Position numbers and translations under genes: made by a program. A stretch of 36,672 nucleotides of DNA, taken from assembly GCF_023684405.1 (NCBI RefSeq), contig NZ_JAGSOI010000022.1, positions 1-36,672 of the forward strand, given 5' to 3'. The stretch is from Methanococcoides seepicolus. Lineage in GTDB: Archaea; Halobacteriota; Methanosarcinia; Methanosarcinales; Methanosarcinaceae. Under the pieces are notes generated by a model. The model saw nothing but the letters and a program-made list of their open reading frames with translations, had not been told where the DNA came from and did no database searches. This document shows, piece by piece, positions 1-36,672 of this stretch; positions within the stretch are counted from its first letter, which is position 1; each line of letters begins with the position of its first letter.

Positions 1-109
1 TAATCTCCACTGAATAGTTATACCCACAATCATGGCATTTGTAGCGTTGACGTCCATCGATTTTACCGTTCTTTTTATGATTGGAGCTCTTGCACCTGGG
101 ACAGTTCAT
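1..109 (-). CDS. IS1-like transposase, N-terminal zinc-finger fragment (runs off window)
   Basis: The minus strand from an ATG at 107-109 reads out of the window and encodes about 36 residues beginning MNCPRCKSSNHKKNGK and continuing with a second Cys-x2-Cys pair (CHDC). Two CxxC pairs about 20 residues apart form the zinc ribbon typical of the N-terminus of IS1 InsA-like and related archaeal transposases. A TATA-like stretch lies upstream at about 149-160 on the same strand. The rest of the gene is outside the window, so the family is a guess from the zinc ribbon alone, and the element's ends cannot be placed. Confidence 0.6.
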   Translation of the reverse strand, partial: MNCPRCKSSNHKKNGKIDGRQRYKCHDCGYNYSVEI

Positions 110-813
110 GCATAAATATAGGTCCTAATAACATAAAAACTCTACTTAAATACCAATGCCCAAATTATTAGTACATAACCTTGACAGGTATGCCAGGGTT
201 AGTTTTATTATTCAAATGAGGATTTCTACAGAGCCGTTATTTTAAACAACTTCTTTTATCTGTTGAAGATCAATCCATAATATTTTAATTGAAATTATTA
301 TTAATTTCTATTTATAAATTTCAGGTAACTATTCAGCCTACCCTAGTCAATCGGTCGATGTTGATTTTTGTGCAACCCGTATGCGCGCTCACCATCGGAC
401 AAGACATGTCAAAATAACAATCAGTCGCCACGATTTGACATATTGTGAATCCGAATGTGTGCATAACATGTACGCCATTAATAACTCCAACAAGGCTCAT
501 TGATGTGGTTTTGTATGGGCTGAATAGTCACAATTTCAGAAACTAATACTTATATACTTTTTATGAGTGTTTCGCTATCTACTGGTTGCATGCCTTTTTG
601 TAGCTAGCTTATATTGATCTTGTAATTATTTGAAGTAAAAGTAACGGATAATATGTATCTGTTATTAATAAGAAATTCTTGATGTTTGATGTCAGTGAGA
701 TCAATTTCTTTATTCAAACTGTTTTTAATGTTTTCGGAAATATATTTTCATCGCTACTCAGATCAATGTATGTCAGCGGAAATCGATGTATCTTTTTTGT
801 TTCCATACAGATT
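110..813. other. Gene-free stretch holding mobile-element debris
   Basis: No credible gene is present. Bases 110-200 are upstream sequence of the edge transposase. Bases 317-539 are the MITE-like element with its target duplication. Bases 540-813 are AT-rich and show nothing recognisable. The open frames running into 814-1944 are shadows of the acetyltransferase gene on the opposite strand. Confidence 0.6.
325..531. mobile_element. 207-bp MITE-like element with IS66-type ends and 8-bp target duplication
   Basis: The left end GTAACTATTCAGCC (325-338) is repeated inverted at 518-531 with one mismatch. The element is flanked by a perfect 8-bp direct repeat AATTTCAG (317-324 and 532-539). IS66-family elements characteristically end in GTAA and duplicate 8 bp of target, so this is a non-autonomous element moved by an IS66-type transposase. 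The same 14-bp end, and loosely the following 15 bp, recur at the end of the IS66-type element at 36047. No reading frame of note lies inside. Confidence 0.8.
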
Positions 814-1944
814 TTACAGGACTCCTCTATTTGGATCGAAAATGGAAAGCAAGAGTTCAGATTGACTGGATATTTCATTGTCTTTATCTTCAGTATTAAC
901 GAATTTATACAAGTACGGTATCTTGTTCGATCTTTTTATTTTGATCTTATTTTTCAATATTTCATTCATTTCCTCATTGATTGGCCAGAAACTCACTGCA
1001 GCAACATCATGTTTTTTTGCTAGATTTTTTGCAAAAGGGATAACTGATCGAATTATTCCCTCATCATATTTTGGGATATATATATCTTTTAATTGCATGA
1101 CTTTGACATCATGCTTGTATGTTATGTCAAATACAAAGTATCCAACGAGTTCGTTGTTCTGTGAGTCTATACATTTAATAACATGCCTTCTGCCAGCAAA
1201 AGCCTTTGAGAAAAATAACCATCGTAATGTTTCTACATCTCTGTATAATGTTGTTGAGTTCTCTTTCCGATTATTATACCATAGCTCTGCAAATGATTCA
1301 TTACAGTCACTACACAACGAGCAAATGAAGTTATTGCACTTTTTCGGTTTTGCTCTTTTATCTTCTATCAATTTAATAAAAGGTGAGATCAATTTTGTAG
1401 GGACTAATAGAACTTTCAGTATGGACAACTTTGGTTGGGATCTAACACTTTTTTTAATAAAAAAATCAAGCATTTTTCCATAATCGCGTACATACAAGTA
1501 TTCAATGCCATCGAAAGGGATTTCAAAGTCTTCAAAACCAAATTTTTTAAAAATTCCATATGATGCTTCATTTGGACTATTATTGAGTAGTAGTTTAACA
1601 TTTTTTTGCTTGGCGAACGCATGCAGTAACTGGATACCTGTAATTCCACGCATTGAAGGTTTTACATAGAATGGCATGCCTGCTAAAGCTATATCCTCTG
1701 ATCCGTTGATCTGATATTTCACAGGAATATTTCCAAAGAATCCAACGATCTCACCATTTTTTTCGACAACCCAACCATATGGAATGCCTGGATCCATGCT
1801 CGGATTCTCTACCCACCATGTATATATACGATTTTTCCAAACATCAAGTGAGTCTGATTGGAAACCTTCTGCCAGGAACTCAGCAATATTTGCAAAATCT
1901 TTTTCTTCCACGTATCTTAACTTGGCCGATGACATGATCTTCAT
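814..1944 (-). CDS. GNAT-family N-acetyltransferase-like protein (surface-glycan type)
   Basis: A 376-residue cytosolic protein without signal peptide. The first ~150 residues look like a GNAT fold: an early stretch LRYVEEKDFANIAEFL, then GEIVGFFGNIPVKY as central strands, the GMPFYVKPSMRG region where the acetyl-CoA loop is expected, and a KKFGFED motif typical of GNAT C-termini. The second half (residues ~200-350) looks like another acyltransferase-like half, so the protein may be a double-GNAT. Family members sit in polysaccharide clusters and probably acylate amino sugars, but the substrate is unknown. No clear ribosome binding site precedes the ATG at 1944; a Met three residues in is an alternative. 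It is transcribed away from the glycan genes, next to the archaeosortase on the same strand. Confidence 0.6.
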   Translation of the reverse strand: MKIMSSAKLRYVEEKDFANIAEFLAEGFQSDSLDVWKNRIYTWWVENPSMDPGIPYGWVVEKNGEIVGFFGNIPVKYQINGSEDIALAGMPFYVKPSMRGITGIQLLHAFAKQKNVKLLLNNSPNEASYGIFKKFGFEDFEIPFDGIEYLYVRDYGKMLDFFIKKSVRSQPKLSILKVLLVPTKLISPFIKLIEDKRAKPKKCNNFICSLCSDCNESFAELWYNNRKENSTTLYRDVETLRWLFFSKAFAGRRHVIKCIDSQNNELVGYFVFDITYKHDVKVMQLKDIYIPKYDEGIIRSVIPFAKNLAKKHDVAAVSFWPINEEMNEILKNKIKIKRSNKIPYLYKFVNTEDKDNEISSQSELLLSIFDPNRGVL

Positions 1945-2118
1945 ATAAATGTATGTAACATAATGATTTAATAATTTCTATATGTAATCTAAGGCAGAAT
2001 CTACAATCATTACAAATCGTGGCAATGATCATAGGTGGCCATGGGGGATAATAAATTTTGCCATGGCTATTGAATTCTTGGTTTTCAGGACAAAATTTAA
2101 TGTTTAACGAAAACCGAT

Positions 2119-2973
2119 TTAGAGTTTGTTCTTATTTATGTTGTTTCCTGTTTTTAGATTCATGATGTACATTATACCACCTGCAACGATGGCAAAAATG
2201 ATCCATCCTATATGTGTGTGGACCGACATCATAACCTCAGTCCCATATGAGTATGCAGCTATGTAAAGGATTATTACTCGCACAAGGTTTGCGATATAGG
2301 CAACTACAACAGCAAATCCTAGCAAATATAATGTCTTACTAAAATTCATTTTCTCTATGCGACTATAACCAGCAACAATTCCTATCAGTAGGAACATTGA
2401 ATATAATCCGGAGCATGGTCCGCCTATCACTATAGTCATATCTTCAACACCACTGAGCTTCACAGCCTCAGTTGCAACTACTTCAATGGGTATTCCTGCC
2501 AGTTTAATGACAGTTACTGTTGGTAATAGAACAAAGTAATGATCAAACAGATGGAAAAACTTGATTTCTAATGCACCAAACAATGTATAGAATATCAAGT
2601 ACAAAAAAGTAAATATGCCTGCTATGTATGCACCAAACTCTCCCATACGGCGAAGTTGGTGGTTGTTTATTCCAAAAGCTATGAGTGATATCCCTAAAAA
2701 GAATACCATAGTATCAAGTGTGCCAAGTTGGCTATTGGTCCTAAAGTTATAGAATATATCTGCAAAAGCAATGAAAGTACCTATGGAAATGTACAATTTT
2801 GAACTTTCTATTGTTCTGGTCTCTGTCAAACGTATGCGTGTGACCAGGGCTGCAGCAGCTAAGATCAAGAATATACCAACATACGTAGAGCCTTCGCTGA
2901 ACTCTATTGTGGCTCCTGTGAACAATGAAAGTATAAGGAGTATGAGAAATACATTCTTATTTTCGTTTATCAT
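2119..2973 (-). CDS. Archaeosortase/exosortase family protein
   Basis: A 284-residue multipass membrane protein with about eight hydrophobic segments. The exosortase/archaeosortase catalytic triad is visible: Cys187 in GGPCSGLYSMF, Arg232 in NLVRVIILY and His252 in VHTHIGWIIF, each at the end of a membrane segment as in the family. These membrane cysteine enzymes recognise a C-terminal tripartite signal (short motif, hydrophobic helix, basic tail), cleave it and are thought to attach the protein to a lipid. A candidate substrate in the window is the cohesin/PGF-pre-PGF protein at 20950-22146, whose tail has the hydrophobic-plus-Arg layout but not a PGF motif. The gene is divergent from the deacetylase gene and borders the glycan locus. 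I cannot assign the archaeosortase subfamily. Confidence 0.85.
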   Translation of the reverse strand: MINENKNVFLILLILSLFTGATIEFSEGSTYVGIFLILAAAALVTRIRLTETRTIESSKLYISIGTFIAFADIFYNFRTNSQLGTLDTMVFFLGISLIAFGINNHQLRRMGEFGAYIAGIFTFLYLIFYTLFGALEIKFFHLFDHYFVLLPTVTVIKLAGIPIEVVATEAVKLSGVEDMTIVIGGPCSGLYSMFLLIGIVAGYSRIEKMNFSKTLYLLGFAVVVAYIANLVRVIILYIAAYSYGTEVMMSVHTHIGWIIFAIVAGGIMYIMNLKTGNNINKNKL

Positions 2974-3045
2974 TTATATGTTTTACTTGTCAATTAATGT
3001 ATATTAAAGTACTGTTTATGCTTTGTTTAACTTTAAAGTATCTGT

Positions 3046-3058
3046 GCATATATAAATA
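3046..3058. promoter_or_regulatory. TATA-like box between divergent archaeosortase and deacetylase genes
   Basis: GCATATATAAATA lies in the 189-bp divergent gap. Read on the minus strand it is ATTTATATATGC, about 75 nt from the archaeosortase start; on the plus strand it is about 105 nt from the deacetylase start. A second plus-strand candidate, TTTATAT, is at 3101-3107. Assignment of either to a gene is inference. Confidence 0.35.
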
Positions 3059-3162
3059 CTAGAAACAGCTAATTTAAAATATGAAAGCTTGATCATTCGA
3101 TTTATATCGTCTGAACGGTTCAATTGTGAAATATAATATTTGTTCATTGGGGGTAAATAATT

Positions 3163-3954
3163 GTGAGAGATTTCACATTATCAATGTACGGACAATTCCT
3201 TGAAGCCATCACTAATACGGAGTACACCGCAACCTCCGTATGCGATTATCTCAAATACGTGCCGGATCGATGTGTAATTCTTCGCCATGACGTGGATCGT
3301 GCTGTGAAACGTTCGCTTGATATGGCACAACTTGAGCATGAATATGGCATTAGGTCTACGTATTACTTCAGACACACCGATGAAGTATTTAAGCCAGATT
3401 ACATGCATGCGATTGCAGATCTGGGGCATGAAATAGGGTTCCATTATGAAGTTCTGGATAAGGCTAAGGGGGATATGAAAAAAGCCATCAATATCTTCGA
3501 AAAGGAACTGAATGAATTGAGAGACGTGGAAGAAGTAACTACGGTTTGCATGCATGGAAATCCCTTGTCTCAGTGGTTGAATCGTGATATCTGGAAGAAA
3601 TACGATTTCAAGGAATTCGGGATCTTAGGTGAACCCTATCTTTCTATAGACTACAATAAGGTAATGTACCTGACTGACACTGGCAGGACCTGGGCAGATC
3701 TGAACATCCGCGTTAAGGATGTGCTGAATTCTGGTGGATCTGGAGCAAATTCCGGCTTTGTTGGAAAAATAGCCTCTACGAAAGATTTGATCGAACTTAT
3801 CAAAAGTGAAGAGGTCCCGCAGTTGTGCATCCTGGCACATCCTAACAGATGGTGTGACGATACTTTTGGATGGACAAAAGAGATCCTCTTGCAGAACATC
3901 AAAAATATCGGTAAGGCTGGAATTGTCTGGTACAGGAATAGGAAGTCCTTGTGA
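3163..3954 (+). CDS. Polysaccharide deacetylase-like (NodB-fold) protein
   Basis: A 263-residue cytosolic protein. The start is GTG, chosen because a GGGGG ribosome binding site sits 9 nt upstream at 3149-3153. Residues 40-46 carry the metal motif RHDVDR of carbohydrate esterase family 4. GHEIGFHYE (89-97) supplies the His pair of the second motif, and CMHGNP (~128-133) matches a later His-containing strand. Family members remove N-acetyl groups from sugars in polymers or precursors. The lack of a signal peptide suggests action on a cytoplasmic glycan intermediate. It starts the plus-strand glycan run, 25 nt before the FemAB-like gene. Bacterial exosortase loci also carry a deacetylase of this general type, which matches the archaeosortase next door. 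Confidence 0.75.
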   Translation: MRDFTLSMYGQFLEAITNTEYTATSVCDYLKYVPDRCVILRHDVDRAVKRSLDMAQLEHEYGIRSTYYFRHTDEVFKPDYMHAIADLGHEIGFHYEVLDKAKGDMKKAINIFEKELNELRDVEEVTTVCMHGNPLSQWLNRDIWKKYDFKEFGILGEPYLSIDYNKVMYLTDTGRTWADLNIRVKDVLNSGGSGANSGFVGKIASTKDLIELIKSEEVPQLCILAHPNRWCDDTFGWTKEILLQNIKNIGKAGIVWYRNRKSL

Positions 3955-3979
3955 TCCTGGTGGGGATGTGTGCTGAGAT

Positions 3980-4993
3980 ATGATCGAGATCACAGATTCA
4001 TTCGATAAGGTCCAGTGGGACAATTTCGTAAGCGATCACCCACATGGCAATATCTTCCAAACCACTGAGATGGTCGAGGTCTACAGACAGGCAAAGAACT
4101 ACGAACCTGTATCTTTGGCTGCGGTAGATACCGTGTCTGGAGATATCTTTGCGGTAGTACAGGCAGCTGTCATATGTGAAATTCGTGGAATTGGAAGTTC
4201 GTTTTCAGCACGTTCTGTAATACATGGAGGTCCTCTTGCTTTTGAAAGTAGAGAGGGTACTGAGGCAGTTTCTGTTTTGATGGGTCAATATAATGCTTTG
4301 ATGAAAAAGAAGGCAATATATACCCAGATCCGCAACATATGGGATATACAGGAATCTAAACAGATGCTGGAATCTCTGGGTTATACATATAGTGACCATC
4401 TGAACTATCTGATCGACCTTGACAGGACTGCTGATACTGTGTGGCAAAGTATTCATAAATCACGCCGAAAAGGTATCAACAGAGCAGAAAAAGCTGGTAT
4501 AGAGATTAAGAAGATCGAGAATGATGCTGAATTGGTAGATTCCTATAATTTGATTGAACAAACTTATAGGAATGTTCGAATGCCTATTGCAGATATTTCT
4601 TTATTTCGGGCTGTATATAATTTATTTGCGCCAACAGGCATGGCTGATTTCTATATGGCGATTCAGGACGGGATGCCTGTAGGTACCCGGGTAGTGCTCA
4701 AATATAATGATCTGGTGTATGACTGGTATGCAGGATCAAAAAAAGAGGTGGAGTATGTGGACGAAGCGCTTGTCTGGTGTGTTCTCAAAGAAAATGCTGG
4801 TACATATAAGACATTTGACTTTGGTGGTGCAGGTCATCCGAGCAAACCATATGGTGTAAGGGAATTCAAAAGACGTTTTGGCGGAAAGGAAGTGAATTTC
4901 GGTAGGTATGAGAAAACACATGACAAGTTCAAGAATAGAATTGCTGAAGTTGGGTATGGTATATACAAGAAATTGAAATGTGGGCAATTCTAA
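3980..4993 (+). CDS. FemAB-like / GNAT-fold (Acetyltransf_6) transferase, copy 1
   Basis: A 337-residue cytosolic protein of the FemAB-like type: two GNAT-like halves, with HPHGNIFQTTEMVEVYR near the N-terminus, IHKSRRKGINRAEKAG (~155-170) as the basic linker found in the family, and the C-terminal signature YDWYAGS...FDFGGAG...VREFKRRFGG (~245-310). Bacterial FemX/FemAB enzymes pass amino acids from aminoacyl-tRNA to peptidoglycan precursors. Archaea lack murein, so here it probably acylates or aminoacylates a surface-glycan amino sugar; that role is inference. It follows the deacetylase by 25 nt, and the DegT aminotransferase comes next. A paralog lies at 7691-8695. Confidence 0.75.
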   Translation: MIEITDSFDKVQWDNFVSDHPHGNIFQTTEMVEVYRQAKNYEPVSLAAVDTVSGDIFAVVQAAVICEIRGIGSSFSARSVIHGGPLAFESREGTEAVSVLMGQYNALMKKKAIYTQIRNIWDIQESKQMLESLGYTYSDHLNYLIDLDRTADTVWQSIHKSRRKGINRAEKAGIEIKKIENDAELVDSYNLIEQTYRNVRMPIADISLFRAVYNLFAPTGMADFYMAIQDGMPVGTRVVLKYNDLVYDWYAGSKKEVEYVDEALVWCVLKENAGTYKTFDFGGAGHPSKPYGVREFKRRFGGKEVNFGRYEKTHDKFKNRIAEVGYGIYKKLKCGQF

Positions 4994-5037
4994 CATCGAT
5001 ATGTACTTATAAAATTGACCTAAAACCAATATTAAAA

Positions 5038-6225
5038 ATGAATTCGATTAAACCCAACCCCAGATTAATTCCCAGATTTAACATTGACTATTATACTGGG
5101 GATTTCCTATCATCAATGTTACATCTAGATAAGAGATCAGATGTTGGCGAGATAGCAAATCTATTTGCAGATGTATCCATCAATTACACAAATAGCGGTC
5201 GCACTTCCCTTTATATCATTTTAAAAGCTCTGAATTTGCCTGAGAACTCAAACATTGGTGTTTCTTTATATACGTGCCCAAGTGACTTCGATGCGATAAT
5301 ACATGCTGGGCATAATCCAGTATTTATTGACATTGAGCCTGATAATTATACTCTTGATCCACAAGATCTGAATAAAAAAATAGATGATCTTGCTGCTGTT
5401 GTTGTAGTCCATGCCTTAGGTCGTCCTGCTGACCTTGAGGGGATATTGAAGGTTGCAGGGGACAAGCCGGTGATCGAGGACTGTGCTCATGCATTGTTGA
5501 GCAGGTACAAAGGGAGGCTTGTTGGAACAATTGCAACTGCTGGATTTTTTAGTTTCAGAACTGGGAAATATATTTCCGCAGGTGAAGGTGGAATGATCAC
5601 TACTAAGGATCTTCAACTTGCATCAAATATAGGGGATGAGATTGAAAAGCTACCCCTTCTTCCAATTACTGACGAGATCAAGCATGCAACAATAACGTAT
5701 GCACGCTCACTACTGTATCACAGACCTTGGTTTGGATTGTTTTCTTTGCCACTTGGTAGTAGGATCGAAGAAAAGATTGATATTATGAACAAACGCTCAT
5801 TTAGTAAAACAAAGATCAGGAACACGGATCTTCATGTTATTACAAAAAAAATAAAGGATTTTCAGGGAAAAGTGGATAAAACTAGGAATAATTCCCTTTA
5901 TTTAATAGAGCAACTAAAAGATCTTGATCTAATACTTCCAGTTGAGCGTTCGGAAACCTACTGTAATTATTTCCTTTTTCCAATACAGCTTAAAAACATT
6001 TCTGTGAGGGACAACTTGAGCGAAGCGCTCAGAAAAGCAGGATTTGATACGATCATGCTGTTTAGTGCGACACCAGAAATAGCAAAATTGAGTTATGGAT
6101 ATGAGGGGGATTGCCCTGCTACTGAAAATGTAGCAAAGAGGCTACTTGTTATGCCTAACCATTATACCTTGGGGAAAAAAGAACTTGATAATATATGTAA
6201 GATCATAAAAATTTGTATTCGATGA
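5038..6225 (+). CDS. DegT/DnrJ/EryC1/StrS-type sugar aminotransferase
   Basis: A PLP enzyme of about 395 residues, related to enzymes that aminate nucleotide-linked keto-sugars. Family landmarks: the conserved start of the fold YTNSGRTSLY, the VVVVHALGRPADLEGI strand, the PLP-aspartate region VIEDCAHAL, and the Schiff-base lysine in SFRTGKYISAGEGGM (Lys177 from this start). The frame is open back to an ATG at 4978 inside the FemAB-like gene. I prefer the ATG at 5038 because the 20 upstream residues do not look like the family and the family normally begins close to here. It would supply the amino sugar that the deacetylase and the FemAB or GNAT proteins then modify. Confidence 0.8.
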   Translation: MNSIKPNPRLIPRFNIDYYTGDFLSSMLHLDKRSDVGEIANLFADVSINYTNSGRTSLYIILKALNLPENSNIGVSLYTCPSDFDAIIHAGHNPVFIDIEPDNYTLDPQDLNKKIDDLAAVVVVHALGRPADLEGILKVAGDKPVIEDCAHALLSRYKGRLVGTIATAGFFSFRTGKYISAGEGGMITTKDLQLASNIGDEIEKLPLLPITDEIKHATITYARSLLYHRPWFGLFSLPLGSRIEEKIDIMNKRSFSKTKIRNTDLHVITKKIKDFQGKVDKTRNNSLYLIEQLKDLDLILPVERSETYCNYFLFPIQLKNISVRDNLSEALRKAGFDTIMLFSATPEIAKLSYGYEGDCPATENVAKRLLVMPNHYTLGKKELDNICKIIKICIR

Positions 6226-6300
6226 GATTTGTTTTCAATAATATGAAAAACGATTGCTCCGAGATTTCCTATTAAATAGTTTAGGATCATATTGTTAAGA

Positions 6301-6660
6301 GCATGTAATTGCCATGTTGGGGATAACGTATATATTAGAGGGAATAAACAATTATATACAATCTGCTTGATTGAGTTCATCTTGTTGTATGGTAGGGGTT
6401 ACGTATAACCAGGTGTTATCTTTGTAGCTACCTCAGGCCCATTTTTGTCAAAAATTGGACCATCTATAAAAGCTATAAAGAGCAAGATCATATATTAGGT
6501 AACCTTAAAATAGGGGGCAATTATGCTGCCAAATCTATCAATTAGAACTGGGTATGTAGTTGGTGCGGTGCTGGTTGGTGCGGGGTTAGCTGCTGCAAAA
6601 GATATTGATCATTATATTATTGTAACAGGTGTTCCTGCAAAGAAGGTGGAAGCGAATTGA
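6301..6660 (+). pseudogene. Decayed left-handed beta-helix (hexapeptide) acyltransferase
   Basis: One continuous frame shows the remains of a hexapeptide acetyltransferase: VGDNVYI near 6316, SGPFLSKIGPSI near 6433-6468, then TGYVVGAVLVGAG and the typical C-terminus IIVTGVPAKKVEAN ending at TGA 6658-6660. It is interrupted by TAA (6406-6408) and TAG (6496-6498, 6511-6513), and the 5' end cannot be found. The last 45 codons form a small open frame from ATG 6523 with an AGGGGG site at 6512-6517, so a stub peptide could still be made. Its stop overlaps the TTG start of the DUF354 gene, so its translation may now serve mainly to couple expression. Pyrrolysine at the TAGs is unlikely given the TAA and missing N-terminus. 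Confidence 0.75.
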
Positions 6661-7694
6661 ATGTATTATTGGATATTGGTCATCCTAAAGATGTAAATGT
6701 GTTCAGTAATGTGATTCGATTACTTCAGGAGAGGGGACATAAAATTAAAATCTTTGCACGGGCTAAAGAAAGCACCAGGAAAATGCTGGAAGAGAATGGT
6801 TTTGAATATAAACTCTGCAAACATTATAAGACAATGCCGGGCAAAGCTTTTGGTGTTCTTGCTAATGATCTACTTTTGTACAAAATGGCAAGACAGTTCA
6901 AACCTGATATTTTTGTAAGCCCGGGTTCTCCTTATTCAGCACATGTTAGCAGATTGATGGGGAAGCCGCATCTGGCATTTTCAGATACTGAAATAGCAGG
7001 GCTGGTCACAAAACTTGCCTTTCCATTTACAGATAGGATCTACACGTCGACGTCGTTCTATCTGGACCTTGGACCAAAACAGACACGTTTCAGAGGCTAT
7101 TATGAGTTAGCATACCTTCACCCCAAATATTTTAAACCTGATGAGAATGTGTTGACTAAATATGGTTTAAAAGCAGGATATATATTGGTTCGTCTATCTG
7201 CTCTCTCCTCACATCATGATCTACATGCAAAAGGTTTTAATTTCAAGGCGGAAAAAGAATTAAAAGAATATATCTCTGTGCTTGAAAAGTATGGAAAAGT
7301 GATTATCTCCTCTGAGCTCTCAGATTGGCAAACAATTAAGGATTATCAGCTTGAAATTGACCCCAAAGACCTGCATAATATAATCTATCATGCTTCACTG
7401 TGCATTAGTGAAGGTGCAACTATGGCTTCGGAAGCCGCTGTACTTGGAGTACCTTCGATTTATGTTTCCAATAATCAAAGGGGTTATCTTAACGAGCTTG
7501 AGCAAAAATATGGACTTGTTTATACGATTCCTGATAAGGGTCTGGCACTGAAAGAAGCGATTGAGATACTGGGGAATGGATCAAAAAAAGATGGATGGAG
7601 ATCAAAAAAAGATGAAATGTTAAGCGACACTATAGACGTTGTCGATTTTATTGTTGATACCATTGAGTTTCATGACCAAAAGGGAGTTCAATGA
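6657..7694 (+). CDS. DUF354 family protein (glycosyltransferase GT-B-like), copy 1
   Basis: A 345-residue cytosolic protein. The start is TTG, set by an AGGTGG site at 6644-6649 and overlapping the stop of the acyltransferase remnant. It opens with NVLLDIGHPKDVNVF and a Gly-rich Rossmann start, has PDIFVSPGSPYSAHVSR (~83-100), and a C-terminal donor-site-like motif SEGATMASEAAVLGVPSIY (~253-271), as in UDP-GlcNAc 2-epimerase and GT-B glycosyltransferases. DUF354 proteins are archaeal and bacterial proteins of this fold with no agreed reaction. The locus suggests a nucleotide-sugar transferase or epimerase. It overlaps the next FemAB-like gene by 4 nt (ATGA), so the two are probably co-translated. 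The paralog is at 22373-23419. Confidence 0.8.
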   Translation: MNVLLDIGHPKDVNVFSNVIRLLQERGHKIKIFARAKESTRKMLEENGFEYKLCKHYKTMPGKAFGVLANDLLLYKMARQFKPDIFVSPGSPYSAHVSRLMGKPHLAFSDTEIAGLVTKLAFPFTDRIYTSTSFYLDLGPKQTRFRGYYELAYLHPKYFKPDENVLTKYGLKAGYILVRLSALSSHHDLHAKGFNFKAEKELKEYISVLEKYGKVIISSELSDWQTIKDYQLEIDPKDLHNIIYHASLCISEGATMASEAAVLGVPSIYVSNNQRGYLNELEQKYGLVYTIPDKGLALKEAIEILGNGSKKDGWRSKKDEMLSDTIDVVDFIVDTIEFHDQKGVQ

Positions 7695-8695
7695 CAGAAT
7701 TTAGCATAATAAAACCAGAAAAGGACATGCTAAATAAGTTTGTCTCTAAAAACAAGTATGCTACTATTTTCCAAACAGGTCACATGCTTGATATCTATCA
7801 TGGTGTGCCTGATTGTGAACCACTGGCTTTGGCGGTAGTTGATGATAACGATGAAATTCTGGCATCGTTGGTAAGCATCAAATTTACAGAAATAAGTGAA
7901 ATTGGTTACCTTTCTTCCCACATAACGATTCGCGATGCTCCCCTCTGGGTAAATAGCGAATGTGGTAAAAGTGCAGCCCTTGCACTCATTAACAAGCATG
8001 ATAAAATTACTAAAAGAGGATCCCTTTATAATCGAATATATTCAAACTCTAATGCTGCCATGTCAGATTTATTATGCTCATGTGATTATAATTACGAGGA
8101 TAATTTAAATTTCTTAATTGACTTGAACCGAACTGAGGAGGAGTTATGGAGTTCATTGGGAAAAAAGAAACGTAATGGTATTAGACAAGCTCAAAAAAAT
8201 AATTTGGTGATCAAGGAAGTAGAAAATTACGATGAGTTAAAAAGTTTTTATAACCTTTTGTCAGAAACTTCAGAAACTGCCAAGATACCAGTTAAAGATT
8301 TTAAGTTATTCTATAACGTCTATAACATACTAGTACCAAAAGGATTGTCTAAGATCTATCTGGCAATTTACGATGGTTTACCAATCGCTGGAATACTTAC
8401 GCTTAATTATAATAATACCATTTATGATTGGTATGCGTGTTCATCACGTAAATACTTGCATCTGCATCCTAATGAATATTTAGTCTGGAATATACTATCA
8501 TGGGGTGCTAAGAACGGTTACTCTACTTTTGATTTTGGAGGAGCTGGCAGTCCGAAAGTAAAGTATACTGTCCGAAATTTCAAAAAACAATTTGGAGGGA
8601 CATTAGTAAACTATGGTACATATACAAAAATAAATAAACCCCTTACTTTCAAGGTGTGCAAAAAGTGTTATGAATTATATTGTAAAATATTATAA
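7691..8695 (+). CDS. FemAB-like / GNAT-fold (Acetyltransf_6) transferase, copy 2
   Basis: A 334-residue paralog of the protein at 3980-4993, sharing the same landmarks: YATIFQTGHMLDIYHG near the N-terminus, LNFLIDLNRTEEELWSSL, the basic KKKRNGIRQAQKNN linker, TIYDWYACS, and FDFGGAGSP followed by VRNFKKQFGG. Its ATG overlaps the stop of the DUF354 gene by 4 nt, which implies tight coupling. As with copy 1, the likely role is adding an acyl or aminoacyl group to a surface-glycan sugar; this is inference from the FemAB family. Two diverged copies in one locus suggest two modified positions or two acyl groups. Codon use is AT-rich, like the rest of the locus. Confidence 0.75.
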   Translation: MTEFSIIKPEKDMLNKFVSKNKYATIFQTGHMLDIYHGVPDCEPLALAVVDDNDEILASLVSIKFTEISEIGYLSSHITIRDAPLWVNSECGKSAALALINKHDKITKRGSLYNRIYSNSNAAMSDLLCSCDYNYEDNLNFLIDLNRTEEELWSSLGKKKRNGIRQAQKNNLVIKEVENYDELKSFYNLLSETSETAKIPVKDFKLFYNVYNILVPKGLSKIYLAIYDGLPIAGILTLNYNNTIYDWYACSSRKYLHLHPNEYLVWNILSWGAKNGYSTFDFGGAGSPKVKYTVRNFKKQFGGTLVNYGTYTKINKPLTFKVCKKCYELYCKIL

Positions 8696-8872
8696 TGTTC
8701 TTCTTTAATATCGTATGTGCTAGTTATTTTTTTGTAGAAGGACTTACCAACGTTTGCGAATATCTTGAAAAGCTTACCTATCATAATTTGGACATTGGGT
8801 GAACTATTGTCATTCCGGGTCCCAATTCAGTAATTTAGAACCACGATCATTAATTAGAGAATAGGTGAAATA

Positions 8873-10303
8873 TTGAGCACAGTTGATAAGGTAGCCAAAA
8901 ATACAGGGGTCCTGCTGGTGGGGAATCTGCTTTTCAGGTTGATCTCTTTAGTTGTTGTAATATATCTCGCAAAATACTTGGGGGTCGATGAGTTTGGGAA
9001 ATACAATTTTGTGTTTGCCTACATTGCATTTTTTGGCATAGTTATTGATTTTGGCCTCAGTGAAATACTTGTGCGAGAGATGTCAAGAGATACTGAAAGC
9101 ATGGCAAAGATGCTTGGAAATGCATATATTATTAAAATAATACTCTCTGTATTTTCTATTCTTCTGTCAATATCACTCATATCATTGATGGATTATCCGG
9201 TAGACACGACCACATACGTGTATCTGATATCATTCACATTGCTGTTCATCTCATTTAGCGATAACTGCCGTTCGGTGTATCAAACCACACTGAAAATGGA
9301 ATACGACATAATAGCAAAACTTATATCTAAAATAGTTTCTGCTTCTCTTATCTTCTTCATAATTGCTATGCATGGCACCTTATATCAGTTAATGCTTGTA
9401 TTCCTATTTTCAGAGGTATTGAAAGCCTTGTTAAATTATTTTTTTGTGAAAAGATTTGTTAGGGTCAAGTTCGAGATCGATCTCACATTGTGGAAACATT
9501 TGTTCAAAGAAGCTCTTCCAATAGCATTCTCCAGTGTGTTCCTCATAATATACCATCGGATAGATGTACTGATGCTTTCCATTATGATTGGTGATAATGC
9601 CGTAGGCCTGTATTCGGCTGCATATAAATTATGCGAACCATTAGGTTTGGTCCCATATGCAATTGTCATCTCATTATTTCCTGTTATGTCAAGAGCATTT
9701 ACAAGTTCAAAGGACACTTTGATAAAATACTATGAGATGGGTTTCAAGTTCCTTGTAATACTTATGCTGCCAATTACAGTGGGAACTGCTCTTATCGCTG
9801 ATCGGATCATACTCCTTATTTATGATCAATCCTTTGCGGGTTCAATAGTTGCACTCGAAATACTAATATGGTCGGTTTTCCTCGTATCTGTGAATTTATC
9901 TTTAACGAGTCTGTTAACATCAATTAATAAGCAAGGATTGAACACTTTGAGTATGGGTGTCTGTGTTGTGGCAAATATCTTACTCAATTACTTGGTAATC
10001 CCTAAGTATAGCTATTATGGAGCAAGTATCACAACGGTCGTAACAGAATTGATATTATTATTTATGAGTCTTTATTTTGTTTCCACAAATTTAGTCACTC
10101 CAGGGATATTCAGGATATTCGTTAAGCCCATGCTGGCGTGCTTGCTAATGGCTATGCCTGTTTATTATCTGAATAATTTTGTAAGTATCAACCTGTTTTT
10201 AATAGTGATCTCAGGAGCACTTACTTATGGGGTGGCTTTAGTAGTGCTACGAATATTTTCAAGTGAGGAAACCAAAACTATAAGAAGGGTTTTGAAGATA
10301 TAA
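8873..10303 (+). CDS. Polysaccharide biosynthesis flippase (Wzx/MurJ-like, MOP superfamily)
   Basis: A 476-residue integral membrane protein with about 12-14 hydrophobic segments. It starts at TTG 8873 with an AGGTGA site at 8863-8868. The N-terminus VAKNTGVLLVGNLLFRLISL, followed by YLGVDEFGKYNFVFAY and IDFGLSEILVREMSRD, is the standard opening of the polysaccharide biosynthesis (PF01943-like) flippase family. ALPIAFSSVFLIIYHRIDVLML with DNAVGLYSAAYKL is the equivalent start of the second half. Such proteins flip lipid-linked oligosaccharides across the membrane. The gene sits between the sugar-modifying enzymes and the glycosyltransferases, making it the likely export step of this locus. 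Confidence 0.9.
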   Translation: MSTVDKVAKNTGVLLVGNLLFRLISLVVVIYLAKYLGVDEFGKYNFVFAYIAFFGIVIDFGLSEILVREMSRDTESMAKMLGNAYIIKIILSVFSILLSISLISLMDYPVDTTTYVYLISFTLLFISFSDNCRSVYQTTLKMEYDIIAKLISKIVSASLIFFIIAMHGTLYQLMLVFLFSEVLKALLNYFFVKRFVRVKFEIDLTLWKHLFKEALPIAFSSVFLIIYHRIDVLMLSIMIGDNAVGLYSAAYKLCEPLGLVPYAIVISLFPVMSRAFTSSKDTLIKYYEMGFKFLVILMLPITVGTALIADRIILLIYDQSFAGSIVALEILIWSVFLVSVNLSLTSLLTSINKQGLNTLSMGVCVVANILLNYLVIPKYSYYGASITTVVTELILLFMSLYFVSTNLVTPGIFRIFVKPMLACLLMAMPVYYLNNFVSINLFLIVISGALTYGVALVVLRIFSSEETKTIRRVLKI

Positions 10304-10511
10304 TTATAATCGGAACAAGTCTTATTGCAACAATGGGGATTATTGCATTAATGACTGTCTGGACACTCGAGGAAACAATGATCCTGCGATCATCAATGAA
10401 ATTTTGTTGGTGAAGAAGGGTGGAGTGTATGTCTATGATCTATGGCTGAAACCTGTGTTGCTAAGGGAATTCGAATGTATATGGCTTTTAGTTTATAAGG
10501 ATAAATGACAT
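10304..10511. other. Short gap before the GT2 gene, nothing recognised
   Basis: The 208 bp between flippase and GT2 gene hold no convincing gene. Two short open stretches (one hydrophobic, one containing YVYDLWLKPVLLREF) hint at a lost gene, but I cannot match them to a family. An AAGGAT site near 10497-10502 serves the GT2 start. Confidence 0.4.
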
Positions 10512-11414
10512 ATGAGTATGAGAACATATATTTTGGTGACGCCTTGTAAAGACGAAGAATACAGTTTGCCAAAACTTGCAGAGTCGGTGATCAACCAGAA
10601 GATGAAACCAGAGTTATGGGTAATAGTCGATGATGGTAGCACGGATAAAACTCCTCAAATATTACAAGAACTTACCATGTCTCATGACTGGATAAGATCC
10701 GTACGACTGGATGAAACTCCAAGAGATCTGGGGATCCACGTTGCACATGTTTATCGCGTGGGTTTCGACCATGCACTGGAATATTGTGATAACAACAATA
10801 TCTCATATGATCATGTCGGGGTCGCGGATTCAGATGTTGTACTTGACGATAATTATTTTGAATATCTAATGAATGAGCTTGAAATGAATCCTAAACTTGG
10901 TATCTGTAGTGGTCGTATCGGCTCTACTGTTAATGGCAAAATACTGTGGGATAGGGATCGTGAAGATCTGCCAACAGGTGGTGCCAGGTTATGGAATAAA
11001 AAATGCTTTGAAGAGACGGGTGGATATCTTTTAACCTGTAGCCCTGACAGCATTGCGATTGTAAAAGCTAAACTTAGGGGATGGGAAACAAAAAAGTTCG
11101 ATGACGTAAAAATGATATCTTTAAGACCATTCGCAGGTGCTGAAGGTCAATGGATCGGATACAAAAAAATGGGTTCCAACAATTATCATATCGGATTTAC
11201 ACCGTTGCATATTTTACTAAAAGGGGTAAAACTTTTATGGAGCAAAGATGATTTTCATAAAAATGGCGTGGGCATACCTTATATGCTAGGCTACTTCACA
11301 GAGTATCTTAAAAGGGCACCCAGAATTGATGACAAAGAAGTGATCGATTATTATCGGAATACCAGACTGAAGGAGATATTATGTTTAAAGATAATCCACC
11401 GAAAAACAAGGTGA
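10512..11414 (+). CDS. Family 2 glycosyltransferase
   Basis: A 300-residue GT-A enzyme. The nucleotide-binding start YILVTPCKDEEYSLPKLAESV leads to DDGS at 40-43 and the metal-binding DSD at 106-108. TGGARLWNKKCFEETGGY (~157-174) is the acceptor-side region seen in the GT2 family. No membrane helices are apparent, so it should work on the cytoplasmic face, adding a sugar to a lipid-linked glycan. Starts at ATG 10512 and ATG 10518 are both possible. It overlaps the next, polytopic gene by 34 nt, which argues for a shared transcript. Confidence 0.9.
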   Translation: MSMRTYILVTPCKDEEYSLPKLAESVINQKMKPELWVIVDDGSTDKTPQILQELTMSHDWIRSVRLDETPRDLGIHVAHVYRVGFDHALEYCDNNNISYDHVGVADSDVVLDDNYFEYLMNELEMNPKLGICSGRIGSTVNGKILWDRDREDLPTGGARLWNKKCFEETGGYLLTCSPDSIAIVKAKLRGWETKKFDDVKMISLRPFAGAEGQWIGYKKMGSNNYHIGFTPLHILLKGVKLLWSKDDFHKNGVGIPYMLGYFTEYLKRAPRIDDKEVIDYYRNTRLKEILCLKIIHRKTR

Positions 11415-12916
11415 CAATTTTTGCACTCCTTATAGTGCTGAATATAGTGATAAGGATCCCTTCTATATCCCATGAAAAAGGGAGCGATTCTTTTTTTGTT
11501 CATTCCCTTGCCAACTCGATCACGATGTATGGGCAGGCCAACTGGTGGGAAAGTTGGCTTTCCATCTTTGGTTTATACCCATTGTCATATGCAAGTGGGA
11601 TTCCGTATTTCTTGTCTGGCATTTCCCAACTTGCAAATATTGATATGGAAATCACGATTTTAGTTTTCTCTTTAGTATTGGGTATTTTTAGCTTATTTAC
11701 CTCTTATTTACTTGGAAATATGATCTATCCAGATTCGATCTTTAAATATGTATTTGCTTTTCTTTTTTCAGTGTCCCAGGGGGTATTGATCTTTACTACA
11801 TGGGAGGTCAGTACAAGAGGTCCTTTTATTGCACTATTTCCTTTGTTCTTATATTTGCTATTGAAATTTTCGCAAGGTTCAAGGCTAAAAATAGGTACGC
11901 TGTTACTGATGTTATTAATTTTACTATTTAGCATTCATAAGTTCTCTTATTTTGCAGCATTATCTCTTGGATTGATGGTATTTTTGTTATTGACCCGAAA
12001 TAGAATAAGAATACCTTCCAATATTCAGACAATAGGTTACACTGCATTGTTTTTCTTCTTCATGCTACTTCCATTTTTCAAAAGAAGCCTAGTACCTTTT
12101 GCAGGTTCCAGGTATGATTGGATACTGGAAATATTCATAGTTCAAGTAAGGCATGTGGGACCATTGACCCTATTAGTTTTTGGTGGCTTGGTTTACATGC
12201 TGTTGAAACAGCCTAAGAGAAAAGAAGAGGCGTTCATTCTATTGTTATGCGCATTTCTTTTACCAATTATATATTCTGATATCTATGGGCATTTTGTTTA
12301 TCTGATCTTCTCAATATTTTTGGTTAGCATTGCTCTAACTAATATTCTTAATGTGCCATCCAAACATTTTAAAACATTCGCAATATTATTACTTATTTGT
12401 TCGGTATCATTTTCGGGCTTTTATAATCACTGGCGTACTGGAGAATCGGCGGAAGAATGGGTGATGGATGACAAAACATATGTTTCTGCAAAATGGGCCA
12501 ATCAATATATTGATGATACAGCTGGAGCTTTCGGGAACGGTGATAGAACGATGCGTCGGTTTATGGCCATATCAGATGGAAGTCCAAGGGTACTTTTAGA
12601 TTCGATATCAGCTCTCACGTATGGATTTGTGAATTTTTCTGAAATTGATGTACAAAAGAGGTCTCCATTATCCACTTCATATTATTTTGACAATCCTTAT
12701 TTTGCGGGAGATTTTCATTCAACAGATGGAAATGTCAACTGGATCTTGATACAGGAAAATATAGATTACAGATCCTCCAGAGAGATATACAGCAAATATG
12801 ATATTTCTTACCTTATAATGGACACTAAATATCCTGAACCTGTATTTGAATCAGTATATGAGAAAAAAATAAGTGTCTATGATAATAGTAGGATCAAAAT
12901 ATGGATAATCGACTAA
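11381..12916 (+). CDS. Polytopic membrane protein, GT-C glycosyltransferase-like
   Basis: A 511-residue protein with about 10-11 membrane segments in the first ~350 residues and a soluble C-terminal domain of ~150 residues. Between the first two membrane segments lies SHEKGSDSFFVHSLANSI, an acidic Asp-containing loop placed as in GT-C enzymes, where it binds metal and the lipid-phosphate sugar. The C-terminal domain ends ISYLIMDTKY...VYDNSRIKIWIID, the small alpha/beta unit often seen at the end of archaeal and bacterial GT-C proteins. It may transfer a sugar or oligosaccharide on the outside of the membrane. The start overlaps the GT2 gene by 34 nt. A T-rich stretch at 12940-12956 could end the transcript. 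Confidence 0.65.
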   Translation: MFKDNPPKNKVTIFALLIVLNIVIRIPSISHEKGSDSFFVHSLANSITMYGQANWWESWLSIFGLYPLSYASGIPYFLSGISQLANIDMEITILVFSLVLGIFSLFTSYLLGNMIYPDSIFKYVFAFLFSVSQGVLIFTTWEVSTRGPFIALFPLFLYLLLKFSQGSRLKIGTLLLMLLILLFSIHKFSYFAALSLGLMVFLLLTRNRIRIPSNIQTIGYTALFFFFMLLPFFKRSLVPFAGSRYDWILEIFIVQVRHVGPLTLLVFGGLVYMLLKQPKRKEEAFILLLCAFLLPIIYSDIYGHFVYLIFSIFLVSIALTNILNVPSKHFKTFAILLLICSVSFSGFYNHWRTGESAEEWVMDDKTYVSAKWANQYIDDTAGAFGNGDRTMRRFMAISDGSPRVLLDSISALTYGFVNFSEIDVQKRSPLSTSYYFDNPYFAGDFHSTDGNVNWILIQENIDYRSSREIYSKYDISYLIMDTKYPEPVFESVYEKKISVYDNSRIKIWIID

Positions 12917-13159
12917 TTATCCTATAAATCTCTTTTTAGTTTTCTATTTTTGAATATATTCAAGTGCAGCATATACAGGAAACATCAGCAAAGCGGAAAT
13001 TATGATCAGCTCGATCAACTATTAATTCAACTTCCTTTGGTTGAACCTGGAAATCATGTGTATCTAATATGTCGAAATCAGGAATTTATATGCATAATCC
13101 TATAAAAATAGTATTCGATAGAAAGGGATTGAAAGATATGTGATGCATATCCTTGTACA

Positions 13160-14083
<924 letters not shown>

Positions 14084-14869
14084 TTGTAACTACCTCCGAA
14101 TGATCGGACGTATTCGATGATCAATCCATTACAATCTAAGTTTGATTTTCAATACTAGTATATGTGCGCTTAGTCTGTTTGAGTCGAGCAAAATGCAAAT
14201 CAAATTAAGAACAATGGCATAGTTCCAAATTTGACATTATTGAATTCGCAGGTCCAATACCTACCTCTTGAAATTATCGTGGAAAAAGGCAATATGAAAC
14301 CTTGGGGGTGTGGTCGGACTGGGGTATTTGTGGTGCTATTATGATCGGGTTTATTGTATAGCTATTCATATGGCTGGTATGATATGAATTTGAGAGTTTA
14401 AAATATGTCAAAAAATTCATCGAGATTTTCTAATCGAAAACCTCTATCAAAAAATATATTTCGAATTTGACATTTATCGTGGAAACCGCCAGGGGAAAAT
14501 CAAAACAGTAAATTTAAGCCAACTTTAGTTATATATGAGTTGATTTTTGGTCATAAATAAACAATTTAATAACAAAGAATGTATATTTATTACTGCGGTC
14601 AAGCTTCTTCTCTTAATAGATATTTCGGGTGAATGATGTTGTTTTTATGAATATGGAATATAACTCTTAATATATCTAAACATTTAAAAATAATTTTTTA
14701 ATAGAAACCTTTTTATTAAATAAATGGGGTACGCTATTCATCGATTCAATTTGAGATAATAGTCGAAAATTATATTTCAAAAGCTATTAATTTATGGATG
14801 ATACAAAAACCATTATATTGTTTACCAACATTTTTTTATGAGTTGTAAGTAGATGAAAATCGCCTGATT
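14084..14869. other. Long AT-rich gene-free region
   Basis: About 790 bp without a gene, between the mdh pseudogene and the first beta-helix gene. Bases 14084-14100 are the mdh leader. Two short sequences recur: AATTTGACATT at 14228-14238 and 14464-14474, and TATCGTGGAAA at 14275-14285 and 14475-14485. In the second copy they abut, in the first they are 36 bp apart. The remainder is AT-rich with long A/T runs. It probably contains the promoter of the beta-helix gene, but I cannot place it. Confidence 0.5.
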
Positions 14870-14899
14870 ATGGATACTTTTGTCTTTTTGGGGGTTATT

Positions 14900-16576
14900 A
14901 TGAAAAGATATAACAAACCTGTATTTTGTTCAGAAATATTATGTTTTCGATCAATACAAAATATCAATACAGTAAAATCTCTTTCAATAAATGTATTTTG
15001 TATTATTCTTATATTGTTGGCTTTATCCACTACGGCAAGTGCGAATGACTACTATGTTGCCACGTGGGGTGACGATGCTCACACAGGTCTAACGCACGAA
15101 CAATCTGTAAGGTCCCTGGATCATGCTCTATCCTTAATGGGTACAGGTGATACTTTATACATGTCTGACGGAACCTGGTATGGAGAAGTATTGGATTTTG
15201 TGGGGCATGATCTGGGGGGCACGTCTGGCAATCCTGTAACAGTAAAAGCATATGATGGAAACCCAACCCTAAGCAACGGTCCCTCGCAAGCAAATATGAT
15301 CGATACATCTTATCAAGACTGGATTACGATAAATGGGATAACTGTTACCAACGGTTATCAAGGGTATCATGCTGCATGGAATAGTCACCTTGTTATCCAA
15401 AATAGTACTTTTTCGAACATGCGTATGGATGGAATTAATTTCTGGAGGCAGGTAAGTGATACCTTAGTAGAGAATACTGTTGTTACCAATTGTGGTGAAC
15501 ATGGCATTCACTATTATAACCAGTTGGATGAAGAGATAATGTATAACCATGTTATCAGGAACAATGATATCTCTAACTCTGGCCATAATCTGATCGATCT
15601 TCATACAAGGATAAGTAATGTAATAGTTGAGAACAATGAACTCTATTTCACATATGATTATTCAGGTCTGGAACAGGTTGGACTCTATTTACATAATGGT
15701 GATACTGACAACATAACAATACGCAACAACTACTTCCATGATCAGCCAAGACCTCTGGAAATTTTTAACTCAGAAGATGTCGTTATAGAATATAACAAAT
15801 TCGAGGATATAAGTGGTAGGGCATTAATGTTGTCCTCATTTAGCGACGAATCTTATGAAAAGAATGCTCGTGTTTTCAATATATATTTTAGAAACAATGT
15901 TATAGACAATGCTGACTATGGTGTCATGTTCTGGGGTGAGGATTCGATATACCAGAATATCTACTTTATCAATAATACTTTATTGAATATAGGATATTCT
16001 GATTTCTATATCCATAGTGGTACTTTTAAAAATCCAATAATACTTGAAGATAATTTGCCACGTGAGCAAAGTAAAACATTCACGTTCCGCGTTTATCCGA
16101 GTGAGGCTATCTCTTTAATTGATTCTTCCAATGCCATTATGGTCAGTGATGATGAATCTATTACCGTATGTGACGTTGATGCTTCATCGATCAAGGTTGA
16201 ATCTATTGATGCCTATTTGACCATAAACACGTATCCGATATATGCCCATCCGACTACGGGGCATGTGAATGTAGAAGTGTACAAATATGATACATCTCTT
16301 CCACAAGGCGAGATCCTCGTGGATTTCACTGCTAAATCAACCGATGGGGGGAGTGTGGTGTTTACTGTTGATGACCTGCAACCAAATCACTGTTATGACA
16401 TCAAAATGGATGGTGTTGATCTTACTTCAAAACAGGCAGATCCTTCGGGTCAGATCCAGTTCACAAGTTCAGAGTGGTCAAGGGAACATTCTTTCTCTGT
16501 ACAAGAAACTACCTATTCCTCATATTTTTCAACGACCGCCGATGCTGGCTCAGACAGTTATATCGTTCTTGGCTAG
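14900..16576 (+). CDS. Secreted right-handed beta-helix protein, copy 1, ending at an in-frame TAG
   Basis: A 558-residue exported protein. I use ATG 14900 because a GGGGG site (14890-14894) lies 5 nt before it; an ATG at 14870 in frame lacks one. Residues ~30-48 form a signal peptide ending TTASA. DYYVATWGDDAHTGL followed by SLDHALSLMGTGDTLYMSDGTW is the usual opening of pectate-lyase-like beta-helix proteins, and repeats such as NNDISNSGHN and IRNNYFHDQPRP run to ~380. A fibronectin-like segment follows (~420-525). The frame stops at TAG 16574-16576, exactly where the next gene has the Glu of GETISFDGS, the start of a PKD domain. It is a close tandem copy of the next gene but lacks the Ig-like, CBM9 and dockerin parts. 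Truncation or TAG read-through are both possible. Confidence 0.75.
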   Translation: MKRYNKPVFCSEILCFRSIQNINTVKSLSINVFCIILILLALSTTASANDYYVATWGDDAHTGLTHEQSVRSLDHALSLMGTGDTLYMSDGTWYGEVLDFVGHDLGGTSGNPVTVKAYDGNPTLSNGPSQANMIDTSYQDWITINGITVTNGYQGYHAAWNSHLVIQNSTFSNMRMDGINFWRQVSDTLVENTVVTNCGEHGIHYYNQLDEEIMYNHVIRNNDISNSGHNLIDLHTRISNVIVENNELYFTYDYSGLEQVGLYLHNGDTDNITIRNNYFHDQPRPLEIFNSEDVVIEYNKFEDISGRALMLSSFSDESYEKNARVFNIYFRNNVIDNADYGVMFWGEDSIYQNIYFINNTLLNIGYSDFYIHSGTFKNPIILEDNLPREQSKTFTFRVYPSEAISLIDSSNAIMVSDDESITVCDVDASSIKVESIDAYLTINTYPIYAHPTTGHVNVEVYKYDTSLPQGEILVDFTAKSTDGGSVVFTVDDLQPNHCYDIKMDGVDLTSKQADPSGQIQFTSSEWSREHSFSVQETTYSSYFSTTADAGSDSYIVLG

Positions 16577-16903
16577 ACAGCATCTTTTGATGGTTCGAGT
16601 TCCTATGATGACGGCGGCATCATATCTGATATATGGAATTTTGACTCTGACAGTGGACTTCAGCAAGATACCACTGGTATGGTGTTGCAGCATAGCTATG
16701 AAGAAGCAGGAACCTGCACAATGGTTCCTACTAATATAAATACTAATCACGAGACTAACTCTTATGCGATCATTGGGGAAGAAAGTTATGTCGGCCATGT
16801 TCCGTTCATATTCTGTCTGGTTTGTGGTCAAATTTCTCCAAACAATGGTCATACTAATTATAACTATGTCCACAATTCTGTTTTATTATTTACAAATGAA
16901 TAA
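16577..16903 (+). pseudogene. In-frame continuation of beta-helix copy 1: degenerate PKD domain
   Basis: Reading through the TAG in the same frame gives TASFDGSSSYDDGGI, IWNFDSDSGLQQD and VLQHSYEEAGTCTMV, a PKD domain aligned with residues 558-607 of the next gene product. After that point the expected TVTLTVEDTDG strand is lost (PTNINTNHETN instead), and ~50 unrelated residues follow to TAA 16901-16903. The domain is thus incomplete at its last strand, and no dockerin follows. This favours a decayed tail, though pyrrolysine insertion at the TAG cannot be excluded. Confidence 0.6.
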
Positions 16904-16920
16904 TTTATTAAGGGAATTAC

Positions 16921-19900
16921 ATGATGGATCTCAAAAACGAAATTTATTCCGAGAAAACAAAACATAGCTTTTTACAAGGCACGAAGAATTCTAGATATTT
17001 TTTACGAAATATCCTTTATGCAGTTTGTATCCTATTAGCTTTGTCCGGTACAGCAAGTGCAACTGACTACTATGTTGCTACTTGGGGTGATGACGCACAC
17101 ACAGGTCTAACCCACGAACAATCTGTAAGATCCCTGGATCATGCTCTATCCTTAATGGGTGCAGGTGATACCTTATACATGTCTGACGGAACCTGGTCAG
17201 GAGAAATATTGGATTTTTGGGCACACGGTCTGCAGGGTACACCTGGCAATCCTGTTACGGTGAAAGCATACGACGGAAACCCAACTATGAGCAACGGTCC
17301 CTCAGGAGTAGCTATGATCAAGACATCTTATCAAGACTGGATTACGATAGATGGAATAACTGTTACCAACGGTTATACAGGTTATCTTGCTGAACATAAT
17401 AGCCACCTTGTTATCAGAAATTCTAAGTTTTCGAACATGGATCTTGAGGGAATTGATTTCCGGACACATACAAGTGATACCTTAGTAGAAAATAATGTTA
17501 TTACCAATTGTGTTGAACATGGGATTCATTATTTTAATCAGATGGGTACAGAGATAATGTATAATCATGTTATCAGGAACAATGATATCTCTAACTCTGG
17601 CCATAATCTGCTCGACATTCATACAAGAATAAATGATGTAATAGTTGAAGACAATGAACTCTATTTCACATCTGATTATTCAGGTCCGAAACAGGTTGGG
17701 TTATATCTTCATAATGGTGATACTGACAACATAATAATACGCAACAACTATTTCCATGATCAGCCAAGACCTCTGGAAATTTTTAATTCAGAAGATGTCG
17801 TTATAGAATATAACAAATTCGAGGATATAAATGGCAGAGCATTAATGTTGTCCTCATTTAACGACGCAAATTATGACAAGAATGCTCGTGTTTACAATAT
17901 ATATTTTAGAAATAACGTCATAGAAAATGTTGACTATGGTGTCCTGTTCTGGGGCGAGGAGTCAATATATCAGAATATCTACATTACCAATAATACTTTA
18001 TCGAATGTCAGAAATTATGATTTCTGGATATATAGTGGTACTTTTAAAAATCCAATAATAATTGGAGACAATTTGCCACGTGAGCAAAGCAAAACATTCC
18101 TGTTCCGCGTTTACCCAATTGGTGCTATTTCTGTAGTAGATTCGTCCAATGCCATTATGGTCAGTGATGACGAATCTATTACCGTATCTAACGTTGATGC
18201 TTCATCGATCAAGGTTGAATCTAGTGATAGGTATTTGACCGTAAACACGTATCCGATGTATGCCCATCCGACTACGGGACCTGTAAATGTAGAAGTGAAC
18301 AAATATGATACATCTCTTCCACAGGGCGAGACTCTCGTAGATTTCACTGCCGAATCAACCGATGGAGAGAATGTGGTGTTCACTGTTGGTGACCTGCAAC
18401 CAAACCGCTATTATAACATCAAAATGGACGGTGTTGACTTTACTTCAAAACAGGCGGATTCTTCGGGTCAGATCAAGTTTACAAGTTCAGAGTGGTCTGT
18501 ACATTCTTTCTCTGTAGAAGAGGCTTCGTCAGCGCCATCGAATCTCTCACCAACTGCCAATGCTGGTTCTGGTATGACAGTTGTTATTGGTGAAACCATA
18601 TCTTTTGATGGTTCGGGTTCAACAGACGACAAGGGCATTGTTTCCCATGCATGGGATTTCGATGCTTCTAACGGAATCCAGAAAGATGCGACAGGTACTG
18701 TTGTGCAGCATTCCTATGATGCCGCAGGTACATATACAGTAACCCTTACTGTAGAAGATACTGATGGCAAAACAGACTCTGATACTGTCACTGTAACAGT
18801 AACAACAACAGTAAGTGAGGTTAACCATGCACCCGTCATCATCGCATTCAAACCAGTAAGCGGTGCAGTCTTTGATGAAGGAGATTCCATCTCCCTCGAT
18901 GTAACAGCATCCGATGCAGATGGGGATGCATTGAGTTACACCATCCTGATCGATGGCGTCATCCGCAGCACCTCTTCTAACTATGTCTGGAACACTGACA
19001 ACACAAGTGCAGGTACTCATAGGATCGAAGCAATTGTAAGTGACGGTCTCGATCAGGTAACGTCCATTCGTACCATTACGATCAATGACGAACCTATCAT
19101 CATCGAGGCACTTGACATAGTGCAGGGGACTGCTACTGTCGACGGTGATCTGAGCGACTGGCAGGACGTGACCGGTATCACTCTAACGGCGTCGACCAGC
19201 AGAGATCCTAATGAAGACAATACCGCTGTGATAAAGGCAAAACATGATGACAATTACTTGTACCTTGTCTTTGATGTAACTGACACGAACCTTCAGGCTT
19301 CCGGTCAGGATGAGGTTAGCCATATCTATCTAGATGACAGTGTCGAGATATTTCTTGACACACAGCACGATAATGGCGGTGTGATGCAGGCAGATGACTA
19401 TCACTTTATCATTAACCTGAACGGTGCTGTAATTGATGAAGTGGGTACTGGTGGCGGCAAGGATCTCTCGTATGCCAGTAGCATAATGACAGGCATAACT
19501 TTGCTGGGTAGCAATGGTGACGAAAGTGACACGGATACTGGTTACGTGATCGAAGTCGCGATTCCCTGGAGCGATATTGGCGGGAAACCTTCGAATGATG
19601 CTGTCGGCTTGAACGTTGGAATAAACGATCGGGATAATGGGTTTGATGGACGTCAGTATTTTGACTCGTGCAGTCTGACAGGCTCAACCAATGATGTGCC
19701 TAACAACTGGGGTGATGCGATCATTGTAGCTACGGACAACATAGCACCTGTTGCACATCCACGTTGGGATGTGAATAAGGATGGTGTGGTGAATATTCTG
19801 GATATTACCCTGGTGAGTCAGAATATGGGCAGTCAAAATTTAGATGCTGTCTGGGACGTAAACCAGGATGATGAAGTAAACATCCAGGATCTTACCCTCG

Positions 19901-19932
19901 TAGCACATCACTTCGGTGAAACAGTAGAATGA
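16921..19932 (+). CDS. Secreted multidomain beta-helix / PKD / CBM9-like / dockerin protein
   Basis: A 1003-residue exported protein. The ATG at 16921 follows an AAGGGA site; ATG 16924 is an alternative. Domains in order: signal peptide to ~47 (ending TASA); right-handed beta-helix ~48-390; fibronectin-like segment ~415-532; PKD domain ~543-628; Ig/cadherin-like domain ~636-722; CBM9/DOMON-like carbohydrate-binding module ~730-938 (starts ATVDGDLSDWQDV, contains DDSVEIFLDTQHD and GYVIEVAIPWSDIG); and a type I dockerin 947-1003. The dockerin has two Ca-binding repeats, WDVNKDGVVNILDITLV and WDVNQDDEVNIQDLTLV, with Asp/Asn at loop positions 1, 3, 5, 9 and 12. The dockerin should plug into a cohesin, and two cohesin proteins are encoded just downstream. 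No catalytic residues of a lyase or hydrolase are identifiable, so it may bind rather than cleave glycans. Confidence 0.88.
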   Translation: MMDLKNEIYSEKTKHSFLQGTKNSRYFLRNILYAVCILLALSGTASATDYYVATWGDDAHTGLTHEQSVRSLDHALSLMGAGDTLYMSDGTWSGEILDFWAHGLQGTPGNPVTVKAYDGNPTMSNGPSGVAMIKTSYQDWITIDGITVTNGYTGYLAEHNSHLVIRNSKFSNMDLEGIDFRTHTSDTLVENNVITNCVEHGIHYFNQMGTEIMYNHVIRNNDISNSGHNLLDIHTRINDVIVEDNELYFTSDYSGPKQVGLYLHNGDTDNIIIRNNYFHDQPRPLEIFNSEDVVIEYNKFEDINGRALMLSSFNDANYDKNARVYNIYFRNNVIENVDYGVLFWGEESIYQNIYITNNTLSNVRNYDFWIYSGTFKNPIIIGDNLPREQSKTFLFRVYPIGAISVVDSSNAIMVSDDESITVSNVDASSIKVESSDRYLTVNTYPMYAHPTTGPVNVEVNKYDTSLPQGETLVDFTAESTDGENVVFTVGDLQPNRYYNIKMDGVDFTSKQADSSGQIKFTSSEWSVHSFSVEEASSAPSNLSPTANAGSGMTVVIGETISFDGSGSTDDKGIVSHAWDFDASNGIQKDATGTVVQHSYDAAGTYTVTLTVEDTDGKTDSDTVTVTVTTTVSEVNHAPVIIAFKPVSGAVFDEGDSISLDVTASDADGDALSYTILIDGVIRSTSSNYVWNTDNTSAGTHRIEAIVSDGLDQVTSIRTITINDEPIIIEALDIVQGTATVDGDLSDWQDVTGITLTASTSRDPNEDNTAVIKAKHDDNYLYLVFDVTDTNLQASGQDEVSHIYLDDSVEIFLDTQHDNGGVMQADDYHFIINLNGAVIDEVGTGGGKDLSYASSIMTGITLLGSNGDESDTDTGYVIEVAIPWSDIGGKPSNDAVGLNVGINDRDNGFDGRQYFDSCSLTGSTNDVPNNWGDAIIVATDNIAPVAHPRWDVNKDGVVNILDITLVSQNMGSQNLDAVWDVNQDDEVNIQDLTLVAHHFGETVE

Positions 19933-19969
19933 GATGCATATTCTGCATCTCCCTTTTCTTTCTTTTTAA
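19931..19969 (+). terminator. Hairpin plus T-rich terminator after the dockerin gene
   Basis: GAGATGCA (19931-19938) pairs perfectly with TGCATCTC (19944-19951) around a 5-nt loop. A T-rich run (19953-19967) follows. The stem begins inside the stop codon. This separates the beta-helix gene from the cohesin genes as transcription units. Confidence 0.7.
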
Positions 19970-20274
19970 TATCTGTAGATTCGACTGCTGAGATTTTTCA
20001 TAAATTTTCTTTTCATTTTAATTAAAATGTAATCATATTCATGTAATAATATATTACTTGTTTAATTACATTGGTGGCAAATATTATGTAATTTCATTTC
20101 TTAGCCTATTGAAAACCAATCGAATTCGGGGAGTGGCCTCATAATGATGGTGCGCATGACACATGCCATTTTTTCACAATGTTTATATAGCACCAACACA
20201 ATGGTAAATTGGGGATTTTTAATTTTATTGATCAGAATCAAGTCCTCAAAGTTATTTCAAATAAAGGGGAAAAC
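19970..20274 (+). promoter_or_regulatory. Upstream region and TATA-like box of the cohesin-dockerin gene
   Basis: About 300 bp, very AT-rich at first (several GTAAT/ATTAC inverted stretches near 20030-20090), with no gene. TTTATATA at 20182-20189 is a good archaeal TATA box; transcription would start near 20212, leaving a leader of ~60 nt with an AGGGGA site at 20265-20270. This rules against the in-frame TTG at 20209 as the start of the next gene. Confidence 0.5.
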
Positions 20275-20931
20275 ATGTTTAGCATAAAAAACGTATTCAT
20301 GGTAGTTTTTATAATCACATTGTTTGCAGCTCTTAGCAATGTTTCTGCAGCTGCTTCCGATGTAGTTTTAAAACCATCATCACAGGTTGTTGCACCTGGA
20401 GAAACTTTCACAATTGATATATTCGTTTCTCCAGATGTTGATATTGCAGGAATGCAATTTGATCTACTTTACGATGGTTCTAAGTTCCAGATCACAGATG
20501 TGAGCGAAGGCAACTTGTTCAAACAAAGTGGTATGGGGACATTTTTTGTTGCTGGTTCTGTAAATTCGGGTCAAATCAATGATGCATACGGTTGTATTCT
20601 CGGTGCGTCAGATACCTCAACACCAGCAACTTTTGCCAGCATCACACTAACAACAGATGAACAGGCAAGTGGGAAATCTGACCTAGTCCTAAAAGATGTC
20701 ATAATCAGTGACCCAACTGGTAATGCTGTGGATCTCGAAATAATAAACACAGAGGTTATCATTCTGGTCTTCGATATCAATCAGGATCATATGGTTGACT
20801 ATAGTGATTATGGCCTAGTTCAGCAGCATTTCGATGAAACCACTGCATATCCTTATCCACTATGGGATGTGAATCAGGATAATATTGTAAATGTTCTAGA
20901 TATGATGTTGGTCCTATCGCATATGGATTAA
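20275..20931 (+). CDS. Small secreted cohesin-dockerin protein
   Basis: A 218-residue exported protein. ATG 20275 is chosen for the AGGGGA site 4 nt upstream and because the signal peptide starts here (hydrophobic 8-24, ending VSAAAS). Residues ~28-163 form a cohesin module: VLKPSSQVVAPGETFTIDIF, IAGMQFDLLYDGSKFQI and the late strand SDLVLKDVIISDPTGNAV are characteristic. Residues ~165-218 form a dockerin with two calcium loops, FDINQDHMVDYSDYGLV and WDVNQDNIVNVLDMMLV. Having receptor and ligand modules on one small polypeptide makes it an adaptor between the dockerin-bearing beta-helix protein and the anchored cohesin protein, or a self-polymerising unit. The stop is 18 nt before the conserved reading frame of the next gene. 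Confidence 0.88.
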   Translation: MFSIKNVFMVVFIITLFAALSNVSAAASDVVLKPSSQVVAPGETFTIDIFVSPDVDIAGMQFDLLYDGSKFQITDVSEGNLFKQSGMGTFFVAGSVNSGQINDAYGCILGASDTSTPATFASITLTTDEQASGKSDLVLKDVIISDPTGNAVDLEIINTEVIILVFDINQDHMVDYSDYGLVQQHFDETTAYPYPLWDVNQDNIVNVLDMMLVLSHMD

Positions 20932-20949
20932 TAATTGTGAGGGATTCTG

Positions 20950-22146
20950 ATAAGAAAATATATTTTCATCTCTGGAAAAAGTATATTTTATTCCCTCCTC
21001 CTTTTTTATCTATTTGCAATTATCTGCCTTAGTGGAATTGCCAGTGCCACTACCGAAATCAGCATCATACCCACATATCAATCAGTAGAAGAAGGGCAGA
21101 ACTTTACTGTGAACATCTATTTGCAGCCAGACCTTCCGGTTGCTGGTATGCAGTTCGATCTATCTTATGACAGTAAATTGGTCGAGGTGGTTCAGGTCTC
21201 AGAAGGTGAATTCTTAAGACAGGATGGTGCACTTGTCTGGTTCAATCCCGGTGAGGTCGATAGTTCAAATGGAAAAATTGATTCTGTATATGGTTTGATA
21301 TTGGACAAGACAAGTGTCACAGGACCGGAAGTTTTTGCCATTATCCAAATGACCGCTGGCAATGGATCTGGTACAAGTTCTTTGGAACTATCTAACGTTG
21401 TGGTTAGTGATAATCAAGGGCTGATCATCCCGATTGATGTTGTTAATGGAGCAATTACTATCGCATCTGGTACATCTCCTTCCAATATATCCACAACCCT
21501 TGATAGACGCAGTGATGAGTCCAATTATGGAGTTGCTGGAATTGGTACAACAAGTGGATCATATGAGGAAGTTGAGATAGTAGAAAAATCCAGCCAATCG
21601 GTTCACCTTGGCTCTCAAATTTCCTACCAGTTCGTTGAGCATGAAAATCCTATTACATATATTAGCTATAGATCTCTCACAAACGCCGGTAATGTCATAG
21701 CAACTGTTGAAGTCCTTAAGCAAACATCTACAATTGCCTCATCTCCCCCTCCCGGGATAGTCTACAAGAATTTGAATATATGGATGGGGAAACCCGGTTA
21801 TGCCATAGAAAGTAATATACAGGATGCAGTTGTTGGTTTCAAGGTAAATAGATCATGGCTTGAAGGTAATCATATCTCAGATAGTTCTATAATGATGTAC
21901 CGTTATGATCCGGGCACATGGGAGCCTCTTTCAACAAAGAAGATTAGTGAGAGCAGTAGTTATGTTGTCTTTGAAGCAGAGACTTCTGTTTTTTCACCAT
22001 TTGCGATCGTCGGAGTTAGCTCAGATAATATAATTGAAATGACAGGGGTTGATGATGCTCCTGCAGAGAATGAAAGCCTTGATCAGAATGCAGCCTTTAT
22101 TCTGTGTCTGTCGATGTTGGTGCTGCTATTTGCTAGAAGACGATAA
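20950..22146 (+). CDS. Membrane-anchored cohesin protein with PGF-pre-PGF domain and C-terminal sorting-like tail
   Basis: The frame from 20950 encodes about 398 residues: a signal peptide (hydrophobic ~15-29, ending GIASA); a cohesin module ~33-173 (VEEGQNFTVNIYLQPD, VAGMQFDLSYDSKL, SSLELSNVVVSDNQG); a PGF-pre-PGF domain ~215-357 (VGFKVNRSWLEGNHISD, WEPLST, FSPFAIVGVS); an acidic linker; and the tail AFILCLSMLVLLFARRR. The PGF-pre-PGF domain is known from archaeal surface proteins processed by archaeosortases, but PGF itself is absent here. No ATG, GTG or TTG precedes the signal peptide: TGA closes the frame at 20938, so translation must begin at ATA 20950, CTG 20947 or ATT 20944, near a GAGGGA site (20938-20943). 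The first standard start, GTG 21109, would delete the signal peptide and part of the cohesin. Likely the cell-surface anchor of the cohesin-dockerin set. Confidence 0.8.
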   Translation: MRKYIFISGKSIFYSLLLFYLFAIICLSGIASATTEISIIPTYQSVEEGQNFTVNIYLQPDLPVAGMQFDLSYDSKLVEVVQVSEGEFLRQDGALVWFNPGEVDSSNGKIDSVYGLILDKTSVTGPEVFAIIQMTAGNGSGTSSLELSNVVVSDNQGLIIPIDVVNGAITIASGTSPSNISTTLDRRSDESNYGVAGIGTTSGSYEEVEIVEKSSQSVHLGSQISYQFVEHENPITYISYRSLTNAGNVIATVEVLKQTSTIASSPPPGIVYKNLNIWMGKPGYAIESNIQDAVVGFKVNRSWLEGNHISDSSIMMYRYDPGTWEPLSTKKISESSSYVVFEAETSVFSPFAIVGVSSDNIIEMTGVDDAPAENESLDQNAAFILCLSMLVLLFARRR

Positions 22147-22169
22147 TTTATAATTACTGCCCATTAACT

Positions 22170-22177
22170 ATTTTTTT
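22170..22177 (+). terminator. T-run after the anchored cohesin gene
   Basis: A run of eight T (22170-22177) about 25 nt after the stop codon, without an obvious stem. Archaeal termination commonly needs only such a T-tract. Confidence 0.4.
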
Positions 22178-22372
22178 ATCTACTCACGCTTTATTATATT
22201 GCTTGTAATTTCACTGCTATAATTTATCAAAACAATGAATATATTATTTTTGACTTTTCGCAGTGATTAGTTATTTCAAGTAGAAATATACATAATAATA
22301 GCAATGAGTTTCTAAAGCACTAAAATAAGGTCAAATAAAGACAATTTTCAATATTGAGAAAAGGAATATAAT

Positions 22373-23419
22373 ATGAATATACTGGTTGGAATCTCTCATC
22401 CTAAACATGTTTACATGTTCAAAAATTTCATTAATGAAATGGGGAATAGAGGTCATCAGATCAAAATAGTCTTAATAAAAAAAGACAATAATAATGAATT
22501 ACTGGATGATTTTAACCTAGATTATATTCAGATCGGTGAGAACAAACCAACATTTCTTAAGAAATTATTATCTTTACTCAAACGTGAATTGAATACATAC
22601 AATGTTGTAAGGGACTTTAAACCGGATGTTTTTATAGGACAAGCCCTTCCATCTTTAGCACATATTAGTTTTTTAGTTAGAAAACCATATTTTATTTTTG
22701 AAGATACTGAACATGCAACTCAGGTTCATTATCTCACTTTCCCGTTCACAAAATACATCGTAACTCAAAAAGGTTATTGGGATGATCTTGGGAAAAAACA
22801 GATACATTACAATGGTTATTTTGAACTCAATTACCTCCATCCGAACCATTTTCAACCCGACCCTTCTATTTTAGAAAAACTTGGACTTGCTGAGGATGAA
22901 ACATATTCAATTTTGAGGTTTGTATCTTGGGAAGCACTTCATGATCAATCCAACAAAGGTTTTTCCTTACCTATGAAAAGAAAGATTGTGAGGGAACTGG
23001 AAAAGTATGGAAAAGTTTTCATCTCGTCGGAAAAAGAACTTCCAGAAGATCTTCGTAAATATCAAATACAATTACCTGCAAGCGATATGCATTATCTAAT
23101 GAATTATGCAACTCTTTTTATGGGCGAGAGTTCAACTATGGCATCGGAATGTGCTGTGCTGGGTACACCTGCTATTTTTATCGATTTCTGTGGAAGAGGA
23201 TATACCAACCATCAAGAAGCAGAATATGGTCTCGTATTCAATTTCAAGAACGATGTAGAGTCTCAGGAAAAAGCGTTAGAAAAAGCTATTGAGCTAATTT
23301 CTGATAATGATCTTAAAAATAAGTGGGAAACTAAGAGAGAGAGAATGCTTAAAGAGATGGATGATGGAACACAATTCATGGTCAAACTTATTGAAGATCG
23401 AATTGGTGCCATAAAATGA
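22373..23419 (+). CDS. DUF354 family protein (GT-B-like), copy 2
   Basis: A 348-residue cytosolic paralog of the protein at 6657-7694. It shares NILVGISHPKHVYMFKNFI at the start, FKPDVFIGQALPSLAHISF, the region FPFTKYIVTQKGYWDDLGKKQIHYNGYFELNYLHPNHF split by a few changes, and the C-terminal GESSTMASECAVLGTPAIF, which corresponds to the sugar-nucleotide site of GT-B folds. The substrate is unknown. It stands alone, with 226 bp of AT-rich sequence before it and 235 bp after, directly behind the cohesin genes. It may act on the glycan bound or carried by the surface proteins; this is inference from position. Confidence 0.8.
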   Translation: MNILVGISHPKHVYMFKNFINEMGNRGHQIKIVLIKKDNNNELLDDFNLDYIQIGENKPTFLKKLLSLLKRELNTYNVVRDFKPDVFIGQALPSLAHISFLVRKPYFIFEDTEHATQVHYLTFPFTKYIVTQKGYWDDLGKKQIHYNGYFELNYLHPNHFQPDPSILEKLGLAEDETYSILRFVSWEALHDQSNKGFSLPMKRKIVRELEKYGKVFISSEKELPEDLRKYQIQLPASDMHYLMNYATLFMGESSTMASECAVLGTPAIFIDFCGRGYTNHQEAEYGLVFNFKNDVESQEKALEKAIELISDNDLKNKWETKRERMLKEMDDGTQFMVKLIEDRIGAIK

Positions 23420-23654
23420 TGGTTTTTTATCCTTGTCTTCTTTCTTAAATGTGATTTATTTCTTAATTACCATCATAGTTTTTTGATTATTGAATCGCTT
23501 AATATTTATCATTGAAATAATAAGTCAATATTTCCTTATGATTTTCTGGAATACTTTTAATAATAACGTAATTCAATCTATTATTGTTGTCATTCACAAT
23601 AACATATTACTTGTTTTTCTATAACACATCACTTCCACAAAAGGTGACTCTCAC

Positions 23655-24059
23655 ATGCTCGATCGCTTAATCCCCCAACAAAGATCAACATCCACCCGCC
23701 TTGGTGGTCTCCTCATTCTCGTAGGCGAGACCATGTTCCTCTTCTCCCTCCTGAACTTCCTGATGATAACCCGCATCCAGTATTACAGTTCGAACGATAC
23801 ATTGTTCAGGACACTATTTCCAGAATACATATTATTCCTTGGGGGGATGATCGTTGTAGCTTTTATCGGCATGTGGCTAACCTATGTCTATATCTTTCCC
23901 AGCAAGCAGAAGTTCTCGCAGGAGCAGGCCATCAAGGATGGTAGAAGCCCTATGTATGACCGGCTTGTGCAGATGCATGAAGAAATGCATGAAATGCAGA
24001 CCATGATAAAACAACTTCAGGGGCAGGTTGAAAGTTTAAGTAAAGATAAGGATAAATGA
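23655..24059 (+). CDS. Small two-helix membrane protein with C-terminal coiled coil
   Basis: A 134-residue protein, start ATG 23655 with an AAGGTGA site at 23641-23647. Two hydrophobic segments (~16-39 and ~58-80) are followed by a charged Met/Gln/Glu-rich segment from ~100 (MHEEMHEMQTMIKQLQGQ) that should form a coiled coil in the cytoplasm. I do not recognise a family. Its stop overlaps the start of the phosphoesterase gene by 4 nt, so it heads the phosphoesterase-helicase-deaminase unit. It could tether a partner to the membrane, but that is only a guess from its shape. Confidence 0.7.
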   Translation: MLDRLIPQQRSTSTRLGGLLILVGETMFLFSLLNFLMITRIQYYSSNDTLFRTLFPEYILFLGGMIVVAFIGMWLTYVYIFPSKQKFSQEQAIKDGRSPMYDRLVQMHEEMHEMQTMIKQLQGQVESLSKDKDK

Positions 24060-24925
24060 AAATGGAGATCTCAGTAGACCCTATCATCAACGAGCCTGCA
24101 CTTGTGGTATCCGGAGATTTCACATCCCTTGTTCTGGCAGACATTCATCTGGGCATCGAGTGGGATCTTTATAAGAGCGGTTTTTCCATACCCAGCCAGA
24201 TAGATCAACGCCTTGAACGCATAATGAGGCTTATTGACCAGACATCTCCTGATCACATAATTCTTCTTGGCGACATCAAGCACAATGTTCCTCAGGTCTC
24301 GTGGCAGGAGAGGGACGAGATCCCCTACTTCATCAGTACCCTTGCAGAGCAAGCAACAGTTGATGTATTTCCCGGCAATCATGACGGTGGTATCGAATTC
24401 TTACTTCCCAAAGGGTGTGACGTAAAGCTTCATTCTCCACGGGGTGCCATCATTGATGGTGTGGGCTATTTCCATGGTCACACATGGCCAGCGGTCGAAA
24501 TCCTATCCGCAGAAAAGATCATTGTAGCTCACAATCACCCAACGGTACGGTTTACCGATGCAATGGGCTATTCAGTGGTCGAACAGGTTTGGTTAAAGAC
24601 ACACTTCAAAAAGGAAGTATTCGTGGAGCACTTCAAAAGTTCTGCCTTTGATAAGGAAAACGGTAATTGGGCTGATCCTGATGTTCTGGTAGTACCGGCA
24701 TTCAACGAGCTTTGCGGCGGTGTAGCATTTAATGAGTCTGTGCGGGATGATCTCTTAGGTCCCATCTTTTCCTCAGGGGCAGTCGAGCTAGACAATTCCG
24801 AAATATACCTACTTGATGGGACATTTCTTGGAATTTTGAAAAATATTCGGAAACTTGAGGAAACAAAGCCACGAACCGGTAAAAGACGGGCAAGGAAAAA
24901 ACGTTCCGGAGAGGTCGGCAAATGA
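24056..24925 (+). CDS. SbcD/Mre11-related metallophosphoesterase
   Basis: A 289-residue enzyme with all calcineurin-like motifs: ADIHLG (Asp29, His31), LLGDIKHN (Asp73), FPGNHDGG (Asn108, His109), GHTW (His142) and HNHP (159-162). This matches the archaeal SbcD-related phosphoesterase family, small relatives of Mre11 without the capping domain. The basic tail [14 protein letters not shown] may bind nucleic acid. It overlaps both neighbours by 4 nt (ATGA). Phosphoesterase genes of this type next to Lhr helicases are a known pattern in both archaea and bacteria, which supports a joint role in nucleic-acid repair or processing. ATG 24056 and ATG 24062 are both possible starts. Confidence 0.85.
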
Positions 24926-27756
24926 AATTCGATAACATGTTCGACAACTTCCACCCTTCAATTTTAAAAGCTCTCGAGAAGCAGGGATTCAAAGCACCTA
25001 CACAGCCTCAGGAAATGTCCTTCCCTCACATCCTTGCAGGGGAACACACATTCCTTATAGCTCCCACAGGCTCAGGTAAGACCGAATCAGCAGTGCTTCC
25101 TATGTTCGATCACATCCTTCGCAAGAGCGAAGAGGCTCGGGTGGGGATCTCCGCACTTTACATAACACCGCTGCGTGCACTCAACCGTGACATGTTGACA
25201 CGTATCCAGTGGTGGGGAAAAGAGCTGGGGCTTGATGTGCAGGTGCGTCATGGGGATACTACTCCGTATCAGAGGCAAAAGCAATCCAAAAATCCGCCTG
25301 ACCTGTTAATAACCACACCTGAAACACTCCAGGCAATGTTCACCGGCTCGCGTTTGAGGAAAAATCTCGAATGTGTCAGTTATGTCGTTGTTGACGAGAT
25401 ACACGAGCTTGCCTCCTCCAAGCGAGGTGCTCAGCTTTCGGTAGGACTTGAGCGCCTTGTCGAAATATCCGGTGAGTTCCAGAGGGTAGGTCTGTCGGCC
25501 ACAGTGGGTAATCCCGATGTTGTGGCCCATTTTCTTGCAGGTGCAAAAAGGGCCGTATCCATCGTACAGGTTTCCATGTTAAGCCTTCTTGAGTTCAACA
25601 TCATATATCCGCAAGTCACAGATGAGGACCTCGAGATCGGAAGGCAGATAGGGTGTGAGCCGGAATTCGCATCCCACCTTCGATGCATCAGGGAGATCGT
25701 TGAAACTCATATCTCGACCCTCATCTTTGTGAACACACGACAAAGTGCCGAAGCTCTTGCATCAGGATTCAAATTGCTCGGAGCATCAATTGGTGTCCAT
25801 CATGGCTCTCTTTCAGTGGATGCCCGAATTGAGGCCGAGGAATCCTTCAAAGCAGGCGACCTTCAGGGACTCATATGTACTTCATCAATGGAATTGGGTA
25901 TTGATATTGGTAAAGTTGACCACGTTGTCCAGTATGGTTCTCCCAGGCAGGTATCCCGACTGTTGCAACGTGTGGGGCGTGCAGGCCACAGGATACACGA
26001 AATATCTCGGGGTACTATCCTCACAATGGGGACCGATGACATTGCAGAAAGCATGGCCATAGCAAAAGCAGCTCTAAGGGGAGAGGTCGAGGACATAATA
26101 CCTCATACGGGTTCCCTCGATGTTGTCGCAAACCAGATCTCTGGAATGGTAATCGATTTCGGGGATGTGGAGATCGAAAAGATACATTCCATTCTGGCAC
26201 GGGCATATCCTTATCGGGATCTTTCCCTTGAACAGTTAAAACGTGTCATCGAACAGATCACCGAATATCGTATGGTCTGGCGGGAGGAAGGTTCTAACAC
26301 TATCAGCAGAAGAAAGAAAAGCTGGCAGTATTACTATGACAACCTTTCCATGATACCGGATGAAAGGAAGTTCGAGATATTCGACATTGTCTCTGGCAGG
26401 TCTGTCGGGGTGCTGGATGAGGCTTTTGTGGTGAATTTTGCATCTCCCGGTGCGGTCTTCATCACTAAGGGTGAAATGTGGCGTGTTATCGAAATGAACA
26501 CTGACAGGGACAGGATAAAGGTCGAACCGATAAAGGCAATGGGCGAGATCCCAAGCTGGGTCGGCGAGGAGATCCCTGTTCCGTTCGATGTTGCACAGGA
26601 AGTAGGTCGTATTAGATTCAGGATCTCGTTCCTTATCCATGATGGAAAAGCTGACAATGAGATCGTTGAAGACCTCATGAAAGACTATCCTGTGGATGTT
26701 CCCAGTGCACTTACCATCATCGAGCTGGTGCGTGAGCATATTTCGAAAGGTTGTCCTCTTCCCGATAATGATACGATTGTGATCGAAGATGAAGGTGAAG
26801 CCGTAATAATCAATTCCTGTTTCGGACACAATGTCAACGAGACACTTGGAAAGGTGATAACTTCTCTTCTGGCTGCCCGGTTTGGGAGCAGTGTCGGTCA
26901 GGAGGTCGACCCATACAGGATAAGATTGCAGCTTCCAAGACGCATGAAAGCTTTGCATATTCAGGAGATGATCTATGATATACAGCCTGAACACATTGAG
27001 CCGATAATCGAGATGACCCTTAAGAACACCTCGGTCATGAAATGGAAGATGGTTCATGTGGCACGAAAGTTCGGTGCGTTGAGCCGTGAGATCGATTATG
27101 ATCGTATCAGCATGAAGAAGCTCCTCGAGATCTACAAGGGCACGTCCATGTATGATGAGGTCATACGTGAGATATTCCACAACATGCTCGATGTGGATAA
27201 AGCCTCTGAGGTATTGGGGCTGATAGCTTCCGAGGAAATTATCATCCTTTCAAGTCCTGTACCAACTCCTATAGGTGGTGCGGGATTTGCAATGAAACGT
27301 GATCTTGTGGCACCGGAAAAAGCGGACCGGTCCATCGTCCTTGCATTAAAGGACAGGATAATGCATGATCGTATCATCCTTTTCTGTGTCAATTGCAAGA
27401 AATGGGTGTCCCGGAGGAAGGTGATGAACGTACCTGACGAGATAATATGTCCGGTGTGTGATTCAAAAATGATAGCTGCTCTCAAACCTTGGGAAGAGGA
27501 TGAGATAAAGCTTGTGAGGAAACAGGATAAGGTGACTGTAAAAGAGGATGTGAAACGTATCCAGAAGGTCTATCGTAATTCCCACATTGTAATGGCCAGT
27601 GGTAAACTTGCTGTCATTGCGCTTGCAAGCAGGGGTGTTGGTCCCGAGACAGCTTCAAGGGTCATCGAGAAGATGCGTGTGGATGAGGAAACCTTTTACA
27701 GGGATATCATGGCAGCTGAAAGGAATTATGCCAAGAACAAGCAGTTCTGGAAATGA
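24922..27756 (+). CDS. lhr: Lhr-type superfamily 2 helicase
   Basis: A 944-residue ATP-dependent 3'-5' helicase. Motifs: Q-like TQPQ (27-30), Walker A APTGSGKT (47-54), DEIH (158-161), SAT (192-194) and motif [13 protein letters not shown]. After the two RecA domains come a winged-helix region and the long C-terminal part typical of Lhr-core proteins. Near the end lies a four-Cys zinc ribbon (Cys822, 825, 843, 846). The last ~70 residues, with [15 protein letters not shown], look like a helix-hairpin-helix element. Lhr enzymes unwind branched DNA and RNA:DNA hybrids and are linked to repair. The start overlaps the phosphoesterase stop, and the stop overlaps the deaminase frame (each ATGA). 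Confidence 0.92.
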
Positions 27757-27809
27757 AACGCTTGTTCTGTTTTTATTTTCGCCGCAATATCCTTATACTT
27801 TGCAAAGCC

Positions 27810-29564
27810 ATGGATTTTGTTATGGATATAAGGGACAGGGTCTTTGCGGCTACCGGCAAGGTCAAGGCAGATACTATCTTTTTCGGCGGTCTTCTGATCA
27901 ATGTCAACACAAAAGAGATGCTGTATAGGGATATTGCGGTAAAGGATGGCTATATAGTTGGCATTGGGGATGTTTCTTCCCTTAAAGGCCATGATACCGA
28001 AATGATCGATGTGACTGGCCGATATCTTTGTCCTGGGCTAATGGATGGTCATGTTCACTTTGAATCCAGTATGGTGACCTTAAGCCAGTTTGCAGTACCG
28101 GCACTGGCACATGGAACTACGTCGGTTGTGATCGACCCTCATGAGATAGCTAATGTTCTTGGCAAGGCTGGTATCGAACTTGTTCTCGAGGAAGCGTCTA
28201 CCCTTCCTCTTAATGCTTTTGTTGCTGTCTCTTCCTGCGTTCCTGCAACTTCCTTTGAGACTGCTGGAGCTTCCATAAATGTTGATGATATTGCATCCCT
28301 GATAGCTAATGAGAACGTTGTCGGACTTGGTGAGATGATGGACTATCCCGGAGTTATCTTTTGTGATGATGCAAAGCTTTCAATGATACAGGCAGCACTC
28401 AAGGAAAGGTTGGTCGTTGACGGGCACTGCCCTGCACTTTCCAGGGAGCAGTTGTTCGGCTACATGTGTGCCGGAATATCCACTGACCATGAATCCATCG
28501 AGTATGAAGAAGCTCTTGAAAAGCTGCGTCTTGGGATGAAACTAATGATACGGGAAGGTTCGGCTGCAAAATCACTTGATAAATTCCTTCCCCGCCTGAT
28601 CGAGGATGGTGTTTCCCTTGAAAATGTTTTCTTTGTGACGGATGACAAGCACCCATCTGACCTGTTGAAAGGCTATATGGATGTGATCGTCAGAAGGGCG
28701 ATGGAACTGGGACTTTCACCCATGGATGCTATTTCTCTGTGTACCCTCAATGCTGCGAAACATTATCGTGTGGACCATATTGTCGGTTCGCTTTCCATGG
28801 GAAGAAAGGCTGACATTATCGTACTAGCTGATATTGAGGAATTCATTATAGACTCGGTCTATGCATCTGGCAGGCCGGTGGAAAGTTTTGTTCCTTCGTA
28901 CGAATATCCGGATACAGTGTTCAATACTGTGGAATTCGATCAAGTTACTGCATCAGATCTGCAGATAAGATCCAATGCGGACAAAGACCATGGGGTGTGG
29001 GTCATTAAAGTAGTTCCTGACCTTATCGTGACTGAGAAAGATACCTTTGTATTGCATTCGGATATGGATGGCATATTGATGCCTGACGTTGAGAATGATG
29101 TGCTTTCGGTCGTTGTCATTGAAAGGCATGGAAGGAACGGGAACATTGGTGCAAGTTTCATCAAGGGGATGGGTATCAAGAACGGTGCCGTCGGGCAAAG
29201 CATTGGTCACGACAGTCACAACATTGTCGTTACAGGTACCGATCATTCGGATATGGCATTGTGTGCCAATACAATACGCAGCATGAACGGTGGCATATGT
29301 GTGGTCAATAATGGCAAGGTCGTGGAAAAGCTCGAACTTCCATTTGCAGGTATTTTGAGCACATTGCCTGCGGCTGAGGTTGAAAAGAAGCTCAATGATC
29401 TTCATAAAGCAGTAAAAGAGACTGGTTGTACCCTTCCTGCTCCATTTATCACACATTCTTTCATAGCGCTTCCGGTAATACCTTCTTTACGGCTTACTGA
29501 CATGGGGCTCTTTGATGTTGAAAAGTTCAGTCTTATATCTCCAATAGATGAGATAATGGATTGA
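27810..29564 (+). CDS. ade: Adenine deaminase
   Basis: An amidohydrolase of about 585 residues that converts adenine to hypoxanthine in purine salvage. Landmarks: the metal-binding PGLMDGHVHFESSM, VIDPHEIANVLG, GLGEMMDYPGV, VDGHCPALS and STDHES, FVTDDKHPSDL, the ARG-like SMGRKADIIVL end of the barrel, and a C-terminal domain with QSIGHDSHNIVVTGTD. All metal and catalytic His/Asp/Glu residues appear present. The frame is open to ATG 27753, which overlaps the helicase stop by 4 nt as in the two preceding junctions. The extra 19 residues (Phe/Arg/Cys-rich) are unlike the family, so I chose ATG 27810; ATG 27822 is also possible. It probably shares the helicase transcript. Confidence 0.88.
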   Translation: MDFVMDIRDRVFAATGKVKADTIFFGGLLINVNTKEMLYRDIAVKDGYIVGIGDVSSLKGHDTEMIDVTGRYLCPGLMDGHVHFESSMVTLSQFAVPALAHGTTSVVIDPHEIANVLGKAGIELVLEEASTLPLNAFVAVSSCVPATSFETAGASINVDDIASLIANENVVGLGEMMDYPGVIFCDDAKLSMIQAALKERLVVDGHCPALSREQLFGYMCAGISTDHESIEYEEALEKLRLGMKLMIREGSAAKSLDKFLPRLIEDGVSLENVFFVTDDKHPSDLLKGYMDVIVRRAMELGLSPMDAISLCTLNAAKHYRVDHIVGSLSMGRKADIIVLADIEEFIIDSVYASGRPVESFVPSYEYPDTVFNTVEFDQVTASDLQIRSNADKDHGVWVIKVVPDLIVTEKDTFVLHSDMDGILMPDVENDVLSVVVIERHGRNGNIGASFIKGMGIKNGAVGQSIGHDSHNIVVTGTDHSDMALCANTIRSMNGGICVVNNGKVVEKLELPFAGILSTLPAAEVEKKLNDLHKAVKETGCTLPAPFITHSFIALPVIPSLRLTDMGLFDVEKFSLISPIDEIMD

Positions 29565-29572
29565 ACTTTTTC

Positions 29573-30325
29573 TTATAGATTGTAAACATTTGGACAATAT
29601 AAAGGTTGCAGAGGGTTCTCAAGATTTATTCCTTTTGGAGTGATGTTGAATTTCATCAATTTCATGGGGATACAGGTCCTCCTCATCTTAATTATTTTTA
29701 TAAATCTCTCTATTTGGAGATTCTCTGGATTATCCTTCATCATCAGGTTGATAGAGCCGCAGACAGAATAATCTGCGATGTTATGTGTTATCTCGTGAGT
29801 GGCATCATCCATGATGAAAAGGGCTGTACAGTTCCTTTCCGCAAGTATCTGTATCATTGTATCCAATTTATCCCTTAGTTCTCTCGGGGTCATTTCAAGA
29901 GTGAACACTCCGATATTATCGATTATTGCAACATCCGTTGAGGCTGGGATGTAATCAAGAAGGTCCATAAGGCCAATTTCCCTTTTTGTTGGGTCATACA
30001 TTTTGCCGGTCTTATTCCTTACATAGTTCGTCCTTTGCTCATAAACACGGTTAATTTGTAATAATCCTGATTCGATGTGTCCCATAAGGTCGAAACCGAA
30101 CATGTTCGCCTGCTTTACCAGATTGTATGGCATCTCTTCAGTAGCGATAAGGACACATCTTTTATTGTTGCTGCATGCCTTTTCAAGAAAATGTAATCCA
30201 AAAATAGTTTTACCCGTACCTTGAGTACCGGTCACTAAAAAAGATTCTCCTTGTGGATACCCACCATCAAGCCTTGTATCAAGACCCGGAATTCCGGTTG
30301 ATATCCTGTCTATATGATTATTCAT
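29573..30325 (-). CDS. KaiC-like RecA-superfamily ATPase
   Basis: A 250-residue single-domain ATPase. The opening ISTGIPGLDTRLDGGYPQG is the usual start of KaiC and RadA-like proteins; Walker A is GTQGTGKT (33-40), and VAIIDNIGVFTLE carries the Walker B aspartate. The start ATG 30325 is preceded by a GAGGGTG site. It lacks the second ATPase domain and the autophosphorylation segment of cyanobacterial KaiC. Archaeal single-domain KaiC-like proteins are thought to signal through phosphorylation or protein contacts, with few defined roles. It is convergent with the adenine deaminase, with only 8 bp between stops. Confidence 0.8.
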   Translation of the reverse strand: MNNHIDRISTGIPGLDTRLDGGYPQGESFLVTGTQGTGKTIFGLHFLEKACSNNKRCVLIATEEMPYNLVKQANMFGFDLMGHIESGLLQINRVYEQRTNYVRNKTGKMYDPTKREIGLMDLLDYIPASTDVAIIDNIGVFTLEMTPRELRDKLDTMIQILAERNCTALFIMDDATHEITHNIADYSVCGSINLMMKDNPENLQIERFIKIIKMRRTCIPMKLMKFNITPKGINLENPLQPLYCPNVYNL

Positions 30326-30686
30326 TGAAACACCCTCACTTTTAGACTGTTCATGTAAATCTGAACCTTCCGGATCCTACAACAGTAATGCTATTGTTCT
30401 TACCATTGTTTGATCTTCAATTGAAATGACCTGTTGTGCGGACAGATCAGAATGCAGTTTTCCACTTTAATACTATTAAACTAAATATGTCTATCAATAT
30501 ATATTATATGATTGGTATATCAATTTTTGTCCACTTACAAATTATATCTTTTTGTAGTCTGCAAGAAATAAAGTTGGATGGAAGGGTCTGACAAAATAGG
30601 TTTTTTGGAGAACAAAAAAGAAAAGCAGTGGCACACAAACTATCTAATGATAAAGATAATGTGAGCATGCCATTTATTCAACTGTC
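30326..30686. other. Gap between the KaiC-like and GH15-like genes
   Basis: About 360 bp without a gene. It holds the leader of the KaiC-like gene, an AT-rich stretch near 30475-30515 (ATATATATTATATG) that could contain its promoter, and an A-rich run (30611-30624) that reads as a T-tract on the minus strand and would end the GH15-like operon. Confidence 0.45.
30611..30624 (-). terminator. T-tract at the end of the phosphatase-GH15 operon
   Basis: On the minus strand this reads CTTTTCTTTTTTGT, about 60 nt after the GH15-like stop codon. No strong stem is evident. Confidence 0.35.
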
Positions 30687-31919
30687 TTATCCAAATTTTT
30701 CAATGTAGTTCTTATATGCTCTAATATACTCTGCATGTGGCCAGATAAGCGGAATGGTCACATATGCCATACCGTCCTTCCATTTTGGGTGGTTACGAAC
30801 GTTCTCTATCATCGTCAGCTTACTGTCTCTCAGTATCTTTGCATTGGTATAATCCTCAAACCAAATCTCGAAACGTTCTATGGTTGAAATGTGTTCAGGT
30901 AGTAGATAGTTATGTGCCATATCGACCACCCAACCAAGATACATTTCTGCCATATCCTGATCATCAATAGCAGTGTAATGGCTTGCCAGCTGGCAGGTAA
31001 AATGGCACCAGGGTCCATATCCGCCATTGTTCCTGTCCCACATCTCAGGGTAGCGGTTCAATCCACCGATTTCGCTATCCCAAAGTTTGTCATGGATCCT
31101 CCTGACAGTATAACGGTTCTTAATATCCTGTTGTTCAATAATGCCAAAATAGGCAGGTGCATATTCGACAACATCTACATCAATGACACTGGATGCAAAA
31201 GCATCGTAACCAATGGGGTTGCTGCTCTTCTCTTTTACACGTATGCATTTGATGAAAGATCGCCTTCTCGGGCTGTACATTCGGGTGAGGATCGCCTCTT
31301 TTATTTTTTCAGCTTCCATTTCCCATGTGGTAACATCCTTTCCTAAAGCTGCTCCCATTTTCACCGCAGCTTGTACTCCGGCACAACAGGCACAATTCGC
31401 GTAAATCTCGAATCCGTGCTCGTATGCCGGATATTCGTGAATGCTGTTTATGGTATGAACAAGATCCACCTCTTCGTTCTTGTTCATGAGAATGAATTCG
31501 ACTGCTTTTGAAATGGTCTCCCAGTGTTTTTCAACAAAACTCTTGTCTGCCAGTTTTTCAAAGAACATCCCGCCAGTTGCTTCAAAATATTTTCCCATGG
31601 AATAGAGGACCAGGCCATTTCCATCTATCTGAAGGTCTTTATAACTGGCATCATTTCCATCGATATCATATCTCTGGGAAAATTCTCCAAGAGGTTTTTG
31701 TGAATTGAGTACAAATTCAAGCCCTTTCTTTGCTTCATCCATCATGTCTGCTGCAATGCATCCCAGAATAGCTACAGAATGATCCCTGGGATAAATGAAA
31801 GGGTAACGTGTTCCTGGAGGGCTTGCATAGAATCCTCCTTTCTCATGTTGGTTGTTTTTCAGTATCTTCACGCTGTTCTCGTAAAGTATTTCTGCTTCGA
31901 TCAGATTCAATGGGCTCAC
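30687..31919 (-). CDS. GH15-like (alpha/alpha)6 glycoside hydrolase
   Basis: A 410-residue cytosolic protein shaped like the catalytic barrel of glucoamylase/trehalase-type family 15. RYPFIYPRDHSVAIL (38-52) is the substrate-pocket Arg-Asp motif, QIDGNGLVLYSMGKYFEATG (97-116) is the next conserved helix, and YLLPEHIS carries the late acid residue; EYPAYEHGFE is a candidate for the first. It lacks the N-terminal beta-sandwich of archaeal glucoamylases. GTG 31919 overlaps the preceding gene's stop (GTGA); a TTG nine bases on has the better-spaced AAGGAG. It is co-transcribed with the phosphatase of glucosylglycerate synthesis, so it might recycle glucosylglycerate or glycogen. The substrate is inference. 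Confidence 0.7.
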   Translation of the reverse strand: MSPLNLIEAEILYENSVKILKNNQHEKGGFYASPPGTRYPFIYPRDHSVAILGCIAADMMDEAKKGLEFVLNSQKPLGEFSQRYDIDGNDASYKDLQIDGNGLVLYSMGKYFEATGGMFFEKLADKSFVEKHWETISKAVEFILMNKNEEVDLVHTINSIHEYPAYEHGFEIYANCACCAGVQAAVKMGAALGKDVTTWEMEAEKIKEAILTRMYSPRRRSFIKCIRVKEKSSNPIGYDAFASSVIDVDVVEYAPAYFGIIEQQDIKNRYTVRRIHDKLWDSEIGGLNRYPEMWDRNNGGYGPWCHFTCQLASHYTAIDDQDMAEMYLGWVVDMAHNYLLPEHISTIERFEIWFEDYTNAKILRDSKLTMIENVRNHPKWKDGMAYVTIPLIWPHAEYIRAYKNYIEKFG

Positions 31920-32446
31920 TCCTTGTCAGGATACTGCATCTTGCAAACGTAATACGATCTTTCGAGATATTTGTCCACTTCTTCTTTATTCATCCCGGCC
32001 CTTTCAAGGGCTTTTTCGTTATACACATTATTATGTGTTCGAGGGCATTTCGAGCCTACATTGAGAAGTTCGACACCAGCGAGTTCAGCACGCTTTGTGG
32101 TGTAACTGTGATAAAGGATGCCGGTAACGGTCGTAAGTGCCGGATATTTCCATCCATCCTCAGCTTCCTCCATTTTTCTGTTGGAGAGATTTACAAGTTC
32201 GGTGAACTGTGAAGGACGCTCACCGCACATCTGGATGAAATCCAAAAGTATGTTGGAGAACGGGCAGAGTGGTATGTAATTGATATCATCTTCACGTGCA
32301 CCTTCAAATCCAGGTCCTTCTATCTCTGCAAGTTTTATCCCTATTTTTTGGAGCCAGTCAGTTGTTTCTTCCAGTCCGTCTTTGTCAACCATCTCTATTA
32401 TACCCAACAAAAAGGCTTTTGAGATCATATTTTCAACGCGTACCAA
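31916..32446 (-). CDS. Conserved protein of unknown function
   Basis: A 176-residue soluble protein that I do not recognise. It starts at TTG 32446 behind a GGGGGT site (32452-32457 on the plus-strand numbering); the Met seven residues in is an alternative. Features: a helical N-terminus, IPLCPFSNILLDFIQMCGE in the middle with two Cys, and GSKCPRTHNNVYNE near the C-terminus with another Cys. The Cys/His content (CPF, CGE, KCPRTH) hints at a metal or thiol function. It lies between the phosphoglycerate-glycoside phosphatase and the GH15-like gene and overlaps the latter by 4 nt, so it likely serves the same pathway or its control. Confidence 0.65.
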   Translation of the reverse strand: MVRVENMISKAFLLGIIEMVDKDGLEETTDWLQKIGIKLAEIEGPGFEGAREDDINYIPLCPFSNILLDFIQMCGERPSQFTELVNLSNRKMEEAEDGWKYPALTTVTGILYHSYTTKRAELAGVELLNVGSKCPRTHNNVYNEKALERAGMNKEEVDKYLERSYYVCKMQYPDKE

Positions 32447-32475
32447 TTAATTACCCCCTTTATTATCAAGTATGC

Positions 32476-33294
32476 TCAAATGTCATCGTTTTTTCCGATA
32501 AGGTCCATTATGGCATTGTTCCAGCCGACAGGTCCAATACCATCAGCATGCCTGATCTCTGTCAGTATTATCGATGGATCGTATTTACCATCCGGCTTTT
32601 GCACAAGGAATGGTATATCCACGGCTTTTAGCATGGGAAGATCGTTCAGGCTGTCTCCGAGTGCTATTGTGGTGACTTCTGTGAATTGTTGCCTGTAGAT
32701 CTCAGTCAATGCTCTGACGGCCTTTCCTTTGTCATTGTCTCCCATAATATGCCAGTAGCGTCCCCCTTTTGTATGGTTCAGTCCGGCAGCGTGTATCAGT
32801 TCGATGACCTTTGCAGTTGCATTCTCATCTTCTTCAAGCCTAAACGCTTCATCATATTCTCGCATTTTGGCAAGCTTTGCCGATTGGATGTCAAGGCCTG
32901 TGTCCTTGCTCACACCCTCAGCATCAAGGTCACCAAATCCTGTTATCTTAAAACCGGTATTCTTGCGGATATCTTCAAGAACTTCCCTGATCCTGGTATA
33001 AGATGTTCCAAATTCTATGACTTTATAATTTCCAATCTCATCCCCTTCTTTCAGCTCAATGCTGAAATAATCCTTTGGTATGAAAATCGCTCCTCCGTTC
33101 TCTGATATGAACGGATGGTGGCATTCAAGTTCATCAACATATACTTCAAGTTCTGCACGTGTCTTGCTTGTACAGAATATTAATGGTATCTCTTTCTCTT
33201 TTAAGAGCTCAAGTGCTGGTCTTGCAGCATCGTATGAGTATGTGTCATGGTCTATCAGCGTGCCATCCAGATCTGTAAATATGATATATTTCAA
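32476..33294 (-). CDS. Glucosyl-3-phosphoglycerate (mannosyl-3-phosphoglycerate-type) phosphatase, HAD-IIB
   Basis: A 272-residue HAD-superfamily phosphatase of the mannosyl-3-phosphoglycerate phosphatase type. The nucleophile motif is FTDLDGTLID (Asp8, Asp10), motif II is CTSKTRAE, and motif IV is LGDSLNDLPML. PFISENGGAIFIP and GRYWHIMG fit the IIB cap. TTG 33294 is the start, after an AGGTGGGGGT site. It should dephosphorylate glucosyl-3-phosphoglycerate, made by the divergently encoded synthase 238 bp away, to the compatible solute glucosylglycerate. Family members often accept both glucosyl and mannosyl forms. It heads a three-gene minus-strand operon. Confidence 0.85.
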   Translation of the reverse strand: MKYIIFTDLDGTLIDHDTYSYDAARPALELLKEKEIPLIFCTSKTRAELEVYVDELECHHPFISENGGAIFIPKDYFSIELKEGDEIGNYKVIEFGTSYTRIREVLEDIRKNTGFKITGFGDLDAEGVSKDTGLDIQSAKLAKMREYDEAFRLEEDENATAKVIELIHAAGLNHTKGGRYWHIMGDNDKGKAVRALTEIYRQQFTEVTTIALGDSLNDLPMLKAVDIPFLVQKPDGKYDPSIILTEIRHADGIGPVGWNNAIMDLIGKNDDI

Positions 33295-33401
33295 AATACC
33301 CCCACCTTATCAATATCCAATCGACAATGTCGAATGCTGCCGATTATGCCGAATAGTATAATTTCACCTTCTCTTTTGTATAAAAGCTTATATTGTATGT
33401 T

Positions 33402-33410
33402 CTATATATA
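33402..33410. promoter_or_regulatory. TATA-like box in the divergent osmolyte promoter region (phosphatase side)
   Basis: CTATATATA lies 108 bp from the phosphatase start. A start about 26 nt on toward the phosphatase would leave a leader of ~80 nt. It is palindromic enough to work either way, so the assignment is inference. Confidence 0.35.
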
Positions 33411-33467
33411 GATATTCTACTTAATAACATAATATTCCTTAATATCGTCAATCTGGGGGTTGGCATC

Positions 33468-33476
33468 CTTATAAAG
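33468..33476 (+). promoter_or_regulatory. TATA-like box upstream of the synthase gene
   Basis: CTTATAAAG is 57 bp before the synthase ATG. Transcription starting ~26 nt downstream leaves a short leader containing the GGGGAG ribosome site at 33523-33528. Confidence 0.45.
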
Positions 33477-33532
33477 GGTTACATGAGAATTAACTCTTGA
33501 ATTATGGGTGCTTTCGCTATTCGGGGAGTTAA

Positions 33533-34747
33533 ATGGATTTTTATCAAGAATACATTACAACGATTCATGATTTTTGTATCGACAAAGAAAAGCTTGTTAG
33601 GAGAATAGAGGAGCTAAAGGAACGCAGACCTGCTTCACTTATCATTCCTATTCTTTATGAGGAAGTTGAGAACCCACCTCTCAAAAAAATAATCACAGAC
33701 CTTAATGAATGTACTTATATAAGCCAGGTTGTGGTTGCTCTGGCAGCTGAAAGTACTGAACAGTATGTGCATGTGGTCGAATATTTTAAAGACCTTAAAC
33801 TTCCCCATATTATCGTATGGTGTGATGGTCCACGGATACAGCATATCATTTTCGGTATGAAAAAGAAAGGTATTGATCTTACATCTTTTAAGGGAAAAGG
33901 AAAAGATGTCTGGATAGCTATTGGCATAGCAACTCTTGATTCGTATGCTATTGCTTTCCACGATGCGGACATTGTGACATATTCAGTGGATTTTCCGGCA
34001 AAGCTCCTTTATCCTATTGTAGAGACCGAGCTTAATTTCTTTTTTAATAAAGGCTACTATGCAAGGATAGATATGGATGGCATGGCTATGCATGGGCGTG
34101 TTTTCCGACTTTTTGTTCGTCCTTTGCTCGATACTTTGCAATCCGAGTCTAAAGCAGATATATTGAGATATTTCCTTGCTTTCAGGTATACTCTTGCCGG
34201 GGAGTTCGCTATGACCAGTGACCTTGCCATGAACATACGCATTCCTGCTGACTGGGGGCTTGAAGTTGGTCTTCTTGCAGAGGTTTACAGGAACACTACA
34301 ACAAAAAAGATATGTCAGATCGATCTGGGCTATTATGACCACAAACATCAGCAATTGGGTACAAATAGATCAGAAGGTCTTTGCAAGATGGTAGGTGATA
34401 TTTTCACAACATTTATGCGCGTTGTGACAGAGTCTACGGATAACCGCATGTCAGAAGCATACCTCCACGGGATCCATGTCAGATATAAACGATTAGGTCA
34501 GGACCTTATCCGAAGATATCATGCGGATGCTCTTTGCAATGGACTTTATTATAACAGGCATGAAGAAGAGTCATATGTGGATATGTTCGCACGTGTGATA
34601 AGAAATGCTGGTGATGATTACAGGCATGATCCTTCTGATGTGCTGATGCCGGACTGGACCCGGGCCCTTTCTGCTGTGCCTGATCTCAGGGAACAATTAT
34701 ACGAGGCATGTATTGCTGATGTTAAGGAGTATTGCGAAGAGGAGTGA
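33533..34747 (+). CDS. gpgS: Glucosyl-3-phosphoglycerate synthase
   Basis: A 404-residue retaining GT-A glycosyltransferase that joins glucose from NDP-glucose to 3-phosphoglycerate. Visible features: ASLIIPILYEE at 34-44 starting the Rossmann-like core, KGKGKDVWIAIGIAT (~120-134) as the conserved loop before the metal site, FHDADIVTY with Asp144/Asp146 as the metal pair, and GEFAMTSDLAMNIRIPADWGLEVGLLAEVY, split over ~220-250, as the acceptor region. Length and motifs match GpgS as described from Methanococcoides burtonii. An ATG behind GGGGAG gives a firm start. With the divergent phosphatase it makes glucosylglycerate, a solute used under salt or nitrogen stress. Confidence 0.92.
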   Translation: MDFYQEYITTIHDFCIDKEKLVRRIEELKERRPASLIIPILYEEVENPPLKKIITDLNECTYISQVVVALAAESTEQYVHVVEYFKDLKLPHIIVWCDGPRIQHIIFGMKKKGIDLTSFKGKGKDVWIAIGIATLDSYAIAFHDADIVTYSVDFPAKLLYPIVETELNFFFNKGYYARIDMDGMAMHGRVFRLFVRPLLDTLQSESKADILRYFLAFRYTLAGEFAMTSDLAMNIRIPADWGLEVGLLAEVYRNTTTKKICQIDLGYYDHKHQQLGTNRSEGLCKMVGDIFTTFMRVVTESTDNRMSEAYLHGIHVRYKRLGQDLIRRYHADALCNGLYYNRHEEESYVDMFARVIRNAGDDYRHDPSDVLMPDWTRALSAVPDLREQLYEACIADVKEYCEEE

Positions 34748-34856
34748 TATCCTTCTCCTTAATATTGGCTTTTCGAATGGATTATATTAAGTCATCCTTA
34801 AATATTATCTCATCAGCAATACATTATTATTTTTAATATCAGGAGACTTTGTTAAT

Positions 34857-36011
34857 ATGAGCCCTTTGTCATTATCCAAAAGATCGGTCAATATTCCTCC
34901 GTTCTATGTGATGGAAGTTCTTGAAAATGCACAGAAGCTGGAACATGATGGGAAGGATGTGGTGCATCTTGAGATCGGGGAGCCGGACTTTCCAACAGCA
35001 CCGCACATATGTGAGGCTGCTCATCAGGCTTTGACCTCATGCAAGACACGATATACTCACAGTCAGGGCATTTACGAACTTAGGACTGCGATAGTTGATG
35101 ATTATAATAATCGGTTCGGGCTCGATCTGGTTCCCGAACAGGTGCTTGTAACTTCCGGTACCAGTCCTGCTCTTATGCTCAGTTTCATGGCCCTTCTGGA
35201 CCAGGGTGATAAGGTATTGCTTCCAAATCCGCATTATGCGTGTTATCCGAATTTTGCAACCGCTCTTGGTTCTGTTCCCAGGTTTGCATATACTTCTGAG
35301 GAGAACGGGTTCGGGCTGACACCGGAACTTGTTTCCGAGAATATGGAAGAGGATACGAAAGCTATCCTTGTGAACAGTCCTTCAAATCCCACAGGCTATG
35401 TCATGTCTTCAAAGGAGATGCAGGGTATCGCTGAGGTGGCTGGTGATGTTCCTATCATTTCGGATGAGATCTATCAGGGGCTTGTGTATGAGGGCGAGGA
35501 CCACAGCATCCTTGAATATACTGATAATGCGTTCGTTCTGAACGGTTTTTCAAAGAAGTACTGTATGACGGGCTGGCGGCTTGGTTATTTGATAGCTCCG
35601 CTTGATTGTATGAGGGTGTTGCAGAAATTACAGCAGAACTTCTTCATCTGTGCCAATAGCTTCGTTCAGGAAGCGGGTATTGCTGCCCTGGAAGGTCCAC
35701 AGGACCATGTGGATAAGATGGTGGCCACCTATGATGAGCGCAGGAAGTATCTTCTGAAACGCCTGAAGGATATAGGGTTCAATATAGGGTACGAGCCAAA
35801 GGGTGCTTTCTATGTTCTTGCCGATGCACGTGAGTTCGGTTCGGATTCTCTGGAGATGAGCCGCAGGATACTGAACGAAGCGGGGGTGGCTGTGACTCCG
35901 GGAATTGACTTTGGCAGCGGTGCGGAAGGATATATCAGATTCTCGTATGCTAACAGCCTTGAGAATATCGAGGAAGGTATCAGAAGGCTCGATGGTTTTT
36001 TGAATGGATGA
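34857..36011 (+). CDS. Class I/II pyridoxal-phosphate aminotransferase (aspartate aminotransferase-like)
   Basis: A 384-residue PLP enzyme. Signatures: EIGEPDFPTAPH (39-50), TRYTHSQGIYELR, VTSGTSPAL, NSPSNPTG with Asn177, SDEIYQGL with Asp203 and Tyr206, the Schiff-base Lys233 in NGFSKKYCMTGWRLGY with Arg241 for PLP phosphate, and the substrate-carboxylate Arg in YIRFSYAN. The amino-acid specificity cannot be read from the sequence; members act on aspartate, alanine, aromatic or branched substrates. ATG 34857 follows AGGAG at about 34841-34845. It is a single gene between the synthase and the IS66-type element, likely part of the conserved chromosome. Confidence 0.88.
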   Translation: MSPLSLSKRSVNIPPFYVMEVLENAQKLEHDGKDVVHLEIGEPDFPTAPHICEAAHQALTSCKTRYTHSQGIYELRTAIVDDYNNRFGLDLVPEQVLVTSGTSPALMLSFMALLDQGDKVLLPNPHYACYPNFATALGSVPRFAYTSEENGFGLTPELVSENMEEDTKAILVNSPSNPTGYVMSSKEMQGIAEVAGDVPIISDEIYQGLVYEGEDHSILEYTDNAFVLNGFSKKYCMTGWRLGYLIAPLDCMRVLQKLQQNFFICANSFVQEAGIAALEGPQDHVDKMVATYDERRKYLLKRLKDIGFNIGYEPKGAFYVLADAREFGSDSLEMSRRILNEAGVAVTPGIDFGSGAEGYIRFSYANSLENIEEGIRRLDGFLNG

Positions 36012-36046
36012 TTGCTGAAGGTCTAAGAATTAACTTAAAAACAATC

Positions 36047-36672
36047 GTAACTATTCAGCCTAACTATCGTCAATCCTGTATTATCAACTCTAATACAAAA
36101 AATTAATTTGCAATCCTAAAATCAAACAATCGTTGGAACAAATGGCTTTCCATCGATTGCATCTTGAATAGCCTTCATCACAGAAAGTTGATTCTTCTTA
36201 ACAGTAGAAATGTAGCTTCTTATACGACAGAAAGAACGTGCTCCTTGCACACTTCGGAACGTTCCTGATATCTTCTGCTGTACTTTCATCATTCTCACAT
36301 CTCTTTCTGCGAGATTGTTCTCAAATGGGACTTTCAAGTCGTACATAAACCTGACAATGTCATTTTTGTAATTCATGAAACGATCCAGCAGATTTTTTGC
36401 CGTAGTTTGTTTATTTCTTCCACGTTTCTTTGATCGTATTTGGAGTGGTGGATTCTCTTCCAACCCAGTATGAACTATACGATCATAACAATCTTCGAAC
36501 TCTTTTATCTTCTGTTGTTTCAGGTTCCTAGATATTTCTCGGACCTTATCTACAGAGGATTTGATATTGATGAGCAGATCACCCATATCTTTCGACCACA
36601 GTTGTTCATCATTCTCACTTATACCGGTTAGTTCTCGCAATAAATGAGCATTACAGATCGAATGATTGCAGT
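36047..36672 (-). mobile_element. IS66-type insertion sequence, 3' part (runs off window)
   Basis: The element begins with GTAACTATTCAGCC at 36047-36060, the GTAA end of the IS66 family and the same 14 bp as the MITE-like element at 325-531. It contains the C-terminal part of a DDE transposase reading leftwards. The adjoining host 8 bp (36039-36046, AAACAATC) would be the target duplication; the other copy is beyond the window. Confidence 0.8.
36122..36672 (-). CDS. IS66-family transposase, C-terminal fragment
   Basis: The frame is open to the window edge, so the true start is outside; the TTG at 36640 is internal. The edge reads HSICNAHLLREL, the His-containing segment of IS66 transposases, followed by a helical insertion and then PFENNLAERDVRMMKVQQK, which carries the catalytic Glu of the DDE triad. 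SGTFRSVQGARSFCRIRSYISTVKKN, split over two strands, is the typical C-terminus. The stop is TGA at 36122-36124, 62 bp inside the element's end. No disruption is visible in this part, so it may be active and could mobilise the short element at 325-531. Confidence 0.85.
   Translation of the reverse strand, partial: CNHSICNAHLLRELTGISENDEQLWSKDMGDLLINIKSSVDKVREISRNLKQQKIKEFEDCYDRIVHTGLEENPPLQIRSKKRGRNKQTTAKNLLDRFMNYKNDIVRFMYDLKVPFENNLAERDVRMMKVQQKISGTFRSVQGARSFCRIRSYISTVKKNQLSVMKAIQDAIDGKPFVPTIV

Follow-up and report, generated by a model that had tools for sequence, protein, structure and literature searches.

An archaeosortase C locus of Methanococcoides seepicolus with a probable glycan pathway of its own and an enzyme of predicted oligosaccharyltransferase fold

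The ArtC/PEF-CTERM protein-sorting system of Methanococcoides seepicolus probably includes its own dedicated glycan pathway. The observed basis for this reading is the gene content and conserved order of the locus, the co-inheritance of its genes with ArtC and the occurrence of PEF-CTERM proteins in the same genomes, and it suggests that a single system unites protein sorting with the production of a surface glycan. The DNA analysed, hereafter the window, comprises 36,672 nucleotides (contig NZ_JAGSOI010000022.1, positions 1 to 36,672 of the forward strand). The system to which its archaeosortase belongs is already known (TIGR03762/TIGR03024), and the window conforms to it: ArtC scores above the curated TIGR03762 cut-off (E 7e-108) and is a member, and three PEF-CTERM proteins are encoded in the genome. 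Residues C187, R232 and H252, which we take to be the Cys, Arg and His that serve as catalytic residues of exosortases and archaeosortases, are identical in 69/69 ArtC sequences. PEF-CTERM proteins are present in 61 of the 62 genomes with ArtC, and a PEF-CTERM gene lies a few kb downstream of artC in 25/28 family f1 loci with enough room.

Features of the artC locus, with window coordinates and the evidence for each assignment
Feature	Coordinates	Strand	Evidence
Archaeosortase C (ArtC), 284 aa	2119..2973	-	TIGR03762 360.6 bits, cut-off 100
Intergenic region, 189 bp, between divergent artC and glycan genes	2974..3162	.	sequence
Polysaccharide deacetylase-like protein (predicted CE4/NodB fold), 263 aa	3163..3954	+	predicted structure
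FemAB-like (GNAT-fold) transferase 1, 337 aa	3980..4993	+	PF02388 4e-11
DegT/DnrJ/EryC1 sugar aminotransferase, 415 aa	4978..6225	+	PF01041 2.7e-45
Decayed hexapeptide acetyltransferase remnant, in-frame stops	6247..6657	+	tblastn with intact relatives and translation
DUF354 glycosyltransferase-like protein, 345 aa	6657..7694	+	PF04007 1.8e-15
FemAB-like transferase 2, 334 aa	7691..8695	+	PF02388 8e-20
MOP-superfamily polysaccharide flippase, 476 aa	8873..10303	+	PF01943 6.5e-40
Family 2 glycosyltransferase (GT2), 300 aa	10512..11414	+	PF00535 5.6e-14
TMx, 511-aa membrane protein, predicted STT3/AglB-type (GT-C) oligosaccharyltransferase fold	11381..12916	+	predicted structure

In the window, artC is transcribed divergently from a cluster with deacetylase-like, FemAB-like, aminotransferase, DUF354 and flippase genes. 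The initial annotation had named a glycan gene set around the archaeosortase, and all of its genes were found between 2119 and 10303; the end that it placed at 10303 had to be moved, as the cluster runs on to 12916 and adds GT2 and TMx, both conserved in relatives. The TMx gene overlaps the GT2 gene by 34 bp, and GT2 is the conserved partner of TMx in relatives. An acyltransferase, also listed there, is represented by the FemAB-like pair; the interval holds no other intact acyltransferase, since the hexapeptide acetyltransferase (at the equivalent place in many relatives) is decayed, with a best tblastn E of 8e-19 for the remnant. Relatives carry an HtpX-like protease, DUF1616 and a PEF-CTERM gene on the other flank of ArtC, and these are unseen in the window because the contig ends at position 1; in the sister genome (G097, locus L046), DUF1616 and HtpX genes lie on that side, ~5 kb away. 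The divergent ArtC/deacetylase/FemAB arrangement recurs in several genera of the window's family, and this recurrence is more than chance.

ArtC neighbourhoods were then surveyed for deacetylase, FemAB and DUF354 genes in a set of 68 loci plus the window, eight of which spanned less than 8 kb, and with a 20-kb cut that limits the TMx counts there. Among the 31 ArtC loci of the window's family with 9 kb of 5' flank, the deacetylase-like gene was present in 29/31, FemAB in 27/31 and DUF354 in 29/31, and over the whole set the DUF354 family occurred in 33/69 loci. An archaeosortase mostly without these genes is therefore not what the window's family shows. In family f5 most loci do lack them beside ArtC, the deacetylase adjoining it in only 2/16 loci with enough flank; several f5 genomes carry the glycan module away from ArtC. 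The deacetylase/FemAB/DUF354 set was discarded as a sortase-specific marker on account of paralogous sets in ArtC-free loci; sortase specificity lies instead with TMx and with the deacetylase lineage of ArtC type.

ArtC occurs in 62/185 genomes of the order; the ArtC-type deacetylase (at least 310 bits) occurs in 50/185, 48 of them with ArtC, and TMx in 44/185, 42 of them with ArtC (Fisher p 4e-29 and 9e-24, respectively, over 185 genomes and with shared ancestry ignored). In both deacetylase exceptions (G131 and G063) a divergent, below-cut-off archaeosortase lies nearby. By contrast, deacetylase paralogues scoring 250-310 bits had no ArtC association (12/38 genomes with ArtC, p 0.85). The 310-bit line was placed with the scores already known, between 302 and 317, and is supported by a tree with only 11 paralogue sequences, in which these 11 form one clade (100/100) and the ArtC-linked deacetylases fall outside it; leaving out fragments of <140 bits kept 82/84 genomes (G048 and G175 were dropped). 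With genus membership taken partly from consecutive genome numbering, TMx was found in 4/4 ArtC-positive and 0/7 ArtC-negative genomes of genus g1, in 8/8 and 0/22 of g13 and in 1/1 and 0/7 of g9. Among genomes bearing PEF-CTERM proteins, 41/61 with ArtC and 2/26 without it had TMx. The dependence is one-sided, ArtC often occurring without TMx: TMx is missing from 20/62 ArtC genomes of the order (some fragmentary) and, outside the order, from 21 of 26, where the Fisher p is ~5e-4 for an assumed total of 250-290 genomes. The phylum-wide search scored at most three candidates per genome, and the single-protein scan of contigs yielded only one relative. As to a dependence of the module on ArtC, these counts include shared descent, and linked genes are co-inherited anyway. 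The link between sorting and glycan production proposed in the initial annotation is thus upheld by the loci of the window's family, the co-occurrence over 185 genomes and the single genera, and weakened by f5, in which these genes are mostly not near ArtC.

The window's deacetylase-like protein had no Pfam or NCBIfam match at 0.01, and none of 38 family members reached the PF01522 cut-off (10/38 match at E <=1, best E 0.011). Its AF2 model (pLDDT 89.7) is predicted to adopt a CE4/NodB fold, with WbmS, a Bordetella O-antigen deacetylase-like protein, as best structural match (3hft, Z 12.1, rmsd 3.6, 176 aligned, 14% identity over aligned residues) and ranks 2 and 3 almost level (Z 11.7 and 11.1); a literature search for WbmS gave no match. 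The CE4/NodB metal site is Asp-His-His. In this family D43, D45, H94 and H226 are invariant, and the second motif-2 His seems, as judged by eye, to be replaced.

TMx had no Pfam match, PF02516 was found in 0/19 members of its family at E up to 1, and a sequence search against the PDB returned nothing (best E 0.46). Its AF2 model (pLDDT 78.3) is nevertheless predicted to have the GT-C oligosaccharyltransferase (STT3/AglB) fold, matching yeast Stt3 (8agc_A, Z 27.4, rmsd 4.0, 425 aligned) and AglB (3waj, Z 24.3, rmsd 3.6, 401 aligned), and its small C-terminal domain resembles AfAglB-S2 (3vu0, Z 11.3, rmsd 2.2, 108 aligned); ArnT and arabinosyltransferases also resemble the model (Z 19 and lower). 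Profile comparison with hhalign linked TMx to AglB (78%, E 1.8e-5). We consider this sequence link only moderate, because an unrelated control pair, the deacetylase and DUF354 profiles, reached E 0.0014 (17%), and it is the fold that carries the relationship. TMx has in common with STT3, AglB and PglB the overall fold predicted across 401-425 residues and the small C-terminal domain, but differs in lacking a PF02516 match and the WWDYG motif of AglB, which is not in the segment aligned by profile, and in size (511 aa versus about 820); the missing motif makes peptide acceptors uncertain. The first outer loop of oligosaccharyltransferases carries an acidic residue. In TMx D36 is found in 39/39 rows and E32 in 38/39, and these two may lie in the outer loop, although the model is poor at residues 30-57. 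Since the genome also codes for an STT3-type (AglB-like) protein at a different site, TMx would be an additional enzyme.

The locus had also been described as the archaeal counterpart of the bacterial exosortase/EPS locus, which holds for the gene set, since bacterial XrtA/EpsH EPS loci likewise combine a sortase with deacetylase, FemAB, glycosyltransferases and flippase, and not for the window's own genes, which fall below the XrtA cut-offs. Its FemAB-like proteins scored 56.5 and 60.1 bits against TIGR03019 (cut-off 260.35; E 2.3e-15 for FemAB-like 1), its deacetylase gave no match to TIGR03006 at 0.01, and membership of both in the XrtA families was ruled out on these scores. Similarly, ArtC is not a member of the exosortase A family TIGR03109 (27.6 bits, cut-off 208), while EpsH-type models do match it (8TM_EpsH, 1e-11); among archaeosortase models TIGR03762 is the sole match. 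The profile of FemAB-like 1 matched FemX structures (6snr at 1.4e-23, other FemX chains at ~1e-19), and by sequence the protein is a FemX homologue. In two relatives, however, the ArtC locus has a FemAB above the TIGR03019 cut-off (292.3 and 287.3 bits), preceded by an XrtA-like deacetylase (74.7 and 71.3 bits against TIGR03006, cut-off 276.2). XrtA-type FemAB proved unspecific as an ArtC marker: seven places exceed the cut-off, 2 near ArtC and 5 elsewhere, and 26 genomes have matches at 1e-30, of which 15 have ArtC (p 0.007). The window's FemAB and deacetylase are of other subfamilies, and the term counterpart is therefore mostly an analogy. The most specific partner of ArtC is an enzyme with a predicted oligosaccharyltransferase fold.

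We propose the following scheme, in which the folds of TMx and the deacetylase are predicted and we infer each enzymatic step. Inside the cell, a small lipid-linked glycan would be assembled by the DUF354 and GT2 enzymes. Amination of its sugars and the unmasking and (amino)acylation of the amino groups would fall to the aminotransferase, CE4-like and FemAB-like proteins, and the flippase would turn the glycan outward. TMx, as a compact enzyme of oligosaccharyltransferase fold distinct from the cell's AglB, would transfer it on the outside, and ArtC would cut exported PEF-CTERM proteins and join them to a membrane anchor. In this scheme the module needs ArtC: its glycan would be attached to the protein that ArtC has processed, or to the anchor of that protein, or would be shown on the surface alongside them, and one or the other would be the acceptor of TMx. 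The ArtA of this genome, whose neighbours are lipid genes, provides an internal contrast in favour of the scheme.

Rival schemes were also weighed. A free or lipid-held surface polysaccharide, with PEF-CTERM proteins as non-covalent partners in the cell coat and TMx as polymerase or ligase, would parallel the proposal for bacterial PEP-CTERM proteins and EPS, and we regard it as somewhat unlikely. It is consistent with the one-sided dependence of TMx on ArtC, with the likeness of TMx to ArnT and arabinosyltransferases and its want of WWDYG, and with the EPS genes that accompany bacterial exosortase loci (PMC1569441), but no chain-length or polymerase family was matched in the cluster and the top structural matches of TMx are protein glycosyltransferases.

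Alternatively, the product of the module might itself be the attachment partner of ArtC substrates, a role that the annotation had tentatively given to the glycan or its lipid; the PEF-CTERM thioester on ArtC would be attacked by the amine of a glycolipid, by analogy with GPI transamidation, the amine deriving from the aminotransferase, the deacetylase or FemAB aminoacylation, with TMx helping to build or hand over the glycolipid. We think this unlikely. Production or exposure of an amine is a conceivable function for each gene of the module, and certain relatives also carry a PIG-L-type deacetylase and a GT4, the pair of activities with which GPI synthesis begins. ArtA offers a precedent: in the same genome it adjoins archaetidylserine synthase and decarboxylase genes. 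Such genes neighbour artA in Methanosarcina too, and ArtA-dependent lipid anchoring in Haloferax needs their relatives, an amine lipid being the proposed nucleophile (PMC7157517). Both sortase genes lie beside genes presumed to make what their products need, lipid head-group genes in the case of ArtA (pssA/pssD) and glycan genes in that of ArtC. On the other hand, the module is missing from many genomes outside family f1 that have ArtC, which indicates that ArtC can work without it unless another acceptor is used. A full archaeal parallel to GPI anchoring, with ArtC as transamidase between PEF-CTERM proteins and an amine glycolipid and TMx as a new family of oligosaccharyltransferase fold for the anchor glycan, is in our judgement distinctly doubtful.

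Mere hitchhiking of ArtC in a variable glycan island, the association reflecting linkage and shared descent, is very improbable: such islands do collect these genes, and the deacetylase/FemAB/DUF354 set is also found without ArtC, but the co-occurrence persists in 7 ArtC genomes in which the cluster is unlinked and both are retained, recurs within several genera, and is not shared by the deacetylase paralogues.

We found no description of a TMx-containing ArtC glycan module in the literature searched, which did not include Haft 2012, reportedly the paper that defined ArtC, and a mention there is possible. The portions available of PMC5244752, PMC9723798, PMC7157517, PMC8241124 and PMC1569441 describe no ArtC glycan locus, and both the TMx glycan module and the HtpX/DUF1616 flank are absent from the ArtC accounts among them, which sets the locus apart from the known ArtC/PEF-CTERM system. 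For ArtA, gene neighbourhood had indicated the lipid partner before experiment confirmed the need for it (PMC7157517). In the case of ArtC, the neighbourhood suggests a glycan, together with one particular, previously unrecognised enzyme, TMx, and the link between exosortases and EPS, until now argued from bacteria, would gain an archaeal form, in cells that have no outer membrane.

The window is a complete contig (G000:C74). Its artC gene, whose product (archaeosortase C) is 95% identical to the ArtC of a Methanococcoides MAG, faces a divergent run of genes. The initial annotation had named these genes correctly but drawn the set (2119-10303) too short, as the unit runs on through a GT2 gene and the gene for TMx, a 511-aa membrane protein, to 12916.

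Features of the ArtC cluster and the surrounding window
Feature	Position	Strand	Remark
GNAT-type gene	814-1944	-	adjoins ArtC; in just 2/69 ArtC loci (window's genome and genome G097)
ArtC	2119-2973	-	
Intergenic gap, artC to divergent plus-strand run			189 bp
Deacetylase-like	3163-3954	+	
FemAB	3980-4993	+	
DegT aminotransferase	4978-6225	+	
Hexapeptide acetyltransferase	6247-6657	+	decayed
DUF354	6657-7694	+	
FemAB, second	7691-8695	+	
Flippase	8873-10303	+	
GT2	10512-11414	+	
TMx	11381-12916	+	
Malate/lactate dehydrogenase-like gene (named by eye)	13160-14089	-	interrupted by TGA (13670-13672) and TAA (13487-13489); aligned full-length to a 91%-identical relative in G097 (locus L165)
Two NosD/beta-helix surface proteins, one with PKD, CBM9 and dockerin; cohesin-dockerin protein; cohesin protein with PGF-pre-PGF domain	14870-22146	+	
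Second DUF354 glycosyltransferase-like gene	22373-23419	+	outside cluster
IS66-type transposase-like fragment (by eye)	36122-36640	-	contig end

TIGR03762 scored above cut-off at 69 places in 62 of the 185 Methanosarcinales genomes, and all 69 ArtC neighbourhoods, including the window's, were examined. At the 31 loci of the window's family (f1) where the 5' flank of artC spans 9 kb or more, that flank carries deacetylase-like and DUF354 genes (29/31 each), FemAB and GT2 genes (27/31 each), and hexapeptide acetyltransferase (22/31), DegT (12/31), PIG-L (11/31) and flippase (10/31) genes; the cluster ends are therefore conserved and the sugar-tailoring genes variable, and the ArtC cluster resembles a glycan locus whose central part differs between genomes. 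The expectation that such a set surrounds ArtC holds for f1 but mostly fails in a second family, f5, our main negative, where a deacetylase adjoins ArtC in 2/16 loci with sufficient flank. On the other side of artC, f1 loci carry genes for an HtpX-like protease (29/33), a DUF1616 protein (28/31) and a PEF-CTERM protein, the presumed substrate of ArtC (25/28). Among all ArtC loci, the HtpX-like M48 protease and the DUF1616 protein (~800 aa) are each found in 46/69 and a PEF-CTERM protein in 36/69, a conserved sorting side seen in loci L033, L055 and most f1 ArtC loci. Two archaeosortase-family genes lie ~8 kb apart in opposite orientation at L091 (genome G041) and L092 (G043).

Across the order, the ArtC-type deacetylase (310 bits or more) occurs in 50 genomes, 48 of them with ArtC, and TMx in 44, 42 with ArtC, while deacetylase paralogues (250-310 bits) showed no association with ArtC (12/38 genomes, p 0.85). 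The ArtC-free TMx genomes are G016, an assembly of 760 contigs with TMx on one of 3.7 kb, and G131, where TMx and a divergent archaeosortase gene (64 bits) share one 20-kb stretch. Within f1, deacetylase or TMx is present in 36/39 genomes with ArtC and in 1/72 without (G131); the ArtC contigs of the three genomes with neither (G076, G122, G181) measure 5 to 7 kb. The cluster lies apart from ArtC in seven ArtC genomes (on another contig in six, 48 kb away in one), a separation that is likely real in G106 and G041 because both assemblies have few contigs, and possibly a contig break in G137. The ArtC/glycan locus is real, conserved and functionally coherent.

The deacetylase-like protein has a CE4-enzyme fold (best match WbmS, Z 12.1, rmsd 3.6, 176 aligned) with, by eye, an altered motif-2 histidine. 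The FemAB profile matched FemX structures; a plausible candidate role would be to acylate or aminoacylate an amino sugar. For the window TMx we found no Pfam family (two weak matches among 19 relatives, each in a single member), no NCBIfam match and a best PDB sequence hit of only E 0.46. Its AlphaFold model (pLDDT 78, pTM 0.75; residues 30-57 poor) matches, over almost all of TMx, Stt3 (Z 27.4, rmsd 4.0, 425 aligned), AglB (Z 24.3, rmsd 3.6, 401 aligned), PglB (Z 20.8, rmsd 4.5, 411-416 aligned) and ArnT (Z 19.2, rmsd 4.4, 404 aligned), with a Foldseek E of 2.6e-8. D36 is invariant in 39/39 alignment rows, the WWDYG motif of AglB was not found in TMx, and an ordinary STT3-family protein (AglB) is encoded on a different contig of this genome. 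Going by the model, we call TMx a predicted glycosyltransferase of oligosaccharyltransferase fold, outside the STT3 family. A second TMx of the window's genome (L156; G000:C84:16507-16815) survives as a fragment interrupted by two TGA codons; PIG-L and GT2 genes adjoin it, and it is what is left of another glycan module.

In a wider sample of 392 genomes of the phylum, TMx occurs outside the order in 9 genomes, accompanied by varying sets of GT2, PIG-L, DUF354 and GT4 genes; ArtC is above cut-off in 5/9, always on other contigs, and 21 of the 26 ArtC genomes outside the order lack TMx. The dependence thus runs one way: a genome with TMx mostly has ArtC as well, whereas one with ArtC need not have TMx. 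At least one PEF-CTERM match is present in 87/185 genomes of the order (84 above cut-off) and in 61/62 ArtC genomes. Only 2 of the 26 PEF-CTERM genomes without ArtC above cut-off (G083, G138, G140 and G167 are examples of the 26) have TMx, which therefore tracks ArtC, not PEF-CTERM alone.

The archaeosortase gene artA of this genome adjoins archaetidylserine synthase and decarboxylase genes, homologues of which are described in Haloferax as needed for ArtA-dependent anchoring, with an amine lipid as the proposed nucleophile (PMC7157517). By analogy, the neighbours of ArtC would make an amino-sugar-containing glycan that the ArtC products require. Since the TMx-ArtC dependence is one-sided, the glycan more likely sits on the ArtC product or accompanies it, and a role as obligatory nucleophile is the less likely alternative; we consider this the most likely working scheme for the ArtC locus.

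In bacteria, EPS genes, polysaccharide deacetylases included, are reported near EpsH (Haft 2006, PMC1569441). ArtC (one protein) hits models of the bacterial EpsH type but none of the other archaeosortase models, whereas ArtA (one protein) matches the ArtE, ArtH, ArtB and heimdallarchaeosortase models and not EpsH. In the ArtC neighbourhoods of genomes G082 and G065, a FemAB above the cut-off for FemAB of the exosortase A (XrtA) type lies directly 3' of a deacetylase that is matched best by the XrtA deacetylase model, at a score below its cut-off. Because XrtA-type FemABs occur also away from ArtC, these two neighbourhoods show that single components are related to the bacterial ones, not that a locus was transferred. 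The theme of a sortase with a surface polymer is known, and the ArtC locus is a new form of it, with TMx as its most testable new element.

Follow-up and report, generated by a model that had tools for sequence, protein, structure and literature searches.

A 218-aa protein with one cohesin and one dockerin (CohDoc), encoded by the ORF at 20275-20931 (+) of a Methanococcoides genome, is probably a secreted monovalent adaptor joining a surface protein to a membrane anchor, with its partners assigned by sequence comparison. This reading was favored by a conserved gene pair of CohDoc and an anchored cohesin, by decay of the CohDoc dockerin in genomes missing that anchored cohesin, and by the asymmetry of the two dockerin repeats. 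Positions refer to the window, i.e., the whole 36,672-nt stretch of DNA that was analyzed; the domains of CohDoc and of its anchor and client genes all lie on the forward (+) strand.

The CohDoc protein begins with a signal peptide (20275-20349; residues ~1-25), a hydrophobic, fast-evolving N-terminus (median dN/dS 0.48) with the end ...NVSAA. The cohesin domain, Coh1 (20350-20763; residues 26-163), matched the Pfam model Cohesin PF00963 (E=8e-11, 42.7 bits; curated cut-off 24.1) and had a cohesin fold in AlphaFold2. A three-residue linker, LVF (20764-20772; residues 164-166, read from the translation), connected Coh1 to the dockerin, Doc1 (20773-20928; residues 167-218), which also passed its curated cut-off (Dockerin_1 PF00404; E=2e-5, 25.1 bits; cut-off 22.9). 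These two matches and the short link agreed with the original prediction that a cohesin and then a dockerin fill the 218-residue protein. The Doc1 calcium loops were DINQDHMVDYSD (20773-20808) and DVNQDNIVNVLD (20866-20901); both contained D or N at positions 1, 3, 5, 9, and 12, as expected of type I dockerins (PF00404), and both were unbroken in 8/8 orthologs. With one cohesin, one dockerin and no enzyme domain, the secreted protein has the architecture of the ScaC type. Matches to peridinin proteins (phmmer) were rejected as chance, as no domain was shared.

The Coh1-Doc1-Coh2 read-through, in which the two genes share one frame, was modeled with AlphaFold2. The cohesin parts were well formed (pLDDT mostly 60-90), the three-domain model had a pTM of 0.45, and the dockerin was unfolded (few sequences in the alignment). 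The modeled cohesins resembled solved cohesins, and their best single-domain fold match was Archaeoglobus fulgidus 2xdh (Foldseek; E=5.6e-11, target TM 0.78), a match to be read as belonging to a cohesin of the model, since the query contained Coh1 and Coh2 together. The best PDB sequence-profile match was the ScaC cohesin 5lxv (1.4e-5). When Doc1 was modeled alone, two helices were placed (pLDDT 61) and the top matches were dockerins, at a weak E=0.19; Doc1 is assigned as a dockerin on its sequence. Comparison of the dockerin-facing sheets between cohesin classes, made to predict pairing, singled out no pairing.

Full-length CohDoc orthologs were found in seven further Methanococcoides genomes at 71-94% identity. 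Median dN/dS across the eight orthologs was 0.13 for Coh1, 0.09 for Doc1, and 0.25 for Coh2, values that point to purifying selection on both Coh1 and Doc1. Given the seven full-length orthologs and the low median dN/dS, the CohDoc architecture is no chance arrangement. Within Coh1, the dockerin-facing sheet was conserved above the other sheet (0.86 vs 0.73, p=0.02). An intact CohDoc gene followed by an anchored cohesin, with a gap of ~18-24 nt, occurred in 8/11 Methanococcoides genomes. Outside Methanococcoides, the pair was also present in G105 and G003, which represent two further genera of the family, and in G248 and G352, from another family of the order. In G105 an in-frame TAA separates the cohesin from the dockerin (L057 5029-5541), and in G003 an additional membrane-tailed cohesin sits between CohDoc and the anchored cohesin.

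In the window, the Coh2-anchor gene (20950-22146; ~398 aa) begins 18 nt past the CohDoc stop. Its product matched both Cohesin (Pfam, 1.3e-10) and PGF_pre_PGF (TIGR04213, 1.3e-51). The cohesin, Coh2, was located at 21043-21465 by Pfam and grouped among anchored cohesins in the tree described below. The PGF-pre-PGF domain (21559-22014; TIGR04213, residues 204-355) is followed by a C-terminal membrane segment and RRR, and the protein ends in AAFILCLSMLVLLFARRR. The ORF is open from 20941. The start codon position, 20950-20952, reads ATA in the window and in G023 and ATG in six relatives; the earliest ATG, GTG, or TTG of the window ORF is a GTG at 21109, within the cohesin.

Upstream of CohDoc lies the candidate client, a secreted beta-helix protein of 1003 aa (16921-19932) comprised of a right-handed beta-helix, PKD, Ig-like, CBM9, and dockerin domains (Pfam). 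The terminal dockerin, DocB (19768-19929; Dockerin_1, 8.2e-9), has near-symmetric repeats with the calcium loops DVNKDGVVNILD and DVNQDDEVNIQD. Each of the eight Methanococcoides genomes with an intact CohDoc encoded a cohesin-free protein of ~1000-1160 aa that bears a strong DocB-type dockerin; it was the upstream neighbor in the window and in G023, and was located elsewhere in the genome in the other six. A shortened paralog of the beta-helix protein, which stops at the start of the PKD domain and has neither CBM9 nor dockerin, was seen at 14870-16576.

A tree built from 83 cohesin domains contained one group of large-client cohesins (99/97) and one of small cohesins that included Coh1 (100/99). 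The anchored cohesins, including Coh2, fell outside these two groups, in several clades. C-termini varied within the small-cohesin clade: Doc1-type or symmetric dockerins, short amphipathic-looking helices, PKD/CBM-like modules, and a dockerin-like EF-hand module. Many of its members, close relatives of Coh1, had no dockerin. This variety fits a protein whose working end would be a client-binding cohesin and whose tail would be an interchangeable attachment.

The dockerin repeats were compared at positions 10, 11, 14, 17, and 18, the usual contacts in type I complexes. The two Doc1 repeats were identical at none of the five contact positions (0/5) in 8/8 orthologs; the contacts of repeat 2, VLMLS, were invariant across the eight and those of repeat 1 were variable. 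The two DocB repeats were identical at 2-3/5 contact positions (2/5, by eye, for the DocB of the window) and retained IL.T / IQ.T, also in other genera. The difference between the CohDoc dockerin loops and those of the beta-helix dockerin, remarked on in the original prediction, therefore held, and it held genus-wide. Given these repeat differences, Doc1 and DocB probably have different partners. In Ruminococcus flavefaciens, unlike dockerin repeats accompany a single binding mode (PMC5429695).

In total, the genome encoded five cohesins, on five different proteins, and two dockerins (on CohDoc and the beta-helix protein) over the Pfam cut-offs. The hallmarks of a cellulosome were absent from this genome, as neither a multi-cohesin scaffoldin nor dockerin-bearing carbohydrate-degrading enzymes were present. 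Pfam searches of two minimal genomes, G021 and G018, gave three cohesins and just two dockerins that exceeded the cut-off, DocB and Doc1. A second anchored cohesin with a PGF-pre-PGF domain, AnchorB, was present in most of these Methanococcoides genomes. The AnchorB gene of the window's own genome (L012 4284-5521; contig C137) had a frameshift inside the cohesin, which could be due to sequencing error, and was intact in relatives. Another contig of this genome (C67) encoded a small cohesin (L010 398-1102) with the end DENKNCMIDIGE...LIDLYRTGKPYC, a dockerin-like EF-hand module not reported by Pfam's dockerin model. Other small cohesins ended in an aromatic tail (WWDGWNDLWQDDWRHFW; L068 5374-6006 and L069 5780-6421) or in C-terminal short amphipathic-looking helices (L060 and L061). 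Methanogens of a related genus encoded scaffoldin-like proteins in which three or more cohesins stand in tandem (G058:C1:495748-497025 and G041:C1:441903-443183).

In two sister genomes, G016 and G017, Doc1 was eroded and the Coh2 gene was missing; downstream out-of-frame remnants of Doc1 persist in G016. The client of both genomes bears its own cohesin and dockerin. Coh1 remained constrained after the erosion of Doc1 (dN/dS 0.22, G016 vs G017). Since both losses fell on one branch of the Coh1 tree, they were counted as a single event, and probably are one. G022 was dropped as a third independent Doc1/Coh2 loss, the flanking helicase gene also being missing from its assembly. The pattern of loss reads as Doc1 going with Coh2, and as Coh1 having a role independent of Doc1.

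As a monovalent adaptor, CohDoc would dock in calcium, through Doc1, onto Coh2 of the adjoining membrane-anchored protein, and Coh1 would then supply a second docking site for a dockerin-bearing surface protein. The simplest client of Coh1 would be the beta-helix/CBM9 protein, bound via DocB, giving the order anchor-Coh2 <- Doc1-Coh1 <- DocB-beta-helix. Either dockerin, Doc1 or DocB, could be accepted by AnchorB instead. Also counting against the adaptor are the missing ATG, GTG, or TTG at the conserved Coh2 start in the window and G023, the probably single event of Doc1/Coh2 loss, and the cohesin-face comparison that pointed to no pairing. Of the two readings in the original prediction, a one-step extension of the anchor and a self-assembling fiber, the extension was favored by the pairing with an anchored cohesin, the decay of Doc1 where that cohesin is absent, and the selection on Coh1 without Doc1; the fiber is less likely.

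In a fiber, Doc1 would bind Coh1 of another copy, forming head-to-tail chains perhaps started on Coh2, which appears unlikely. Receptor and ligand do sit on one chain; the three-residue linker makes intramolecular Doc1-Coh1 binding unlikely, so any self-binding would be between molecules. A precedent for such cross-recognition comes from Archaeoglobus fulgidus, where, in the 2011 work of Voronov-Goldman, a single dockerin reportedly recognizes both cohesins, including the one within the same chain. In 12 related genomes (G007, G008, G009, G017, G038, G039, G042, G043, G045, G062, G082, and G083) the only Pfam dockerin (E<=1e-3) sits on a cohesin-bearing protein, a count that could shift with weaker or unrecognized dockerins. 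However, Coh1 is maintained by selection after Doc1 loss, near relatives of Coh1 exist with no dockerin, and the gene keeps an anchored-cohesin neighbor in more than one genus and also in another family, a pairing for which a homopolymer would have no need. Self-polymerization of CohDoc is thus possible but less likely, and it cannot be the sole role of Coh1. Such head-to-tail chains seem more plausible in related genera, for the large clients that bear both a cohesin and a dockerin and whose genomes yielded no dockerin besides the client's own. A wider proposal, in which large surface proteins of this kind in the archaeal family, and perhaps CohDoc, polymerize on an anchored cohesin while small cohesins terminate or divert the chain, is similarly doubtful.

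The adaptor reading was also weighed against a parallel display, in which Doc1 and DocB would each bind anchored cohesins directly and Coh1 would be an outward receptor for another dockerin-like module or cell. Two anchored cohesins per genome (Coh2 and AnchorB) are usual, and four genomes (G006, G007, G008, and G096) have a DocB-type client and an anchored cohesin at the locus with no CohDoc, so DocB evidently can be anchored without it. In the minimal genomes G021 and G018, however, two dockerins and three cohesins would deprive Coh1 of such a partner, and the parallel display is quite unlikely. As sequence alone cannot show binding, the pair might instead be vestigial, a non-binding cohesin and dockerin maintained for another reason; the intact calcium loops of the eight orthologs, the better conserved dockerin-facing sheet of Coh1, and a dN/dS of ~0.1 all count against this, making it highly improbable.

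What cohesins and dockerins do in archaea not known as cellulose degraders has been a standing question since Archaeoglobus (1999). The genus Methanococcoides includes cultured species and provides a minimal case: with the two Pfam dockerins and three cohesins of G021 and G018, six pairs would cover the wiring. The clients of sister genera that bear both a cohesin and a dockerin make natural self-polymerization directly testable there.

Cohesin-dockerin connectors are a kind already known, and CohDoc is one more of them. In Ruminococcus flavefaciens, the ScaC cohesin accepts one class of dockerins, and the ScaC dockerin, which has a single binding mode, attaches to other scaffoldins (PMC5429695); ScaC-type adaptors are generally monovalent (PMC4959524). 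By analogy, the favored view is that CohDoc would work like ScaC, as a monovalent adaptor scaffoldin. ScaC is bacterial and belongs to a cellulosome with carbohydrate-degrading enzymes, whereas CohDoc has no evident enzyme client. ANME scaffoldin-like proteins carry one dockerin and up to five cohesins per chain, with pairings unknown (PMC9012536). These proteins are archaeal and, like CohDoc, combine a dockerin with cohesins on one chain, but have several cohesins where CohDoc has one. The nearest archaeal precedent is AF2375/AF2376, a non-cellulosomal, neighboring pair that is archaeal like CohDoc/Coh2 and similarly arranged. In Archaeoglobus fulgidus, ORF2375 carries a cohesin in addition to its dockerin. 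Residues 432-506 of ORF2375 form the dockerin, and its binding to the cohesin of ORF2376, the neighbor by number, is reported to be strong and specific (PMC9705933). ORF2375 is at least 506 aa long, whereas CohDoc has 218 aa and two modules only; in addition, a second, different dockerin is present here on the beta-helix protein, and the neighboring cohesin is on a PGF-pre-PGF anchor.
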